A stretch of 64,000 bases of DNA from Elusimicrobiota bacterium (GTDB lineage: Bacteria > Elusimicrobiota > Elusimicrobia > Elusimicrobiales > UBA9959). A model generated the notes under the pieces. That model was given only the letters and a program-made list of their open reading frames with translations, searched no databases and was not told the DNA's origin. The DNA is taken from NCBI GenBank assembly GCA_026388155.1, contig JAPLKI010000001.1, positions 1-64,000 of the forward strand. Direction: 5' to 3'. Numbering within the stretch: position 1 is the first letter of the stretch; each line of letters opens with the position of its first letter. The position numbers and the translations under genes were made by a program. Shown here piece after piece: positions 1 through 64,000 of this stretch.

Positions 1-1
1 T

Positions 2-3000
2 CAGTTCATATTCCTTAACGGCCATCTGGGGTCAAGTTCCGTCACAGGAACTCCCAAGCTTACTTCCACTAACGCTCCGACTTTCGGCATCGAGAGCAAT
101 GACACTAACCTTAACCTTATCACCGCCGCAGCCGGGACCAACGCGGCGGTTACAAGGGTATTGAGTGTCAATTCAATCGGCAATATAGGCATCGGGACTA
201 CGGGGCCCGGCAACAAACTTGATGTCTATTCCGCGGGGAGCGCTTTCATCGCCGTAACCGGGACGGGAAACAGCGGTTTTACCGTCAAGAACAACACCGG
301 CGCCCAGACATGGAATACTTATACGGACAACAGCGGCTTCTATCGCGTTGACCGCGCAGGCGGGGGAAGTGAATTTGCAATTGACTCCTCGGGCAGAGTC
401 GGCATCGGCACGGCGGGCCCTGCGACGACCCTAGATGTGAACGGCGGCATTTCCGCGCACGCGACCGGCGGCCAGGCTTTTCACGCCGTCGGCAGAGCGG
501 GCGACAATTTCGCATGGGCGCCTGTTGTGTTCGCGAACGACGGCGTAACTTATACAGGCGGCATGTCTTATGCTCCCGCCGCCGTCATGCTGAGCACCGG
601 CGGCAGCTCATTGGCTCCCCTTACTACCTGGCTGCCGTCGGGCAGAGTCGGCATCGGGACTACGAATCCCGCCGCCAAACTGGACATCAACGGCACCGAC
701 GCCCTCAAAATCCCGTTCGGCACCATAGCGCAGCGTCCTGTCCCCGCCGTGAACGGCATGCTGCGGTTTAACAGCGAAATAGGGAACCTGGAGTATTATT
801 ATAACAGCGGTTGGAATTGTGTCGGCGGCGTGTTCGCGACAGGCGGCAGCGTGCCGGGCGGGGAGGTCGTCGGTTCGTACCGTATTCACAAATTTACCGC
901 CAGCGGCACGTTCAACGTCGTCTGCGACGGCAAGGTAGAGGTCCTTGTGGTCGCCGGAGGAGGTTCGGGCGGCGGTTCTAACGGCACAAGCATCGGCGGC
1001 GGCGGCGGCGGCGCGGGAGGAGTCGTTTATAACTCCGCAGTTTCCGTATCGCAGGGCAGCATCGCCGTTACGGTCGGCGCGGGCGGAATCGGCGTCAGCG
1101 GTTTTGCCGCCGGCAATAACGGCGGAGATTCTGTCTTTTCTATTTTGACGGCGAAAGGCGGCGGTTATGGCGGAACCTGGACCATCGCTCCCACCGTCGG
1201 CGGCTCAGGCGGCGGGGCCGGGGAAAACGGACAAAGTCTGGATGGCGCCGCCGGTACTTCGGGACAGGGTTTTGGCGGCGGGAACGATAATGGTTATGAC
1301 AGCGGAACCCCAAGCGCGGGCGGCGGCGGCGGCGGCGCCGGCCAGACAGGCGGCTATTCCAGGAGCGATATTACAGGCGGCTACGGCGGAATAGGGAGTC
1401 CGTATCTTATTTCCGGAACACCCGCTTATTATGGCGGCGGCGGCGGCGGGTCCGGCAGTACCGCCAGGGGCGCCGGCGGCTGGGGCGGCGGGGGAGACGG
1501 GAAAGGGGTGGCTACCGGGCTTGGAACTAATGGCGCCGCTAATACCGGCGGAGGCGGCGGCGGTTCCTTGACCAACGCCAGTGAAGCCGCGCAGCCCGGC
1601 GGCAACGGCGGCTCCGGCATGGTGATCATCCGCTACCCGATAGTCGCCAACCTCACAGTCCCCGCGATCACGACCGTGAGCCCCGCTTACGGACCGCAGG
1701 GGACGGTCATTACTATCACGGGCACCGGCTTTGTTGCCGGCGGGAAAGTATATGTCGGAACTGTCGAGGCGGTCGTTAACACGCTCACGGCCACGCAAAT
1801 TACCGCGACCACGCCCGCAAGCGCCACCGGCGGCGCCAGAACTGTGACGGTATTAAATCTCCCCGACCAAAGCTACGGCATGAAGGCAATAGCTTTCACC
1901 TACATGATGTCCGCGACAGGCGGCACGGAATCTAATGTCGGAGGATACCATATCCATACATTTACCGCCGTCGGCACCAGCGCGTTTACCGTGGCCACCG
2001 GCGGCAGCGTTGAAGTACTTGTCGTTGCCGGCGGCGGAGGAGGCGGCGGGCAGCTTGCCGGCGGCGGCGGCGCCGGCGGATATAATTATGTGGCGGATTT
2101 TGCGGTTGTCAATGCCGCGTACAGCCTCTCGGTTGGCGCCGGCGGCGCCGGCGGCCCCGCTACGGCGCCTTACAATATGAACCAAGGTACGAACGGCGGC
2201 AATTCTGTTTTCGCGACCATAACTTCTATAGGCGGCGGCGGCGGCGGCGTGTATGATAATACTTACGCCGTAGGAAAAAATGGCGGCAGCGGCGGCGGCG
2301 GCGGCGATTCGGATACGGCCCCGCAACGCCGGGCAGGCGGTTCGGGCACCGCCGGCCAGGGATATCAAGGCGGCTCCGGCGAAGGGGGTACGGCGTACTA
2401 TGTGGGCGGCGGCGGCGGCGGCGCGGGCGGTCCGGGAGTAAGCGGGGCCAGCTTCGTCCGCGGCGGGAATGGCGGGGCGGGACTGCAATCCACTATCTCC
2501 GGAACGCCCGCTTACTATGCCAGCTGCGGCGGCGGGAACGCCTACTATGGTTATTCCACAATAGCGGGAGTCGCAAGCCCCGGCGGCGGCGGTAATGGCG
2601 GCAGGAACGGGAACGGGGGCAATGCTACCGCAAATACGGGCGGCGGCGGCGGCGGCGGCGACTGGAATGTAGTCAGTGGCGGTAATGGCGGTTCCGGCAT
2701 CGTGATCATCCGCTACCCGACAAATCCATCCTTATGGGATGCCGCTCCTTCTGTAACAAGCGTAAGTCCCGTCTATGGAAGAGGCGGGTCTGCGGTTACT
2801 CTCACAGGGTCTAATTTTGCCACCCCCGCCGCTGTAACTATCGGAGGGCTTTCAGCGCAGGCAACTACCGTGGACAGCGGCCATATTACCGCTATTATTC
2901 CGTTCCTGGCCTCGACCGGAGTTTATAATATAGTGGTCACGAACCCGGGCGGCCAGTCAAGCACCCTTACCGGGGCCCTTACCGCTACGGTTTATGCGGC

Positions 3001-6000
3001 AGGCGGCACGGAATCCGATTCGGCAGACTACCATTATCACACATTTTACTACACCGACCCGATGACAGTCTTCACCGGCGGCAATGTCGACACCCTTTTG
3101 GTCGCCGGCGGGGGCAGCGGAGGGAATTATACCACTACTAATGCCAACGGAGGAGGAGGAGGCGGCGGCATGATTTCCAAGCCGACATTCGCCGTTACCC
3201 CGCAGACATATAGTGTTACGGTCGGGCTTGGTGGTGTTGCAGTTGCCGCCTCAACCAACCACCAGGGCTACAATGGCGGAAATTCCATTTTCAGCTCGCT
3301 CACGGCCATTGGCGGCGGCGGCGGCGGCGGCACAGGCGCAGGTTCGGGCCTGGCCGGCGGCAGCGGCGGCGGCGCCGCCTATAACAATTCCGGCGGCGGC
3401 GCCAGCCAGCCAGGCGGCTTTGCCAATGCCGGCGGATCTGCCGGCTATACCTGGACCGGCGCCGGCGGCGGCGGCGCCGGTTCCCCGGGGATCAGCGGTA
3501 ATTTTAATCCCAACGCCAGTCCGAGCGGAAACGGGGGAGCCGGCTATCCAAGCATACTATCGGGTGCGCTGCAATATTATGCCGGCGGCGGCGGTGGCAG
3601 CGGCAATTCCTCCGAGCGCGCTGGAGACGGCTATCACGGCGGCGGCCGGGGCGAAGGCACCACTTCGCAGTATAATTACAATGTTTATACCGTCGGAATT
3701 AACGCAACGACAAAAGGCAGCGGTACCCCCACCGCCATCGTTAATAGCGGCGGCGGCGGCGGCGGTGGTTCCTACTGGGCGAGCAATGGCGGCTGGAGTA
3801 CCGGCTCAGGCGCGGGCGGTTCCGGCTATGTCGTAGTCCGCTACTCTACCGATCCCACCTTATGGAACGCTCAACCCACTTTAACAAGCATAAGTCCCAG
3901 CTATGGCACCGGAAGAGGCCAATATCCTATCACTCTCACGGGGTCTAATTTCGCCACACCCGCCGCCGTGACTATCGGGGGGGTGACAGTGGAGGCGACT
4001 ACCATTGACTCCCAGCATATCAGTGTCATTGTTCCGGTTCTGCCCGCGGGCGGTATGGAAGACGTAGTAGTTACAAACCCGGGCGGCCTGTCCAGCACGC
4101 GTGTTAAAGGATTCGCCGCAATGGCTTACGCGACAGGCGGCACGGAGTCCGATTCGGGACTGTACCACATCCAGAAATTCACCGGCGGCGGCACCTTGAG
4201 CGTCCTCAGCGGCGGCCCTGTTGAAGCCCTTGTGGTCGGCGGCGGCGGCGGCGGCGCGGGCGGCCTTGGCGGGGGCGGGGGCGGCGGCGGCGTTCTTAAA
4301 ATGACCGCGACAGTTACACAGGCGGGTTATGCCGTAGTAGTCGGCGGGGGGGGCGCGGGCGGCGTGAACGGTACCGGCTCAAACGGCGGGGCCAGCACAA
4401 TATTCGGCGCTACCGCCGCGGGCGGCGGCGCCGGCGGCGGGCCCCACGCTGGAACTAACGGGGTCGCGGGCGGGAGCGGCGGGGGCTGTTCATCGACCGA
4501 CTCGCAGATGCCTGTGGGCGGCGCAAGCTCCGGAAATAATTTAGGCGGCAATCCTGGAACTATTTACGGCAATCAGGGAGCCAGTCAAATCATCCCAAGA
4601 ACCGGGAGTCCCTGCAGAGGCGGCGGCGGCGGCGGCGCGGGCGGCCCCGCTCCTAACGTCGACGATAATTCCGCCCTGAACACCAGCCTTTATGGAGGAG
4701 GTTCGGGAGGTATAGGTATCACAAGCGACATTCTGGGTACCAATTACTATTGGGCGGGCGGCGGCGGCGGCGGAACTTACAGCCCGGGATACGCCGGCTA
4801 TGGCGGGTTGGGCGGCGGCGGCGGCGGCGGCGCCCAGGATGGCGCCGGTTACAATGGCGCGGGCGGAGGAAGCGCTTTAAATTCAGGCGGTACCGGCGGC
4901 AATCCGGCCGGCGTCGGCGGAACCAATACGGGCGGGGGCGGCGGCGGAAGTTTGTGGCAGACCACGACCGGCGGCGCGGGCGGCTCCGGCATCGTAGTTG
5001 TCCGCTACTCAAATAATTTCGCCAACTGGGACGCCGCTCCCTCTTTGACAAGCGTAAGCCCCGTCAAAGGCAGTACAATAGGCGGAAATACTATGACTCT
5101 CACAGGGTCCAATTTTTCCGCGCCCGCCAGTGTAACTATCGGAGGGGTCCCGGTAATAGTGGAAACTACCGTCAATAGCGGCCAGATAATTGTTGTTATG
5201 CCGAATCTGGGTTCAGCCGGCGCCAAGGATGTGGTAGTTACAAATCTGGGCGGCCAGTCCAGCACTCTTAGCGGGGCATTTACCGCGTATACCATGGTTG
5301 TCGCGCAAGGCGGCGTGGAATCTGATTGGGGACTCTACCACATTCACACATTTAACAGCGCCGCCACCTTTAACGTCCTCAGCGGCGGCACTGTTGAAGC
5401 CCTTGTGGTCGCCGGCGGCGGCAGCGGGGGAAACCACAGCACTACCAACGCCAACGGCGGCGGCGGCGGCGGTTGCGTGGTTGAAAACGGGGCGGTAACC
5501 GTTACCGCGCAGCCATATAATGTTCTGGTCGGGGTTGGCGGCCTTGCAATTGCCAACGCGACCAACGCCCGGGGCAACAATGGTTCAAATTCCGTGTTCA
5601 GCACGCTCACGGCCATCGGCGGCGGCGGCGGCGGCGGTTCAGGTTCCAGCGGCGGGCCGGGCCTGACCGGCGGCAGCGGCGGAGGCGGAGCCTATGTCAA
5701 CGGCTATGCCGGGAATAGCAACCCGGGCGGCGGAGCCAGCCAGCCGGGCGGCTATGCCAATGCCGGCGGGGCCAGCAATTATACGTGGACCGGCGGCGGC
5801 GGCGGCGGCGCCGGCGGCGCCGGAGTTGCCGGTAATGTCTGCGGCAACTGCAGTCCGAGCGGAAATGGCGGAACCGGCTATGCGACCGCAATATCCGGTT
5901 CAAAACAATATTATGCCGGCGGCGGCGGCGGCAGCGGCAATTCCTCCGAGCGCGCCGGAGACGGCTATCACGGCGGCGGCCGGGGAGAGGGCACCACTTC

Positions 6001-9000
6001 ATTCTATAACTACAACTCTTACCCTGTTCAGGTTAATGCGACAACAGGAGGAAGCGGTACCCCCACCGCGATCGCAAATACCGGCGGCGGCGGCGGCGGC
6101 GGTTCCTACTGGGCCTCCAATGGCGGCTGGGGCAGCGGCTCAGGCGCCGGCGCCATCGGCGTTGTCATCATTCGCTACTCAAAGGATCCCACCAACTGGG
6201 GCGCCGCTCCCAATTTAACGGGTGTGACTCCCGGCTTCGGCAAGGCGGTAGGCGGATATTCGCTTACTCTCACCGGATCCGGTTTTTCCTGCCCTGTCGG
6301 TGTAACTATCGGAGGGGTATCGGCGACGCAGATAACCACTATTAACAGCACCCAGATCACCGCTATCGGTCCGGCTCTGCCGATAGGCACCAAGGATATA
6401 GTAGTTACTAACCAGGGCGGCCAGTCAAGCACGCTGGCCGGACAGTTCATCGTGGCGAACCTGGTTTCCGCGACAGGCGGCACGGAATCCGATTCGGGAG
6501 GATACCACATCCACAAATTCCTCGTCAACGACACCTTTAACGTCCTGGCCGGCGGCACTATTGAAGTCCTTGTGGTGGCCGGCGGCGGCGGCGGCGGCTC
6601 GGATATGGGCGGCGGCGGCGGCGGCGGCGGGGTGGTATATAGCCCTTCTTATAATGCTTCCGTGGGAGCCAATACCATAATTATCGGCGGCGGCGGCGCC
6701 GGCGCTCCCGCCGGCGTCAGTCAGGCGGCCGGCTCTAACGGCGGCAATTCTTCATTCCCCGGATTGGCGACGGCGATAGGCGGCGGCGGCGGCGGTTCGG
6801 AATACTCCGTTACCACTCATCCGGCCGGCAACGGCGGTTCCGGCGGCGGAGCTTCCGCCGGCGCGCAGCTGCCGAGTTCGAGCTATGGCGGTAACCGGGG
6901 CACCGGGACTTACGGGCAGGGCTATGACGGCGGCTGGGGAATTTACGCGTGGTATGCCGGCGGCGGCGGCGGCGCGAACGGGCCCGGCCAGAGAATTCCC
7001 TACCCCGGCGGCCCCGGAGTTCTGAACCCGATCTTAGGGCCCGATTATTATTGGGGCGGCGGCGGCGGCGGGGGCGGCTATTCCGACTGCGGCGGCAGCG
7101 GCGGCATCGGCGGCGGCGGCGGCGGCGCTGTCTGCGCCACCACCGGCGGCGCGGGTTATAACAACGGGGCGGCCGGCGGCGGCGGAGTTATAAATTCCCA
7201 GACTAACACGCCCGGCGGCGCCGCAGGCGCCAACACCGGCGGCGGCGGCGGCGGCGGCTCGCATTACAACTCCAATAACTATGGCGGCGCGGGCGGCTCC
7301 GGCATCGTTATAGTCCGCTACCCGACCGATCCCACCTTATGGAACGCCCAGCCCGCTTTAACAAACATAAGTCCCGCCTCGGGCTCAGGAAGAGGGGGAT
7401 ATCCGGTCACTCTCACAGGGTCTAATTTTGCTATAGGCGCTATTGTAACTATCGGGGGGGTACAGACGGCCGCAACCACTGTTAACAGCACACAGATCCG
7501 CGCTATTGTCCGGCCTCTGACCGCGGCCGGCTTTTTGGATGTGGTAATTACAAATCCGGGCGGCCTGTCCAGCACGCTTAGCCAGGCGTTTACCGCGACG
7601 CCTTCCGCGTCAGGCGGCGCGGAATCTACTTCGGGAACATACCGCATTCACACATTCCTCGGCACCGACGTGCTTACGGTCCCCACCGGCGGCAAGTTTG
7701 ACGTACTTGTGGTCGCCGGCGGCGGCGGCGGCGGCGGCGATGTGGGCGGCGGCGGCGGCGGCGGGCTGGTATACAGCCCTGTAACCACTCTTACCAACCA
7801 GGCCTATACGGTGACGGTCGGCGGCGGCGTCGCGGGCGGCTCCAACACAGCCTCGAACGGCGGCAACTCCGTGCTTGCAAGCATAACCGCGTACGGCGGC
7901 GGCGCCGGCGGCGGCTGGGCCGGCCAGGCCGGCGCAGCCGGCGGCTCCGGCGGCGGAGCCACCAGCAATATGGGCTTTAGCAGCGGCGGAGCCGCGCCCT
8001 ACAGCGGCCAGGGCTATCCGGGCGGCGGGGGCGGCGGAAACCAGGGCGGCCAGAATGAATATAGCGGTTCAGGCGGCGGCGGCGGGGCCGGCCATCCGGG
8101 CGGAGTTGGAGTCAGCCCGGGCGACACCGGAGTGCTTAACTGGAGCGCCGGCTCAACCACTTCCGGCTATGGCGGGAACGGGTTGCAATACGATATCAGC
8201 GGAGCCTGGACATATTACGCCGGCGGCGGCGGCAGCTCGAGCGACGGCAATTCATATTATGGCGCTGGCGGCCTGGGCGGCGGCGCCAGGGGCGGCACCA
8301 GTTATCCCGGAACCGCTAATACGGGCGGCGGGGGCGGCGGCGGCAACGGCGCCGGAGCCGCCGGCGGTTCCGGTATCGTGATCGTCCGCTACTCGACCGA
8401 CAGCTCCTTATGGACCGCCACTCCCTCTTTGACAAGTGTAAGCCCCGTTTCCGGAAGAGCCAGAACCGTGATTACTCTCACGGGGTCCAATTTTGCCAAC
8501 CCCGCCGTTGTAACTGTCGGAGGAATAACGGCGGCCGCGACTTTCGTCAATAGCACCCAGATCACCGCTGTTGTCCCGGTTCAGACTTCAATCGGCCCTA
8601 AGAACGTGGTAGTCACGAACCCGGGCGGCGGGTCAAGCACAAAGGCCGGAGGATTTACCGCAACGGTTTCCGCGATAGGCGGCGCGGAATCCGATTCGGG
8701 AGGCTACCACTACCACACCTTTACCGGCACCTACGGCCTGATCGACGACTTTATTGTCGACACCGGCGGCCCTGTACAGGTATTTGTCTGGGGCGCAGGC
8801 GGCGCCGGAGGCCGTATCGGCGGCTGGAATTATGGCTCTTACGGCGGCGGCGGCGGCGCGGCCAGCGGCATAGTGACCGTAGCCAATAATACGCTCTATC
8901 CCGTCGTCGCGGGCAGGTTCGGCATGATCAACAGCTATTGGAATTATACTAACGTGCTCGGGGTCGGAGGCGGGGGGTACTCGTCAAATGGTAACGCCGA

Positions 9001-12000
9001 TAATCAGTACAGCGGCGGCGGCGGAGGTTATTCGGGAATATTCCTTACGTCCATCGCACAGGGTAACTCTATTCTGATCGCCGGCGGCGGCGGCGGCGGC
9101 AGCTCCAGCGACGCTGACGGTCCACTTGGCACGTATGGCACGGGAAATAGCGGAGGAGGAGGCGGCGGGACCACCGGGCAGGCCGGATATTGCCCATACA
9201 TTCCATCCCCGGGGTTACCGGGAAATCCCGGAACTCAGTCGGCGGCGGGAGCGTCTGTCACTTCGGGCTCTTGTTTCTACAGCAACGGTACAGGCCTCGC
9301 GGCCGGGGCTCTTTCCGGCGGCGTAACCTGGTCCTATAGCTACGCCGGCGGCGGCGGCGGCGGCTATTGGGGCGGCTCAGCGGGCGGTTATTACAATTGC
9401 GTTCCTCACAATATGTGCGGCGGCGGCGGCGGCTCGGGCTACTATAACCCGGGTTATGTTACCGGCGCGATATTAACCCAGGCTGTGGGAGCGACGCCGG
9501 GTGATTCTGCAAATCCGCTCAGAGGTTCATATGGCAACGGCGGCCCATATACAGGTAACGGCAATAACGGCAACCCCGGCGTTGTAGTCATCCGCTACGC
9601 GACAGACGCCTCCTTATGGGCCGCCACTCCCTCTTTAACAGGCGTGAGCCCCGCCGCCGGCAGGACGTCGGGCAGATATACGATCACTCTCACGGGATCT
9701 AATTTCGCCGCAGGCGCCACCGTAACCATCGGAGGGATCGCGGCGAACGCGGTTACCGTCAACAGCGGCCAGATAACCGTTTTTGTTCCGGACCTGGGTT
9801 CAGCCGGCGCCAAGAATATAGTGGTCACAAATCCGAGCGACGGTTCAAGCACGCTTACCGGAGGATTTACCGCGTTCAATATGGTTTATGCGCTGGGCGG
9901 CACGGAGTCCGATTCGGGAGGATATCACTATCACACCTACAACACCAAAGACAATTTTACGGTCGTCAGCGGCGGCACTGTCCAGGTATTTGCCTGGGGC
10001 GGCGGCGGCGCGGGAGGTTCCGCCGGCTGGGTTTCCGGTTCTCCGGGCGGCGCCGGAGGAGCGGCCAACGGCACAGTAACCGTAGCTAACGGCACGGTCT
10101 ATCCTGTCGTAGTGGGCGGCCCCGGCGTGGTTAATAGCGCCGCCGGATTAGGAGCTATCGGAGGCGGGGGAACGGCTACAGGCAATGGCAGCGGCAACAG
10201 CTACACCGGCGGGGGCGGCGGTTATTCGGGATTATTCGTGACGTCCGTTGCCCAGGGTAACGCTTATCTGATCGCGGGCGGCGGCGGCGGCGGCGGCAAT
10301 AGCCGCGCGGAAGCCGGAAACGGCGGCGGCGGCGGCGGCGGTACCAGCGGACAAAGAGGGTTTTCAATGTATGACGGTAAAACAGCCTACGGAGGCAATC
10401 CCGGCACTCAATCCGCGGCGGCTGACGCGAGCTGCGACGGCATCACCAATGCGGGCGGCCAGGGAGCGCTTCAGGGCGGAGTGACCAAATCCAACAGCTA
10501 CGGCGGCGGCGGCGGCGGCGGCTACTGGGGAGGTTCGGGGGGAGGGTATAGCGAGCCCAACACTATGGCCGGCGGCGGCGGCGGCTCGGCATACTACAAC
10601 CCGAGTTATGTCAATGCCGCGAATTTAACAGCCGCGTACGCAACAACTCCGGGCGATTCGGCGAATTCGCTTAGAGGCAGCGCCGGCAATGCGGGCGGGG
10701 TCGCCGCTAACGGAACCTCAGGCATCGTAGTCATCCGCTACCCGACCGATGCCTCTTTATGGGCCGCCACCCCCTCTTTAACCAGTGTAAGCCCCGCCGT
10801 AGATTCTCCAAGAGGCGGGGACCCTGTCACTCTCTCAGGTTCCAACTTTGCCGTAGGCGCTACCGTAACTATCGGAGGGGTCGCGGCGAAACAGGTGACT
10901 ACCGTTAATAGCGGCCAGATCACCGCTATTGTTCCTCCCCAGGCAGCCGGCGTTAAGGATGTGGTGGTTATAAATCCGGGCGGCCAGATAAGCACGCTTA
11001 CCGGAGGGCTTAATGTATATAACATGGTTTACGGGACAGGCGGCATGGAATATAATTCGGGAGGATACCACATTCACAAATTTAACCAGAGCGACACATT
11101 TACGGTGGTAGGCAGCGGCAATGTGGACGTCCTTGTTGTCGCCGGCGGCGGCAGCGGTGGAAATTACAGTACTACCAATGCCAACGGCGGCGGCGGCGGC
11201 GGCGGCGTGATAGTAAACAATGCCTTCCCCGTTACCGCACAGGCATATGCTGTTACGGTCGGGTATGGCGGCAATTGGATAGCCAATTCCACCAATGCCC
11301 GGGGCAATAATGGAGGGAATTCCGTTTTCAGCTCGCTCACGGCCCTTGGCGGCGGCGGCGGCGGCAGCACAGGCACCGGCGCGGGTCTGACCGGAGGCAG
11401 CGGCGGCGGCGCTACCAATAATTATGGCGGCGGCGGCGCCAACCAGCCGGGCGGCTTTGCCAATGCCGGCGGGGCTGCCGGCTATACCTGGACCGGCGGC
11501 GGCGGCGGCGGCGCGGGTGCCGCGGGAATCAGCGGTAATGTCTGCGGCAACTGCGCTCCGAGCGGAAACGGGGGGTACGGATTCCCGAGCGCTCTCTCCG
11601 GTGCGCTGCAATATTATGCCGGCGGCGGCGGCGGCGCCGGCAATTCCACTGAGCGCGCCGGAGACGGCTATCACGGCGGCGGCCGGGGCGAAGGCACCAC
11701 TTCGCAGTATAATTACAATGTTTACACCAATCAGATTAACGGAACAACACTGGGGAGCGGTTATCCTAACGCAGTTATAAATACCGGCGGCGGCGGCGGC
11801 GGTGGTTCCTACTGGGCGGCCAATGGCGGCTGGAGCCGCGGCTCAGGCGCGGGCGGCGCCGGCATAGTGATAGTCCGCTACTCAAATGACCCCTCCTTAT
11901 GGAGCGCCCAGCCCACTTTATCAAGTATAAGCCCCACCTATGGTCCCGGGAAAGGCCAATATACGGTCACTCTCTCAGGATCTAATTTTGCCACGCCCGC

Positions 12001-15000
12001 CGCTGTAACTATCGGAGGGACGACACTGGAGGCCACTACCGTCAACAGCGGCCAGATCACCGCCGTGGTTCCGCCTCTGGCCGCGGGCGGTATGAAAGAT
12101 GTAGTGGTTACGAACCCGGGAGGCCTGTCCAGCACGCTTACTAAAGGATTTGCCGCAACGATGTATGCGACAGGCGGCACGGAATCTGACTGGGGGCTGT
12201 ACCACATCCACACCTTTACCGGCAGCGGCACATTGAGCGTTGCAACCGGCGGCAATGTTGACGCCCTTGTGATCGCCGGCGGCGGCGGCGGCGGCGGACA
12301 GCTTGCCGGCGGCGGCGGCGCCGGCGGATACAGCGCCGTGACAAGTTTCCCTATCACTAATACCGCGTACGCGGTCACAGTGGGCGGCGGCGGCGCGGGC
12401 GGCCCAGCTACATCGCCTTACAGTATGAACCGCGGTTCGAATGGCGGCAATTCTATTTTCTCAAGCATAACTTCTATAGGCGGGGGCGGCGGCGGCGTGT
12501 ATAATGATACTTACGCTCCAGGAAACAGTGGCGGAAGCGGCGGCGGCGCCGGCGATTCGGATACGGCTCCGACACGGCGGCCCGGCGGCGCGGGAACTGC
12601 CGGACAGGGCTATGCCGGCGGCTCCGGCGAAGGGAGTCCGGCGTACTATGTGGGTGGCGGCGGCGGCGGCGCGGGCGGCCCGGGAGAAAATTCGGTCTCG
12701 CAGGTTAAAGGCGGAAATGGCGGGCCGGGACGTCCAAATGATATCACCGGGACTCTCACTTACTATGCCAGCGGCGGCGGGGGGAACGGCTACTATGGTT
12801 ACGCTACATCACAAGGATTTGCGAGCGCCGGAGGCGGCGCGAATGGCGCAAGGGGTTCTGGAGCGAACGGGCCTGCCGCGACGGCAAATACGGGCGGCGG
12901 CGGCGGCGGCGGCGACTGGAATGTGGTCTCCGGCGGCGCCGGAGGCTCCGGCATCGTAATAGTCCGCTATTCAAAAGATCCCTCCTATTGGAACTCCGCT
13001 CCCTCTTTAGGAAGTATAAGTCCCACTTTCGGCAATCCGGCGGGCGGATATATGCTGACCCTCACGGGGTCCGGTTTTGCCGCGCCCGCCACTGTAAGTA
13101 TCGGAGGAGTCGCGGTACAACAGGAAACCACCGTTAACAGCGGCCAGATAACTGTTCTTCTTCCTAATCTGGGTTCGGGCGGAGCCAAGGATGTGGTTGT
13201 TACCAATCCGGGCGGCCAGTCAAGCACGCTTACCGGAGGATTTACCGCGTATAACATGGTTTCCGCCACGGGCGGCACGGAATCCGACTGGGGCCCGTAC
13301 CACATTCACACATTTTACAGCGGCGCTTCATCCTTGAACGTCCTCGGCGGCGGCAATGTTGAAGTCCTTGTGGTCGCCGGCGGCGGCGGCGGCGGCTCCG
13401 ACATGGGCGGCGGCGGCGGCGCCGGAGGCGTGGTATATAACCCCTCCTACGCTGTTTCCGCGGGAGCATATTCCGTGAATGTGGGCGCGGGCGGCGCCGG
13501 CGCTCCAGCCGGGGTAAACCAGGTAAGAGGAACCAGCGGCGGTAATTCCCTGTTCCTCGGAGTGACTACGGCGATAGGCGGCGGCGGCGGCGGTTCGGAA
13601 TACAGCACCGCCACTAATCCAGCCGCAGCCGGCGGCTCCGGCGGCGGTTCCGCCAGTTGCACTAATCCCGGTCCGGGCGCGGGCACCGCCGGGCAGGGCT
13701 ATGCCGGCGGGCCTAACGGCGGCTGTTATTATCCCAGCGGCGGCGGCGGCGCCGGCGGCGTTGGTTCAACCAGCCCCGGTCCCGGCGGCCCCGGAGTTCG
13801 TAATATGATCTTGGGAACCGCTTATTATTGGGGCGGCGGCGGCGGCGGCGGCGGCTACACCGTCTGCGGCGGCAATGGCGGTTTCGGCGGCGGCGGCGGC
13901 GGCGCTACCTGCGCGACCAGCGGCGGCACGGGCGGGTTAAACCAAGGCGCCGACGGCGGCGGCGGGTATATAGTTGCCCAATGTAACCAGCCCGGCGGCG
14001 CAGGCGCCGCGAATACCGGCGGCGGCGGCGGCGGCGGTTCGCATTACAACTCCAATAACCCTGGCGGCGCGGGCGGCTCCGGCATCGTAGTGGTTCGCTA
14101 TTCAAAGGACCCCTCCTACTGGACCTCCACTCCCTCTTTGGGAAGTGTAAGTCCCAACACAGGCCCCACGATTGGCGGTTATTTGATCACTCTCAATGGG
14201 TCCGGTTTTTCAGCGCCCGCCACTGTAACTTTCGGAGGGGTCGCGGCAACGCAGGTAACTACCGTCAACAGCGGCCAGCTTGTCGTTATTATGCCGGTCC
14301 TGACGCTTGGCGCCAAGGATGTGGTGGTCACAAATCAAGGCGGCCTGACAAGCACGCTCAGCGGAGGGTTTACCGTAACCACGCCGCTTGCCTCGTGCGC
14401 CGCTCTGAAAACGGCCGGCAATAATTCCGATGGAGTGTATTGGATCCAGCCGGCCGCGACTCCCTTCCGCGCGTATTGCGATATGACCACGAACGGAGGC
14501 GGCTGGACCTTGGTGGCCAATATCGCCCCGGCCGACGGGAACAGTGTCGGCTACAACGCCCAGAATTTCTGGACCACGCAGGCCGAGTACCGCAACTTTG
14601 ACAATAGCTTCGCCAGCGATTACAAGAGCCCGGCCGCTTATGGCCTGGCCGCCGATTACCTGATGATAGAATCGGCCAATACGGGGGCCGCCGGTTCGAT
14701 CCTGGGCTGGCGGAGCTGGCCGATGACCTCCCACAGGACCTTCGGCTCCTTCTTTACAACAGGCATCGTGGCGGTGCATGGCACGGACGCCTGCGAGACG
14801 GGAGCTCCGAATGCCTCTAGCGTAGGCTCAACAAGCAGCCAGGACGACATTATCAGGCAGGGAGGCTGCCTGTATGCCGACGTCAATCCAAGCTCCAGCG
14901 GGGAAGCCGACCTGATCCGTCTTAGCCCGATGTCTTACAACGTAAGCCAGGACAATATGATGGCCGGGTTCGGCTCATGCATTGACTGCGGCACAACCTG

Positions 15001-15190
15001 GCAGGGCGCAGCGCGGCCTTATATGGGCATAGACAGGGCCGCATGCGGCGCCGCCAGCTGCAATTATTCCCAGATCTGCCGCGTCGCCAATCCAGCGTCC
15101 TCCGCCGATTGTCTCGGGAGTTACTGCAGCGGCACCTACGGCTCAGGCGTGTGCAACACCCTCTGGAACAGCCGCTTCTTTGTGAAATAA
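2..15190 (+). CDS. Giant Gly-rich / IPT-TIG repeat surface protein with fibrinogen-like C-terminus (5' end outside window)
   Basis: The frame is open from base 2, so the true start and any signal peptide lie upstream; 5062 residues are visible. The first ~270 residues carry three collar motifs of the form GIGTTxPxxKLDVNG, known from phage tail-fibre-like and large bacterial surface proteins. Twelve units of about 1.1 kb follow. Each has an opening GGTESDxGxYHIHTF, a strand VEVLVVAGGG, a long polyglycine-rich stretch, a closing GIVIVRYSxDPSxW, and an IPT/TIG Ig-like domain (SVSPxxG...LTGSNF...VTIGG...VVTNPGGQSSTL). The last ~270 residues resemble a fibrinogen-related domain (DGVYWIQP, YCDMTTNGGGWTLV, many Cys). 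The polyglycine stretches resemble Gly-rich domains of phage adhesins and ALK, which pack as polyglycine-II helices. It is probably an extracellular adhesin or fibre. The secretion route cannot be seen, and no transporter lies beside it. Confidence 0.9.
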   Translation, partial: QFIFLNGHLGSSSVTGTPKLTSTNAPTFGIESNDTNLNLITAAAGTNAAVTRVLSVNSIGNIGIGTTGPGNKLDVYSAGSAFIAVTGTGNSGFTVKNNTGAQTWNTYTDNSGFYRVDRAGGGSEFAIDSSGRVGIGTAGPATTLDVNGGISAHATGGQAFHAVGRAGDNFAWAPVVFANDGVTYTGGMSYAPAAVMLSTGGSSLAPLTTWLPSGRVGIGTTNPAAKLDINGTDALKIPFGTIAQRPVPAVNGMLRFNSEIGNLEYYYNSGWNCVGGVFATGGSVPGGEVVGSYRIHKFTASGTFNVVCDGKVEVLVVAGGGSGGGSNGTSIGGGGGGAGGVVYNSAVSVSQGSIAVTVGAGGIGVSGFAAGNNGGDSVFSILTAKGGGYGGTWTIAPTVGGSGGGAGENGQSLDGAAGTSGQGFGGGNDNGYDSGTPSAGGGGGGAGQTGGYSRSDITGGYGGIGSPYLISGTPAYYGGGGGGSGSTARGAGGWGGGGDGKGVATGLGTNGAANTGGGGGGSLTNASEAAQPGGNGGSGMVIIRYPIVANLTVPAITTVSPAYGPQGTVITITGTGFVAGGKVYVGTVEAVVNTLTATQITATTPASATGGARTVTVLNLPDQSYGMKAIAFTYMMSATGGTESNVGGYHIHTFTAVGTSAFTVATGGSVEVLVVAGGGGGGGQLAGGGGAGGYNYVADFAVVNAAYSLSVGAGGAGGPATAPYNMNQGTNGGNSVFATITSIGGGGGGVYDNTYAVGKNGGSGGGGGDSDTAPQRRAGGSGTAGQGYQGGSGEGGTAYYVGGGGGGAGGPGVSGASFVRGGNGGAGLQSTISGTPAYYASCGGGNAYYGYSTIAGVASPGGGGNGGRNGNGGNATANTGGGGGGGDWNVVSGGNGGSGIVIIRYPTNPSLWDAAPSVTSVSPVYGRGGSAVTLTGSNFATPAAVTIGGLSAQATTVDSGHITAIIPFLASTGVYNIVVTNPGGQSSTLTGALTATVYAAGGTESDSADYHYHTFYYTDPMTVFTGGNVDTLLVAGGGSGGNYTTTNANGGGGGGGMISKPTFAVTPQTYSVTVGLGGVAVAASTNHQGYNGGNSIFSSLTAIGGGGGGGTGAGSGLAGGSGGGAAYNNSGGGASQPGGFANAGGSAGYTWTGAGGGGAGSPGISGNFNPNASPSGNGGAGYPSILSGALQYYAGGGGGSGNSSERAGDGYHGGGRGEGTTSQYNYNVYTVGINATTKGSGTPTAIVNSGGGGGGGSYWASNGGWSTGSGAGGSGYVVVRYSTDPTLWNAQPTLTSISPSYGTGRGQYPITLTGSNFATPAAVTIGGVTVEATTIDSQHISVIVPVLPAGGMEDVVVTNPGGLSSTRVKGFAAMAYATGGTESDSGLYHIQKFTGGGTLSVLSGGPVEALVVGGGGGGAGGLGGGGGGGGVLKMTATVTQAGYAVVVGGGGAGGVNGTGSNGGASTIFGATAAGGGAGGGPHAGTNGVAGGSGGGCSSTDSQMPVGGASSGNNLGGNPGTIYGNQGASQIIPRTGSPCRGGGGGGAGGPAPNVDDNSALNTSLYGGGSGGIGITSDILGTNYYWAGGGGGGTYSPGYAGYGGLGGGGGGGAQDGAGYNGAGGGSALNSGGTGGNPAGVGGTNTGGGGGGSLWQTTTGGAGGSGIVVVRYSNNFANWDAAPSLTSVSPVKGSTIGGNTMTLTGSNFSAPASVTIGGVPVIVETTVNSGQIIVVMPNLGSAGAKDVVVTNLGGQSSTLSGAFTAYTMVVAQGGVESDWGLYHIHTFNSAATFNVLSGGTVEALVVAGGGSGGNHSTTNANGGGGGGCVVENGAVTVTAQPYNVLVGVGGLAIANATNARGNNGSNSVFSTLTAIGGGGGGGSGSSGGPGLTGGSGGGGAYVNGYAGNSNPGGGASQPGGYANAGGASNYTWTGGGGGGAGGAGVAGNVCGNCSPSGNGGTGYATAISGSKQYYAGGGGGSGNSSERAGDGYHGGGRGEGTTSFYNYNSYPVQVNATTGGSGTPTAIANTGGGGGGGSYWASNGGWGSGSGAGAIGVVIIRYSKDPTNWGAAPNLTGVTPGFGKAVGGYSLTLTGSGFSCPVGVTIGGVSATQITTINSTQITAIGPALPIGTKDIVVTNQGGQSSTLAGQFIVANLVSATGGTESDSGGYHIHKFLVNDTFNVLAGGTIEVLVVAGGGGGGSDMGGGGGGGGVVYSPSYNASVGANTIIIGGGGAGAPAGVSQAAGSNGGNSSFPGLATAIGGGGGGSEYSVTTHPAGNGGSGGGASAGAQLPSSSYGGNRGTGTYGQGYDGGWGIYAWYAGGGGGANGPGQRIPYPGGPGVLNPILGPDYYWGGGGGGGGYSDCGGSGGIGGGGGGAVCATTGGAGYNNGAAGGGGVINSQTNTPGGAAGANTGGGGGGGSHYNSNNYGGAGGSGIVIVRYPTDPTLWNAQPALTNISPASGSGRGGYPVTLTGSNFAIGAIVTIGGVQTAATTVNSTQIRAIVRPLTAAGFLDVVITNPGGLSSTLSQAFTATPSASGGAESTSGTYRIHTFLGTDVLTVPTGGKFDVLVVAGGGGGGGDVGGGGGGGLVYSPVTTLTNQAYTVTVGGGVAGGSNTASNGGNSVLASITAYGGGAGGGWAGQAGAAGGSGGGATSNMGFSSGGAAPYSGQGYPGGGGGGNQGGQNEYSGSGGGGGAGHPGGVGVSPGDTGVLNWSAGSTTSGYGGNGLQYDISGAWTYYAGGGGSSSDGNSYYGAGGLGGGARGGTSYPGTANTGGGGGGGNGAGAAGGSGIVIVRYSTDSSLWTATPSLTSVSPVSGRARTVITLTGSNFANPAVVTVGGITAAATFVNSTQITAVVPVQTSIGPKNVVVTNPGGGSSTKAGGFTATVSAIGGAESDSGGYHYHTFTGTYGLIDDFIVDTGGPVQVFVWGAGGAGGRIGGWNYGSYGGGGGAASGIVTVANNTLYPVVAGRFGMINSYWNYTNVLGVGGGGYSSNGNADNQYSGGGGGYSGIFLTSIAQGNSILIAGGGGGGSSSDADGPLGTYGTGNSGGGGGGTTGQAGYCPYIPSPGLPGNPGTQSAAGASVTSGSCFYSNGTGLAAGALSGGVTWSYSYAGGGGGGYWGGSAGGYYNCVPHNMCGGGGGSGYYNPGYVTGAILTQAVGATPGDSANPLRGSYGNGGPYTGNGNNGNPGVVVIRYATDASLWAATPSLTGVSPAAGRTSGRYTITLTGSNFAAGATVTIGGIAANAVTVNSGQITVFVPDLGSAGAKNIVVTNPSDGSSTLTGGFTAFNMVYALGGTESDSGGYHYHTYNTKDNFTVVSGGTVQVFAWGGGGAGGSAGWVSGSPGGAGGAANGTVTVANGTVYPVVVGGPGVVNSAAGLGAIGGGGTATGNGSGNSYTGGGGGYSGLFVTSVAQGNAYLIAGGGGGGGNSRAEAGNGGGGGGGTSGQRGFSMYDGKTAYGGNPGTQSAAADASCDGITNAGGQGALQGGVTKSNSYGGGGGGGYWGGSGGGYSEPNTMAGGGGGSAYYNPSYVNAANLTAAYATTPGDSANSLRGSAGNAGGVAANGTSGIVVIRYPTDASLWAATPSLTSVSPAVDSPRGGDPVTLSGSNFAVGATVTIGGVAAKQVTTVNSGQITAIVPPQAAGVKDVVVINPGGQISTLTGGLNVYNMVYGTGGMEYNSGGYHIHKFNQSDTFTVVGSGNVDVLVVAGGGSGGNYSTTNANGGGGGGGVIVNNAFPVTAQAYAVTVGYGGNWIANSTNARGNNGGNSVFSSLTALGGGGGGSTGTGAGLTGGSGGGATNNYGGGGANQPGGFANAGGAAGYTWTGGGGGGAGAAGISGNVCGNCAPSGNGGYGFPSALSGALQYYAGGGGGAGNSTERAGDGYHGGGRGEGTTSQYNYNVYTNQINGTTLGSGYPNAVINTGGGGGGGSYWAANGGWSRGSGAGGAGIVIVRYSNDPSLWSAQPTLSSISPTYGPGKGQYTVTLSGSNFATPAAVTIGGTTLEATTVNSGQITAVVPPLAAGGMKDVVVTNPGGLSSTLTKGFAATMYATGGTESDWGLYHIHTFTGSGTLSVATGGNVDALVIAGGGGGGGQLAGGGGAGGYSAVTSFPITNTAYAVTVGGGGAGGPATSPYSMNRGSNGGNSIFSSITSIGGGGGGVYNDTYAPGNSGGSGGGAGDSDTAPTRRPGGAGTAGQGYAGGSGEGSPAYYVGGGGGGAGGPGENSVSQVKGGNGGPGRPNDITGTLTYYASGGGGNGYYGYATSQGFASAGGGANGARGSGANGPAATANTGGGGGGGDWNVVSGGAGGSGIVIVRYSKDPSYWNSAPSLGSISPTFGNPAGGYMLTLTGSGFAAPATVSIGGVAVQQETTVNSGQITVLLPNLGSGGAKDVVVTNPGGQSSTLTGGFTAYNMVSATGGTESDWGPYHIHTFYSGASSLNVLGGGNVEVLVVAGGGGGGSDMGGGGGAGGVVYNPSYAVSAGAYSVNVGAGGAGAPAGVNQVRGTSGGNSLFLGVTTAIGGGGGGSEYSTATNPAAAGGSGGGSASCTNPGPGAGTAGQGYAGGPNGGCYYPSGGGGAGGVGSTSPGPGGPGVRNMILGTAYYWGGGGGGGGYTVCGGNGGFGGGGGGATCATSGGTGGLNQGADGGGGYIVAQCNQPGGAGAANTGGGGGGGSHYNSNNPGGAGGSGIVVVRYSKDPSYWTSTPSLGSVSPNTGPTIGGYLITLNGSGFSAPATVTFGGVAATQVTTVNSGQLVVIMPVLTLGAKDVVVTNQGGLTSTLSGGFTVTTPLASCAALKTAGNNSDGVYWIQPAATPFRAYCDMTTNGGGWTLVANIAPADGNSVGYNAQNFWTTQAEYRNFDNSFASDYKSPAAYGLAADYLMIESANTGAAGSILGWRSWPMTSHRTFGSFFTTGIVAVHGTDACETGAPNASSVGSTSSQDDIIRQGGCLYADVNPSSSGEADLIRLSPMSYNVSQDNMMAGFGSCIDCGTTWQGAARPYMGIDRAACGAASCNYSQICRVANPASSADCLGSYCSGTYGSGVCNTLWNSRFFVK
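835..14378 (+). repeat. Twelve-unit array of Gly-rich + TIG modules
   Basis: Unit starts, taken at the GGTES-type motif, lie near 835, 1909, 2992, 4123, 5296, 6463, 7600, 8665, 9882, 11023, 12160 and 13256, a period of 1065-1217 bp. By internal landmarks, units 3, 5 and 10 share AGDGYHGGGRGEGTTS; units 2 and 11 share QLAGGGGAGGY and SIGGGGGGVY; units 6 and 12 share SDMGGGGG and SHYNSNN, with unit 4 partly alike; units 8 and 9 share VQVFxWGxGGAGG. Runs of GGC are long throughout. Because the repeat is a triplet, slippage would change Gly-run length without breaking the frame. Confidence 0.9.
14379..15187 (+). other. Fibrinogen-related C-terminal domain of the giant protein
   Basis: After the twelfth TIG domain the composition changes sharply: polyglycine ends and Cys, Trp and Tyr appear. 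The start (SCAALKTAGNNSDGVYWIQP, then YCDMTTNGGGWTLVAN) matches the opening signature of fibrinogen-related/intelectin-like lectin domains, which usually bind glycans. I infer a tip-located ligand-binding domain. The remainder is too divergent to name calcium ligands. Confidence 0.7.
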
Positions 15191-15199
15191 GGGGCATAT

Positions 15200-15355
15200 G
15201 GGACGTTGCTTAAATACTTAAATGTTTCATGATTGCGCTGTGCCGGGACAATGCCGGAATAGATATTGAGGGGCGTTTATCTCATGTGATCGCGCGGGGG
15301 ATGGAACGGCGGAAAAAGCGGCGCGGGAGCATTTAAGCGTTTAAGCAACGTCCCC
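15200..15355. mobile_element. Short element bounded by imperfect inverted repeats (MITE-like)
   Basis: The left end at 15200-15224 begins GGGACGTTGCTTAAATACTT. The right end at 15330-15355 is its imperfect complement (ATTTAAGCGTTTAAGCAACG then TCCCC). The interior is 105 bp and non-coding. The same ends bound a larger element at 18970-19855. There is no transposase inside, so it is probably non-autonomous. Confidence 0.7.
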
Positions 15356-15634
15356 TAACCCGAATCCTGCAGTTCAACATGGTTTCCAATACTTGCGTAG
15401 GAGGGGAAACCGCCATGCGGTGTCCCTTAAGCAGTTGGGAAAGGGTCGTCTACAAAAGTACGGTGTCCATCAGACGGCCATTGACAAATCAGGTGAACAA
15501 AAAAACGCAGGATTCCCCGCAGCAGCGGGTCGCTGACCAAGCGCTATGTGCGCCAGGTCAGCGAGGGCGTATGCCGCGCGAAGCGCACCTGAGCTCCGCG
15601 AAGGGAAAGTTTCAACTGAAACTTTCCGGCTAAT
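15356..15634. other. Non-coding leader with two hairpins
   Basis: A hairpin around 15402-15425 (GGGGAAACCGC, loop CAT, GCGGTGTCCC) recurs near 43307 and 60921. A perfect 11-bp stem, GGAAAGTTTCA at 15604-15614 and its complement at 15617-15627, ends eight bases before the next start codon, where a ribosome site would sit. An 84-codon open frame across this stretch has no family features, and I do not call it. Parts of 15361-15490 resemble 19860-19955, which likewise follows the right end of an inverted-repeat element. Confidence 0.45.
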
Positions 15635-18445
15635 ATGACACGACAACTGGTTTACCGGGCATTACTGGCCGCCGCGCTGCTCATCCCGGGCGTTGCCGAA
15701 GCCAGAATAAGCTTCGGCCTGCCTTCCGCCGTTAAAAATGCCGTAAGCAAACTTCAGAGCAAGAAGAACAGCGCGACGGTAATTATTTCGCTGACCGCAA
15801 ATCCCGCGAGTATTTCCACCGGCACGTTCACAACTCTAACCTGCCTCGCCTCCAACGCGAACGGCGACGCGCTGACTTACAGCTGGTCGGCCGCAACCGG
15901 GACTATTTCCGGCGCAGGCCCGCAGGTTACATGGACCGCGCCCCTGTCTTCGGGCACATACGCCGTTTCCTGCACGGTTTCCGACGGCAAGGGCGGTTTT
16001 GTCCGGTCAAGCGCGCATGTGGCGGTTTTTACCATAAACCGCGCGCCGGTAATTACTTCATTGACCGCAAATCCCCCGGGTATTTCCACCGGCGGGGTTA
16101 CAACAATAACCTGCGCCGCCTCCGACGCGGACGGCAATGCGCTGACCTACGCCTGGAGCGCGGCCTCCGGCACGCTAGCCGGCACCGGCCCGCAGGTTAC
16201 CTGGACCTCGGTTTCGAGCGGCACTTATTCGATCGCCTGCGCCGTGTCGGACGGCCAGGGCGGGTCCGCCCAGTCAGGCGTAAATGTGGCGGTTTCTGCC
16301 GGGAACTATGCGCCGGTGATCTCTTCATTTACCGTAAACCCCCCAAGTATTTCCACCGGGATGATCACAACGATCACCTGTAACGCGGCCGACCCGGACG
16401 GAGACGCGCTGACTTACGTCTGGGACGCGGCCTCCGGCACAATATCAGGCATAGGTCCGCAGATTTCATGGACCGCGCCGCTTTCCAGCGCCGCTTATTC
16501 GATCTCCTGCGCGGTTTCCGACGGTAATGGCGGGTCCGTCCAGTCAAGCACAAATATAGTGGTTTCCGCTGTGAACCATGCGCCGGTAATTATTTCATTG
16601 ACCGCAAGTCCCACGAGCATTTCCACCGGAACAGCCGCAACGATCACCTGCGCCGCGTCCGACCCGGACGGCGACGCGCTGACCTACGCCTGGAGCGCGG
16701 CCTCCGGCACGCTGGCCGGTTCCGGCTACCAAATTACATGGACCGCGCCGGCACACGGCGGCACTTATCCCATTGCCTGCGCTGTGTCGGACGGCAAAGG
16801 CGGGTCCGTCCAGTCCAGTACAAATGTGGTGGTTTTCTCCACGAACCATGCGCCGGTAATAACTTCATTAACCGCAAGTTCCCCGAGTATTTCCACCGGG
16901 ACAGCCGCAACACTTACCTGTAACGCGACCGACCCCGATGGCGACACGCCGCTGAGCTATGTATGGAGCGCGGCCTCCGGCACGCTGGCCGGCTCCGGCT
17001 ACCAGGTTACCTGGACCGCGCCGGCTTCCAGCGGCACTTATTCGATCGCCTGCACTGTGTCGGACGGCCAGGGCGGGTCCGTCCAGTCCAGCACAAATGT
17101 GGCGGTTTTCTCCGCGAACCATGCGCCGGTAATTACTTCATTGACCGCAAGTCCCCCAAGCATTTCCACCGGAACATTCACAACGGTCACCTGCGCCGCG
17201 GCCGATCCGGACGGCGACGCGCTGACTTACGTCTGGAGCGCGGCCTCCGGCACGCTGGCCGGCTCCGGCTATCAGGTTACATGGACCGCGCCGGCTTCCA
17301 GCGGCACTTTTTCAGTCGCCTGCACTGTTTCCGACGGTAATGGCGGGTCCGTCCAGTCAAGCATGATCATAGTGGTTTCTTTCACTCACTGGGCTTCTGT
17401 TTACGCCGGCAGGGAGCACACGCTGGCGATAAAAACGGACGGGACGCTCTGGGCCTGGGGGCGCAATGATCTGGGGCAATTGGGCCTTGGACATACAACA
17501 TCAACGCCCACCCCCACACAGGTGGGAACTGACAATGACTGGGCTTCCATTTCCGGCGGCGATAATCATACGCTGGCGATAAAAACAAACGGGACGCTCT
17601 GGGTCTGGGGATTAAATGATGCCGGGCAATTAGGTATTGGAAACGCAATATCAACGCCCACCCCCACACAGGTGGGAACTGACGGCTGGTGGTCTTCCGT
17701 TTCCGGGGGCGCGTATCACTCGCTGGCAGTAAGAACGGGCGGCTTCCTCAAGTCCTGGGGAGGCAATAGCTATGGGCAATTAGGGAATGGGAATATCGCA
17801 GACCAGCCAAATCAACCTACGCCGGTGGGGCTTGGCAAGTCCTGGGTCTCCGTTGCCTGCGGCGAGTTTCACACGCTGGCGGTAACACAAAGCGGAACAC
17901 TCTGGGCCTGGGGAGCTAATAGCACTGGGCAATTAGGCATTGACTCTTTAACCGACCAATCCACCATTAAGCAGGTGGGAGCTGACTTCGACTGGTGGTC
18001 TGTTTCCGGCGGCGATTATCACTCACTGGCAATAAAAACAGATGGTACGCTTTGGGCCTGGGGATATAATAACCATGGGCAATTAGGTCTTGGAAATACA
18101 GATATAGTTCCATCAAATGAACACCCTGTACAGGTGGGAGCTTCCACCGACTGGGTTTCCGTTTCCGGCGGCGGGTCTCACACACTGGCAATAAAAGCGG
18201 ACGGGACCTTATGGGCCTGGGGCTATAACAATCACGGGCAATTAGGTTCCGGGGATACAACGCAGCAGACCGTCCCTACGAAGGTGGGAACCGATACCGA
18301 CTGGGCTTCCGTTTCCGGCGGCGGGTCTCACACGCTGGCAATAAAGACAGACGGGACGCTCTGGGCCTGGGGCTTTAATAATTTCGGGCAATTAGGTCTT
18401 GGAGATATGAACGACAGCGACACGCCGACACAAGTGCATTATTGA
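15635..18445 (+). CDS. Secreted protein: six Ig/PKD-like repeats plus seven-bladed RCC1 propeller
   Basis: The N-terminus MTRQLVYRALLAAALLIPG...AEA is a clear signal peptide. Residues ~48-583 hold six ~90-residue Ig/PKD-like repeats (N/S-HAPVITSLTASPxSISTG, DPDGDALTYxWSAASG, GTYSIACTVSDGxGGSVQSS), each with a Cys pair. Residues ~585-936 hold seven ~50-residue RCC1/BLIP-II repeats (SVSGGxxHTLAIKTDGTLWA, WGxNxxGQLGLG), the right number for a closed propeller. It is probably a surface or exported binding protein; no catalytic motif is visible. It follows the giant surface protein and the first inverted-repeat element. The start is the only ATG before the signal peptide and is preceded closely by a strong hairpin. 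Confidence 0.9.
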   Translation: MTRQLVYRALLAAALLIPGVAEARISFGLPSAVKNAVSKLQSKKNSATVIISLTANPASISTGTFTTLTCLASNANGDALTYSWSAATGTISGAGPQVTWTAPLSSGTYAVSCTVSDGKGGFVRSSAHVAVFTINRAPVITSLTANPPGISTGGVTTITCAASDADGNALTYAWSAASGTLAGTGPQVTWTSVSSGTYSIACAVSDGQGGSAQSGVNVAVSAGNYAPVISSFTVNPPSISTGMITTITCNAADPDGDALTYVWDAASGTISGIGPQISWTAPLSSAAYSISCAVSDGNGGSVQSSTNIVVSAVNHAPVIISLTASPTSISTGTAATITCAASDPDGDALTYAWSAASGTLAGSGYQITWTAPAHGGTYPIACAVSDGKGGSVQSSTNVVVFSTNHAPVITSLTASSPSISTGTAATLTCNATDPDGDTPLSYVWSAASGTLAGSGYQVTWTAPASSGTYSIACTVSDGQGGSVQSSTNVAVFSANHAPVITSLTASPPSISTGTFTTVTCAAADPDGDALTYVWSAASGTLAGSGYQVTWTAPASSGTFSVACTVSDGNGGSVQSSMIIVVSFTHWASVYAGREHTLAIKTDGTLWAWGRNDLGQLGLGHTTSTPTPTQVGTDNDWASISGGDNHTLAIKTNGTLWVWGLNDAGQLGIGNAISTPTPTQVGTDGWWSSVSGGAYHSLAVRTGGFLKSWGGNSYGQLGNGNIADQPNQPTPVGLGKSWVSVACGEFHTLAVTQSGTLWAWGANSTGQLGIDSLTDQSTIKQVGADFDWWSVSGGDYHSLAIKTDGTLWAWGYNNHGQLGLGNTDIVPSNEHPVQVGASTDWVSVSGGGSHTLAIKADGTLWAWGYNNHGQLGSGDTTQQTVPTKVGTDTDWASVSGGGSHTLAIKTDGTLWAWGFNNFGQLGLGDMNDSDTPTQVHY

Positions 18446-18524
18446 CGGCAGCCGGCCAACCGTTCCCGGCGGCTGAAATTTAGCGGAGATACGACAGCGC
18501 AGGCGGATTAAGGACAAACGCGGT

Positions 18525-18962
18525 ATGCAAAGGTATAAGTTGTTGATCTTCCTGTTTTTATCATTTTTCGCGGAGTTTTCCTATGCCGGAGATCTCAGCC
18601 TCGGCCTGGGCTGTCCCTATATTTCCCTGAAATACGATTTTAAGGTTTTTTCGGCCGAGGGAAGATATATCACCGGCCTGGGGGTGCGGGCTTATACCGG
18701 CCGGGGCTACTGGAATTTTCATCAGTCGGACACGCTGAAGAGCTTTATAGGACTGGAAGGCGGCTATATTACATTTGACACGCGGAACATGAAAGGGACC
18801 GGGCGTGAAACCGCGTTATTCGTCGGCGGTGAATATTTCGCGGCCAAAAACCTTTCTTTGCTTATGGATTTTGCCCCGACCTTTATCTCGCTGAGCTCGG
18901 GCAATACGGGCATTAATTGCGTTGAGTATGTGATAAATCTCGGGTTCTATTATCATTTCTGA
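18525..18962 (+). CDS. Small outer-membrane beta-barrel-like protein
   Basis: 145 residues. A signal peptide (MQRYKLLIFLFLSFFAEFSYA) is followed by ~124 residues of alternating strands rich in Gly and aromatics, ending GFYYHF. A terminal Phe is typical of BAM-inserted outer-membrane proteins. The size suits an 8-stranded barrel of the OmpW/OprF-N class, but I cannot assign a family. It lies 80 bp after the Ig/RCC1 gene on the same strand, directly before the second inverted-repeat element, and may be co-transcribed with the former. Confidence 0.75.
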   Translation: MQRYKLLIFLFLSFFAEFSYAGDLSLGLGCPYISLKYDFKVFSAEGRYITGLGVRAYTGRGYWNFHQSDTLKSFIGLEGGYITFDTRNMKGTGRETALFVGGEYFAAKNLSLLMDFAPTFISLSSGNTGINCVEYVINLGFYYHF

Positions 18963-18969
18963 CCTCATA

Positions 18970-19855
18970 GGGGACGTTGCTTAAATACTTAAATGTTGAT
19001 GGAGTATCCGCTTGCCGGGATCACGGGCCGGCAGGCGGTTCCGGACTTCCGCAGGCCCCCTAAAAATCACCGTCTCTTCATTGGCAACTCTCTTGAAATC
19101 CGGGTGCCTCACGGGTAAGAGGGAGGAATGTTTTTTGTCCGGCAGCCGGCCTTACGGGTTCGCGGGGCCTGCCCAGCTCTTTTGGCTTCGCGGCAACAGT
19201 CAATTTATACAAGGTGGAGGTGATTAGCCATGGTTCCTGGGCCAAAAGGGCTGGGCCTGCCGCCGGACCGGAACGCGGGGACAGCCGTCCACACCGTGGC
19301 CGGCTTCCCATCCTGCCACGCATAAACCGCATAGCGGTTTTGCGCGGCCCCGGCTCGGCGGTTCTGCTGCGTAGAGAACCGCCTCCGCCCTTGCGACCCG
19401 GACGCGAAGCATAATTATGCTTCGCTCTAAAGCCGGGTCTCACCTTCGGCGCTTACGCAAGCCTCAGGTTCACGAAGGCCCCGCTAGCCCGGCTCCGGCG
19501 GCACCCGCTCCATTTATTCAAGGGGAAAACTTGTTGTAAAAAAGGGAAGACTTCAGGATTCTTCTTTAAAACCCGGTCCCGGAGCGCGCGGGGAAAGCGC
19601 CGGCGCCCGTTCCAGCAAGATACGCGGGTGTCAGAGTGCCTCATTGCGGAAGTCAGGAAATCATGGGCCGGCAGGCAGTTGCGCATTGTCCGGGGAAGGG
19701 CTTTACACTGTTATTTGCGGAAGACAAAAGGGGCGGGCCGGCGGAACGCGGTTGATTAGAGAACCGGGAACAAGATCCGGCGCCGCGCCCCGGCTTGCCA
19801 AGCAGGGTCGTGAAACAGCGAAAAGTGAACATTTAAGCGTTTAAGCAACGTCCCC
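18970..19855. mobile_element. 886-bp element with the same inverted-repeat ends; interior non-coding and rich in hairpins
   Basis: Left end GGGGACGTTGCTTAAATACT from 18970; right end 19830-19855 (CATTTAAGCGTTTAAGCAAC then GTCCCC). Inside are several strong stems. GCCCAGCTCTTTTGGC (19171-19186) pairs with 19241-19256 (15 pairs plus one G-U). GGCGGTTCT pairs with AGAACCGCC near 19360. A perfect 22-bp palindrome at 19404-19425 is enclosed by GACCCGG/CCGGGTC. A direct repeat TCAYGGGCCGGCAGGCRGTT lies at 19021-19040 and 19661-19680. Open frames occur on both strands, but none looks like a protein. It may be a decayed transposon or a carrier of a large structured RNA. Confidence 0.6.
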
Positions 19856-20249
19856 TATGCACAAGCCAGTGCCGTATTCGGGCCAATGCTTGCGCAGGTG
19901 TCGTTTCAGAGCCTATGGCTTTCAGACGACCTATGGCCATCAAACGGCCAGTTCTTCAGCTCTATCCTCCGGACCGCCGGCAGCCGCCAGGTAATGCCGG
20001 ATCGCCGAAAGCCCTCTGCTTTCAAGCGCTTAAGTATGCTCTCACCGTAATTCCCGGGGCACTTTTGCGCTAAACCGGCCATTTTTCAGCGCTTCCCTGG
20101 TTATACCGTCCCCCAACCCCGAAAATGCGCGTATTCAAGGGCGTTTTTGTGGTTAAAGCACCCGCTTTGACGGGTAAGCGCATGTAATAATAATTTACTA
20201 ATAACTTCGGTATTTCTTCGGGATTGGGGGGCATTTACCTCGTAGACTA
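19856..20249. other. Intergenic, no gene recognised
   Basis: About 390 bp between the right end of the 886-bp element and the next gene. Near 19880-19955 it has a diverged copy of sequence found at 15385-15490 (CCAATxCTTGCGxAGG, then CATCARACGGCCA), also just after an inverted-repeat right end. This suggests an ancient duplication of element plus flank. No convincing promoter was found. Confidence 0.4.
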
Positions 20250-20266
20250 TAGATATAAGATATCTA
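20250..20266. promoter_or_regulatory. Palindrome abutting a start codon
   Basis: TAGATAT-AAG-ATATCTA is a perfect 7-bp inverted repeat whose last base is the A of the ATG at 20266. It sits where a Shine-Dalgarno sequence would be, and none is visible. It could be an operator or an RNA hairpin. This rests on sequence alone. Confidence 0.35.
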
Positions 20267-21993
20267 TGAAACGCGAAAACCTCGTAAGACTGATAGAAAT
20301 ACTCGCAGCGCAAATCATTTGCGCGGCAGGTTTTTTTTGCGTTTCCGTCAATGCCGGCAGTCCCGGCACCACCGCCGCTTCTTTCCTGAATTTCACGCCC
20401 AGCCCCCGCGCCAGCGCGATGGGGGAATCCTACACCTCGGTGACCGAGGACGCCTACGCCGCGTACTGGAATCCGGCGGGCCTGGCGAGCGTAGAGCAGC
20501 GCGAATTCGTGGCCACCTACGACGCCTCTTTTTCGGACGTCGCGCACCAATATGTTTCCGTGGCTTACCCGCTGAGCTACGGCTCCACGCTGGACCTCAG
20601 CATAACCCGGCTGACCGTGGCCCCTTTCCAGGGCTATGACGCGGCGGGTTTCAAGACAAAGAACATCCAGTCGTCCGACATGGCGATAGCCGCCTCTTAC
20701 GGCCGCACGCTGATGAAGGACGAGATAGAGCGCCCGGTTCTCAACCTCGGAGCCACCCTCAAGAGCGTGAGCGAGACGCTGGACAGCGTTTCCGCCGCCA
20801 CCTTCGCTATGGACCTTGGCGCGATATATTATTTAAGGCCCGCCAAATACTGGATGCGGAAAGTCCCGGCCCAGGAGGTCAGGTTCGCGTTCACGGTCCG
20901 GAACCTCGGCCCCGGCCTCAAATTTGACAAGCTCTCATCCCCGCTGCCGTTGTCCGTCACGCTGGGCTCTTCCTGGCTCTCTCATCCCAAGGGCGATTCA
21001 AGCCTTATATTGAGCATGGACAACACCTTCTCCAATTACGATAAATATACCATCAACCTGGGCGCCGAATACGAGGCGTTCCAACTGCTGTCGTTCCGGG
21101 CCGGCTACAGGACCGGCCAGACCATCGGCTCCGGGGTCCGGTTCGGCTTCGGCTTCAAGTTTTCATTCGTGGACCTGGATTACTCGATGTCGCCTTTCGG
21201 GGACTTGGGCGCCATGCATAAATTCGGCATGACCATGAAGTTCGGGGCTACGACCGCGCGCTCACCGCTGGCCGGGAAAACACAGCGCGTTGAAAACGCA
21301 AGGCTGATAACCACGAAAGATAAGATCGAGAAGCTCCAGGTGTTCGCCAACGACTTCATAGAACTGGCCAAAAAAGACCTCGATAAGCGCCGGTACGTGT
21401 CCGCCGAAGCCAACTTGAACAAAGCCTTCAACCTGGAGCCCGGCCTGAAAACCGGCGAGTGGGGCGAGAAAGCGGGCCGCCTGTCGGAGATAATAAAAGA
21501 CCTGCAGTTAAAGGACACCCCCGGCCTCGAAGAGGTTTTTGCGAAGAACAACGAGCAGGCCGATGCCGGCCACGAGACCGTCATGGCATACGTGAACGGC
21601 AACGACCGCAAAGCGTTCCTGCTGGCTCACGCGGCCTGGGGCTCCAACATCAGCGGCGATGCCGTGTTCGAAAAACTGCTGAACGTGATGAGCCAGCTGA
21701 CCCATGACAACATAAGGCGCGATGAGATACTGCCTAAGACCGCCCTTGTCAAGGAAAAGCTCCGGAAAGCGGCCTCCGCTTTCTACATAAGGGAGTTCAC
21801 CGTGGCGGTAAGGGAGTGCGAAGAAGCGGTTCTCCTGGACGACACCAATACCATGGCCTGGACCAGGCTGGGTTCCGCGTACTTCATGATGGGCGATAAG
21901 GAAAAGACGAAGAAGGCCTACGTGAAAGCGCTCAGGCTGAATCCCGGCGACAACGTGGTCAGGCAGTTCATGGAATCACAGGGGTGGAAGTAA
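20266..21993 (+). CDS. PorV/PorQ (UPF0164)-like outer-membrane protein fused to TPR repeats
   Basis: 575 residues from the ATG that gives a proper signal peptide (MKRENLVRLIEILAAQIICA...VNA); an upstream in-frame TTG would only add a non-secretory leader. Residues ~30-345 match the PorV/UPF0164 pattern: FLNFTPSPRASAMGESYTSV, AYAAYWNPAGLA, then strand-rich barrel sequence ending DLGAMHKFGMTMKFG. Residues ~370-575 are helical, with clear TPR units at the end (AWTRLGSAYFMMGDKEKTKK). PorV family proteins shuttle or anchor exported proteins in type IX secretion, and a TPR on such a barrel is less usual. The histidine kinase follows after 3 bp, so the two are co-transcribed. Confidence 0.8.
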   Translation: MKRENLVRLIEILAAQIICAAGFFCVSVNAGSPGTTAASFLNFTPSPRASAMGESYTSVTEDAYAAYWNPAGLASVEQREFVATYDASFSDVAHQYVSVAYPLSYGSTLDLSITRLTVAPFQGYDAAGFKTKNIQSSDMAIAASYGRTLMKDEIERPVLNLGATLKSVSETLDSVSAATFAMDLGAIYYLRPAKYWMRKVPAQEVRFAFTVRNLGPGLKFDKLSSPLPLSVTLGSSWLSHPKGDSSLILSMDNTFSNYDKYTINLGAEYEAFQLLSFRAGYRTGQTIGSGVRFGFGFKFSFVDLDYSMSPFGDLGAMHKFGMTMKFGATTARSPLAGKTQRVENARLITTKDKIEKLQVFANDFIELAKKDLDKRRYVSAEANLNKAFNLEPGLKTGEWGEKAGRLSEIIKDLQLKDTPGLEEVFAKNNEQADAGHETVMAYVNGNDRKAFLLAHAAWGSNISGDAVFEKLLNVMSQLTHDNIRRDEILPKTALVKEKLRKAASAFYIREFTVAVRECEEAVLLDDTNTMAWTRLGSAYFMMGDKEKTKKAYVKALRLNPGDNVVRQFMESQGWK

Positions 21994-21996
21994 TTT

Positions 21997-22938
21997 ATGG
22001 AGTTTCTCGCTATAGTCTTCATTCCGATGATCCTCCTGCTGCTCGGGGCGGCTTTCCTGGTGGTGTCGCAGGTTTCCGGTTTCGTGCAGTCCGGCTCGCT
22101 GAACCAGCGCCAGTATGTTTCCAACATGATCATTCAGCAGTACATGGCGCAGATCGCCATGGCGCAGAGCCAGATCTTCCAGCGCAACCGCGAGCTGGAA
22201 GTCCTCTCGTCAAAACTGGTGTTTTCCAACCAGGAGCTGAGCCGCCTTAACGACATGAAATCCAAGTTCCTGTCCATGGTCGTGCACGAAGTCAGGACCC
22301 CGCTGGGTTCCATCAGGGGCTTCACCGAACTGCTGCTCAAGAGGGGCGTGGGGGAAAAAGAGGAGCAGTACCTTAAGAATATCGTTTTGTCCAGCGATCA
22401 GATGGGCCGCCTGATTGCCGACCTTACCGACCTGGCCATAATAGAGGCGGGCAAGCTGAAGATGGAAAAGGCGGTCTTCGACTACGCCGATATAGCCAGG
22501 GATATTCTGCCGGGTGTTTCCATAAACGCGCAGAAAAAAGGCGTGGAACTCAGTGTCGGCGAGCTGCCCGCCGACTGCCGGGTGAACGGCGACAAATTCA
22601 GGCTCTCGCAGGTCCTGATGAATCTGCTCAACAATGCCATAAAGTTCACGCCCGCCGGTAAGAGGGTGGAACTGACCATGCGCAGGGAGGGGAGATATCT
22701 CGCCGCGTACGTGAAAGACTCGGGTATCGGCATCCATCCGAGCGAGACAAAGAGGATCTTTGAAAAATTCTACCAGGCAAAATATCAGAAAGACGAAAAG
22801 CTCCGCAAGCAGGGATGGGGCCTCGGCCTTGCCATAGCCCAGGAGGTGGTCAAGGCGCACAAGGGCGACATCGGCGTCACCAGCCCGGGCCTTGGAAAAG
22901 GCTCCACTTTCTGGTTTAAGGTTCCCGTCGGAGTATAA
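21997..22938 (+). CDS. Membrane-anchored sensor histidine kinase
   Basis: 313 residues. There is one N-terminal transmembrane helix (~6-29), no periplasmic domain, and a coiled-coil linker (~40-90). The HisKA domain has phospho-acceptor His97 in MVVHEVRTPLGS. The ATPase domain has its N-box at MNLLNNAIKFTP (~208-219), G1 DSGIGI (241-246), F-box FEKFYQ and G2 GWGLGLAI. It therefore autophosphorylates and passes phosphate to a response regulator, but none lies nearby, so the partner is unknown. It begins 3 bp after the PorV-like/TPR gene. With no extracellular sensor, input probably comes through the membrane helix or a partner protein. Confidence 0.92.
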   Translation: MEFLAIVFIPMILLLLGAAFLVVSQVSGFVQSGSLNQRQYVSNMIIQQYMAQIAMAQSQIFQRNRELEVLSSKLVFSNQELSRLNDMKSKFLSMVVHEVRTPLGSIRGFTELLLKRGVGEKEEQYLKNIVLSSDQMGRLIADLTDLAIIEAGKLKMEKAVFDYADIARDILPGVSINAQKKGVELSVGELPADCRVNGDKFRLSQVLMNLLNNAIKFTPAGKRVELTMRREGRYLAAYVKDSGIGIHPSETKRIFEKFYQAKYQKDEKLRKQGWGLGLAIAQEVVKAHKGDIGVTSPGLGKGSTFWFKVPVGV

Positions 22939-23181
22939 GAACCGCAAAATCCGGCGCGCTTTCGCGGGCGGGCGGCGCCGCGGCGCAGTAGCATGAGCGG
23001 CTTTTACCCGCGCCGATGTCCATAGTTATAGATTCCGCTGAAAAACCTCCTGTTTTAAAAATGGCACGAAAATCGCTTAAAAATTTCTCTCCGGGGCCGC
23101 GCGCAAACGGTTTTTGTCCGCCGGTCAAGCTGCCGCGATGGTCTTTTTCAAAGTTGATTTTGAGCCGGAGAGGATTTTTCA
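22939..23181. other. Intergenic stretch before motA
   Basis: Part of the 344-bp gap between the kinase and motA. The first 60 bases are very GC-rich with short dyads (GGCGCCGCGGCGC) that might end the upstream transcript, but without a U-tract. The rest shows nothing until the AT-rich promoter zone after 23182. Confidence 0.4.
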
Positions 23182-23253
23182 GTAGAATCATTGGTAGAAT
23201 CATTTATAATGTAATATTGATATAACCTTTCTGAAACATCGCTTCTGTATAAT
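23182..23253 (+). promoter_or_regulatory. Promoter region of the motor cassette with direct repeat
   Basis: A perfect direct repeat GTAGAATCATT (23182-23192 and 23194-23204) abuts TATAAT at 23205-23210. A second TGTATAAT ends at 23253, placing a start about 23 bases before the ribosome site of motA. No good -35 hexamer fits either -10, which suggests activator-dependent transcription. The repeat may be the regulator's site. Confidence 0.35.
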
Positions 23254-23282
23254 TGAACTGTACTTTACAACGGGAGACTACA

Positions 23283-24023
23283 ATGGAACTTGGCACTATT
23301 ATCGGCGCGGGAGCTTTCGTAATCCTGCTTATCCTGGGCGTAGCTTCCGGCCAGCTTTCTTCGTCCATGGTGAACATGCACGCCGTCTTCGTAGTGGTGG
23401 GGGGAGGTATGGTGGCGATACTGATCAATACGCCGCTCAAATACCTGATAAAGGCCTTCACGGAACTGAAAGCCCTTATTTTCTACGATAATATAGCCGA
23501 CATACATAAGGTTATCCCCGTTATAACCGGCCTGGCGGAGCAGTGCAGGATGAAAGGCCTGTCCGCCCTTAAGAACGCGGACCCCACCGTAGCGAACGGC
23601 TTTCTGACCCGCGCTTCGATGGCCGCGCTGGAGTACAATGACTACAATTTCGTCAAGCAGGTCATGGAACAGGAGATAAACCAGGCGGCGGACGAGACCA
23701 ACGAATTGGCCAATGTCTACCGCACCATGAGCATCCTGATGCCCATGTTCGGCCTGATGGGCACGCTGATAGGCATCATCGGAGTGCTGCGCGACCTTTC
23801 CAACCCGGAGAACGTGGGCCCGGCCATGGGTGTGGCCATAACCTCCGCTTTTTACGGCATATTTATGGCTAATATGGTCTGCGTGCCGATAGCCGGCAAG
23901 ATCCGCTCCAAGATCTGGCTGGACGTGAAGCTGAAGTCCATGATCCTGGACGGCGTGCTGGAAATAATGAAAGGCAGCATACCTATAGTGGTGGAGCGGA
24001 GGCTGCAGTCTTATATAGTGTAA
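23283..24023 (+). CDS. motA: MotA-type stator subunit (proton/sodium channel)
   Basis: 246 residues. The ATG at 23283 has GGGAG at the right distance; an upstream in-frame start would add only 10 residues. Two helices at the N-terminus, a cytoplasmic loop of about 100 residues, then two helices. The signature is PMFGLMGTLIGIIGVL (TM3), then GVAITSAFYGIFMANMVCVP and IAGKIR (TM4), which places it in MotA/PomA rather than ExbB/TolQ. Five MotA surround two MotB in the inner membrane, and ion flow turns the MotA ring against FliG. Directly downstream lie a FliF-FliG fusion and motB, so rotor and stator are encoded together with no other flagellar gene in view. Confidence 0.9.
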   Translation: MELGTIIGAGAFVILLILGVASGQLSSSMVNMHAVFVVVGGGMVAILINTPLKYLIKAFTELKALIFYDNIADIHKVIPVITGLAEQCRMKGLSALKNADPTVANGFLTRASMAALEYNDYNFVKQVMEQEINQAADETNELANVYRTMSILMPMFGLMGTLIGIIGVLRDLSNPENVGPAMGVAITSAFYGIFMANMVCVPIAGKIRSKIWLDVKLKSMILDGVLEIMKGSIPIVVERRLQSYIV

Positions 24024-24032
24024 GGTTGATAT

Positions 24033-25565
24033 ATGAAACCTATATGCTTTAATGGCGGGGCTTTGCTGAAGATATGCGCTTTCGCGTTCTTTTGCCTGCT
24101 GCCCTGGCCCCGGACCGCCGGGGGGCAGAACATGCCCCTGGACGATAAGGCTAAATATGAGCGCTCGCTCGAAATAAAGGTTGAAGAAGTCCTGCTCAAA
24201 CTGCTCGGCCCCAACCAGGCCAAGGTGGTGGTGCAGGCGTCCATGGACTTTACCCGCACCGAGAAAGTGGATATGACCACCCAGTCCGCCGCCCCCGTAG
24301 TTAAAGACGGCATGTTCAAGTGGGACGGCACGTCCGTGGAAAACCAGATGTCCGCGGAATACCTGCTTCCGGGTTTCCCCACTATGATAGGCGATAAGGA
24401 CAGGCCGGGGGGCGGCAACTATCAGAGGCAGACGATCTATCCGGCTTCATTCATAAAGCAGCTTATAGTAACGGTTATTCTAAACAAGGACCTTGCGGAG
24501 AACGAGGCGCAGGCTGTCCGGAGCGTTGTCTCGGAAATGCTTTCCATGGACCCGAAGAGGGGGGACGAGCTGATCATTATCAGGACTTTCTTCGCCCCGT
24601 TCTGGCGCACGATCTGGTATACGCCCGAAGCCATGAACCTGGTATTTAAATATATTATCCTTACCTTTATGGGCGTTATCGCCCTGATAGTGGTGGCCGT
24701 AGGGTTCCTTAAGCTGGCCGGGGCTATGAACACCATGGCCAAAGCCCAGCAGAGCCACCAGCAGATAACCATGGATATCGGTAAAGGTCTGGGGTCGCCC
24801 GGAGGAGGGCTGGGATTTGGCGGCCCGGAAGAAAAACTGGAAATGCCGTCGGGCGAGAAAAAAGAGAAGGAAGAGTCAGCCGAAGAGGAGGAGCAGAGGG
24901 TGGTCTTCAATGTCAAGCTTGACCAGCTGGGCTTCCTGGTGAATTTAATGAGCAACGAGGACCCGGCCAATGTGGCTCTGGTCGCCGCGCACCTGGAGCC
25001 TGAGGTGCGGAATAAATTTTTATCAATGCTCCCTCCCGATGCCTCGTCCGAGGTCATGGCGAACCTGGCCAAGGTGCGTTTCGTCGATCCGGACATCATA
25101 AACACCATTAAAGACGAGCTTGAGCGGCGTCTTAGCGGCGCTTTGGGGGGCTTGCAGCAGGTCGTGGACGTGCTTGAGCAGGTGGATCTGCGCACCAAAA
25201 GGGAGATGCTGGAAAAGCTCTCAAAAACAGACCCGGAAACGGCCCGTCTGGTCAGGCGGAAAATATTCATGCCCGAGGACATAGGCCTGCTTTCCGACCG
25301 GGACATGTCGTTCGTTATAGGGAATTTCAAGATAGAAACTCTTTCCGCCGCGATCTGGAGTTTCCCGCAGGCGCTGAAAGACAAGATCCGCAAGCAGATG
25401 GCCGAGAAAACCTGGCAGATGGTGGAGCAGACGATGAGGTATGGCGCTCCTTCAAAGGAGGGGGCGGAAAAAGCGGTGGAGGAATTGGTGGGGGCCGTGC
25501 TGAAACTGATAAAGGAAGGACGCATATCCAACCCGCTGGACGAGCAGGTTATGATCTCCGGGTAG
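24033..25565 (+). CDS. Natural FliF-FliG fusion (truncated MS-ring protein joined to rotor switch protein)
   Basis: 510 residues. Signal-like N-terminus (~1-31). Residues ~38-190 resemble the last periplasmic domain of FliF (YERSLEIKVEEVLLKLLGPN, VVVQASMDFTRTEKVD, later IYPASFIKQLIVTVIL and RGDELIII). A transmembrane helix spans ~205-230, with a charged linker at ~265-290. Residues ~296-400 match the FliG middle domain (LVNLMSNEDPANVALVAAHL where FliG has EHPQTIAL, then MLPPDASSEVMANLAKV). Residues ~403-505 match the FliG C-terminal torque domain (ARLVRRKIFMPEDIGLLSDR, then LKDKIRKQMAEKTWQMVEQT). Missing are the first FliF helix, its earlier ring-building domains and FliG's N-terminal domain. 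The latter normally clamps FliG to FliF, so a covalent joint would replace it. It lies 9 bp after motA. Confidence 0.78.
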   Translation: MKPICFNGGALLKICAFAFFCLLPWPRTAGGQNMPLDDKAKYERSLEIKVEEVLLKLLGPNQAKVVVQASMDFTRTEKVDMTTQSAAPVVKDGMFKWDGTSVENQMSAEYLLPGFPTMIGDKDRPGGGNYQRQTIYPASFIKQLIVTVILNKDLAENEAQAVRSVVSEMLSMDPKRGDELIIIRTFFAPFWRTIWYTPEAMNLVFKYIILTFMGVIALIVVAVGFLKLAGAMNTMAKAQQSHQQITMDIGKGLGSPGGGLGFGGPEEKLEMPSGEKKEKEESAEEEEQRVVFNVKLDQLGFLVNLMSNEDPANVALVAAHLEPEVRNKFLSMLPPDASSEVMANLAKVRFVDPDIINTIKDELERRLSGALGGLQQVVDVLEQVDLRTKREMLEKLSKTDPETARLVRRKIFMPEDIGLLSDRDMSFVIGNFKIETLSAAIWSFPQALKDKIRKQMAEKTWQMVEQTMRYGAPSKEGAEKAVEELVGAVLKLIKEGRISNPLDEQVMISG

Positions 25566-25631
25566 GCCGGTTCCGGGCCGCTCGGGCCGACAGCCTGAAA
25601 GGAGTTTTCGGGGAGAAAAGTAAGTAACCTC

Positions 25632-26321
25632 ATGATATATAAGAACCGGCGGGATGAGCTGGAAAACCAGTTGAACAGAGGCGCTCTTTGGGCCGTCACC
25701 TACGGCGACCTGATGAGCTACCTGATGATATTTTTTCTCGTCCTCTTTTCTTTCTCCATCGCCAAGACGGATAAGGCCAAAAGCCGCAAATACGAAGAGT
25801 CTCTCGTCAACATCCAGAAGGCTTTCGGCGGCAAGATAGACACAAAGCGCATTGAGCGCGCCAAAGTCCAGGAACAGGAAGACAACGTGGCCAACAATAT
25901 CAAGAAAAGCATGGAGAGCAATCAGATGTCCAACCTGGTCGCGATAGACTCCAACGAGCGCCGGGTGAGGCTGGTTCTCACCGAGGCGGTGCTTTTTGAC
26001 TCCGGCAAATCGGACTTGAAAGAGAGGGCTAAAGAAATTCTCAGGCCGATAGCCGAGGAACTCAAAAAAATGCCTAACGACGTGCTGGTGGAGGGACACA
26101 CCGACAATGTTCCCATACACAAGGGCCGTTACGCCACAAATTGGGAATTGTCGATGGCCAGGGCCTACAGCGTCATAAAATTCCTGGAAGGAACGGGAAT
26201 GAGCCCCAAGAGGCTGGCCGGCATCGGATACGGCGAGAACCGTCCGGTGGGGGAAAACACCACTTTGGAAGGACGCGCCAAGAACCGCCGCATAGAGATC
26301 TCGCTGCTGAAGACCGAATAA
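25632..26321 (+). CDS. motB: MotB-type stator subunit
   Basis: 229 residues. A short cytoplasmic N-terminus precedes one transmembrane helix containing the ion-binding aspartate: WAVTYGDLMSYLMIFFLVLF with Asp26, equivalent to the essential Asp of MotB. A periplasmic linker (~50-115) leads to an OmpA-like peptidoglycan-binding domain: VEGHTDNVPI, NWELSMARAYSV, GENRPVGENT, then GRAKNRRIEI. It anchors the MotA ring to the wall. It is shorter than typical flagellar MotB (about 250-310). It follows the FliF-FliG fusion by 66 bp and ends at a strong terminator, closing the cassette. Confidence 0.92.
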   Translation: MIYKNRRDELENQLNRGALWAVTYGDLMSYLMIFFLVLFSFSIAKTDKAKSRKYEESLVNIQKAFGGKIDTKRIERAKVQEQEDNVANNIKKSMESNQMSNLVAIDSNERRVRLVLTEAVLFDSGKSDLKERAKEILRPIAEELKKMPNDVLVEGHTDNVPIHKGRYATNWELSMARAYSVIKFLEGTGMSPKRLAGIGYGENRPVGENTTLEGRAKNRRIEISLLKTE

Positions 26322-26348
26322 TTACCGCGGGCGCAATAATTTTTGAGG

Positions 26349-26376
26349 CCGGGAGGGTTTGCTCCTCCCGGTTTTT
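26349..26376 (+). terminator. Rho-independent terminator after motB
   Basis: CCGGGAGG (26349-26356) and CCTCCCGG (26364-26371) form a perfect 8-bp stem with a 7-nt loop, followed by TTTTTGCTTTT. Confidence 0.9.
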
Positions 26377-26509
26377 GCTTTTGTAATCCGGAGCCGGCGA
26401 TCGGACCGTGATTTTCCCGGAAACCACGGGTTTTTTCGGGTTAAGTATCTTAGCGAAGCATCTTACCTGCCCGGCAAATGTAGTATTATATGTTCATAAG
26501 GTTCTTTAT

Positions 26510-26941
26510 ATGAGCAAACGACGGCTTGCCAGAGAAAACTGCCTGCAGTCACTGTATGTGGCCGACATCGGCGCTTACGGTCCCGACAGCGTGCTGGCCA
26601 GTTTTCAGATGACCGATTTCGCCCTTGAGGGAAAAACCTTCGATTTTTACAAAGAGCTTTTTGCCGCCACTATTTCCAACCTTGAAAAAATAGATTCCAT
26701 CATCCGTTCCACCAGCACCAACTGGGACCTGGCCAGGATGTCGGCCACTGACCGCTCCATACTGCGCATGGCGGTCTGCGAACTGATGGTGCTCGCAGAC
26801 GCGCCGCCGCCTGTGGTCATAGACGAGGCCATAGAACTGGCTAAAAAATATTCCACCGAGAATTCCGGAAAATTCGTGAACGGCGTGCTGGACAGCGTGG
26901 CCAAGAACAACGATCTGCTAAATAAAAATCCCGTAAAATGA
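26510..26941 (+). CDS. nusB: Transcription antitermination factor NusB
   Basis: 143 residues from the ATG at 26510, preceded by AAGG at suitable spacing; an upstream frame extension of 34 codons is not NusB-like. MSKRRLARENCLQSLYVADI is the N-terminal RNA-binding helix. ATDRSILRMAVCELMVLADA and VVIDEAIELAKKYSTENSGK, FVNGVLD are the conserved C-terminal NusB motifs. It binds boxA with NusE (S10) to keep RNA polymerase processive on rRNA operons. Its stop overlaps the start of ligA in ATGA, so the pair is translationally coupled. Confidence 0.93.
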   Translation: MSKRRLARENCLQSLYVADIGAYGPDSVLASFQMTDFALEGKTFDFYKELFAATISNLEKIDSIIRSTSTNWDLARMSATDRSILRMAVCELMVLADAPPPVVIDEAIELAKKYSTENSGKFVNGVLDSVAKNNDLLNKNPVK

Positions 26942-28947
26942 AAAGCCAGCGGTCCCCGTCCGAAGAAATAGAGGCCCTGAAAAAAGAAATAAGGCGCCAC
27001 GAATACCTCTATTATGTCCTGGACAACCCCGAAATATCGGACGGCGAATACGACGTTCTGCTGAACCGCCTGAAGGCGCTTGAAGCCGCGCATCCCGGTT
27101 TTATAACCCCGGATTCCCCGACCAGGCGCGTGGGCGGCCGCCCTTCCGGCGCGTTCGCCCCGGTGGCCCATAAGATCCCGATGCTTTCCCTTGACAACTG
27201 TTATAGCGGGGAGGAATTCCTCGAATGGGACAACAGGGTCCGCAACGGCCTCAAGGGGGAAACTTACGAGCTGGTGGTGGAACCCAAAATAGACGGGCTT
27301 TCCTGCTCCATAGAATATGAACGCGGCGTGTTCGCGCGGGCTTCCACGCGGGGCGACGGGGAAACCGGCGAAGATGTTTCGTTGAATGTCCGGACCATAC
27401 GCGCCGTGCCGCTTAAGCTTAATGTCGAGGACCCGCCGGCTTTTTTTGAGGCCCGCGGTGAAGTCTATATAAGCAAAAAAGATTTTGAAACTATACGCGA
27501 GGAGCAACTGAACGCCGGAGAGGAGCCCTTCGCAAATCCCCGGAACGCCGCCGCCGGGTCGCTCCGCCAGAAGGATCCCGCCGTGACCGCCGGGAGAAAA
27601 TTGAAATTTTTCGCTCACTCGTACGGCCACCTTGAAGGCATGGAGGCGCCCGGGACCCATTGGGATTATCTTGAGTATTGCAAAAAAGCCGGTTTCCCCG
27701 TGCCGTTCGTCTCTGAAAAGCCCTGCAAAGACGCCTCCGAAGTCCTGAAATTTTACAAAGACTACGCTTCCGGAAGATTTGCGCTTCCCTATGAAATAGA
27801 CGGGCTGGTGGTAAAGGTCAACTCCCACAGCTCGCAGAAACTGCTGGGCTTTACCTCCAAGAGCCCGCGCTGGGCCATAGCTTTCAAGTATCCCGCCCAG
27901 CAGGCCACCACCACGGTAAAAAATGTCACCTTTTCGGTGGGCCGTACCGGCGTCATTACCCCGGTGGCGGAACTTGAGCCGGTCAAGTGCGGCGGAGTCG
28001 TTATTTCAAGCGCCACCCTTCATAATTTCGACGAGATAGCGCGTCTGGGCCTTAAAACAGGCGATAAAGTGGTAATAGAAAGGGCGGGCGAAGTTATTCC
28101 TAAAGTAGTGAAAGTGGTTTTAACCGCCCGCTCCGGCGGGGAAAGCGGGATCATCGCTCCATCCGTCTGTCCCTCCTGCGCCGAACCTCTCCGCAAAGAC
28201 GAAGAGGAAGTCGCGCTTCGCTGCGTTAACCCGTCATGCCCGGCGCAGATAAAAATGGGTTTGCTGCATTTCGCCTCACGGGACGCCATGAACATAGACG
28301 GCCTTGGCGGATCTTCGGTGGAACAGTTGCTGGGAAAAAAACTGGTTTCAAAATTTTCCGATCTTTACCGCCTTAAAAAAGAGGATTTGCTGGCGCTTGA
28401 GCTGTTTAAAGACAAGAAAGCGGATAATCTGCTGGATGAAATCGAGAAGAGCAAAAAACAGCCTCTCTCGCGCCTGATCTACGCTCTGGGCGTGCGCCAC
28501 ATAGGCGAGAAAAATGCCCGCCTGCTCGCGGCCAGGTTTAAGACAATGGCCGATCTGCTGAAAGCGGGGGAACAGGATCTGGCGCGCGTGGAAGAAGTGG
28601 GGCCGGTGATAGCCGAAGCTGTGATTGAATTTTTTGCCGGGGCCGGAACGCGCGGACTGATCTCCGAACTTGAGGCGCTGGGCGTGAATATGCGGGAGCC
28701 CGAAGGCCCCGCGGCCGGTTCAAAGCTTGAGGGGAAAACTTTTGTCTTTACGGGGGAGCTGTCCGCCCTTACCAGGGAAGAGGCGGCGCGCAAGGTGCTC
28801 GCGCTTGGCGGGAGAGAAACTTCCAGCGTGTCGGCCAAAACCTCTTTTGTGGTGGCCGGCTCAAACCCCGGCTCCAAATATGCCAAAGCCCGAAAGTTAG
28901 GCGTTGCGATACTCAGCGAAGCTGAATTTTTAGAGCTTGTCGGGTAA
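26938..28947 (+). CDS. ligA: NAD-dependent DNA ligase LigA
   Basis: 669 residues, the full normal length. The adenylation motif VVEPKIDGLS has catalytic Lys117. The N-terminal Ia domain (HEYLYYVLDNPEISDGEYD) binds NAD. The OB-fold region includes GRTGVITPVAELEPV. The four-Cys zinc finger CPSC...CVNPSC (~407-430) is present. Helix-hairpin-helix repeats follow (LGVRHIGEKNARLLAARF), then a BRCT domain (KLEGKTFVFTGELSALTREE) at the end. It seals nicks in replication and repair. It is coupled to nusB by a 4-base overlap, and all catalytic modules are intact. Confidence 0.96.
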   Translation: MKSQRSPSEEIEALKKEIRRHEYLYYVLDNPEISDGEYDVLLNRLKALEAAHPGFITPDSPTRRVGGRPSGAFAPVAHKIPMLSLDNCYSGEEFLEWDNRVRNGLKGETYELVVEPKIDGLSCSIEYERGVFARASTRGDGETGEDVSLNVRTIRAVPLKLNVEDPPAFFEARGEVYISKKDFETIREEQLNAGEEPFANPRNAAAGSLRQKDPAVTAGRKLKFFAHSYGHLEGMEAPGTHWDYLEYCKKAGFPVPFVSEKPCKDASEVLKFYKDYASGRFALPYEIDGLVVKVNSHSSQKLLGFTSKSPRWAIAFKYPAQQATTTVKNVTFSVGRTGVITPVAELEPVKCGGVVISSATLHNFDEIARLGLKTGDKVVIERAGEVIPKVVKVVLTARSGGESGIIAPSVCPSCAEPLRKDEEEVALRCVNPSCPAQIKMGLLHFASRDAMNIDGLGGSSVEQLLGKKLVSKFSDLYRLKKEDLLALELFKDKKADNLLDEIEKSKKQPLSRLIYALGVRHIGEKNARLLAARFKTMADLLKAGEQDLARVEEVGPVIAEAVIEFFAGAGTRGLISELEALGVNMREPEGPAAGSKLEGKTFVFTGELSALTREEAARKVLALGGRETSSVSAKTSFVVAGSNPGSKYAKARKLGVAILSEAEFLELVG

Positions 28948-28972
28948 GGGCGGGCTATTCAAGGTGTAATTG

Positions 28973-28997
28973 GGTGGGAACAACCACCTTATATTTT
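28973..28997 (+). terminator. Weak terminator-like hairpin after ligA
   Basis: GGTGG (28973-28977) and CCACC (28984-28988) with a GAACAA loop are followed by TTATATTTT. The stem is only 5 bp, so confidence is low. Confidence 0.35.
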
Positions 28998-29034
28998 ACA
29001 GGAATAGGTCTTTACCGTTTCCGGCGCGACTTTA

Positions 29035-29150
29035 GGGCCGAGCATGGGGTTACCCTGGAGCCACATAGCGGATGGGAGGCTCCAACCAGGTTGGAGGGAA
29101 ACCACGGGAGGGTTTCCTACGTGGCGCAAGGGTAATCCCATGATCGGCCC
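29035..29150. repeat. 116-bp four-stem cruciform element upstream of purH
   Basis: The outer arms, 29035-29056 (GGGCCGAGCATGGGGTTACC then CT) and 29129-29150, pair at 20 positions plus one G-U, with a single mismatch. Inside are GCCACATAG with CTACGTGGC, then two perfect hairpins: CTCCAACC-A-GGTTGGAG (29080-29096) and GGAAACC-ACGGGAG-GGTTTCC (29097-29117). The layout is cloverleaf-like. It lies 34 bp before the purH start and could be a structured leader RNA or a mobile palindrome. Confidence 0.75.
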
Positions 29151-29183
29151 GTTCTCCGGAGCGCAAAAGACTCAATTTTGAAT

Positions 29184-30683
29184 ATGGACAAAACCGCCTA
29201 TCTGAGCGTCTACGACAAAACGGGCCTTGTCGGGTTCGCGGCCGGGCTTGAGGCCCTTGGCTTTGACATTTACGCCTCAGGTTCAACCTATAAATTTTTA
29301 AAACAGGCTGGTATTGACGCCGAAGAGGCGCGCTTCTCGCCGCCTCTGCCCGTCGCCGTGCTTAAAGCGCTGTTTACAGGCGCCTGCGCCCTGGCCGAAA
29401 ACGGCGTGGAAGTGCCGCCGCCCTCGCTTGTGGTCTGCGACCTTTACCCGCTTGCCCGCCTGGCCGGGCAGGAAGACCTTGGCGCGGAAGAAATGTCGCT
29501 CTATCTCGATACGGCCAATTCCGCCGTTTTGAGGGCCGCCGCCAGAGAATTTGAAACAGTAACAGTTCTTTGCGACTCCGGAGATTACGCCCCTGTCCTT
29601 GAAATCTTAAAACAAAACGGCGAACTCGCTCCGGAACGGAAAAAAGAGCTGGCGGCCAAGACTTACGCCTATTGCGCCTATTACGACGGGACGCTCGCGC
29701 GCTATCTCTCCGGTAAAACGGATTTCCTGCGCGGAGAGACCGTGCTGAGCCTTAAAAAGGTGAAAGACCTCTCCTACGGGGAGAACCGCCATCAGAAAGC
29801 GGCCTTTTACGCTTTAAGCGGCGCAAGGCCTACCGGAATAAATTCCGCTAAAATACTTCAGGGCGGGAATTTCAACCTGAATCATTATCTTGACATGGAA
29901 ACCGCGTTTGAAATGGTGTCATATTTTGAAGAACCGGCCTGCGTGGTGGCCAAACATGCCAATCCCTGCGGGGCCGCCGCCGGCCTGAATTTGCCGGAGT
30001 GCTTCAAAGCCGCTCTTAACGCGGACCGGCTGGGAGCTTTCGGCGGCACGGCGGCCTTTAACAGGGAAGTTGACGCGGAGACCTCCGTGGCGCTGTCGGA
30101 AAGTTTTATCGAAACGGTTATCGCCGCCGGTTATTCAGGTGAAGCGCTTAAGATCCTGCGCGCAAAAAAAGGCCTGAAGGTCGTAAAGCTGGCTGTGCCG
30201 CTGGCGGCTCCGGGTGAAATGGAGCTTTTCTCCCTTTCCGGCGGGCTCCTGATAGAAGAGAAGGATAATTTCGCCCCGGCCACCGAATTTAAAATAGTTT
30301 CAAAGCGAATCCCCTCTCCCGGCCAGGCCCGCGCTCTCCGCCTGGCATGGCGCGCGGCCATTTTCGCCAAAAGCTATGCTGTTGTGCTGGCCACGGATTC
30401 GGTCACAGTTGCCATAGGCGCGGGGCAAAGCTCCACCTACGACTCCGCCCGCCTGGCCGCCATGAAAGCGGGCCAAAGGCACCCCATACTTAAAGCCGAA
30501 GCTCCTCTTGCCGCCGCTTCCGACGCCGCTCTGCCGCTTAAAACGCTTGAGGAAATACTCGCCCGGGGAGTGAGCGCGGTAATAGAGCCCGGCGGCTGGG
30601 CGGAAGATGCGGCCTGCATCAAATTCTGCGACCAGAAGAACGCCGTCCTTGCTTTCACCGGCATAAGGCACCTGAAACACTAA
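29184..30683 (+). CDS. purH: Divergent PurH-like protein (AICAR transformylase; cyclohydrolase part degenerate)
   Basis: 499 residues from ATG 29184; no good ribosome site is seen. The C-terminal transformylase retains KHANPCGAA (Lys257-His258), DRLGAFGGTAAFNREVD, SGGLL, GAGQ...DSARLAAMKAG and TGIRHLKH. Changes are GAGQSSTYDS where GAGQMSRVDS is usual, and SDAALPL where SDAFFPF is usual. In the N-terminal IMP cyclohydrolase part, LSVYDKTG and LVVCDLYP are recognisable, but the GRVKTLHPKVHGG block is absent; residues ~51-75 read FSPPLPVAVLKALFTGACAL. I infer that transformylase activity is possible and that cyclohydrolase is doubtful or done elsewhere. Confidence 0.82.
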   Translation: MDKTAYLSVYDKTGLVGFAAGLEALGFDIYASGSTYKFLKQAGIDAEEARFSPPLPVAVLKALFTGACALAENGVEVPPPSLVVCDLYPLARLAGQEDLGAEEMSLYLDTANSAVLRAAAREFETVTVLCDSGDYAPVLEILKQNGELAPERKKELAAKTYAYCAYYDGTLARYLSGKTDFLRGETVLSLKKVKDLSYGENRHQKAAFYALSGARPTGINSAKILQGGNFNLNHYLDMETAFEMVSYFEEPACVVAKHANPCGAAAGLNLPECFKAALNADRLGAFGGTAAFNREVDAETSVALSESFIETVIAAGYSGEALKILRAKKGLKVVKLAVPLAAPGEMELFSLSGGLLIEEKDNFAPATEFKIVSKRIPSPGQARALRLAWRAAIFAKSYAVVLATDSVTVAIGAGQSSTYDSARLAAMKAGQRHPILKAEAPLAAASDAALPLKTLEEILARGVSAVIEPGGWAEDAACIKFCDQKNAVLAFTGIRHLKH

Positions 30684-30755
30684 GGCCGAAGGCTGAGGGC
30701 CATTAGAAAGGCTATTAGACCGAAGGAAGAGCAGGCTGAAGGCAAAAAAACTGCT

Positions 30756-30845
30756 TTAAGCCGTATGCCATAAGCCATAAGCTGCAAGGAAATATTAGGG
30801 CTTGTTATGTATCCGCTTATGGCCTAAAGCCTATGGCGTATGGCA
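30756..30845. repeat. Variable-word hairpin A (purH / protease gap)
   Basis: The left arm at 30756-30783 is built from GCCATAAGCCATAAGC, and the right arm at 30815-30845 carries GCTTATGGCCTAAAGCCTAT. Upstream, GGCTGAGGGCC and GGCTGAAGGC words continue. It is one of about 17 such elements in the window. Confidence 0.65.
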
Positions 30846-30943
30846 TTTATCAGCCTAAACACCTGCTTCCTGGCAGTCTTCACCCTTTCGGCTGCGGGCA
30901 GGGGGCGGCTGTCAAATTAACGATAATAGACCATTCTTTGTAT

Positions 30944-32653
30944 ATGCTGAAAAACTTCGCCGGAATTTTAATTTTAGCTTTTGCCGCCGCGGCGGCGCTT
31001 ATCCCGGCGGCTTATGCCGAAGACGGAAAGCCCCGGCTGGCGCCGCTTAATCCCGCATTTGTCCAGTATCTTGAAGCGCTGAAATTGCACGGCGCCGCGA
31101 AGACGCTCAAAACCCCGTCCGGACACGGACTGGGCAAAATCCCGTCTCCGGTAATCGCCATAGCCGGTTCCCCGGCCGCAACTGCGTCGAACAGCGGCGT
31201 AAAAGTTTCGTACCCGGCTTCCTATGATTTGCGCGATCATAACAGGGTGACCCCGGTGAAAGACCAGGGTTCCTGCGGCGATTGCTGGGCTTTCAGCGCG
31301 ATGGGCTCTATGGAGTCATACTTCAGGCCCGGGGAGACGCTGGATCTGTCTGAAGCGGATCTGGATGCCAACAGCGGGTTTGATATAGGTTCCTGCAACG
31401 GCGGATACAACCAAATGTCCGCCGCCTACATGGCGCGCTGGAGCGGACCGCTTGTGGAGGGCAGCTCCACCGTGGTTAAACACGCGCAAAATATAATATT
31501 CCTCACCGCGCGCGCCGGCGCCGCGGATAACGACCGCATCAAGAGCGCTTTACTGGCCTACGGCGGTCTTGGCGTTTCGTTCTACTATGATAGCAGCTAC
31601 TATAAGTCAGGCACCCATTCCTTTTACGCCAATATTTCCACCGGCGCTTATAGCAGCAACCACGAGGTTACCTTAATCGGCTGGGATGACAATTATCCCG
31701 GAACAAACTTCTCCGTTACGCCGGGAGGCGACGGCGCTTTTATCTGCAAAAATTCATGGGGCACAGGCTGGGGCGACAACGGCTATTTTTATGTTTCCTA
31801 TTATGACGGCATATTCGGACGGGATGACTATACCGTCGCTTTCACGGGTGAGGCTGTCACCGGCTATACGCGGGAATACGGCTATGACAAGCTGGGATGG
31901 GTTACGGATTTAGGTTATAACTCAACTACCGCCTGGTATTCCAATATTTTCACCGCGGCGGCGGATGAATGGCTCAAGGCGGTCGGTTTTTACACAAACG
32001 ACTCCTCCACCAGCTACACGATCTATATTTACAGCGGTGTGACCGCGGGCCAGCCGGCCAGCGGAACCCTGGCTTATTCAGCGAGCGGTTCTTTTAATTC
32101 GCCCGGCTATTATACCGTGCCGGTCGGCGACCTGGCTGTCGCCAGGGGGCAGCTGTTTTCGGCGGTGGTCAAAGTCACAAACGCAAGCAATACGTTCCCG
32201 ATACCGGTAGAGGCGCTATTTACAGGCTACTCCAGCGGCGCTTCCTCATCAGGGCAGAGTTATACCGGCAGTGACGGCGCATCCTGGACCGCCCTGACCG
32301 GAATCTCCAGCGGCCAGCCCACCAACGTCACGCTGAAGGCATATGCCACCTCACGGCCTCCCGCGGGTACGGTGGCGCTGAAAGATAATCTCTTCAGGCC
32401 GCTGAAAAACCCGGCTGTAAAATGCAAAATAGCCGTGACGGTTTTTTCCGGCGGTAATGTAACGATTAAGGTTTACACACTGAACGGCGGTTTTGTGAAG
32501 ACTGTTTACAGCGGGCCGCAAAACATCGGCTCTTTTAATTATTCATGGGATGGCAAGAATGAAAACGGGGCGGTAGTGGCGAGCGGTCTTTATCTTGTTC
32601 ATATCAAGGGGCCCAACACAGATAAAACTGAAAAAGTGGTGGTTATAAAATGA
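30944..32653 (+). CDS. Secreted papain-like (C1) cysteine protease with lectin-like and FlgD-Ig-like C-terminal domains
   Basis: 569 residues from ATG 30944, which begins a signal peptide (MLKNFAGILILAFAAAAALI...AYA). The C1 catalytic residues are Cys114 in QGSCGDCWAFSA, His240 in NHEVTLIGWDD and Asn270 in KNSWGTGWGDNGYFYVSY. Residues ~310-470 (GYDKLGWVTDLGYNSTTAWY, then NIFTA) match the lectin-like domain often found after bacterial C1 proteases. Residues ~480-569 are a FlgD-Ig-like tail (FSGGNVTIKVYTLNGGFVKT, WDGKNENGAVVASGLYLVHI), the type used as a type IX sorting domain. The stop overlaps the start of a PorV-like gene, suggesting a cargo-and-shuttle pair. It may digest external protein. 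Confidence 0.9.
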   Translation: MLKNFAGILILAFAAAAALIPAAYAEDGKPRLAPLNPAFVQYLEALKLHGAAKTLKTPSGHGLGKIPSPVIAIAGSPAATASNSGVKVSYPASYDLRDHNRVTPVKDQGSCGDCWAFSAMGSMESYFRPGETLDLSEADLDANSGFDIGSCNGGYNQMSAAYMARWSGPLVEGSSTVVKHAQNIIFLTARAGAADNDRIKSALLAYGGLGVSFYYDSSYYKSGTHSFYANISTGAYSSNHEVTLIGWDDNYPGTNFSVTPGGDGAFICKNSWGTGWGDNGYFYVSYYDGIFGRDDYTVAFTGEAVTGYTREYGYDKLGWVTDLGYNSTTAWYSNIFTAAADEWLKAVGFYTNDSSTSYTIYIYSGVTAGQPASGTLAYSASGSFNSPGYYTVPVGDLAVARGQLFSAVVKVTNASNTFPIPVEALFTGYSSGASSSGQSYTGSDGASWTALTGISSGQPTNVTLKAYATSRPPAGTVALKDNLFRPLKNPAVKCKIAVTVFSGGNVTIKVYTLNGGFVKTVYSGPQNIGSFNYSWDGKNENGAVVASGLYLVHIKGPNTDKTEKVVVIK

Positions 32654-33597
32654 GGGTTTTACCCGCAATAAGGGCTTGCGCCGTTTTTTTGATCGCTGCC
32701 GCTTTCGCGCTTGGCGCCGGCCGCGCGCGCGCGGAATCCGGCCTTACAGGCGCGCCCATACTTAACCGCCCCATAGGGGCGCGGTCTTCAGGCATGGGAA
32801 GGGCTTTTACGGGGGTGCCGGGAGATGCTGAAAGCGTTATGTATAATCCGGCGGGGCTTGGCTTTGCGCCCGGAACGGGCGCTTATATGTCATACATGAA
32901 CGGTTTTGCCGGGGGGAGCTACGGTTTTGCCTCTGTCCCGGTAAAATTTAAAGGTTTTGTTTTGACCCCGGCTTTCCAGTATTATGATTCCGGGAAGATG
33001 AACCTGGACCTTTCAGACGGCACCAACGGTCCGGTTACCGCGGAATTAGACAAGGTCGGAATGATTTCAGCCGCTTACACCCCTGTGCCGGAGCTGGCTA
33101 TAGGCGCCACTTTTAAATTCACCAGTATTAATTTGGCCGAGGCGGCATCCGCTTCAGCCCGGAATTACGATTTTGGCCTGCTCTACGCGATGGCAAACGG
33201 TTTCAGTTTCGGAGCGGCGTCTTTAAACAACGGTGATGCGGTTAAATTTGAGGAAAAAAGCGACCCCGCTCCTAAAACGCTCCGGGCCGGAGTTGCATAT
33301 AAAATGGGGCTCAACGGGCCCGTTTTGTCCGATTTTTCCGACTACGACCTTGTCCTGACTTCAGACTGGAGCCGGAGTTATAAGGAGAAGGGATATTATC
33401 AGTCCGGACTTGAGGTTAATATGAAAAACCCCTCCATAATTTTGAGTTTACGGTTAGGCTATCTTATGGACCGGCCCGAAGAAGGTTTAACCTTAGGCGT
33501 TGGCGTTAAAAAAGAAAACTGGAGTTTTGGTTTCGGCTATGAAACGTCAAAGGATCTTGACGCCCGCCTGCTCGTTTCAGTCTTTTGCGGGTTTTAG
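32650..33597 (+). CDS. PorV/UPF0164-like outer-membrane protein
   Basis: 315 residues; the start overlaps the protease stop by 4 bases (ATGA). Signal peptide ~1-28 (ACAVFLIAAAFALGAGRARA). The family opening is RPIGARSSGMGRAFTGVPGD, AESVMYNPAGLGF; the rest is beta-strand rich and ends VSVFCGF. It is shorter than the 20266-21993 paralogue and lacks a TPR tail. PorV family barrels carry or anchor cargo with C-terminal sorting domains in type IX systems, and the coupled protease has such a tail. No other type IX component is visible here, so the role is inferred. Confidence 0.8.
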   Translation: MRVLPAIRACAVFLIAAAFALGAGRARAESGLTGAPILNRPIGARSSGMGRAFTGVPGDAESVMYNPAGLGFAPGTGAYMSYMNGFAGGSYGFASVPVKFKGFVLTPAFQYYDSGKMNLDLSDGTNGPVTAELDKVGMISAAYTPVPELAIGATFKFTSINLAEAASASARNYDFGLLYAMANGFSFGAASLNNGDAVKFEEKSDPAPKTLRAGVAYKMGLNGPVLSDFSDYDLVLTSDWSRSYKEKGYYQSGLEVNMKNPSIILSLRLGYLMDRPEEGLTLGVGVKKENWSFGFGYETSKDLDARLLVSVFCGF

Positions 33598-33689
33598 AAA
33601 AACTTTATTTTCCTGACGCGAATTTAGGAGGCAAATGGGACGAATTATGAAAGTTATCCGTCTTGTTTGCAAGCGGTTTATTGCGACAC

Positions 33690-33718
33690 TTGTCAGTCCT
33701 TTTTGAATAGTGTATTAT
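33690..33718 (+). promoter_or_regulatory. Promoter of acpS, probably leaderless
   Basis: TTGTCA (33690-33695), a 17-bp spacer and TATTAT (33713-33718) preceded by TG. The predicted start is only about five bases before the ATG at 33730, and no Shine-Dalgarno sequence is present. Confidence 0.65.
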
Positions 33719-33729
33719 TGGATTACAAT

Positions 33730-34104
33730 ATGATTCTCGGAATAGGAACCGACATTATAGAGGTGGCCAGGGTTGCCAAAGAAATCGGCAGGTCCGACGG
33801 TTTCAAGGAAAGGTATTTCTCGGCCGGGGAAATAGCTTACTGCGAGCCTAAACGCGGCAAGGCCAGGAATTACGCGGCCCGGTTCGCCGCCAAAGAGGCT
33901 TTTTTCAAGGCCCTGGGAACAGGTTATCGCGGCGGCCTCGCTTTTAAAGAGGTTGAGGTTATAAACGGCCGGCTGGGCCGGCCTGAGATCTTCCTGCGGG
34001 GCAAGGCTAAAGAACTTTGCCGGAAGCGAAAGATCCGCAGCATTCATGTGTCGCTGACGCACATTAAGGACTATTCAAGCGCGGTAGTAATTACGGAGGG
34101 ATAA
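33730..34104 (+). CDS. acpS: Holo-[acyl-carrier-protein] synthase AcpS
   Basis: 124 residues, typical length. MILGIGTDIIEVARV carries metal-binding Asp8, and ARFAAKEAFFKALGTG carries Glu56 and the conserved Lys; IHVSLTHIKDYSSAVV closes the fold. It moves phosphopantetheine from CoA to the serine of ACPs. The promoter sits so close that longer upstream starts are excluded. The next gene begins one base after the stop, and a discrete ACP lies further down, so this AcpS may serve that ACP as well as fatty-acid ACP. Confidence 0.93.
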   Translation: MILGIGTDIIEVARVAKEIGRSDGFKERYFSAGEIAYCEPKRGKARNYAARFAAKEAFFKALGTGYRGGLAFKEVEVINGRLGRPEIFLRGKAKELCRKRKIRSIHVSLTHIKDYSSAVVITEG

Positions 34105-34105
34105 A

Positions 34106-35824
34106 ATGCAAACAATAACCAAGCCGAATATCGGGTCTTATGAGGAGCGGGTGAAAGGCTCCAGTTGGGCTATTGCCGAAGAGGAACTCGGTTATAAACC
34201 TGGCAACGACATAAATATCGCCTGGTACTGCACGGACCGGATCTGCAATATGGGCAAGGCCGGCAAGACCGCTTTTATATGGGAAGGGATGGGCGGCGTG
34301 GAGAAGCGCTATACCTTCAATGACCTCCGCCTCGCGTCGAACACTATCGCCGCTTTCCTTAAGGGCCTGGGCATAGAAAGGGAGGAAAGGGTCTGCCTGT
34401 TTCTCGACCGGATCCCCGAGCTTTATCTAGGCTTCCTGGGCGTCCTGAAGACCGGCGCCGTGGCCCAGCCCCTGTTTTCGGCCTTCGGCGATGAATCGCT
34501 GCTTGTGAGGCTTGAGAACGCGCAGACAACGGCCATTATCACCCAGCGCAAGCATGTCGGCAAGGTGCGCAAGCTGCGCGAGAAGCTCCCCTGCCTGAAA
34601 CATATTATCGTGGTGGACGATGACGGCAAAAAGCCCCTCCAGGAGCGCGAAGTCGCTTTCTCGCTGGAGCACGCAACACCGGTAGAGGATTTTAAGTGCG
34701 CAGCCACCAAGGCGGAGTCGCCCTCGGTGCTTCATTACACCTCTGGCACCACGGGGATGCCTAAGGGCGCCCACCACGTTCACTATTCGCTTATCTCCCA
34801 GTACCTGACCACCAAGTGGGTGCTTGACCTGCATGACGACGACATCTATTGGTGCACGGCTGACCCGGGCTGGGTGACGGGGACATCTTACGGTATAATC
34901 GGCCCGTGGAGCCTGGGCGTGACCCAATGCGTGCTGGACGTGGGGTTCACGGCGGAAAGCTGGTACCAGTTCATCCAGAAACACCGCGTCACGGTCTGGT
35001 ACTCCGCGCCGACGGCGATACGGGCGCTGATGAAGGCCGGAGATGAAGTTGTAAAGAAGCACGACCTTTCAAGCCTGAGGCACCTGGCCAGCGTAGGCGA
35101 GCCGTTGAATTCCGAAGCCGTGGTGTGGTCAGAGCGCGTGTTCGGCCTGCCGTTCCACGACAGCTACTGGCAGACGGAAACAGGCTCTATCATGATATCG
35201 AACTATCCCGGGCTCAAGATAAAACCCGGGTCCATGGGTAAACCTTTCCCCGGCATAAAGGCGACGCTGCTTGACATGCAGACCTTCGAGCCGTTCACGG
35301 AGACCGGAAAAATCGGCCTGATAGCCATCGAACCCGGCTGGCCGGCGATGCTCCGCAGTTACTGGAACAATGAGGAAGCCTACAAGAAAAAGTTTAGGAA
35401 CGGGTGGTATCTTACCGGTGACCGGGCTACCCGCGACATGGACGGGTACTACTGGTTCGTGGGGCGCGACGACGATATAATCAACACGGCCGGGCACCTG
35501 GTAAGCCCCTTCGAGGTGGAGTCGGCGCTGCTGGAGCATCCGGCGGTGGCGGAATCCGCCGTGGTTTCGAAGCCCGACGAGATCAATATGGAGGTGGTTA
35601 AAGCTTTCGTGACGCTCAAGCCGGGTTTCGCAGGGAGCGACGACCTTATCCTTGAGATCATGAACTTCATCCGCAAGAAGCTTTCGCCGCTCGCCATGCC
35701 GCAGGAGATAGAGTTTACGCCCCTTCTCCCCAAGACACGCAGCGGCAAGATCATGCGCCGTGTCCTCAAGGCTAAGGAATGGGGACAGGAAATAGGCGAT
35801 ACGTCAACGCTTGAAAACGACTAA
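34106..35824 (+). CDS. acsA: AMP-forming acetyl-CoA synthetase-like ligase (AcsA type)
   Basis: 572 residues, matching short AcsA-type acetyl-CoA synthetases rather than the ~650-residue Acs. P-loop YTSGTTGMPKGA, adenylate motif YWQTETGS, hinge TGDRATRD, and acetylation/catalytic Lys548 in TRSGKIMRR. WCTADPGWVTGTSYG is typical of acetate-specific members. It activates acetate, or another small acid, as acyl-AMP and passes it to CoA or possibly to a carrier protein. It lies between acpS (1-bp gap) and an ACP/Kbl pair (181-bp gap with a hairpin element). The start has GGAGG close upstream, inside the acpS stop region. Confidence 0.9.
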   Translation: MQTITKPNIGSYEERVKGSSWAIAEEELGYKPGNDINIAWYCTDRICNMGKAGKTAFIWEGMGGVEKRYTFNDLRLASNTIAAFLKGLGIEREERVCLFLDRIPELYLGFLGVLKTGAVAQPLFSAFGDESLLVRLENAQTTAIITQRKHVGKVRKLREKLPCLKHIIVVDDDGKKPLQEREVAFSLEHATPVEDFKCAATKAESPSVLHYTSGTTGMPKGAHHVHYSLISQYLTTKWVLDLHDDDIYWCTADPGWVTGTSYGIIGPWSLGVTQCVLDVGFTAESWYQFIQKHRVTVWYSAPTAIRALMKAGDEVVKKHDLSSLRHLASVGEPLNSEAVVWSERVFGLPFHDSYWQTETGSIMISNYPGLKIKPGSMGKPFPGIKATLLDMQTFEPFTETGKIGLIAIEPGWPAMLRSYWNNEEAYKKKFRNGWYLTGDRATRDMDGYYWFVGRDDDIINTAGHLVSPFEVESALLEHPAVAESAVVSKPDEINMEVVKAFVTLKPGFAGSDDLILEIMNFIRKKLSPLAMPQEIEFTPLLPKTRSGKIMRRVLKAKEWGQEIGDTSTLEND

Positions 35825-35842
35825 GGAGAATAACCACTCAGG

Positions 35843-35984
35843 TAGCCAGAAGTCAAAATCAGGAGGCCGTCTGATACGCATAGCGTCTGTTACGGCACAG
35901 CCATAGGCTAGTCAGAATAAAAACGCTAGCGACGAGAAAGATGCAGCCATTCTGAATTCTGACTCCTGAATCCTGTCTGCCTAA
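35843..35984. repeat. Variable-word hairpin B (acsA / ACP gap)
   Basis: Left words CCAGAAGTCAAAATCAGGAG; right words TTCTGACTCCTGAATCCTGT. The right arm is nearly identical to that at 50948-50979 before pssA. The middle holds a less repetitive 90 bp. Confidence 0.6.
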
Positions 35985-36005
35985 ACTGTTGCTAAGGAGA
36001 CTGTA

Positions 36006-36269
36006 ATGGAAACGACTGAAGATATCCGCGGTGCCGTTTTGAAATACGTGAAAGCAGAGTATCTGGAGGACGATGACCAGGAGATCGACTGTGACACGGC
36101 GCTGATCTCCGGGGGGATAGTGGATTCCTTCTCAATGGTGTCTTTGAAGCGCTTTCTGGAGAACAGGTACAAGATCCAGATCCCCGACGACAAAGCCACT
36201 CCGGAGGCTTTCGACAGCGTTAATAAGATAACCTCGCTCGTGGAAACATTCGTGGCAGGGAAAGTTTGA
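36006..36269 (+). CDS. Discrete acyl carrier protein
   Basis: 87 residues, acidic and helical. The phosphopantetheine site is in GGIVDSFSMVSL with Ser41 after Asp40. FLENRYKIQIPDDKATPEAF matches helix III of ACP/PCP-like carriers. It differs from fatty-acid AcpP, which has the DSL motif in a different context. The Kbl-like gene starts 2 bp downstream, so carrier and condensing enzyme are made together. AAGGAG precedes the ATG at normal spacing. Confidence 0.88.
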   Translation: METTEDIRGAVLKYVKAEYLEDDDQEIDCDTALISGGIVDSFSMVSLKRFLENRYKIQIPDDKATPEAFDSVNKITSLVETFVAGKV

Positions 36270-36270
36270 T

Positions 36271-37518
36271 ATGGCCTTCACGAACCCTGTTCGCGAACAC
36301 TATCAGAAGGATCTCGACGCGCTCCGCAGCGCCGGCATCTTCAAGGTCGAGCGCTACATACACTCCGCGCAGGCCGCGGACATAGAAGTCGAGTTCCCGG
36401 CGGGCGCGGCGCTCAAGAAAGTCATAAACATGTGCGCCAACAACTATCTCGGCCTCTCCAGCCACCCCGAGGTGATCCAGGCCGCGCGCACGGGCCTGGA
36501 CACGCGCGGCTACGGGATGTCCTCGGTGCGCTTCATCTGCGGCACGCAGGATATCCACAGGGAGCTTGAGCGGCGCATGACCGAGTTCCTGGGCACCGAA
36601 GATACGATCCTCTTTCCGTCCTGCATGGACGCAAACGCGGGGGTTTTTGAGGCTATTCTGGACGATTCGGACGTGATGATCTCCGACCGCCTGGTCCACG
36701 CCTCCATCGTGGACGGCATCAGGCTGTGCAAGGCCCAGCGGGACACTTTCAAGCACGCCAACATGGAGCATCTTGAGGAGAAGCTTAAGCTTCACTCCGA
36801 CAAACGGCTGATGGTCGTCATTACGGACGGCGTGTTCTCGATGGACGGAGACACGGCCCCTCTTGACGCGATGGCGGCACTCTGTGAGAAGTACGGCGCC
36901 ATGCTTTTTGTGGACGAATCCCACTCAAGCGGCTTCATCGGCAGGACCGGGCGGGGAACGCACGAAAAATACGGGGTCGTGGGAAAAATAGACATCATTA
37001 CCACCACCTTCGGCAAGGCGCTGGGCGGAGCCTCGGGGGGCTGCGTTTCGGGCCGGAAGGAAATTGTGGAGTTGTGCCGGCAGAAGGCCCGTCCCTATCT
37101 CTTCTCGAACACGATAGCGCCCGTAGTGGTCTCGGGCGTACTCCGGGTGCTTGATCTTCTCTCAAAAAGCACCGAGCTCAGGGATAAGCTGGAGAGAAAC
37201 GCTACCTACTGGCGCAAAGGATTGACCGAAGCCGGCTTCGTCCTCAAGAACGGCGACACACCTATCGTGCCGGTCATGCTGTTCAACGCGAAGCTCGCCC
37301 AGGACTTCTCCCGTGATCTCTTTGACGAGGGTATATACGCCATCGGCTTCTTCTTCCCGGTCGTTCCCAAGGGCCAGGCCCGCATACGCACGCAGCTCTC
37401 GGCCGCGCATGAAACGCATCATCTGGACAAAGCCCTGGCCGCCTTCATAAAGGTGGGGAAGAAGTATGGGATATTGGGAAAGACTAAAGAGGAAATTGTC
37501 GCCATGTACGGACTGTAG
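36271..37518 (+). CDS. kbl: Kbl-like alpha-oxoamine synthase (2-amino-3-ketobutyrate CoA ligase family)
   Basis: 415 residues. PLP-dependent fold-type I enzyme with Schiff-base Lys249 in TTTFGKALGGASGG, DESHSSGF (His218) and MCANNYLGLSSHPEV. GMSSVRFICGTQDIHRELE and FFFPVVPKGQARIRTQLSAA agree closely with Kbl, not with BioF, HemA or Spt. Kbl condenses glycine with acetyl-CoA (reversibly). No threonine dehydrogenase is next to it. The partners are an ACP and an acetate-activating ligase, so the acyl donor may be acetyl-ACP. A rho-independent terminator follows. Confidence 0.88.
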   Translation: MAFTNPVREHYQKDLDALRSAGIFKVERYIHSAQAADIEVEFPAGAALKKVINMCANNYLGLSSHPEVIQAARTGLDTRGYGMSSVRFICGTQDIHRELERRMTEFLGTEDTILFPSCMDANAGVFEAILDDSDVMISDRLVHASIVDGIRLCKAQRDTFKHANMEHLEEKLKLHSDKRLMVVITDGVFSMDGDTAPLDAMAALCEKYGAMLFVDESHSSGFIGRTGRGTHEKYGVVGKIDIITTTFGKALGGASGGCVSGRKEIVELCRQKARPYLFSNTIAPVVVSGVLRVLDLLSKSTELRDKLERNATYWRKGLTEAGFVLKNGDTPIVPVMLFNAKLAQDFSRDLFDEGIYAIGFFFPVVPKGQARIRTQLSAAHETHHLDKALAAFIKVGKKYGILGKTKEEIVAMYGL

Positions 37519-37577
37519 GTAGTGTTGAAGCGGAGTTTTGAAAAGTGAGGGGCGAAACAGGCTTATACTCTTAAATA

Positions 37578-37604
37578 AAAAAACCCGGTTTCCCGGGTTT
37601 TTTT
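37578..37604 (+). terminator. Rho-independent terminator after kbl
   Basis: AAAAAACCCGG, loop TTT, CCGGGTTTTTTT: a GC stem flanked by A and T tracts, usable in both directions. Confidence 0.9.
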
Positions 37605-37689
37605 ATTTCCTCTGCTATTTCACTTTCCGGAAATTGCAGTTGAAGGCGTTTTGTATTGAGTAACTTTCGGGTAAAATAAACATTTTAAT

Positions 37690-37711
37690 TTGCGGCGTTT
37701 TTTTGTAGATT
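37690..37711 (+). promoter_or_regulatory. Possible promoter of the DUF4912 gene, near-leaderless
   Basis: An AT-rich run ends in TGTAGATT (-10 at 37706-37711), seven bases before the ATG at 37719. The -35 is poor. It resembles the acpS and 46873 arrangements. Confidence 0.3.
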
Positions 37712-37718
37712 ATAGGTT

Positions 37719-38141
37719 ATGGGAGAATTGAGACCCGGCGTGGCGCAAACCCCGCAGGAAAAATTAAAGCCCCTGGAAACGGACAGGCTGGTAATGCTTG
37801 CCAGGAACCCCGCTTCCGTTTTTGTTTTTTGGCAGTTCTGCGCCCATAAGGCCGCCGCTTTCAGGAACGGCTCCTACGCCTCCGAAATAAAGGTGCGCCT
37901 TTTTTACGGTGACGACAAGACGCCGGCCGGCGAAGCCGCTTTTGCCTGGGACGCGCTCAAGGCGTACCTGAAGCCGCCGCTTGAAGGCAGGGTGTATTTT
38001 GCCGCGCTATACGGCGTTAAGCCGGACGGCGCCTGTGAGAAGCTGCTTGAATCGAACTCCGTCACCCTGCCGGTTTCCTCTCCGTTAGCCGCCGGCTCAA
38101 CTTATGCCAGCGCGGAATTCATGAAGAAGGCCCTGCCGTGA
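37719..38141 (+). CDS. DUF4912 protein
   Basis: 140 residues with no signal peptide. The core RLVMLARNPASVFVFWQF is the DUF4912 hallmark, followed by strands (IKVRLFY, RVYFAALYG) and VTLPVSSP. The function of the family is unknown. It is frequently found beside GH57 branching enzymes, as here, which suggests a glycan-binding or accessory role in glycogen synthesis. The gene downstream begins 115 bp later, separated by hairpin element C. Confidence 0.8.
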   Translation: MGELRPGVAQTPQEKLKPLETDRLVMLARNPASVFVFWQFCAHKAAAFRNGSYASEIKVRLFYGDDKTPAGEAAFAWDALKAYLKPPLEGRVYFAALYGVKPDGACEKLLESNSVTLPVSSPLAAGSTYASAEFMKKALP

Positions 38142-38147
38142 ATAAAA

Positions 38148-38243
38148 CAGAGAATAGAGGCGAGGGGTTAGGGGTTAGCGAAAGGAGTTTCTTATTTTTT
38201 TGTAATCTTCCTACCCTGGCCGCTAGCCCCTCTCCGCTATCCT
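38148..38243. repeat. Variable-word hairpin C (DUF4912 / GH57 gap)
   Basis: Left arm words GAGGGGTTAGGGGTTAG, core AAAGGAGTTTCTTATT, right arm CTAGCCCCTCTCCGCTAT. The hairpin ends just before the ribosome site GAGG of the GH57 gene. Confidence 0.65.
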
Positions 38244-38256
38244 CCGAGGTACTACT

Positions 38257-39858
38257 ATGAGCTCCAAAGGCTCTATGATGCTGGTGCTGCACGCTCACCT
38301 GCCTTACATCAATCATCCGCAGAGCAGCCAGTACCTTGAAGAAAACTGGTTTTTTGAGGCCGTGGCTGAAACCTATATCCCGCTTATTTCGGTTTTTGAA
38401 CGTCTGGTGGCCGACGGCATACGCCCCGGAGTGACGCTTTCCATTTCCCCGACGCTCGGGGCCATGCTTGAAAACGAGGCTCTCGAAAAAAAACTGGGCG
38501 AATATCTTGAATCAAGGCTTGAGCTTCTTGAGTGCGAACTGGAACGCACGGCCTCGGAGCCGGCTTTCCATAAGACGGTTGAACTTTACCAGAAGCTCTA
38601 TTCCGACGCCGCCGCAGTGCTGCACAAATACAGCGGCGACCTTATTACACCGCTCAAGGCCCTTCAGCACGCGGGCCAGATAGAGATAATCACCTGCTCG
38701 GCCACGCACGCTGTTTTGCCGCTTTTGGCGCATCCGGAGGCTTTGCGCGCCCAGATGAGCGTGGCCGCCGATGATTATTTCGACCGTTTTAACCGCAAAC
38801 CCGCCGGCTTCTGGCTGCCGGAATGCGCCTACGCCCCAAGCCTGAACCCGTATCTTAAGCTTTCCGGCTTTAAATATTTTTTTACCGAAGCGCACGCCGT
38901 GGAATTCGCCAACTCCCCCAAAAACGGAGTGTATACCGCTTACCGCACGCCTAACGGAGTGTCGCTTTTTGCCCGCGACGCGCAGTCTTCAAGGGAAGTA
39001 TGGAGTTCCAAGTTCGGCTACCCGGGCGCTTCGGCATACAGAGAATTTTACCGCGACCTGGGTTACGACGCTGACGAACAATACCTGAAACCATACCTTG
39101 GCGAAGGGGGGCGGCGGCCCATAGGGCTGAAGTATTACAAAATAACGGGCGCCAATGTTCCTCTGAACCAGAAGCTTCCTTACGACCCCGACGAGGCCGC
39201 GGCTACGGTGGAAAGGCACGCGGAGGATTTTCTGGCCAAGCGCCTGGCGCAGATAGACGGGCTTTACGCTTCAAAAGGTATAAGGCCGGTGATAGTGGGC
39301 TGTTACGACGCTGAATTGTTCGGGCACTGGTGGTTCGAGGGGCCGGCTTTTCTTGAAAGCATGCTGCGCCGCATCCGCTCTGAACGCCTGCCGCTGCAGT
39401 TCGTGACGCCAAGCGAATACATAAATTCCTGCTCCGAGCCGCAGGAGCTGACGCCGCAGATCTCCTCATGGGGGGAAAACGGCTATTTTGACCCGTGGCT
39501 CAATGAAACCAACGATTTTATTTATCCGCTGGTGGCGGATATAACCGAAAGGATGATAGACAGCGCAAACCGCTTTCGCAGCCAGGACCTGCCGCGCCTG
39601 ATGGAACGCGCGCTTAACCAGGCGGCCAAAGAGGTGCTGCTTGCCCAGTCCTCGGACTGGGCATTCCTGCTTTACATCGGTTCCCATGGCGGCTACGCCA
39701 AAGACAGGCTTGAGTCCCACGCGGCCAATGCCCGGCGACTGCTTAGCGAAGTGCTGGAGAAAAAAGTGGACGAAACAAATCTGCGCGAGCTTGAGACCCA
39801 AAATAATATTTTTGCCAGGCTTGATTTCAGGGTGTTTTCTTCAGTGTCAAAATTTTAA
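38257..39858 (+). CDS. GH57 1,4-alpha-glucan branching enzyme
   Basis: 533 residues, usual length. The N-terminal LVLHAHLPYINHP is the GH57 signature. The nucleophile is Glu189 in GFWLPECAYAP; the acid/base is Asp351 in CYDAELFGHWWFEGP. FLLYIGSHGGYAKDRLESHA near the C-terminus fits the branching-enzyme subfamily (sequence near QSSDWAFL is typical). It cuts alpha-1,4 chains and rejoins them as alpha-1,6 branches in glycogen. The DUF4912 gene lies upstream, and phosphoglucomutase and enolase are in the same neighbourhood on the other strand. Confidence 0.92.
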   Translation: MSSKGSMMLVLHAHLPYINHPQSSQYLEENWFFEAVAETYIPLISVFERLVADGIRPGVTLSISPTLGAMLENEALEKKLGEYLESRLELLECELERTASEPAFHKTVELYQKLYSDAAAVLHKYSGDLITPLKALQHAGQIEIITCSATHAVLPLLAHPEALRAQMSVAADDYFDRFNRKPAGFWLPECAYAPSLNPYLKLSGFKYFFTEAHAVEFANSPKNGVYTAYRTPNGVSLFARDAQSSREVWSSKFGYPGASAYREFYRDLGYDADEQYLKPYLGEGGRRPIGLKYYKITGANVPLNQKLPYDPDEAAATVERHAEDFLAKRLAQIDGLYASKGIRPVIVGCYDAELFGHWWFEGPAFLESMLRRIRSERLPLQFVTPSEYINSCSEPQELTPQISSWGENGYFDPWLNETNDFIYPLVADITERMIDSANRFRSQDLPRLMERALNQAAKEVLLAQSSDWAFLLYIGSHGGYAKDRLESHAANARRLLSEVLEKKVDETNLRELETQNNIFARLDFRVFSSVSKF

Positions 39859-39893
39859 CCCGTATCGCGCCATTGCGCAATACGGGTTAAAAT
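39852..39893. terminator. 18-bp perfect-but-one palindrome between convergent genes
   Basis: ATTTTAACCCGTATCGCG (39852-39869) pairs with 39876-39893 at 17 of 18 positions. It includes the TAA of the GH57 gene and lies between convergent transcripts, so it probably ends both. U-tracts are short. Confidence 0.6.
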
Positions 39894-39896
39894 CAG

Positions 39897-39968
39897 CCAC
39901 AAGTCACAGAATACAAAGAAGTTTTGCCAGCCAGTCTGTAATCTTGAATCTGCAATCTTAATTCTTCA
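39897..39968. repeat. Variable-word hairpin D (GH57 / rluD-like gap)
   Basis: Words GTAATCTTGAATCTGCAATC and TTAATTCTTCAAT on the right, CAGCCACAAGTCACAG on the left. The word type matches element O (55084-55174). It abuts the TGA of the rluD-like gene. Confidence 0.5.
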
Positions 39969-40886
39969 ATGTTTTTTTTCTCCCGCTTTCACTTCTTCCC
40001 ATGCTTTTTTAAATTCGGGGGGCACCGGGGCCGAAATAGTTTTGTTTTTGCCGGTGTCCGGGTGAGAAAAAATCAGCTTGGCGGAATGTAAAAGCATTCT
40101 GGCGGCGGCCTCTCCGCCGTAGAGTTTGTCGCCTATGATAGGGTGGCCGATGTAGGACAGATGTATCCTTATCTGGTTGGTGCGGCCCGTGTGCGGGCTT
40201 ATGTCAAGCAGAGCGTGCTTTTTCGTTTTTTCTTTTACGGTATATTCGGTAACGGCATCACGCCCGTATTCCCACACTTTTATTTTTTTAAAACCGGAAG
40301 CCCGGCCTATTGGCGCGTCTATTATCCCTGTGTCTTTTACGGGCCGGCCGCTTACCGCTCCAAGGTAGAGCTTTTTTACAAGGCGGTCCCTGAACTGCTC
40401 CGTTAAGGCTTTGCGGGCGGGTTCGGTTTTGGATACCAGCATTACCCCGCTGGTGTCGCGGTCAAGGCGGTGTACAAGCCCCAGGCGCGGCAAAGCGGCC
40501 AACTCCGGCCTTGCGCTGAACAGAAGCGAGACCAGGGTTTCTTCGCGCAGGAGGGAGGCCTGCGGCGTGCGTTCCCAGTTGGAATCAGTCGGATGTACGC
40601 ATAAACCCGCCGGTTTAGCTACGGCAAGCAGGGTTGCGTCTTCAAATAAAACCAGCTTCTCGAACTCAAACGGCTTCTCCGCGCGTTCCGGAAGGCAAAT
40701 CTCCACCTGGTCGCCTTCCTTTAAGACATAGGCGGGTTTGCGTTTTTCTCCGTTAACCAGCGCCAGGCCGTCCGCAATAAGCTTTTTTGAAAATTCCCTT
40801 GAAAATTCTTCATGCCGGCTCGAAATAAAAGCGTCCAGGCGTTTTATTTGACCGGTAAAAATCAATTTATAACTGTTTTTTTTCAT
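39966..40886 (-). CDS. RluD-family pseudouridine synthase
   Basis: 306 residues. An S4 RNA-binding domain (~15-75: RLDAFISSRHEEFSREFSKK) is followed by the RsuA/RluA catalytic domain, with Asp142 in GLVHRLDRDTSGVMLV. VAKPAGLCVHPTDSNWE and HTGRTNQIRIHLSYIGHPII are family motifs. It makes pseudouridine in 23S rRNA; specific sites cannot be told. Its start overlaps the end of lgt by 20 bases, so it belongs to the same minus-strand transcript. Confidence 0.92.
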   Translation of the reverse strand: MKKNSYKLIFTGQIKRLDAFISSRHEEFSREFSKKLIADGLALVNGEKRKPAYVLKEGDQVEICLPERAEKPFEFEKLVLFEDATLLAVAKPAGLCVHPTDSNWERTPQASLLREETLVSLLFSARPELAALPRLGLVHRLDRDTSGVMLVSKTEPARKALTEQFRDRLVKKLYLGAVSGRPVKDTGIIDAPIGRASGFKKIKVWEYGRDAVTEYTVKEKTKKHALLDISPHTGRTNQIRIHLSYIGHPIIGDKLYGGEAAARMLLHSAKLIFSHPDTGKNKTISAPVPPEFKKAWEEVKAGEKKH

Positions 40887-41763
40887 ATAACCTCGTTTGG
40901 GATAGCGAATGGCGAATAGCGGATAGCGAATAGCGGGCAGAGAACAGCGAATAGAGAATCACCGAAATAAACACCAGCAGTGAAATGACCTGTGCGGGTG
41001 AAAGTCCAAGCGTAAAGCCTCCGCGGTCGTCACCGCGCAAAAATTCAACCGAAAAGCGGAGCGCGGAATATAAGGCCGCGTATGTCAGTATAACCGCGCC
41101 GCCGCGCCCTCCGCCGCAACTTTGACCGTCAGCTTTCCCGCCGGCTCCGCGCGGCGAGCGTGCGATTTTTTGTTCTTTTAAAAGCATAAGGTTCAGGATC
41201 AGAAAAAGAAGCAGGTTGCCGGCGGCCTCATAAAGCTGGGTGGGATGTATTTTAATTCCGAGATACGCCGGGTTCACTTCACAGAGCGGGTTAGCGAACA
41301 CCACCCCGAAAATCGAGTCCGTGGGGCGGCCATAGCAGCAGCCGGCACAAAAACAGCCCAGCCGTCCGAAAGCGTGGCCAAGCGCCAGCGCAGGGGCGCA
41401 TAGATCGGCCGTTTTTAAAAAATCAAGGCCGCTTTTGCGCGCTTTTATGAAGAACGCCGCGCCGCCGGCGAGCAGCCCGCCGTAAAAAACAAAACCGTAC
41501 TGAAAAGTTTTAAACAGATAAACCGTTCTTCCCCAGAAACTGTTTCCGAACGAGCTCCAATAGGTTGCGGCGTAAAAAAATTTCGCGCCGGCCATGCCCG
41601 CTATAATAGTCCAGAAAACGAGGTCCTGCAGTTTTTCTTTATCAAGGTCGGAAGCTTTTGCCCTGGCGTTTACATAAAGCAAAGCCGCCAGATAGCCTGC
41701 GGCCACCGCGAGCCCATAGGCAGGCAAATGGAATCGCCCAGCTTCAAATATAAAGGGGTGCAT
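40867..41763 (-). CDS. lgt: Prolipoprotein diacylglyceryl transferase Lgt
   Basis: 298 residues from ATG (MHPFIFEAGRFHLPAYGLAV); a TTG five codons upstream is also possible. Multi-pass membrane protein with the Lgt signature HAFGRLGCFCAGCCYGRPTD, then HPTQLYEA and a C-terminal VEFLRGDDRGG. It transfers diacylglycerol from phosphatidylglycerol to the lipobox Cys of prolipoproteins. The last ~28 residues (YSLFSARYSLSAIRHSL...) are encoded by tandem CTATTCGC words of element E, so the native stop was probably lost. The 48252-49430 lipoprotein is a likely substrate. Confidence 0.92.
   Translation of the reverse strand: MHPFIFEAGRFHLPAYGLAVAAGYLAALLYVNARAKASDLDKEKLQDLVFWTIIAGMAGAKFFYAATYWSSFGNSFWGRTVYLFKTFQYGFVFYGGLLAGGAAFFIKARKSGLDFLKTADLCAPALALGHAFGRLGCFCAGCCYGRPTDSIFGVVFANPLCEVNPAYLGIKIHPTQLYEAAGNLLLFLILNLMLLKEQKIARSPRGAGGKADGQSCGGGRGGAVILTYAALYSALRFSVEFLRGDDRGGFTLGLSPAQVISLLVFISVILYSLFSARYSLSAIRHSLSQTRLYEKKQL
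40901..40959. repeat. Variable-word repeat E inside the lgt 3' end
   Basis: Degenerate tandem words GATAGCGAAT, GGCGAATAGC, GGATAGCGAA, TAGCGGGCAG, AGCGAATAGA. Read on the minus strand, they code the tail of Lgt. Only one arm is evident. Confidence 0.7.
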
Positions 41764-41780
41764 AGTTAAATGATACAAAA

Positions 41781-41874
41781 GAAGCAGGCTGAAGGCTGAA
41801 GACTGAGGGCTGAGGATTTATTAAGAAATTCCTTATTCCCTTCAGCCTTCAGCCCTAAGCCTTTAGCCTGTTCC
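41781..41874. repeat. Variable-word hairpin F (HAD / lgt gap)
   Basis: Left arm GCAGGCTGAAGGCTGAAGAC, core AAGAAATTCCTTATTCCC, right arm TTCAGCCTTCAGCCCTAAGC. The TAG stop of the HAD gene lies within the right-arm words. Confidence 0.75.
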
Positions 41875-42601
41875 TGCGGATAAACTCGCGCACCTGGTGA
41901 AAGTTTTTGAGCCTTGCCGCCTTAATACCCATGGCGCGGCAATGCCCCAGAAGTTTCTTTGCCGCGAAAACCTTGTCGGCCGCGCGCGCGGCTTCAAGGT
42001 CGGTGGTGCCGTCGCCGCAGAATATCACTTTGCAGCCCAGCCGGCGCAGACGCAGAACTCTGAACGCTTTAAACCCGTCCAGGGTTTTTCCCTTTAAAAA
42101 AGGATAGGTTATTTTAACTCCAGCTCCGGTAACGCGGGCCTTTCCGAAAAAAGACTTTGCCCTCAGGCCATATTTTGAAAAAACGGGCTCCGCGTACAGA
42201 TCTATGCCGCCGCTCGCTATTTCAAAAGGCACTGAATTTTCGGCGCAAAAAACGGCAAACTCCTTGAAACCGTTTCTAAGGCGGGTAGAGGCCCGTACAT
42301 GGTCCTGGATCTTTTTTCGGGGAACCCGCAGCCTGAGAAAAATTTCCCGCATCCATTTATCCATGGACACGCCGAAAGAGTAGGAATTTTCAATTTCTTT
42401 TCTTGTGGCCGCCCGGAAACGTAAAAGTATGGAGTCGCCCACATCGCGTGTCGTTATGGTGCCGTCAAAGTCGGCTACCACGGCCCATTTAGCAGCAGGG
42501 GATAGGGTTGAGAGAACAGGGGGTAGCGGAAGGAATTTCTTATTTCTGTGCCCTCTATGCTCGCCCCTCGCCCCTCGCCCCTTAAGCCGTACCGTAATCA
42601 C
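41855..42601 (-). CDS. HAD-superfamily phosphatase (MtnX/SerB-like)
   Basis: 248 residues from a GTG that overlaps the MBL stop (GTGA). The HAD motif I is VVADFDGTITTRDVGD (nucleophile Asp at ~44). The cap is helical (GVSMDKWMREIFLRL), motif II is IASGG, and motif IV is FCGDGTTDLEAARAADKVFA. The closest pattern is the phosphoserine/2-hydroxy-3-keto-methylthiopentenyl phosphate phosphatase group; the substrate is unknown. Residues ~6-37 (LKGRGARGEHRGHRN...) are encoded by hairpin element G, and a start near codon 41 is the alternative. The stop codon is inside element F. Confidence 0.82.
   Translation of the reverse strand: MITVRLKGRGARGEHRGHRNKKFLPLPPVLSTLSPAAKWAVVADFDGTITTRDVGDSILLRFRAATRKEIENSYSFGVSMDKWMREIFLRLRVPRKKIQDHVRASTRLRNGFKEFAVFCAENSVPFEIASGGIDLYAEPVFSKYGLRAKSFFGKARVTGAGVKITYPFLKGKTLDGFKAFRVLRLRRLGCKVIFCGDGTTDLEAARAADKVFAAKKLLGHCRAMGIKAARLKNFHQVREFIRRNRLKA
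42496..42583. repeat. Variable-word hairpin G (within HAD 5' coding region)
   Basis: Left GATAGGGTTGAGAGAACAGG, core AAGGAATTTCTTATTTC, right CGCCCCTCGCCCCTCGCCCC. It lies between the coupled GTG and the first conserved HAD residues. Confidence 0.7.
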
Positions 42602-43227
42602 CGTACCGCCTTCAGGAAGTCGGCCTTGTTGTTTGATGCAAGCTGGAGATACAGGTTATACTCTTTCTGAACGCCTAGTGTGGAGGTATCGCCGTTGTAG
42701 GAATGCCCCGGATACATGGCGGTCGCGGGCGGAAGCGCAGCCAGTTTGCGCAGGCTTTCATAAAGAGCCTCGGCGCTTGAGCCGGGCAGATCTACCCGCC
42801 CGCATTCACCTACAAAAAGCGTGTCTCCGGTAAAAACAGCCGTGTCCGCCAGATAACACACCGAACCCGGGGTGTGGCCCGGCGTGTGGATAACTTTTAT
42901 TTTCAAATGCCCAAGTTCAAGCGCGGCGCCGTCTTGCGCGTTATTGAGATTTTTAGGCTCCCTCTCAAGCATGAAGATATCCGCCTCGTGCAGGTACACC
43001 GGCAGGCCGGGGTGTTTGGACTCCAGGTGAGGAAGCGCGTTTACATGGTCCGGGTGAGCGTGGGTAAGCAGCGCCATTTTCAGCTCCAGCCCGTTCTTTA
43101 AAATCGCGGCTTCTATCTTTTCTCCCTCCCAGGCCGGATCTATAACTGCGGCGTAGCTGGAGTTCCCATCCCATACAAGGTATGAAAAATTATCCATCGG
43201 GCCGACTTTCAGCTGTTCTATTTTCAT
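42598..43227 (-). CDS. Metallo-beta-lactamase-fold hydrolase (glyoxalase II-like)
   Basis: 209 residues. The metal ligands are in THAHPDH (His56, His58, Asp60, His61), HTPGHTPGSV (His118), FTGDTLF (Asp135) and YPGHS (His175), all present for a binuclear site. Length and spacing fit small glyoxalase-II-like/persulfide-dioxygenase-like hydrolases; the C-terminal substrate domain of classical GloB is missing. The substrate is unknown, perhaps a thioester. Its stop overlaps the HAD gene start, giving translational coupling. The ATG at 43227 begins MKIEQLKVGPMDNFSYLV. Confidence 0.88.
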   Translation of the reverse strand: MKIEQLKVGPMDNFSYLVWDGNSSYAAVIDPAWEGEKIEAAILKNGLELKMALLTHAHPDHVNALPHLESKHPGLPVYLHEADIFMLEREPKNLNNAQDGAALELGHLKIKVIHTPGHTPGSVCYLADTAVFTGDTLFVGECGRVDLPGSSAEALYESLRKLAALPPATAMYPGHSYNGDTSTLGVQKEYNLYLQLASNNKADFLKAVR

Positions 43228-43231
43228 AAAT

Positions 43232-43465
43232 CAGCGGCTAGCGTATAGAGGTTAGGGTTTAGGGGAGGAGTTCCTTATTCTTTACCCTCAGTCGCGGACA
43301 GTAGGGGGAACCGCACTGCGGTGCCCCACTGGGATGGCTGTTCGGGAGGGGGTGCCGATGTAATGGCCCGCGACAGGCCCCGCCCTTTTGGCTCCGATGC
43401 AGATCCAAAAGAGCGGGGCAGGCCAGAGTCACTACGCTAGTCCCTCGCCTCTAACCTCTGCCCCT
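43232..43465. repeat. Composite element H: variable-word hairpin enclosing an interrupted 42-bp hairpin
   Basis: The outer arms include CTAGCGTA/TACGCTAG and AGAGGTTAG/CTAACCTCT. The loop holds the core GGAGTTCCTTATT, then a copy of the 42-bp element split into 43289-43301 (CAGTCGCGGACAG), 43361-43379 (TAATGGCCCGCGACAGGCC) and ~43419-43432 (CAGGCCAGAGTCAC). Both interruptions are hairpins: GGGGAACCGC...GCGGTGCCCC, and CCCCGCCCTTTTGG...CCAAAAGAGCGGGG. Confidence 0.7.
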
Positions 43466-43468
43466 GGG

Positions 43469-43759
43469 TCATTTATCCCCATCCTTGGGCGGGGGGAAGC
43501 GGTATTCTAGTTCTCCGGTCCTGGCCAGCCCCAGCTCCTTTCTTGCCGCCTGCTCAATATATGCCCCGTCCTTTACTATTTTAAGGTTTTCCTTAAGTTG
43601 TATGCGTTCCAATTTCAGCTCGATTTGGCGGTGTTCAAGACGCCGGTATTCCAGGTAATTTTTCACCAGGTTCCTAAGTCCGCGGCTGCTAAGCACGGCC
43701 AGAATAATTATCGCGCTGATGATATATTTGAGTTTATTTTTAAATAAATGGAGTTTCAT
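43469..43759 (-). CDS. FtsB/DivIC-like septum initiator
   Basis: 96 residues: a short basic N-terminus, one transmembrane helix (~11-24, IISAIIILAVLSS), then a coiled coil (~30-65), and the family ending DGAYIEQAARKELGLARTGE. Proteins of this kind bridge FtsL and FtsQ at the division site. It stands directly downstream of eno, the classical location of ftsB, which supports the call. The stop is followed at once by the arm of element H. Confidence 0.85.
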   Translation of the reverse strand: MKLHLFKNKLKYIISAIIILAVLSSRGLRNLVKNYLEYRRLEHRQIELKLERIQLKENLKIVKDGAYIEQAARKELGLARTGELEYRFPPPKDGDK

Positions 43760-43787
43760 CGGCTAATAAAAAGCAGGGGGTTGGAAC

Positions 43788-43875
43788 AGGGTATAGAGGC
43801 TAGGGGTTAGGGCAGAGAGTAGAGAATAAGGAACTCCTTCCCTAAACCCCCAGCCCCTCGCCGCCAGTCTCTGCC
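43788..43875. repeat. Variable-word hairpin I (eno / ftsB-like gap)
   Basis: Left ATAGAGGCTAGGGGTTAGGG, core GAATAAGGAACTCCTTCC, right CTAAACCCCCAGCCCCTCGC. The right arm abuts the eno stop codon. Confidence 0.7.
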
Positions 43876-43876
43876 T

Positions 43877-45160
43877 TTATTTGAACCTGAATATCATGTC
43901 TTTAGCGTATTTCGCCTTTTTGCCCAGTTCTTCCTCTATGCGGATGAGCTGGTTGTATTTGCACAGGCGCTCCGAGCGGCAGGGGGCGCCTGTTTTAATG
44001 GCGCCGGCGTTAGTGGCCACGGCAAGGTCGGCTATGAAAGGATCTTCCGTCTCGCCGGAGCGGTGGGAAATGACGGTGGCATAGCCGGCTTTATGCGCCT
44101 GCTCGATAACATGCACGGTTTCGGTGAGCGAGCCTATCTGATTCAGCTTTATCAGTATGGCGTTGGCTACGCCCTCCTCTATGCCTTTCTTCAGTCGTTC
44201 CGGGTTGGTGACAAAGATGTCGTCGCCCACCACAAGGGCTTTTTTTGCCAGCTGCTTTGAAAGATATTCCCAGCCTTCCCAATCGTCTTCGGCCAGCGGG
44301 TCCTCGTAGGAGATTATAGGGAAGTTCTTTCTCCATTCGGTGTATTTAGCGGTCAGTTCCTGGTGGTTCAGGTTTGAGCCTTCAAAAACATAGCTGCTGT
44401 TCTGGTAGAATTCACTGGCGGCGGAATCAATGCCTATCTGCACTTCTTTGGTGTTGTAGCCCGCGCCCTTTATGGCTTCCACTATAGTTTCAAGCACCGA
44501 CTCATGGGTGAATATACGGGGGGCAAAACCGCCCTCGTCGCCGACGGCAACGGTATAGCCGCCCTTAGCGAGCAGCGCCTTAAGGGTATGATATATTTCC
44601 GAGGCCATCATTATAGCGTGAGTGAAGTTCGCGGCGCCGGTCGGCACTATCATGAATTCCTGCACGCTTATGCCGGAGTCGGCGTGCTTGCCGCCGTTGA
44701 TGATGTTAAGCATGGGAGTGGGCAGCAGAAAGTCTTTTTCTTTAAGACCGTAGGCTTTTCTTATGTAAGCGTAAAGAGGGAGCTTCGCCGAGGCGGCGGC
44801 CGCGCGAGCCAGCGCCATGGAAACGGACAGTATGGCGTTGGCCCCAAGCTTGGTTTTAGCCTGGGTGCCGTCAAGTTCAAGCATAAGGCCGTCTATCCGT
44901 TGCGGGTCGGCTTTTATGCCGGTGATGTCGGGGGCGATGAGCTTGTTCACATTGTCCACCGCTTTTACCACGCCCTTCCCCATGTAGCGTTTCCCGCCGT
45001 CGCGCATTTCAAGCGCTTCATGCGAGCCGGTGGAGGCCCCGCTTGGCACCGCCGCCCGGCCGAAAGCGCCGTTTGACAGGTAAACATCCGCTTCCACCGT
45101 TGGGAATCCTCTTGAATCCAGTATTTCTCTGGCCGTGACTTTTTTTATTTTAGCGTCCAT
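43877..45160 (-). CDS. eno: Enolase
   Basis: 427 residues, full length. ARGEILDSRGFPTVE-type opening (AREILDSRGFPTVEADVYL), PSGASTGSHEALE loop, VGDEGGFAP, ISYEDPLAEDDWEGW, LIKLNQIGSLTET with the catalytic Lys, and SHRSGETEDPFIADLAVA are all present. It converts 2-phosphoglycerate to phosphoenolpyruvate and is cytosolic. A ribosome site AGGAG lies somewhat far (13 bases) from the ATG. The ftsB-like gene follows on the same strand. Confidence 0.97.
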   Translation of the reverse strand: MDAKIKKVTAREILDSRGFPTVEADVYLSNGAFGRAAVPSGASTGSHEALEMRDGGKRYMGKGVVKAVDNVNKLIAPDITGIKADPQRIDGLMLELDGTQAKTKLGANAILSVSMALARAAAASAKLPLYAYIRKAYGLKEKDFLLPTPMLNIINGGKHADSGISVQEFMIVPTGAANFTHAIMMASEIYHTLKALLAKGGYTVAVGDEGGFAPRIFTHESVLETIVEAIKGAGYNTKEVQIGIDSAASEFYQNSSYVFEGSNLNHQELTAKYTEWRKNFPIISYEDPLAEDDWEGWEYLSKQLAKKALVVGDDIFVTNPERLKKGIEEGVANAILIKLNQIGSLTETVHVIEQAHKAGYATVISHRSGETEDPFIADLAVATNAGAIKTGAPCRSERLCKYNQLIRIEEELGKKAKYAKDMIFRFK

Positions 45161-45185
45161 ATATTTTTATTGTCTCCTAATTTAA

Positions 45186-45292
45186 CCATGTGAATTAAAG
45201 GCTCATGCAAATGAATTCAAACCCCTGTAAGTTCCGCGCATATTCGCAGTATATCCGCATATCCTTTAATTCGTTAGCTATTCGCATGTTTC
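45186..45292. repeat. Variable-word hairpin J (pgm / eno gap)
   Basis: GAATTAAAGGCTCATGC on the left pairs with GCATATCCTTTAATTC on the right; between and beyond are words CGCATATTCGCAG and GCTATTCGCATG. Confidence 0.55.
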
Positions 45293-45295
45293 TTG

Positions 45296-46792
45296 TCAAA
45301 ATTTCCCGCTGATTATTTTTTTGCCTGATTCAAGCAGGGTTTCCATTTTTACTCTGGTCTGAGCCTCGGCGTAAACACGCACCAGCGGCTCCGTGCCGGA
45401 CGGCCGCAGCCCGAGCCAGCTGCCGTCCTTCAGGATGAACTTGAAACCGTCGGTGTGGTCTATGCGCCAGACCGTGCCCCCGGCAAGCTCGAGCGGCGGG
45501 TTGGCTTTCAGCTTTTCCACCAGGCTTTCCATATGTGAGCCGGCGCCAAGGCGCAGATTCACTCTGGAATTGACGAAAGTCCCCACTTTTTTGTTCAGGT
45601 CGGATAAAATGCGCTTTATGGATTTGCCTTCCCAGGCTACCATCTCAGCCATCAGCAGGCAGGCAAGCAGACCGTCTTTTTCCGGCACATGGTTCATTAT
45701 GGAAAGTCCGCCGGATTCCTCGCCGCCTATCAGGTACTGGCCGGTGCGAAGAAGATTTCCTATGTATTTGAAACCGACCGCGGTTTCTCTGACCTCAAGG
45801 TTATAATATTTGGCTATGGAATCCACAAAATGGGAAGTCATTACCGAGCGGGCCACCTTGCCCTTAAGGCCGCGGTTCTTTACCAAATGCTCAAGAGCGA
45901 GACCCAGCACAAGGTTAGGGGAAATCCAGGTGCCGTCGCAGTCAATAATGCCGAAACGGTCGGCATCGCCGTCACAGGCAAGGCCCAGGTTGCATTTGTT
46001 CTTCACCACGGCGGCGCTTAAGGCGGCGAGATTTTCCGCTTCGGTGTCGGGGGAACGGCCGCCAAAAAGCACATCGCGTTCTTCCCTCAAGCCCAGGGTT
46101 TTCGCGCCCAGTTTTTCAAGCATTGGGCGAAGGTAGGTTCTGGCGGCGCCGTTGACCGAGTCCACCGCCACTTTAAGCCCCGCTTTTTTTATGGCTTTAT
46201 CGTCAAGCAGCGAGTAGAGCTGTTTGAGATAGTCGGTGTGGAAGTCTTCTTTTCTTATGATGCCGGCGGACAGTCCCCGCTCAAAGGGCATATACTTCTC
46301 CACCTCCGCAAGCGTCAGGGCGCTTATTCTGGCCTCCAGGTCGTTCGTTATTTCGGGGGTTGCCGGGCCGCCCCAGTAAGGGGTCCATTTAAAGCCGTTG
46401 TAATGCGCGGGGTTATGGCTCGCTGTTATCATCACGCCGCCCACGGCTTTTGTTTTAATCACCAGCCAGGCCACCGCGGGGGTGGGGGCTTCTATATCTG
46501 AAATTACCGCGCTTATGTTTTCAGCGGCGAAAACCTCCGCGGTTATTTTCGCGAAATCCTCGGATAGGTAGCGGGTGTCATAACCGATAATTATATGCGG
46601 TGTTTTGGGCGCCGGCCCGGCGGATCTTTCAAGGTTTAAAAGATATTCCTCGCCCCTGAAGCCGTATTCCCTGCTTTCTTTAATATGCTCGGCCACGGCG
46701 TGGGCGACTCTGCGCAGATTCTGTACATTGAATTCATCGGCGATAACGGCCCGCCAGCCGGAAGTGCCGAATTTGATATTTGTGATTGACAT
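45296..46792 (-). CDS. Phosphoglucomutase/phosphomannomutase
   Basis: 498 residues, four-domain alpha-D-phosphohexomutase. Phosphoserine Ser125 is in MITASHNPAHYNG; the metal loop is DGDADRFG (274-281), the sugar-binding loop GGEESGGL, and the phosphate-binding loop RPSGTEPLVRVYAEA. It interconverts hexose 1- and 6-phosphates and feeds glycogen and surface sugar synthesis, matching the nearby GH57 enzyme. Whether glucose or mannose is preferred cannot be read. It is first in the minus-strand run and diverges from the 46873 gene. Confidence 0.93.
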   Translation of the reverse strand: MSITNIKFGTSGWRAVIADEFNVQNLRRVAHAVAEHIKESREYGFRGEEYLLNLERSAGPAPKTPHIIIGYDTRYLSEDFAKITAEVFAAENISAVISDIEAPTPAVAWLVIKTKAVGGVMITASHNPAHYNGFKWTPYWGGPATPEITNDLEARISALTLAEVEKYMPFERGLSAGIIRKEDFHTDYLKQLYSLLDDKAIKKAGLKVAVDSVNGAARTYLRPMLEKLGAKTLGLREERDVLFGGRSPDTEAENLAALSAAVVKNKCNLGLACDGDADRFGIIDCDGTWISPNLVLGLALEHLVKNRGLKGKVARSVMTSHFVDSIAKYYNLEVRETAVGFKYIGNLLRTGQYLIGGEESGGLSIMNHVPEKDGLLACLLMAEMVAWEGKSIKRILSDLNKKVGTFVNSRVNLRLGAGSHMESLVEKLKANPPLELAGGTVWRIDHTDGFKFILKDGSWLGLRPSGTEPLVRVYAEAQTRVKMETLLESGKKIISGKF

Positions 46793-46836
46793 AGATTGAA
46801 ATATAGCAAAAAAGGCCGTTTAAAGCAAAAAAACCT

Positions 46837-46865
46837 TTGGATGCCGTAATTTTGTAAAATATAAA
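46837..46865 (+). promoter_or_regulatory. Promoter of the 46873 gene, probably leaderless
   Basis: TTGGAT (46837-46842), a 17-bp spacer, TATAAA (46860-46865). The predicted start coincides with the ATG at 46873. Confidence 0.55.
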
Positions 46866-46872
46866 TTAAATT

Positions 46873-47547
46873 ATGCTGAAACTTTTATTGACACTTTTAT
46901 TCTTTGAGGTTCCCTTGACAGCGGCCGGTGGCGGCGCCGAAGCAGGAGTATCCTGGGAGGAGGGCAATCTGTCGGGTTCAGTTCCTGCCGCGCCAGTTGT
47001 TTCAGCGTTCACAAGTCCGGGGGGACCGGTCACCAGCCCGGCGCTTAAACTGCCATTAAACGGTTATGTATCGGTGTGGTCGCAGGATTGTTCCTCCGGA
47101 CCTTGCGCTATTCCTTTGCCGCTGGTTAAAAACCGGCCCATCGTTTTTGAACTGGCGTTGCCTCAGGCCCCCGGGCAGGCACAACCCGGTACCGTGAAGG
47201 AAGTTTTTGGTCTTCCGGAGGCGGGGGAATTGCTGCTGACACTAAATTTTTACGCGGTTTGCCCTTATGCCGCCGCCAAATCTTCAGTCGCGGACAGCGC
47301 CATAGGCCCGCGACAGGCCAGTGTCACAGTCGCGGACAGCGCCATAGGCCCGCGACAGGCCAGTGTCACCGGTACCTGTCCCGCGCTATATTTTCAGGCG
47401 CAGGCGGAGCTTGCGGGGGCTGCGGGCGCATTTTGCGCCGCCGCTTTTAATGAAAAAGATTTCTTTCCTTTTCCGGTGCTGATGTGCGGCGGGAGTAAAA
47501 CACGCGGAGTAAGGTTTGGAATAACGCTGCACAGAGCTAAACTGTAG
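46873..47547 (+). CDS. Secreted protein of unknown function with in-frame 42-bp repeats
   Basis: 224 residues with a signal peptide (MLKLLLTLLFFEVPLTAAGG). I recognise no family. A beta-rich body has paired Cys (DCSSGPC, FYAVCPYA, TGTCPALYF, AAFCAAAF, MCGG). Residues ~139-166 are two perfect 14-residue copies of VADSAIGPRQASVT, which are translated copies of a dispersed palindromic DNA element and so probably not part of the original protein. The predicted promoter leaves no leader. The methyltransferase gene starts 14 bp after the stop. Confidence 0.75.
   Translation: MLKLLLTLLFFEVPLTAAGGGAEAGVSWEEGNLSGSVPAAPVVSAFTSPGGPVTSPALKLPLNGYVSVWSQDCSSGPCAIPLPLVKNRPIVFELALPQAPGQAQPGTVKEVFGLPEAGELLLTLNFYAVCPYAAAKSSVADSAIGPRQASVTVADSAIGPRQASVTGTCPALYFQAQAELAGAAGAFCAAAFNEKDFFPFPVLMCGGSKTRGVRFGITLHRAKL
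47286..47369 (+). repeat. Perfect tandem pair of the 42-bp GTCGCGG hairpin element, in frame
   Basis: Copies at 47286-47327 and 47328-47369 are identical. Each has GTCGCGG, a 13-14 base loop ending GGC, and CCGCGAC, then AGGCCAGTGTCAC. Being 42 bp (14 codons), the insert keeps frame. Other copies lie at 51880-51921 (reverse), 61195-61236 and, split, at 43289-43432. Confidence 0.9.
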
Positions 47548-47561
47548 AAACCGCTTTTCAA

Positions 47562-48239
47562 ATGGACAATAAAAAAAGAGACATTTTCTCGAAAGAATAT
47601 CATACCCCGGAAACGCTGGCCTATCTGAGCAGATTAAGCGGAGCCGATGAAGGTAATGGCGCCAAAGCCCTTGAGGCGATGGGGAAAGCCGGCTTTGGCG
47701 GATTAGCCGTCCCGGTATGGGAGGGGCGGATACTTGAAACGCTGGTGCGCGCCTCAAGCGTGAAAAAAGCCGTGGAAATAGGCGCGCTTGGCGGCTATGC
47801 GGCGCATTGGATAGCGCGCGGCATGCCGGAGGGCGCGCGGCTCTACAGCCTTGAAGCTGATCCCGCGCTGGTTTCCATCGCCAAAGAAACGCTTGAAATT
47901 TCGGGGCTTGCAAAAAAAGTCACCGTGCTTGAGGGTGAGCCGCTTGAAAGCCTGAAGACCCTTTCAAAACTCGCCCCTTTTGATTTCTGTTTTATAAGCG
48001 CCGGTTCTAACCATCCCGCGTGTCTGCGCTGGGCGGCGGCCAATCTGCGCCCCGGCGGGCTTGTGGCCGTAGACGGGGTTTTTTTCAAGGGTAAACTTTG
48101 CCCTGAGTGCGGTGAACACGCTGAAAATACCGGGGCAAGGGCCATGCGCGAGTTTTTTCATGTGCTTTTTGACACCGACCGTTTTTCCGCGGCTTCAATA
48201 CTGCCGACCGATGAGGGCCTGGCTCTGGGAGTCAAATAA
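47562..48239 (+). CDS. SAM-dependent O-methyltransferase (family 3-like)
   Basis: 225 residues. The SAM-binding motif is KKAVEIGALGGYAAHWIARG, then LYSLEADPALVSIAKETLEI, LEGEPLESL and PFDFCFISAGS; the metal-binding region is LVAVDGVFFKGK. This pattern fits caffeoyl-CoA/catechol-type O-methyltransferases; the acceptor is unknown, and the helical N-terminus (MDNKKRDIFSKEYHTPETLA) is typical of the family. Genes for a secreted protein upstream and a TlpA lipoprotein downstream (12-bp gap) give no pathway hint. Confidence 0.85.
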   Translation: MDNKKRDIFSKEYHTPETLAYLSRLSGADEGNGAKALEAMGKAGFGGLAVPVWEGRILETLVRASSVKKAVEIGALGGYAAHWIARGMPEGARLYSLEADPALVSIAKETLEISGLAKKVTVLEGEPLESLKTLSKLAPFDFCFISAGSNHPACLRWAAANLRPGGLVAVDGVFFKGKLCPECGEHAENTGARAMREFFHVLFDTDRFSAASILPTDEGLALGVK

Positions 48240-48251
48240 GAAGGGGAAAAT

Positions 48252-49430
48252 ATGAAAAAAAACGCCCTGCTGATGAGTTTGCTGTTTATCGCGGCTTGTT
48301 CCGCCAAACCCGAGGAACGGCCCGCCATCGCCCAAAAAGAAAAGCCGGCGCCGGTTTTGGAACTGAAAAAACTTATAAATTCTAATTTGAAAGAGTTAAG
48401 CGACTGGCGCGACCTGAAAGGTAAAGCGGTGGTTCTTGAATTCTGGGCCAGTTGGTGCGAGCCCTGCGTGGATAACATACCGCATATAAACGGGCTGGCT
48501 GAAAAATTCCGCGGTAAGCCGGTGGTTTTTATCTCGGTTACGGACGAATCAGAAACCGTTGTGCGCGGCTTTATGAAGGAACACGAGATGAAAGGCTGGA
48601 TCGCGCCTGAAGCGCCGGCTTCCGTTTTTAAGAGCTTCAGGGTTTATGGGCGTCCGCATACGGTGCTTATTGATAAAACGTCAAAAGTGGCCGCTTTTAC
48701 CTATCCAAGCGAGGTCACTGAAAACACCATTGAGTCTCTTCTTGAGGGGAAAATAACGCTTCACTCGGACGCGCCGGCTGTGGAAGACAGCACCTCCGCC
48801 GCCAAGCCTCTGGCTGAATTTTATATAGCGCGTTCCGCGAAAAAGAGCGGCCGGGCCAGTTACGGGCCGGCTTCCATTTCCGCTTCCGCGATGCCGTTTT
48901 TTTTCATTCTCCAGCACGTTTTTAAATCCGCGGATAAGATAGAGCCTGACAAAGAAACAGCGGATATCGCCGGCGCTCATTATGATGTGCGCGTGAGCCT
49001 GCCTTTAGAGAACGGCAAGGACTATAAAGACTTTTTCTCGCGCGGGCTTGAAGACGCGCTGGGACTGAAACTTACGCTTATTAAAAAGAAGGCGGAGGTT
49101 TATATCCTTAAAAAAACCCCCGGAGGAATAAAGGGTTTTGCGAAAACCGGCGAAGGAACGGCGCCTAATGCTTCAGAGGAGGGGAATGTTTTTACCGTAA
49201 CAGGTTTTGGCCTTGATGTCTTATGCCAGGCCTTGAAAGAGCGGCTGGATACCCCGGTGGTGGACGAAACCGGAGTTAATGCCGGATACTCTTACGGTTT
49301 TGATTTTAAGAGCGGCGACTTTAAGACGATAAACGCCGAGCTCCCCGTTCAACTGGGGCTGCGCCTTGAAAAAGGTTTCCGAAAAATAAATGTTCTGGAA
49401 GTAAGAAAGAAAATGCAAAATGTAAAGTGA
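48252..49430 (+). CDS. Lipoprotein: TlpA-like thioredoxin fused to a DUF3738 (TIGR03435-type) domain
   Basis: 392 residues. The lipobox LLFIAACS has Cys16, so Lgt/Lsp process it and it is membrane-anchored. The thioredoxin domain has EFWASWCEPC (Cys69/Cys72) and the cis-Pro loop VYGRPHTVLID. Residues ~185-392 look like DUF3738, a domain abundant in Acidobacteria (DFFSRGLEDALGLKLTLIKK, then PVVDETGVNAGYSYGFDF). TlpA proteins reduce or transfer disulfides outside the inner membrane; the DUF3738 role is unknown. The stop overlaps the start of the NYN gene (GTGA). Confidence 0.85.
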   Translation: MKKNALLMSLLFIAACSAKPEERPAIAQKEKPAPVLELKKLINSNLKELSDWRDLKGKAVVLEFWASWCEPCVDNIPHINGLAEKFRGKPVVFISVTDESETVVRGFMKEHEMKGWIAPEAPASVFKSFRVYGRPHTVLIDKTSKVAAFTYPSEVTENTIESLLEGKITLHSDAPAVEDSTSAAKPLAEFYIARSAKKSGRASYGPASISASAMPFFFILQHVFKSADKIEPDKETADIAGAHYDVRVSLPLENGKDYKDFFSRGLEDALGLKLTLIKKKAEVYILKKTPGGIKGFAKTGEGTAPNASEEGNVFTVTGFGLDVLCQALKERLDTPVVDETGVNAGYSYGFDFKSGDFKTINAELPVQLGLRLEKGFRKINVLEVRKKMQNVK

Positions 49431-49900
49431 AAAATGCAAAATGGGACAACAGGCGGCGATTAGGAAAAAAAGTGAGAAAAATTTCCTCAAAACCCACGGT
49501 TTACCTTATAGACGGCTCAAATTTCTCTCGGAGTTCCTGGGCAGCCCAGGAGGGAGTGAACTCCGACGCGCTGGAAGCCGAGTTCCTGCATTGGCTTGGC
49601 GAAGTTGCGCGCACGGAGCCTTTAAAGGCTTCGTGTTTCAGGGTCGTTTTTGACGGGGGATTCAGATCTACCGGCGGTTCAGCCGGGCCGTCCATAAACG
49701 TCTATTTCTCAGATGAGGGAAAGGCGGACGATATCCTTCTTGAACGGGCCTATTTTCTGAGCATGGAAGGCACAAGAGCCGTTATTGTCACCTCCGACAG
49801 CGGGATACGGGATAAAGCGGCCTTGGACGGAATTAAAAGCCTGCCCTGCGACTCTTTTTTCCGCCTCTGCGAAAATGAACTGAAAAAAGGCGACAGGTAG
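49427..49900 (+). CDS. NYN-domain (YacP-like) nuclease
   Basis: 157 residues from GTG 49427, coupled to the upstream stop by GTGA; another GTG at 49472 would begin at the conserved part. The PIN-like NYN core is TVYLIDGSNFSRSS (first acidic residue), FRVVFDGGF, GKADDILLERA and AVIVTSDSGIRDKA, with the acidic residues of a metal-dependent nuclease. YacP-like proteins process or decay RNA in other bacteria. The first 15 residues are low complexity, from AAAATGCAAAATG words. Confidence 0.82.
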   Translation: MKNAKWDNRRRLGKKVRKISSKPTVYLIDGSNFSRSSWAAQEGVNSDALEAEFLHWLGEVARTEPLKASCFRVVFDGGFRSTGGSAGPSINVYFSDEGKADDILLERAYFLSMEGTRAVIVTSDSGIRDKAALDGIKSLPCDSFFRLCENELKKGDR

Positions 49901-50007
49901 TTCCCTGCGGCGCAGGAACGATTGAGGATTCAAGAGTGCGGATTGAAGAGCGGTTTGTCCGCTTCAGATAGGACAGGATGGAAAAATGGTAAAATTAGCG
50001 GCAAAGA

Positions 50008-50082
50008 GCCCGGGTGCTGTAACTGGTAGCCAGAGCTGACTTAAAATCAGCTGGAGTTCTCTCCGTGCGGGTTCGCCCACCA
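50008..50082 (+). pseudogene. Broken tRNA-Leu (UAA)
   Basis: Acceptor start GCCCGGG, D-arm CTGTAACTGGTAGCCAG, a perfect anticodon arm GCTGA-CTTAAAA-TCAGC (anticodon TAA), and variable arm GGAGTTCTCTCC are present. The T-arm stops at GCGGGTTCG and runs straight into CCCACCA, so the 3' half of the T-arm and acceptor are missing. A complete tRNA-Leu with the same anticodon lies 43 bases further on. Confidence 0.6.
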
Positions 50083-50125
50083 GCGCGGCGGGCGTCCGCT
50101 GAGGTAGCGGGCGAGTCTTTTGTAA

Positions 50126-50209
50126 GGGCTTGTGGCGGAACTGGTAGACGCGACGGACTTAAAATCCGTTGGCCGCAAGGCCGTGTGGGTTCGAGTCCCA
50201 CCATGCCCA
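50126..50209 (+). tRNA. tRNA-Leu (anticodon UAA)
   Basis: 84 bases with acceptor GGGCTTG/CATGCCC (one mismatch), D-loop AACTGGTAGACGC, anticodon arm CGGA-CTTAAAA-TCCG, long variable arm GGCCGCAAGGCC typical of leucine, and T-arm GTGGG-TTCGAGT-CCCAC. CCA is not encoded. Confidence 0.93.
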
Positions 50210-50270
50210 TTTGTATAAGTTTAAATTGCGAACTGATTTTTAAAAAAATGCAAAATTAGGAGCGAGTAAT

Positions 50271-50897
50271 ATGGGATTTTCACCTGAAGGGGTCAAATTA
50301 GTAATAACCGGCATCGTAGTGGCGGCGGTCGGAGGAATAATTTCGGTCTGGTCGAGGTGGCTGGGCGTGCCGGCCCTTCTGCTGGGGCTTGTTTTTTCGG
50401 CTTTTTCGGCTTATTTTTTCCGGGACCCGGAGCGCGATAAGGTTTTTGCTCCGGGTGAGATCGCCTGCCCTGCCGACGGCACGGTGTTAAGCGTGGGCGT
50501 GGAAGAGAATCCCGATGTGACAGTGGTGCGTATTTTCCTTTCCATCTTCAATGTCCATATACAGCGCGCCCCCGCGGATGCAAAAGTGGAAAGCGTGAAA
50601 TATTCAAAAGGCAGTTTTGCCATCGCGTATAAGCCTGAAGCCGCTAAGAACGAGAGGAACCTGATGTGGTTTTCAGATCCATCGGGCCGTAAATTCGCCG
50701 TGGAGCAGCTAACCGGTTCAATAGCCCGCAGGATAGCCTGCTATGTCCGCGAGGGACAGGAAGTGAAAACTTCACAGAAAATAGGCATGATATATTTCGG
50801 GTCACAGGTGGCCGTTTACCTTCCGAACACCGCCCGGGTGCTTGTTAAACCGGGAGACAAGGTGGCCGGCGGCGAAACTATATTGGGACTTTGGTAG
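50271..50897 (+). CDS. psd: Phosphatidylserine decarboxylase (short proenzyme type)
   Basis: 208 residues, matching the short archaeal-type Psd. Two N-terminal helices (~8-48), then YFFRDPERD, CPADGTVLSVG, IFLSIFNVHIQRAPADA (catalytic His), NERN, QLTGSIARRIACYV and the self-cleavage site FGSQV with Ser178, which becomes the pyruvoyl group. It decarboxylates phosphatidylserine to phosphatidylethanolamine in the inner membrane. pssA follows 95 bp downstream beyond hairpin K, so substrate and product enzymes are adjacent. An AGGAG-like ribosome site precedes the ATG. Confidence 0.94.
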   Translation: MGFSPEGVKLVITGIVVAAVGGIISVWSRWLGVPALLLGLVFSAFSAYFFRDPERDKVFAPGEIACPADGTVLSVGVEENPDVTVVRIFLSIFNVHIQRAPADAKVESVKYSKGSFAIAYKPEAAKNERNLMWFSDPSGRKFAVEQLTGSIARRIACYVREGQEVKTSQKIGMIYFGSQVAVYLPNTARVLVKPGDKVAGGETILGLW

Positions 50898-50979
50898 TCA
50901 GACAGCCGGAAGTGGAAATTCAGAAGTCAGGAGTCAGAAGTGAAATTCCGAATTCTGACTCCTGAATCCTGTCTTCCTG
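50897..50979. repeat. Variable-word hairpin K (psd / pssA gap)
   Basis: Left CAGAAGTCAGGAGTCAGAAG, centre TGAAATTCCG, right AATTCTGACTCCTGAATCCT. The right arm is nearly the same as in element B and runs into the pssA ribosome site. Confidence 0.75.
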
Positions 50980-50992
50980 AGGAGTGATAATT

Positions 50993-51802
50993 ATGGAAGA
51001 AAACAACGCAATTCAGAACCCGCAGGGAAAACTTGACCTGTCCAAAATAAAGAAAACAGGCGCCGTGGTTCTGCCTTCGTTGTTCACTATCGCGAACATG
51101 GCTGCCGGGTTTTTTTCAATAATAGCGGCCTCGGACGGTAAATATGTGCCGGCGGCCTGGCTTATTATATTTTCCTATTTCATGGATATGCTGGACGGCC
51201 GTATAGCCCGCCTGGTGCACGGGGAAAGCTCTTTCGGAGTGGAAATAGATTCCCTTTCCGACTGGATTTCGTTCGGAATCGCTCCGGCATATCTCATTTA
51301 TAATTTTGTGCTGAAGGATTACGGCTTCTGGGCCTACCCTGTGGCGTTTTTATATGTGCTTTGCGGGGCTTTGCGGCTTGCCCGCTTTAATGTTAAATCG
51401 CATTTCGGCGGTGGTTCCAAACATTACTTCCAAGGCCTGCCCATACCTGCGGCCGCGGGCATACTGGTTTCCTTCGTACTGGCATACAGCATGCTTGAGG
51501 CCGGCGGCGGGGTGCGCAGCATAAAACTCGTGATGAACCAGATGCCTTTCATTTACGGAGTGATTCCGTTCATCATGATCGCGCTCGCGCTTTTAATGGT
51601 TTCTTCCGTGCCCTACGCGGCTTTCAAACAGGGCAATGTGCTTAAACCGAATTCAGTCAAAGGCATGCTCTTGATACTGGCGGTGTTTTCGCTTATAGTT
51701 TACTGCCCGCAGGACGCCTTATTCACGTTTTTTTCCATATACGCGCTGACAGGCGTGATAATAGGAATTTACAGGGCTTTCAAGCCTGTGGTCAGCGAAT
51801 AG
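50993..51802 (+). CDS. pssA: CDP-diacylglycerol-serine O-phosphatidyltransferase
   Basis: 269 residues from ATG 50993 (GAGGAG nine bases upstream). The CDP-alcohol phosphotransferase motif is complete: Asp68-Gly69, Ala72-Arg73, Gly82, Asp86 and Asp90 in DMLDGRIARLVHGESSFGVE, IDSLSD. About eight membrane helices; this is the type II, integral Pss. It makes phosphatidylserine from CDP-diacylglycerol, which psd next door decarboxylates. The final codons AGC GAA TAG lie in the repeat words of element L. Confidence 0.94.
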   Translation: MEENNAIQNPQGKLDLSKIKKTGAVVLPSLFTIANMAAGFFSIIAASDGKYVPAAWLIIFSYFMDMLDGRIARLVHGESSFGVEIDSLSDWISFGIAPAYLIYNFVLKDYGFWAYPVAFLYVLCGALRLARFNVKSHFGGGSKHYFQGLPIPAAAGILVSFVLAYSMLEAGGGVRSIKLVMNQMPFIYGVIPFIMIALALLMVSSVPYAAFKQGNVLKPNSVKGMLLILAVFSLIVYCPQDALFTFFSIYALTGVIIGIYRAFKPVVSE

Positions 51803-51842
51803 TGGTTAAGGAGCTCCTTATTCCCTATTTGCTATTCGCTTA
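51794..51842. repeat. Variable-word hairpin L (pssA 3' end)
   Basis: AGCGAATAG (51794-51802, including the pssA stop), core TAAGGAGCTCCTTATTCCC, then CTATTTGCTATTCGCT. Confidence 0.7.
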
Positions 51843-51845
51843 ATA

Positions 51846-52508
51846 TCAGCGGAGTGAAATTAAAAACACCTCGTTCTTAGTGACACTGGCCTGCCGCTGG
51901 CCTTTGGCGCTATCAGCGGCTGAACGGGCGTTTTTAATTTTGGATTTTTTGACTTTTTGGTTTTTTAGCGCGGCGTTAAACGTGTCCTGCGCTCCCGTTC
52001 CATAAACTGCCCCGGCCCAAAAAGGCGTTCCGCCCTGGCCGCGGAAGGGGAGTCGCCAGAAGTAAATCTCGAACTGGTTCCCCTGAGCCCCGCAAAAAGA
52101 GAGGTCCTGGGTTTTTCCCCCAAGCAGCCAGCTTTTGGCGGGAAGAAAATTTGTCGGTTTTCTGCCTGAATAAAGTTTTTTAAGGGCCTGGCCGATGGAA
52201 TCAAACAGCCGGGTTTCACATTCAGTCCAGCCGACTGCCGCAGAAAAAGAGCGCAGATCGGAAAGATTGGCGAAAAAAATCAAGTTTGCCGGCAGCTTTT
52301 CTTTGCCGGATGGGGAAAAGACGAATTCGGATGTTAAATCAGCCGGCTCTTTGGCGGAGTAAATAATTTTTTCCGCAGCCGGAGAGGCAACCTCTTTCGG
52401 CGCTTCCCACAAGAGCCAGCCCGCCCGCGCCTGCGGCGGAAGGGTGGCGGTAATCAGTAACCAGTAACCGGTAACCAGTAACGGCTTTCTAAACATTTTT
52501 AAAAACAT
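51846..52508 (-). CDS. Secreted protein of unknown function, partly built from repeat elements
   Basis: 220 residues. The N-terminus MFRKPLLVTGYWLLITATLP...ARA works as a signal peptide, but its hydrophobic core is coded by the CAGTAACCGG words of element M. The body shows no known family (FVFSPSGKEKLPANLIFFAN, GWTECETRLFDSIGQALKKL). The C-terminal ~15 codons include AADSAKGQRQASVT, a translated, slightly diverged copy of the 42-bp palindrome. Both ends of this gene therefore carry inserted elements. It lies between pssA (convergent) and metG (same strand). Confidence 0.65.
   Translation of the reverse strand: MFLKMFRKPLLVTGYWLLITATLPPQARAGWLLWEAPKEVASPAAEKIIYSAKEPADLTSEFVFSPSGKEKLPANLIFFANLSDLRSFSAAVGWTECETRLFDSIGQALKKLYSGRKPTNFLPAKSWLLGGKTQDLSFCGAQGNQFEIYFWRLPFRGQGGTPFWAGAVYGTGAQDTFNAALKNQKVKKSKIKNARSAADSAKGQRQASVTKNEVFLISLR
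51880..51921 (-). repeat. 42-bp GTCGCGG-type element, diverged, in frame
   Basis: The reverse complement reads AGCCGCTGATAGCGCCAAAG followed by GCCAGCGGCAGGCCAGTGTC and AC. It is read in the same frame as the tandem copies at 47286-47369 (compare AADSAKGQRQASVT with VADSAIGPRQASVT). Confidence 0.8.
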
Positions 52509-52554
52509 AGGAAATATTTTTACCGGTCACTGATTGCCGGCTACCGGTTACTGC
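52449..52554. repeat. Variable-word hairpin M (unknown gene / metG)
   Basis: Left AATCAGTAACCAGTAACCGG, right TACCGGTCACTGATTGCCGG and CTACCGGTTACTG. The left arm codes a signal peptide on the minus strand; the right arm contains the TAA stop of metG. Confidence 0.75.
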
Positions 52555-54026
52555 TTTCTAGGGAACAACGCGGGTATTTTATGCGGTTCAGCTCCCGCGG
52601 CGCTCTCATGGCCTATGCTCAGCTGCATCTGCATTTTGGCGGAAGTGTCGGGCATAAAGGGGTATACCCAGCCGGCTATAAGACGCAGACACCATACCAG
52701 ATCGTGAAGCAGCGGTTTCAGGGCCTGTGGATCTTTCTTTGCCATTTCCCATGGCTTTTCCGTGTCGATTTTTTTATTCAGGATGGAAACCGCCTGCCAG
52801 ATAAGGTCCAGGGCTTCGCCAAACTGCAATTGTTCCAGTTTCTTGTCTATCTCCGCTGTGCGCTTTGAAAATTCAGTGAAAAGCGCCCCGCCTTCCGGCT
52901 TGCCGGGAAGACGGCCCTCCAGGTATTTGTTCACCATGTTCAGCGCCCGTGAAAACAGATTCCCGAAATCGTTGGCGAGGTCCGCGTTATAGCGCCGCTT
53001 GAAGGAGTCGTGTGAAAAATCCCCGTCCGCCCCGAAAGGCACTTCCCTGAAAATAAAATAGCGGAAGGCGTCCAGGCCGTATTCCCGCACGATGTCCTCG
53101 GGATTTATAAAGTTGCCCTTTGACTTTGACATCTTCTCGCCGTTTACAGTCCACCAGCCGTGGGCGTAAATCTTTTTGGGCAGCTCAACCCCGAGGGCCA
53201 TAAGCATGGCGGGCCAGATTACCGCGTGGAAACGGAAAATTTCCTTCCCCACAAAATGCACGTCCGCCGGCCATTTTTCCGCGAAAGCGGGGTCCGGGGT
53301 TTGCGGGCGGTAGCCTACGCCGGTGGCGTAGTTCAAAAGGGCGTCAAACCACACATAAACCGTGTGCCTGGGGTTTGAGAGCACTTGCACTCCCCAGGTT
53401 ACCCTGGTCCTTGAAACCGAGATGTCTTTCAGCCCCGAGTTCACAAAATTTATTATTTCCTGAGCTCTGTGCTTTGGGGCCAGAAAATCCGGATTTTTGG
53501 CGTAATGCTCAAGCAGCGGGCCCTGGTATTTTGAGAGTTTGAAAAAATAAGTTTCCTCGCTGACCTGTTCCGGCGGCTTGCCGTGCACGGGGCAATTGCC
53601 GTTTATCAGCTCTCCCTCATCCATGAAATTCTCGCAGGAGCGGCAATAGAGGCCGTTGTAAGAGCCGGGGTAGATGTCGCCTGTTTCAATCAGGCGTTCA
53701 AAAACGGCCTGCACTCTGCGCTCATGGTCGAGGTCCGTGGTGCGGATAAAATAATCGTAGCTGATATTCAGGGTTTTCCAGAGATTCCGGAAATCGGCTG
53801 AAATCTCGCGGCACCAGGTTTTAGGCTCGATATTTTTCTCACGGGCTATCTTCTCTATATTCGCGCCGTGTTCGTCGGTACCGGTCTGAAAATAAACATC
53901 CCTCCCGGCGGCGCGTAAATGCCGGGCCAGCACATCGGCCGCCAGCGTGGTATAGGCGTGGCCCACATGCGGTTTGTCATTCGCATAATAAATAGGGGTG
54001 GTTATATAGAAATATTTTTTATCCAT
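52548..54026 (-). CDS. metG: Methionyl-tRNA synthetase
   Basis: 492 residues, the form without the C-terminal EMAP-like domain. The HIGH equivalent is HVGH (20-23), the KMSKS loop is at 298-302, and the zinc knuckle ligands are Cys128, Cys131, Cys145 and His148. TGTDEHGANIEKIAREKNI and the anticodon-binding helical domain are intact. It charges tRNA-Met. The stop codon lies in element M words (CAG TAA). Its start is one base from the holB stop on the same strand, so metG, holB and probably tmk form one transcript. Confidence 0.96.
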   Translation of the reverse strand: MDKKYFYITTPIYYANDKPHVGHAYTTLAADVLARHLRAAGRDVYFQTGTDEHGANIEKIAREKNIEPKTWCREISADFRNLWKTLNISYDYFIRTTDLDHERRVQAVFERLIETGDIYPGSYNGLYCRSCENFMDEGELINGNCPVHGKPPEQVSEETYFFKLSKYQGPLLEHYAKNPDFLAPKHRAQEIINFVNSGLKDISVSRTRVTWGVQVLSNPRHTVYVWFDALLNYATGVGYRPQTPDPAFAEKWPADVHFVGKEIFRFHAVIWPAMLMALGVELPKKIYAHGWWTVNGEKMSKSKGNFINPEDIVREYGLDAFRYFIFREVPFGADGDFSHDSFKRRYNADLANDFGNLFSRALNMVNKYLEGRLPGKPEGGALFTEFSKRTAEIDKKLEQLQFGEALDLIWQAVSILNKKIDTEKPWEMAKKDPQALKPLLHDLVWCLRLIAGWVYPFMPDTSAKMQMQLSIGHESAAGAEPHKIPALFPRKQ

Positions 54027-54027
54027 T

Positions 54028-55077
54028 TTAAGTCTCCTGCTTTATTATGTTCTCAGGTAAAATGCCGAGTTTTTCGCTTTCAAGCAAAGCTGTTTCAAGT
54101 ATGAGGGCATAGGATACATTCTGGGTTATCATGCGCCGCAAGGCAAGCAGCTTTGTCACCAGGGCGGAAAGCGGTTTTTTTAAGCCCTCCGGCGCGGCGG
54201 CCCAGCGGACCCTGGCTCCGGCGAGCAGCAAATCAAGCAGTGTGCCCACCTCATGCCTTGCGCGGTGGGTGTCCTTAGGGAGCGACGCGGACATTTTAAA
54301 CGCTCCCATTCCGTCAAGCGGGGGTGCGCCTTTAAGGCGGTCGGAAAGCTTAAGTAAATCCTGAGCCTTTTTAAGCGAGCCCTGCGACAGCGAACTTAAT
54401 GCGGCTGCTTCGTTAAGAGAGAGCCCTTGCGCCTCAAGCAGCCTCTCAAGCGCCGGGCGCGGCAGGGCGGTGAAGTCAAGGATGTAGCAGCGGGATATTA
54501 TGGTTGAGAACAGGGCGTTTTTCTTTGAAACTGTGAGTATAAGCACAGTGTCTGGCGGCGGCTCCTCAAGAGTTTTTAAAAGCGCGTTCTGGGCTTGCGG
54601 CACCATGGCCTCTGCGTCGCGGATTATAAAAACCTTACGGGCGGAAAGGATGGGTGTCTGATTAGCGTAGCGGCAAACCTCGCGTATGGTGTCCACCTTC
54701 AGGTTGCGGCTTTCTTCCTCGTCAAGAAGAGCCGCCTGGAAAATGGTGTCTATAATTCTGACATCAGGGTGGGCTCCGCTGTCTATCTGCAGGCAGGAGG
54801 CGCAAACGCCGCAGGCATCATCTGAGTTATGAGTTATGAGTGATGAGTTATGAGTGACGGGTTCTGAAAGAGAGTTGAAAAGGCTTTCTTCGGCAACTGG
54901 CTCTTCCAGAGGCTTATGCAGGCAGGTTAGAGCCCTGGCGAATTCTTTGGCGGCCAAAAACTTCCCTACGCCTTCGGGGCCTGTGAACAGCAGTGCAGGC
55001 GGCACGCGTTCCGAGACCAGCATGGACTTCAGACGCGCCACCATTTTATCGTGGCCGATAATTTGAGAAAGCCCCAT
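54028..55077 (-). CDS. holB: DNA polymerase III delta' subunit, with repeat-derived insert in the zinc module
   Basis: 349 residues. AAA+ fold with P-loop GPEGVGKFLAAKE (no Ser/Thr after the Lys, so ATP hydrolysis is unlikely, as known for delta'). The zinc module has Cys52, Cys89, Cys92 and Cys95. The gap of 36 residues between the first two Cys is far longer than the usual 8-9 and contains PVTHNSSLITHNSDD, coded by tandem GAGTTATGA words (element N). NALLKTLEEPPPDTVLIL and SRCYILDF are family motifs. It is part of the clamp-loader. tmk lies upstream and metG downstream. Confidence 0.9.
   Translation of the reverse strand: MGLSQIIGHDKMVARLKSMLVSERVPPALLFTGPEGVGKFLAAKEFARALTCLHKPLEEPVAEESLFNSLSEPVTHNSSLITHNSDDACGVCASCLQIDSGAHPDVRIIDTIFQAALLDEEESRNLKVDTIREVCRYANQTPILSARKVFIIRDAEAMVPQAQNALLKTLEEPPPDTVLILTVSKKNALFSTIISRCYILDFTALPRPALERLLEAQGLSLNEAAALSSLSQGSLKKAQDLLKLSDRLKGAPPLDGMGAFKMSASLPKDTHRARHEVGTLLDLLLAGARVRWAAAPEGLKKPLSALVTKLLALRRMITQNVSYALILETALLESEKLGILPENIIKQET
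54817..54861. repeat. Variable-word repeat N inside holB
   Basis: CTGAGTTATGAGTTATGAGT then GATGAGTTATGAGTGACGGG: four degenerate copies of GAGTTAT within the coding sequence and in frame. Confidence 0.8.
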
Positions 55078-55089
55078 GTAAAAAACACC

Positions 55090-55174
55090 TCATTCAAGAT
55101 TCAAGTTTAGAAGACAATTTCCAATTCTTTCTGCTTATCCAATCTTAAATCCGGAATCTTGAATCTTTAATTCT
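55090..55174. repeat. Variable-word hairpin O (tmk / holB gap)
   Basis: Left CATTCAAGATTCAAG, right GGAATCTTGAATCTTTAATT. The TAA of tmk (AAG AAT TAA) is inside the right arm. Confidence 0.7.
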
Positions 55175-55799
55175 TCCCGCCTACCAGCCGCCCGACGCGC
55201 CCGATGATCTTTTGACGGATATCTGTTACGGATAGCGCGCCGTTTATGCGCACCACGCCGGGTTTTTTGGCCAGGATCTTATAAGCCCTGTTCACTCTTT
55301 TCCTGAAAGCGGCAGACTCAAGTTCTATACGGTCGGGCCCCAAAAGCTTTTGCGCCCGTCTTTCCCTTTCGGCAAATATGTTGTCGGGGATGTCAAAAAC
55401 AAAAATAAGATCCGGTTGCAGGCCGCAGGTGGCTGCGGCGTTAAGCGTGTTTACGGTTTTTATGGGCAAGCCGCGGCCATAACCCTGGTAGGCGGTGGTG
55501 GAGAGAGTGAAACGGTCGGAGATAACCACCTTGCCCGCTTTGAGAGCCGGCAATATTATCTCAAGCGTATGCTGGGCCCTGGAAGATTCGTAAAGAAAAA
55601 GTTCGGTCAGGCGCGCTATGTCGTTTTTCGGATCTAAAAGTATTTTGCGCACCTGTTCGGAAACCTTGGTTCCGCCCGGTTCGCGCGTCAGTATAACGGA
55701 AAACCCCCTGCTTTTAAGCCATTCTTTCAAAAGTTTAGCCTGAGTGGATTTTCCCGAACGGTCGGGGCCCTCAAGAACGATGAAAAAACCTCTCTTCAT
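55167..55799 (-). CDS. tmk: Thymidylate kinase
   Basis: 210 residues, normal length. P-loop GPDRSGKST (10-18), DR-type motif SDRFTLSTTAYQGYGRGL, EPGGT near residue 40, and a basic LID region (AERERRAQKLLG). It phosphorylates dTMP to dTDP. It lies upstream of holB on the minus strand, a common bacterial arrangement. Its stop codon is formed by element O. Confidence 0.95.
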   Translation of the reverse strand: MKRGFFIVLEGPDRSGKSTQAKLLKEWLKSRGFSVILTREPGGTKVSEQVRKILLDPKNDIARLTELFLYESSRAQHTLEIILPALKAGKVVISDRFTLSTTAYQGYGRGLPIKTVNTLNAAATCGLQPDLIFVFDIPDNIFAERERRAQKLLGPDRIELESAAFRKRVNRAYKILAKKPGVVRINGALSVTDIRQKIIGRVGRLVGGKN

Positions 55800-55816
55800 A
55801 GCTATATGATAGCAAA

Positions 55817-55854
55817 GGGCTAAGGGTAGGGGAAAGCGAATAGCGAATAGCGGT
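55817..55854. repeat. Variable-word repeat P (TPR gene / tmk gap)
   Basis: GGGCTAAGGGTAGGGG followed by AAGCGAATAGCGAATAGCGG. The words are the same as in elements E and Q; the second arm is not evident. Confidence 0.55.
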
Positions 55855-55897
55855 TGAGTGTCTTAATGTTGAAAAAATAAAAATCTCCCGGCGGGGG

Positions 55898-57865
55898 CTA
55901 TTTTTTAAGCAGGCTTTGGTATTTTTCCTCGTCAGCGGCTGCCTTATCAAACTCACCCTTCGCACGGTAGGCATTTCCGCGGAAAGAATATGCGGGAGCA
56001 TCCTTCGGGTCCATTGCTATCACTTCGGATAGATCTTCAATTGCCTTGTCAAACTCGCCCTTCTGATAATAGGCAAGTCCGCGGCTGCCATAAGCTTTAT
56101 ATGCTTTAGCAAGCTTCGGGTCAATCGCTATTGTCTTGGAAAAATCTTCGATTGCCGCGTTATACTCGCGCTTCTGGGCATGGGCCGATCCGCGGACTGC
56201 ATATGCCTCGGCATACTGCGGGTCAATTTCTATCGCTTTGGATAAATCTTCAATAGCCTTGTCATATTCGTGGTTATTAGCATAGGCAATTCCGCGGTTA
56301 CAGTATGCCGCAGCGAGCTTCGGGTCAATTGCTATCACCTGGGAACAATCTTGAATCGCCTTATTATACTCGCCCTTAAAATCATAGGCAAGTCCGCGGC
56401 TGCCATATGCCTTGGCATTCTTCGGGTCAATCGCGATAGCCTTGGACAAATCTTCGATCGCCTTATCATACTCGCCACTGTGGGTATAGATAATTCCGCG
56501 GTTAGAGTATGCCTCGGCATACTCCGGGTCAATCGCTATCGCCCTGGATAAATCTTCGATCGCCTTGTCATATCCGTGTTCATTGGCATAGGCAATTCCG
56601 CGGTTACAATATGCCGTAGCAAGTTTTGGATCAATTGCTATCGCTTTGGAATAATTTTTAATCGCCTTATCATACTCGCCCTTAAAATCATAGGCAAGTC
56701 CGCGGCTGCCGTATGCCTTGGCATTCTTCGGATCAATTTCGATCGCCATGGAAGAATCTTCGATCGCCTTGTCATACTCACCCTTGTGAGCATAGACGAT
56801 CCCGCGGTTGGAATATGTCTCGGCATACTTCGGGTCAATTTCTATCGCCCTGGATAAATCTTCGATCGCCTTGTCATATTCACCCTTATGACCATAGGCA
56901 ATTCCGCGCATAGTATAAGCCTCTGCATACTTCGGGTCAATCGCTATCTCCCTGGATAAATCCACAATTGCCTTGTCATATTCGTTCTTATCGTCATAGG
57001 TCAGGCCGCGGACAGAATACGCCATGGCATCCTTCGGGTTAATCGCTATAACCTCGGAATAATCCTCAATTGCTTTATCACGCTCGCCTTTGAACTTATA
57101 TGCGTCTCCGCGGATAATATATGCCGCAGTATACTTCTGGTCAATCGCTATCGCTTTGGAACAATCTTCAATTGTCTTGTCATACTTGCCCTTATGATAG
57201 TATGCGTTTCCTCTGCCAAAATAAGCTTTCAAATGGGCCGGATTAAGGCTGATCGCCAGACCGAAGCTGGCTATGGCGTTATCGTATTCTCCCAGGTCAG
57301 CGTACATTACTCCCCTTTCGTAAAATATCTGTGCAGTCTTCGGGTTTTTCTCAATCGCTTTGTTTTCTTCCGCGAGAAGTTTTCTGTACTGCTTTAGCCA
57401 GTCTTTTTTTATCCGGGCGTTGGCGGCGTTTATTATCTCACCGGATCCAACATCGACCAGGTGGGCGTTCAGCGCTATTTGTTTGTCCGGCAATTCAGTC
57501 AGGGTCCCTACTGCTATCCAGTCGGCTCCCAGCATTTTGCCTATCTCTTTTGCGGAATCGGAGCCAATGGCGCCGGAGCGTTGGAGTTTTAATTCTTCAA
57601 ACGCATTATCTATCTCTTTTCGCCCAATTATCTTGTTTTTTTTAACTTTTAGCAGTTTGGCGGTTATTCTCCCGGCTACAACGCCGCCGTCCCTGGAATC
57701 CCGGCCGTCGGAATATGAAAATCCTGTCACGGCGATTGTTTTATTGATGCCTGTGCAGTCTTTCAGGAGTTCGTCCGCAATTGCCTGGTAAGTATCGGTT
57801 TTTTTGTGAGTTTCCGCCGCAAGAACCGGAGCAATAAGCAACAGGAATATGATTATCTTTGACAT
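55898..57865 (-). CDS. Secreted FlgO/CsgG-like protein with 14 TPR repeats
   Basis: 655 residues with a signal peptide (MSKIIIFLLLIAPVLAAETH). Residues ~40-150 resemble FlgO/CsgG N-terminal domains (TIAVTGFSYSDGRDSRDGGV, LGADWIAVGTLTELPDKQIA, LNAHLVDVGSGEIINA). From residue 178 there are 14 near-canonical 34-residue TPRs (AxAYxxRGxAYxxKGEYDKA, IEDLSKAIAIDPKY). Repeats 7-9 and 10-12 are nearly the same, a recent triplet duplication. It is probably a periplasmic scaffold. FlgO-like domains occur in flagellar accessory proteins, but a link to the motor cassette 30 kb away is speculative. Confidence 0.85.
   Translation of the reverse strand: MSKIIIFLLLIAPVLAAETHKKTDTYQAIADELLKDCTGINKTIAVTGFSYSDGRDSRDGGVVAGRITAKLLKVKKNKIIGRKEIDNAFEELKLQRSGAIGSDSAKEIGKMLGADWIAVGTLTELPDKQIALNAHLVDVGSGEIINAANARIKKDWLKQYRKLLAEENKAIEKNPKTAQIFYERGVMYADLGEYDNAIASFGLAISLNPAHLKAYFGRGNAYYHKGKYDKTIEDCSKAIAIDQKYTAAYIIRGDAYKFKGERDKAIEDYSEVIAINPKDAMAYSVRGLTYDDKNEYDKAIVDLSREIAIDPKYAEAYTMRGIAYGHKGEYDKAIEDLSRAIEIDPKYAETYSNRGIVYAHKGEYDKAIEDSSMAIEIDPKNAKAYGSRGLAYDFKGEYDKAIKNYSKAIAIDPKLATAYCNRGIAYANEHGYDKAIEDLSRAIAIDPEYAEAYSNRGIIYTHSGEYDKAIEDLSKAIAIDPKNAKAYGSRGLAYDFKGEYNKAIQDCSQVIAIDPKLAAAYCNRGIAYANNHEYDKAIEDLSKAIEIDPQYAEAYAVRGSAHAQKREYNAAIEDFSKTIAIDPKLAKAYKAYGSRGLAYYQKGEFDKAIEDLSEVIAMDPKDAPAYSFRGNAYRAKGEFDKAAADEEKYQSLLKK
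56111..56722 (-). repeat. Tandem duplication of three TPR units
   Basis: 56417-56722 (TPR 7-9) and 56111-56416 (TPR 10-12) are 306-bp copies sharing AKAYGSRGLAYDFKGEY and AYCNRGIAYANxHxYDKAIE. Confidence 0.75.
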
Positions 57866-57918
57866 TTAAATAGTCCACGGAAGTTAACATCCGAATATAG
57901 ACAGTATAGTAAAAAAAC

Positions 57919-58022
57919 AGGGGATAGCGAAAAGCGAATAGGGACCGGTGGTTGAGTTCTTCGGAAAGTCAAAAACAAGAAACCCCGCGGTTGAGGCGGG
58001 GTTCCTTATTCGCTATTCGCTG
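57919..58022. repeat. Variable-word hairpin Q enclosing a terminator
   Basis: GGGGATAGCGAAAAGCGAAT on the left, TTCCTTATTCGCTATTCGCT on the right, with the nrdJ terminator in the loop. Confidence 0.65.
57971..58003 (-). terminator. Rho-independent terminator after nrdJ
   Basis: On the minus strand: AACCCCGC, loop CTCAACC, GCGGGGTT, followed by TCTTGTTTTT. Confidence 0.88.
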
Positions 58023-58025
58023 CCG

Positions 58026-60533
58026 TTAAGAACACTCCGAATAGCCGCAGTCATGGCAGGTGGGGCCGGAACAGCCTGATTCATACGACACGTTTGAAGA
58101 ATAGCATTTCGGGCAGTACTGGGTGCGCGTGATTTCCCACAGCTCCAGCTTTTCCTGTCCGTTAATGTCCTGGTCGGAGGCCAGCATGCCGGTCCGCTTT
58201 AAGTGGCTCCTGAGCGCGATGGCTATGCCGTGCGCGATGGAGTTAATGCGGTTCTCTCCCAGCCCCATCGGCCTGTCGCCCTTAACCGAGTTAAGATGCT
58301 TTATTACCTTTATCGGGTCGCCGCCTTCAGTAAGATATTTTGAAAGCAAAATACCTATGAGGGCGGTAAGGCCGCTTATTTCGGTCCCGAGCGGGGGGAT
58401 GTTGGTAAACACCTGGTAGGGGCCGTGCTCGTTATAGTTTATATGTATGTGCAGGGGTCCGTAGCCGGTTTTCAGCTGAAAATACTCGGACGACACGCCG
58501 AAAGACTGGTACGGTATTTTTTTCTTTTTGCTTTTTGCCTGGGGCAGGGTGGAGCCGATATTTAAAACCTGCTGCGATTTGCAGCCGTCGCGGTAAACCG
58601 TCAGGCCCTTGCAGCCCAGTTTATGAGCCAGCAGATAACAGTTCCGCACATCCTCCACCAGGGCGCTTGTGGGCATGTTAATGGTTTTTGAGACGGCATT
58701 GTCTATGTGTTTTTGGAAAGCCGCCTGAATTTTTACATGATATTCTACGGATACATCATGAGCGGTGGGAAATAAGTCCTGTATGTTTTTCGGGATTTCC
58801 GGTATTCCCCTGACCGCTTTATGGTTTGAATCCACCTTTTTCCAAAGAGCTTTTTCTTCCATGCCGAAATAGTCGTTCTTCTCCGCTATCTTCTTGAACA
58901 AGGGGTTAACCTCGAAAAAAGTATCCTTGGCTTCGGCGTCCTTGCCGCTCTTTATGGCTTCAAGGGCTTTGGCGTTGTAGCGGGTATAGGCCACGGCAAA
59001 GAAAGGCTCTATGCCCGAGCCCTGCAGGCCGGCCGCTATAGCTATGGTGCCTGTGGGCGCTATAGTAGTGCGCGAGGCGTTTCTTGGTTTTGCGGCCACG
59101 CCTTTGAAATATTTGCTCTCCGCATCGTAAATGGAGCCTTTCCAGTTTTGGAAAACGCCTCGTTCCCTGGCCAGTTCCTCGGAAGCTTCAAGGGATTTGT
59201 CATTAATAAACTTCATTACCTCCTCCGCTTTTTTAAGGCCTTCGGGGCTGTCGTAGGCAACGCCCAGTTTTACGGCGGTTTCAGCCCAGCCCATTACGCC
59301 GAGGCCTATTTTGCGGTTGCCCCTGGCTATCTTTTCGATTTCGGGCAGAGGATAATTGTTTATCTCTATGACGTTGTCCAGAAAACGTATAGCTTTTGAA
59401 ACAGTGTTTCCCAGCCGTTCGTAATCAAGCTGTCCGCGCGTTATATCTCCGGTAACGAAGTTGGCCAGATTTATGGACCCCAGGTTGCACGATTCCCAGG
59501 GCAACAATGGCTGTTCGCCGCATGGATTCGTGCTTTCTATCTGTCCCAGCGCCGGGGTGGGATTTGAGTTCGTTTCGTTTATCTTATCTATGAAAACTAT
59601 GCCGGGGTCGCCGCTCGTCCAGGCGGATTCAACCAGCGTGTTGAACACCTCGCGCGCCTTCAACGATCCTGCCGCCTCTTTGGTGTGCGGGTTGATCAGA
59701 TCATAAGAAGAATTGGTTTCCACCGCTTTCATGAATTTGTCGTCAAGCGCCACGGAAATGTTGAAATTTTCCATCACGCCGGGCTGCGACTTTACGGTGA
59801 TGAAGTCTTTTATCTCCGGGTGCCAATAGGGCAGTATGCCCATGTTCGCGCCGCGCCGCGTGCCGCCCTGCTTTACCACATCGGTAAGCTTGTCAAAGAG
59901 CTTCATAAAAGAGATAGCGCCTGAGGCTACGCCGTTCGTCTTTTTTACAACGTCGCCCTTCGGCCGGACGCGGCAAAACGAGAACCCCGTGCCGCCGCCT
60001 GATTTCTGTATCAGGCTTTGTGCGGTAAGCGCCTTTGCAATGCCCTCCATGGAGTCCGGCACAGGGAGCACATAGCAGGCCGAGAGCTGCTGCAGATCGC
60101 GGCCCGCGTTCATAAGGGTCGGGGAATTCGGCAGGAAATCAAAATCCGCCATCATGTTGTAAAATTCGGTCTGCCAGCGGAGAGCCGCTTCTTTGGCCGG
60201 AGTTATGTTTTTGTGTATTTTTTCAAGGTTTGAAATAAATTTAAGGAAGTTCTCTTCCCGCTCCGAGCATTCAAACAGCCCGTCGTGAAAAAGGATGGTG
60301 CGTGTGGGATTTCCGTCAGTATTGGTTTCCATTATGCGGCAGCGCACTCCCTCAAAGGCGCCCCATTTTTCCGCTTCAGGATTGAAAATTATTTCCGAAA
60401 GAGAGATGTTGTGCGAAACGCGCTCAAAAAGCTCCTCAACGGTGTTTTCGTCCCGCAGGTACTTGTCCTTTATCACCTTGGACTGGTTTTCGCTGAGCGC
60501 TATTTTTCTTTTTTCCATTGTCATTGTTTTCAT
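58026..60533 (-). CDS. nrdJ: Adenosylcobalamin-dependent (class II) ribonucleotide reductase
   Basis: 835 residues. The active site is NPCGEQPLLPWESCNLGSIN with Asn336, thiyl Cys338 and Glu340; Cys153 (SACYV) and Cys349 form the reducing pair. SGGGTGFSFCRVRPKGD and RTTIAPTGTIAIAAG are class II motifs. The C-terminal extension ends in a Cys-rich zinc-like finger (CPKC...CSGPTCHDCGYSEC), and a region near 700-780 is typical of long NrdJ. It makes deoxyribonucleotides from ribonucleotides without oxygen dependence, which requires B12. No B12 riboswitch is visible upstream. Confidence 0.96.
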   Translation of the reverse strand: MKTMTMEKRKIALSENQSKVIKDKYLRDENTVEELFERVSHNISLSEIIFNPEAEKWGAFEGVRCRIMETNTDGNPTRTILFHDGLFECSEREENFLKFISNLEKIHKNITPAKEAALRWQTEFYNMMADFDFLPNSPTLMNAGRDLQQLSACYVLPVPDSMEGIAKALTAQSLIQKSGGGTGFSFCRVRPKGDVVKKTNGVASGAISFMKLFDKLTDVVKQGGTRRGANMGILPYWHPEIKDFITVKSQPGVMENFNISVALDDKFMKAVETNSSYDLINPHTKEAAGSLKAREVFNTLVESAWTSGDPGIVFIDKINETNSNPTPALGQIESTNPCGEQPLLPWESCNLGSINLANFVTGDITRGQLDYERLGNTVSKAIRFLDNVIEINNYPLPEIEKIARGNRKIGLGVMGWAETAVKLGVAYDSPEGLKKAEEVMKFINDKSLEASEELARERGVFQNWKGSIYDAESKYFKGVAAKPRNASRTTIAPTGTIAIAAGLQGSGIEPFFAVAYTRYNAKALEAIKSGKDAEAKDTFFEVNPLFKKIAEKNDYFGMEEKALWKKVDSNHKAVRGIPEIPKNIQDLFPTAHDVSVEYHVKIQAAFQKHIDNAVSKTINMPTSALVEDVRNCYLLAHKLGCKGLTVYRDGCKSQQVLNIGSTLPQAKSKKKKIPYQSFGVSSEYFQLKTGYGPLHIHINYNEHGPYQVFTNIPPLGTEISGLTALIGILLSKYLTEGGDPIKVIKHLNSVKGDRPMGLGENRINSIAHGIAIALRSHLKRTGMLASDQDINGQEKLELWEITRTQYCPKCYSSNVSYESGCSGPTCHDCGYSECS

Positions 60534-60636
60534 GTCGCTTGAGACTCCCCGGTTTTGTATTTATCCCCGTCTTTTTAGGAAAGTTCTAAAGGTTGGACTT
60601 GCGGAACCCTGAACTAAAAAGTTTGGAATTAACTCT

Positions 60637-60665
60637 AATCTATCAATCCTTCAATCGTTTGTCAA
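60637..60665 (-). promoter_or_regulatory. Promoter of nrdJ
   Basis: On the minus strand: TTGACA (60665-60660), a 17-bp spacer and TAGATT (60642-60637), giving a leader of about 97 bases before the ATG at 60533. No NrdR box or B12 box is seen in the leader. Confidence 0.7.
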
Positions 60666-61130
60666 ATTTTAAGACGGCAGCGGCAAATAGGGAGGTGTAA
60701 AGCCGGGAATGAAAAGCCATGCATTAAAAAGCGGAGACCGCGGCTATTCCCGGTTTCTCGCGGTAAATCCCCGGGCGGCAGGGGAAAAAGCGCAATTCCG
60801 GAAGAGAGAATTCGCGTTAAATTTCAGCAGGAATAAGGACCTCCCGCCGGCTGAAACAATTCCCAAAAAGGCGAATTTAGTACAATTACCCCGCCCGCCC
60901 CGCACTTTTTCAGAAAGGCAGGGAAAACCGCCATGCGATGTCCGCCGGTCGCGGACAATCCGCCTAAGGCGGAACAGGCCGGAGGCGCTGTGGATTAATC
61001 TGCCGGAAGGGGTCCCGCCAAAGTGCGGGGCCTTCGGCAAATAAGCAGGCGGCGGGTTATCAAAACCGCCGGGGTATCGCGCGCAACATATATTTAACTG
61101 AATATTAACATTAAGTTAGCGGCAGATACC
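60666..61130. other. Intergenic stretch with hairpin remnants
   Basis: Open frames here (for example 60709-61044) have no family features and are opposed by equally long antisense frames, so I do not call a gene. Near 60921-60975 it holds GGGAAAACCGCCATGCGATG and a CCGCC...GGCGG dyad, related to hairpins at 15402 and 43307. The last 50 bases are AT-rich and serve the next promoter. Confidence 0.45.
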
Positions 61131-61136
61131 TATAAT
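61131..61136 (+). promoter_or_regulatory. Likely -10 element of the coiled-coil gene
   Basis: TATAAT, in an AT-rich stretch; the upstream ATTAACATTAAG offers only a poor -35. The transcript would carry the 42-bp element in its leader. Confidence 0.4.
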
Positions 61137-61194
61137 TGAATATGTAGTTCCGACAAGTTGAGTTGCCCGCCAAACAAACCGGCGGGTCCGCCTC

Positions 61195-61236
61195 AGTCGC
61201 GGACCGCGCCAAAGGCCCGCGACAGGCCAGAGTCAC
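61195..61236 (+). repeat. 42-bp GTCGCGG hairpin element in a 5' leader
   Basis: GTCGCGG, loop ACCGCGCCAAAGGC, CCGCGAC, then AGGCCAGAGTCAC. It ends ten bases before the ribosome site of the next gene. Confidence 0.8.
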
Positions 61237-61256
61237 CGGCGGAAACGGAGAATTCT

Positions 61257-63980
61257 ATGAATGAAAAATTTGATGAAAATTCCCTTAACGAGCAGACCAT
61301 AAACGACGTGGAAACCGCGCGCCTGGCCCTGCGCTGGTCGCTTGATAAAATCCGCGTCCTGCAAGAAGAGGGGCTGAAAAATCGTCAGAATCTGCAGGAT
61401 CGGGCCAGCCAGTCGGCTTTCCTTGAGAACCAGCTTAAATCCAAAAACGCCGAAATTGAGAAAATCCTGCGCAGTCATGATGAGGAGATGAAATCAAAGC
61501 AGGATTCGCTTGAATACCAATTCCGCTCAAAGCTTGAACGCCTTAACGAGCGTGAAAAAGAACTGGTGGATAAGCTTTCTAAACAGGAAGAGATCCTGAA
61601 GCAGAAAGAAAACAAAATGCTTGACGATTACCAGAAAAAATCCGAAGAGCTCCGCGTCCGCTGGTCGCAGGTTGAGTCGGAACTTTGGCAGCTGCGCCAG
61701 GAACAGGTGTCTAAGCAGCAGGAGTTCGAAAAACTCTATTCGGCCAGGCTTGAAAGCGAAAGGAAAAAAATAGGAGAAGAGGCTGAATTGGGCAAAGCCG
61801 CGCAGGAAAAAGTCTACAGTACGCGGCTGGAAGAGTTCGAAAAGCGCGAGGCCGCCGCGGCGTTGGAGCTGAAAAAGCAGGAGGCTGTTTTCAAGTGGAG
61901 CCGTGACAGCTGGCAGAAAGAGGTGGACGAGCGCGAAAAGGCGCTGAAACAGAAAGACCTCGAAATAGATAAAAAACTGCTGGAGAAAAACCAGGAAATA
62001 GAGGACTACAGGATTAAGCTCGCCCTTGTTGATAAACAGCTCAAGGATCTGCCCGAGGCCGTGCGCAGGCGCGACCAGGATCTTGAACGCTATAAGGACG
62101 CCCTCGCAAGCCTTGAGGGCGTCATAAAAACGCTTGAAATAGAGAAGAAAAACCGGCGTGAAGATTCTGATGGCAGGATTTCGCGGCTGACCGCGGCTCT
62201 TGAAACCGAAAAGAGCCATTACCGCGACATGGAAATGGAAATTCCCAAGCGTCTTAAAATAGCGGTTGAGCACGAACGCAACCGGTTAGCGGAGAAGCTG
62301 GGCGAGGTTGACCTAAACTATAAGCAGGAACTCAAAAAACGCCAGGAAGAAATAGATTACCTGGCGCGCAACCTTAAAATCTTTGAGCAAACCATGAAAA
62401 CCATGCAGACTGACCGCGAGTCGGCAGTGCAGAAAGTGGAACAACTGCAGACCCAGTTAAGCCTGAAAGCTGAGGAAAACTCTTTCCGCGAGAAACAGCT
62501 GCAGTCCGAGTATGAGGTGCGGCTTAAAGTTGAGGTGGAAAAACACATTGCCGCGCTTCGAAGCGAGATCGAAACCGGCGGCCGCATTTACGAAGACAGC
62601 CTGCGCATGAAAATCGAGGAGATAGCCCATCTAAGGAAGGATGTGGAAGAGGTCTCGCGCGATAAAGCCGGCCTGCAAAGCTCAATAACCGCGCTTCGCC
62701 GTGAGCTCGACGCCCTTGGCGAAAAACGCGAGGCTGACCTGCAGACGCTCAGGGTGCAGCTCAAGTCCGTCCATGACTCAGAGCGCGCCGCCGCCCTTAC
62801 CGAATCTTCCGCAGTCCGCAAGGCGGAGCTTGACGCCCAGGCCCAGAATTTTGCCGAGGAAAGGAAATTCACCGAAAAAAAACTGTCCCAGCTTAGAGGC
62901 AATATTGAAGCTTTAAAAATTGAACGGGAAGAAATGGTGCTTCTTGAACACGAGAAGCTCACCAGGATATACACCGAGAAGGAAAAATATTACGACGAGC
63001 AGCTGGCTGAAAAAGACCGGGAAGCGGCCAGACTTAAGGAAAATTTGCGTCGCGCCTGCGATGAAAAACAGACGGCCTTGTCGGAAGCGGATCAGGAATT
63101 CGAGGCTTTCAAGCGGGCGCATGAAGTTCAGGAAGCCGAATACCGCCGCACGCTCGAAGATTTCCGCTCCAAGCTTGCCGATAGCCTGCCGAAAACCGAG
63201 GCCTTGAAAAAACTATCCGAGGAAAGGCAGACGAAGCTCAACTCGCTGCAGGCGGACCTGGCTCAGGCAAAAAGGAACGCCGCGGATGAAATAGCGGTTT
63301 TGTCCGATAAATTCTCCGCCAAAGAGAAGGAATGCCGGGAGCTGAAATATCAATCCGAAACGCTCAAGTCGAACTTTGAGATCTTTGTCAGCGATGACGA
63401 GAAGAAGATCAGCGACATGATGCTCAAGCTTAAGAACGCGGAAGAGCAGAAAGCCGCCAGCGAAAAGCAGGCCGATTCCGTCAAAAAGGAAATGGAATTC
63501 TGGCGGGCTTCTGTCGCGAAGAAAGACGAGGAAATAATCGCTCTTAAGGAGGAGTTTTTCAGGACTCTGGAGGAAGAAAAAAAACAAGCCGGCGTCATTC
63601 GGGATATACTGGGGAAAGATTTTACGGAAAAAGAGAAATCGTTCGCCAGAGAAATAGCGGCGCTTCGCGACGCCCTGAACGAAAAGGACGTGGTGGCGGA
63701 GCAATTAAGGGGCGCGGCCCAGGACCTGGCTAAAAACTTTGAAAGGGCAAAGAATAATTATGAAAGGGCAAAGAACAATTACGATGAAGAGAGGACCAGG
63801 AGAAGCGCGTTGGAAAATGAGGTCCAGGGTGTAAATTCCGCCTTAAAAGCCAAAGACGCCGAATTTAAAACGCTTGCGGCGGAATTCGATAAAATGAAGC
63901 AGATTAGCATGGAGTACGAGAAAAGCAAAAAGCTTGTGGAACAGCTTCAGGAAGAGCTGAAATCACGGGGGAATCAATAA
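61257..63980 (+). CDS. Long cytoplasmic coiled-coil protein
   Basis: 907 residues from ATG 61257 with GGAG six bases upstream; a longer frame back to 61158 would translate the 42-bp hairpin and is unlikely. There is no signal peptide or membrane segment. After ~25 residues (MNEKFDENSLNEQTINDVET, LRWSLDKIRVLQEEG) the rest is almost continuous coiled coil with heptads and few prolines or glycines, like SMC arms or filament scaffolds, but with no ATPase head. A short internal duplication FERAKNNYERAKNNYDEE occurs near residue 840. It may be a cytoskeletal or polarity scaffold; no family can be assigned. Confidence 0.8.
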   Translation: MNEKFDENSLNEQTINDVETARLALRWSLDKIRVLQEEGLKNRQNLQDRASQSAFLENQLKSKNAEIEKILRSHDEEMKSKQDSLEYQFRSKLERLNEREKELVDKLSKQEEILKQKENKMLDDYQKKSEELRVRWSQVESELWQLRQEQVSKQQEFEKLYSARLESERKKIGEEAELGKAAQEKVYSTRLEEFEKREAAAALELKKQEAVFKWSRDSWQKEVDEREKALKQKDLEIDKKLLEKNQEIEDYRIKLALVDKQLKDLPEAVRRRDQDLERYKDALASLEGVIKTLEIEKKNRREDSDGRISRLTAALETEKSHYRDMEMEIPKRLKIAVEHERNRLAEKLGEVDLNYKQELKKRQEEIDYLARNLKIFEQTMKTMQTDRESAVQKVEQLQTQLSLKAEENSFREKQLQSEYEVRLKVEVEKHIAALRSEIETGGRIYEDSLRMKIEEIAHLRKDVEEVSRDKAGLQSSITALRRELDALGEKREADLQTLRVQLKSVHDSERAAALTESSAVRKAELDAQAQNFAEERKFTEKKLSQLRGNIEALKIEREEMVLLEHEKLTRIYTEKEKYYDEQLAEKDREAARLKENLRRACDEKQTALSEADQEFEAFKRAHEVQEAEYRRTLEDFRSKLADSLPKTEALKKLSEERQTKLNSLQADLAQAKRNAADEIAVLSDKFSAKEKECRELKYQSETLKSNFEIFVSDDEKKISDMMLKLKNAEEQKAASEKQADSVKKEMEFWRASVAKKDEEIIALKEEFFRTLEEEKKQAGVIRDILGKDFTEKEKSFAREIAALRDALNEKDVVAEQLRGAAQDLAKNFERAKNNYERAKNNYDEERTRRSALENEVQGVNSALKAKDAEFKTLAAEFDKMKQISMEYEKSKKLVEQLQEELKSRGNQ

Positions 63981-64000
63981 CCCGAAAAATTAACACACAC

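Follow-up and report, generated by a model that had tools for sequence, protein, structure and literature searches.

The left end of contig C1 of an Elusimicrobiota bacterium carries one very long reading frame of glycine-rich and TIG domains, which raises the questions of how such a chain is built, whether it belongs to the bacterium or to a phage, and what it may do. Within the window (the whole stretch of 64,000 nucleotides analysed), the frame covers positions 2-15190 of the forward strand, 5062 codons without a stop, and is still open where the window begins, at base 1 of the contig. The 5' end of the gene therefore lies beyond the contig edge and what is visible is its 3' part, encoding 5062 aa (474 kDa as seen, 27% Gly). 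Proteins of more than 5000 aa are reported to be abundant in certain bacterial phyla, Elusimicrobiota among them (PMC11573180).

Domain organization of the giant fibre gene

The visible chain begins with a stem bearing three collars, continues with twelve successive pairs of a Gly-rich domain and a TIG domain, and ends in a fibrinogen-like (GGGWT) tip, all encoded on the forward strand. The collar repeats, of the phage-fibre/MAT type, lie between positions 185 and 664 (IGIGTT at 185-202, VGIGTA at 398-415 and VGIGTT at 647-664) and match phage tail-fibre PHROGs. The stem-to-head joint RPVPAVNGMLRFNSEIGNLEYYYNSGW is found at 734-814. The best matches of the stem (aa 1-284) are stems located directly upstream of single Gly-rich heads in relatives. 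All 12 TIG domains (1661-1903, 2747-2965, 3875-4099, 5039-5284, 6209-6448, 7352-7591, 8423-8659, 9629-9868, 10772-10996, 11912-12139, 13001-13237 and 14132-14371 for TIG 1 to TIG 12) scored above the Pfam cut-off (E 7e-10 to 3e-14). The twelve Gly-rich domains (U1 to U12) are 269-323 aa long with a Gly content of 29-37%; nine were above the PF21722 cut-off in a whole-genome profile scan and U5 passed it when the unit was scanned alone, giving 10 out of 12. The remaining two, U8 and U9, match ALK_LTK_GRD (PF12810), with 24.8 bits for U8 (cut-off 24.5) and 20.4 bits, below the cut-off, for U9. A literature search on PF21722 itself returned no useful paper. A first-pass annotation of this DNA had described a protein of more than 5000 residues with 12 Gly-rich/TIG pairs, phage-like collars on the N-terminal side and a fibrinogen-like cap, and this description stands.

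The exact extent of the cap is narrower than that description suggests. The C-terminal tip (14372-15187) is 272 aa long with 12 Cys and carries the fibrinogen-like motif YCDMTTNGGGW at 14474-14506. It matches GGGWT_bact (NF040941) with 64 bits (cut-off 30, E 9e-18), and a profile of the tip matched a serum lectin in the PDB (7e1e, E 2e-15) as well as intelectins. Pfam Fibrinogen_C covers only the first 43 of the 272 residues, only about the first 60-90 residues align well with fibrinogen-like lectins, and the AlphaFold model of the tip is poor (pLDDT 43.7). The likeness to fibrinogen-like/intelectin-type lectins (NF040941; PDB 7e1e, 4wmo) thus consists of the YCDMTTxGGGWTLVA motif and the first ~60 residues, whereas the remainder of the tip cannot be aligned. 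Support for a fibrinogen fold ends with these ~60 residues: the earlier assignment holds for the N-terminal GGGWT region and not beyond it.

As the assembly is in 25 contigs, the gene sits at a contig edge and its Gly-rich domains resemble those of other phyla, units of several genes or organisms might have been merged in one contig during assembly or binning. This is very improbable given the single stop-free frame of 15.2 kb and the differences between the units. Identity between units in the Gly-rich part does not exceed 73% and dS is at least 0.43 for the most alike pairs, values that exclude a simple assembly duplication as the source of the row; within the gene, exact 60-base DNA repeats occur at only 6 positions. 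For unit pairs of the same class (see below), dN/dS was 0.41-0.55, values that point to purifying selection. GC3 is 0.67 for the whole gene, like that of the neighbouring genes, and is fairly uniform along it (0.62-0.76). Recent acquisition of the gene as one block was also rejected, as its GC3 matches that of its neighbours.

Fold, classes and origin of the Gly-rich domains

The Gly-rich domain U11 was modelled together with its own TIG domain by AlphaFold (pLDDT 92.1, pTM 0.88, 50 aligned sequences). The best match of the model in the PDB was the fibre protein gp24 of cyanophage Pam3 (7ypx; Foldseek probability 1.00, E 1.7e-6), with a modest TM-score of 0.53 by target length. The same structure was found independently by a profile HMM of the Gly-rich domains (E 8e-4), and 226 viral structure models match the U11-TIG model at E<=0.001. 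Sequence searches with single units were less sensitive: a PDB search with one Gly-rich domain gave no match, a profile being needed, and a phage BLAST search with one unit gave no match either, probably because of the low-complexity filter. In Pam3 gp24, a TNF-like sandwich is prolonged by a lattice of four layers with 12 glycine-rich motifs; the turns at its far end are hypervariable and are the proposed receptor-binding site, and the authors reported a resemblance of the fold to C. elegans ALK (7LIR) (PMC9608196). The units of the giant likewise contain 12 glycine motifs, their most variable columns are the turns between motif pairs, and they share with gp24 the end strand (GIVIVRY/GIIIVQY). 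From sequence and model, the Gly-rich units are predicted to adopt the TNF-like/glycine-rich receptor-binding-head fold of the Pam3 gp24 type. Prediction of a single unit thus agrees with the earlier proposal that the Gly-rich parts can form polyglycine lattices as in phage adhesins.

The differences from known heads of this kind lie in their setting. Pam3 gp24 (PDB 7ypx/7yfw; PMC9608196) ends a short trimeric phage fibre in one head and has a separate chaperone, whereas in the giant a single bacterial chain carries 12 heads separated by TIG spacers, and no such chaperone was seen with it. All 12 heads are internal and each is followed by a TIG domain; save for this position, sequence and predicted fold place them in the Gly_rich_2/Pam3 fold family. 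The gp38 adhesin of Salmonella phage S16 (PMC6851490) has in common with them a polyglycine-II lattice and hypervariable receptor-binding turns, but it is a single head, in which a beta-helix base supports three layers comprising 10 motifs, and no sequence match between it and the units of the giant was detectable. The likeness to the ALK/LTK glycine-rich domain concerns U8, just over the family cut-off, and U9, under it; the giant differs in being a bacterial repeat protein devoid of a kinase or a transmembrane receptor.

In relatives, the Gly-rich domain almost always occurs once per protein, as the C-terminal tip of a collar fibre. A match to a unit at E<=1e-20 was present in 11 of the 341 genomes of the phylum searched, the source genome included. 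Three proteins of relatives have endings similar to that of the giant (TIGx4-GLY-TIG-FReD, TIGx3-GLY-TIGx2-FReD and GLY-TIG-GLY-FReD), so that the Gly-rich/TIG/FReD architecture, whose search in other genomes had been proposed, does recur there, with one or two heads each. Among the matches listed and the loci examined, from which rarer large arrays could be missing, the highest number of heads per chain elsewhere was three (L138, Bacteroidota). On a viral contig, a phage adhesin (L235, 3957-5585) combines a Gly-rich head with a GGGWT tip, and its head is 57% identical to U6 over 201 aa. This adhesin sits near a gene for an S74-type fibre.

About seven classes can be distinguished among the twelve heads. 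Class A comprises U3 (2966-3874), U5 (5285-6208) and U10 (10997-11911), class B comprises U2 (1904-2746) and U11 (12140-13000), class C comprises U6 (6449-7351) and U12 (13238-14131) together with the Bacteroidota L138 and phage L235 heads, and the ALK_LTK_GRD-type heads U8 (8660-9628) and U9 (9869-10771) form class D. Three heads are single within the giant: U1 (854-1660) and U4 (4100-5038), each in a class of its own, and U7 (7592-8422), in the class of relative L186. Turn identity was 47% within classes vs 12% between them, compared to 43% vs 28% elsewhere in the head; turn regions were defined partly by column variability and classes came from the same sequences, so this comparison is not fully independent. 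As turns were picked for their variability, the bias would make them look less, not more, conserved within classes. Among copies inside the giant, turns are 71-77% identical in classes A and B (strands, 57-61%) and 63% in the class C pair (strands, 57%, a weak difference). The ALK-type pair U8/U9 shows the reverse of classes A and B (turns 35% vs strands 67%), with turn positions set on U11 that may not fit the ALK type. Combined, these sequence comparisons indicate that class identity sits in the turns.

The row of Gly-rich and TIG domains could also serve as a spacer, long and stiff, with the fibrinogen-like tip held away from the cell and alone responsible for binding. The regularity of the row, with a TIG spacer after each of 12 units, the stability of polyglycine lattices and the lectin-like tip would all fit such a passive stalk. 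It is nevertheless unlikely for several reasons. Firstly, nearly all relatives and phages have the Gly-rich domain at a tip and do not use it as a spacer. Secondly, a spacer needs no distinct head classes from different lineages. Thirdly, the turns are class-specific and conserved within classes; turns conserved among copies would be predicted where specificity depends on the turns and is retained after copying, but not in a spacer. The path of the chain points the same way: in Pam3 and in the U11 model the first and last strands sit in the sandwich, so that the glycine lattice is expected to stand off the chain instead of lying along it. The Gly-rich parts are therefore unlikely to be the material of a rod of polyglycine bundles, and the row is better seen as a chain of heads, of a fold found elsewhere at tips.

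The heads of the giant are not one lineage. In a tree of 124 heads (a quick tree of low-complexity Gly-rich alignments, with few well-supported forks), its twelve are spread across several lineages, and a single clade for ten of them (the ALK-type pair U8/U9 being left out) was rejected (AU p=1.6e-5); simple tandem duplication of one unit was rejected on this ground. Some heads resemble those of Bacteroidota or phages more than neighbouring units: U12 shares 68% identity with a Bacteroidota head and 66% with U6, its copy within the giant. U7 is closer to relative L186 than to any other unit of the giant. TIG 2-12 cluster with the TIG domains that follow Gly-rich domains in relatives, in a tree with too few columns to say more, and a single origin of these TIGs is compatible with it.

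Genomic context and the missing 5' end

The first 21-55 bases of C1 did not overlap any of the other contig pieces examined, and a search of the whole genome gave only weak matches. Among the contig edges examined, only the right end of C10 carries an outward-running fibre gene of the giant's type. This C10 piece has a hydrophobic, signal-like start (by eye) and an N-domain present in 32 of the 61 relatives searched; the contig breaks at near-identical repeats. Joined, the two leftover bases of C10 and the one leftover base of C1 preserve the reading frame, which would happen by chance in one case out of three. Synteny is the stronger argument for the adjacency of the two contigs. In four relatives (G010, G006, G032 and G033), the genes of the C10 right end and the PorV-TPR gene of the C1 left end occur together on a single contig, in the same orientation and separated by fibre genes, which places the assembly break inside a conserved fibre locus. 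C10 is the likely 5' piece of the giant. It could instead be a separate fibre gene in front of the giant, as G010 has two fibre genes at the same locus (in the order 366-aa gene, 1842-aa fibre, 1495-aa fibre, PorV-TPR).

The flanks on both sides consist of host genes. Downstream of the giant, C1 encodes a PKD/RCC1 secreted protein, PorV-TPR, a histidine kinase (HisKA), MotA, a FliF/FliG fusion, MotB, NusB, ligA and purH; the upstream side on C10 carries tolB/pal-like genes, valS and an OmpR-type regulator (names by eye). No phage structural gene adjoins the giant, and none was found in the parts of the window scanned. A phage or prophage tail fibre gene inside the bacterial genome would account for the tail-fibre PHROG matches of the collars, the abundance of the head family in phages and the phage adhesin with a Gly-rich head and a GGGWT tip. 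In addition, the same genome holds a Mu-like tail module (Baseplate_J, Gp48, Gp45) on contig C18 (L035, 3800-8903), with a fibre ending in one Gly-rich head, which shows how a phage context would look in this genome. Against the host genes on both sides (among them HisKA, MotA, FliG, NusB, ligA and purH on C1) and the same fibre locus kept between the same host genes in four relatives, a phage origin of the locus has hardly any likelihood left. A phage or prophage context at the 5' end had been named as the finding that would overturn the first-pass annotation; the C10 and C1 flanks speak against it, and the locus is a host fibre locus, not a prophage. The suggestion that the protein is a component of a contractile structure was likewise dropped, nothing of a contractile apparatus being found in the parts of the window scanned.

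Other genes of the window deserve mention. The gene directly behind the giant (15635-18445) encodes a secreted-looking 936-aa protein with ~6 PKD/Big domains and 7 RCC1 repeats, with no counterpart in the syntenic loci of relatives. At 23253-26321, MotA, a fused FliF-C/FliG (M+C) and MotB/OmpA lie together with no other flagellar genes in view, perhaps forming a proton-driven motor for non-flagellar use; the FliG part of the fusion protein also occurs in relatives. PorV/PorQ-like outer-membrane proteins and a papain-like and lectin-like protease with a FlgD/T9SS-type tail are encoded at 20224-21990 and 30833-33594, hinting at a type IX-like sorting route.

Comparison with MAT fibres and proposed function

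The closest plan among bacterial fibres appears to be that of the MAT superfamily of Bdellovibrio (PMC10769870), with a phage-like collar fibre, a signal peptide, an N-domain, exchangeable tips and several paralogues per genome. MAT proteins are typically ~1000 aa long with one terminal tip and no TIG rows, whereas the giant has 12 internal heads with TIG domains (PMC10769870). By analogy, the giant would be close in plan to these fibres but equipped with Pam3-type heads. Collar fibres with an exchangeable C-terminal adhesive tip are indeed present here, the tips varying among paralogues and relatives. The conserved MAT N-domain is beta-rich, spans ~130 aa after the signal peptide and has a cut-off of 60 bits (NF053851). 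This cut-off was reached nowhere in the genome (the best scores, 27-31.6 bits, were obtained with a paralogue on C16) and the C10 piece has no MAT_N match, although its N-domain is homologous to that of the C16 paralogue (E 3e-15). As the MAT_N cut-off is not reached, the giant was not filed as a MAT protein.

A MAT-type prey-recognition fibre of a predatory bacterium would explain the plan shared with Bdellovibrio, from the signal peptide, N-domain and collars to the exchangeable tips and the many paralogues per genome, and the weak Bdello_MAT_N match of one paralogue (31.6 bits). The curated cut-off of 60, out of reach throughout the genome, makes this analogy a rather improbable account. 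Predation is not known from the relatives of the source bacterium. Giant surface ORFs of Omnitrophota (PMC10066038) resemble the giant in being very long, probably extracellular and from a poorly cultured bacterium; they differ in exceeding 20 kb, in often having transmembrane helices and in having few recognisable domains.

We favour, with somewhat better than even confidence, the reading that the giant is an adhesive fibre with many heads, anchored to the cell of a free-living bacterium. The N-terminal domain with its signal peptide (C10, by eye) would be exported and would hold the chain at the cell surface. The collar repeats would form a stem, trimeric by analogy with MAT and phage collars, in which case a fibre would display 36 heads. 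In place of the usual single tip, the chain would present twelve heads of about seven types, Ig-like TIG spacers and a fibrinogen-like, lectin-type tip, each head exposing turns on a rigid polyglycine lattice as a putative binding surface. One fibre could then bind several surface ligands at once and with high avidity, the ligands being probably glycans of other cells or particles. The gene may have gathered its heads from different fibre and phage-type sources, with internal copying in addition. The collars, the predicted head fold and the host flanks agree with the earlier view of a surface or secreted fibre made of phage-like parts and encoded by a host gene, secretion being what we infer.

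Twelve heads of about seven kinds on one chain suggest a single fibre able to hold many targets. A more tentative reading, to which we give somewhat less than even weight, is that the giant is a growing collection of at least seven interchangeable specificities drawn from a head pool common to bacterial phyla and phages, one fibre serving many partners. Phages and MAT-type predators have one receptor-binding head per chain and widen their range by many fibres or by tip swaps. If the collection reading is true, one chain would do what MAT fibres and phages achieve with "many fibres, one tip each". A chain with 12 heads of about seven kinds would be an example of how specificities can be assembled by a cell in a single molecule. 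It also reveals a pool of head types that phages, Bacteroidota and this lineage have in common, with similar turns, so that ligands assigned to one class could be transferable to the others. The giant would also be a putative natural scaffold of serial polyglycine-lattice binders.

Two further observations concern other fibres. Firstly, many collar fibres are clustered in relative G040 (L186, L195, L196); their N-terminal domains are near-identical (AEFEVLDRFSVDGY...) while adjacent fibres differ in their tips, which looks like a tip-swapping fibre repertoire. Secondly, long fibres of "(N)SF(L/V)GYQAGY.NTTG" repeats (L213/L283, L036, L132) represent another widespread shaft type among these fibres.
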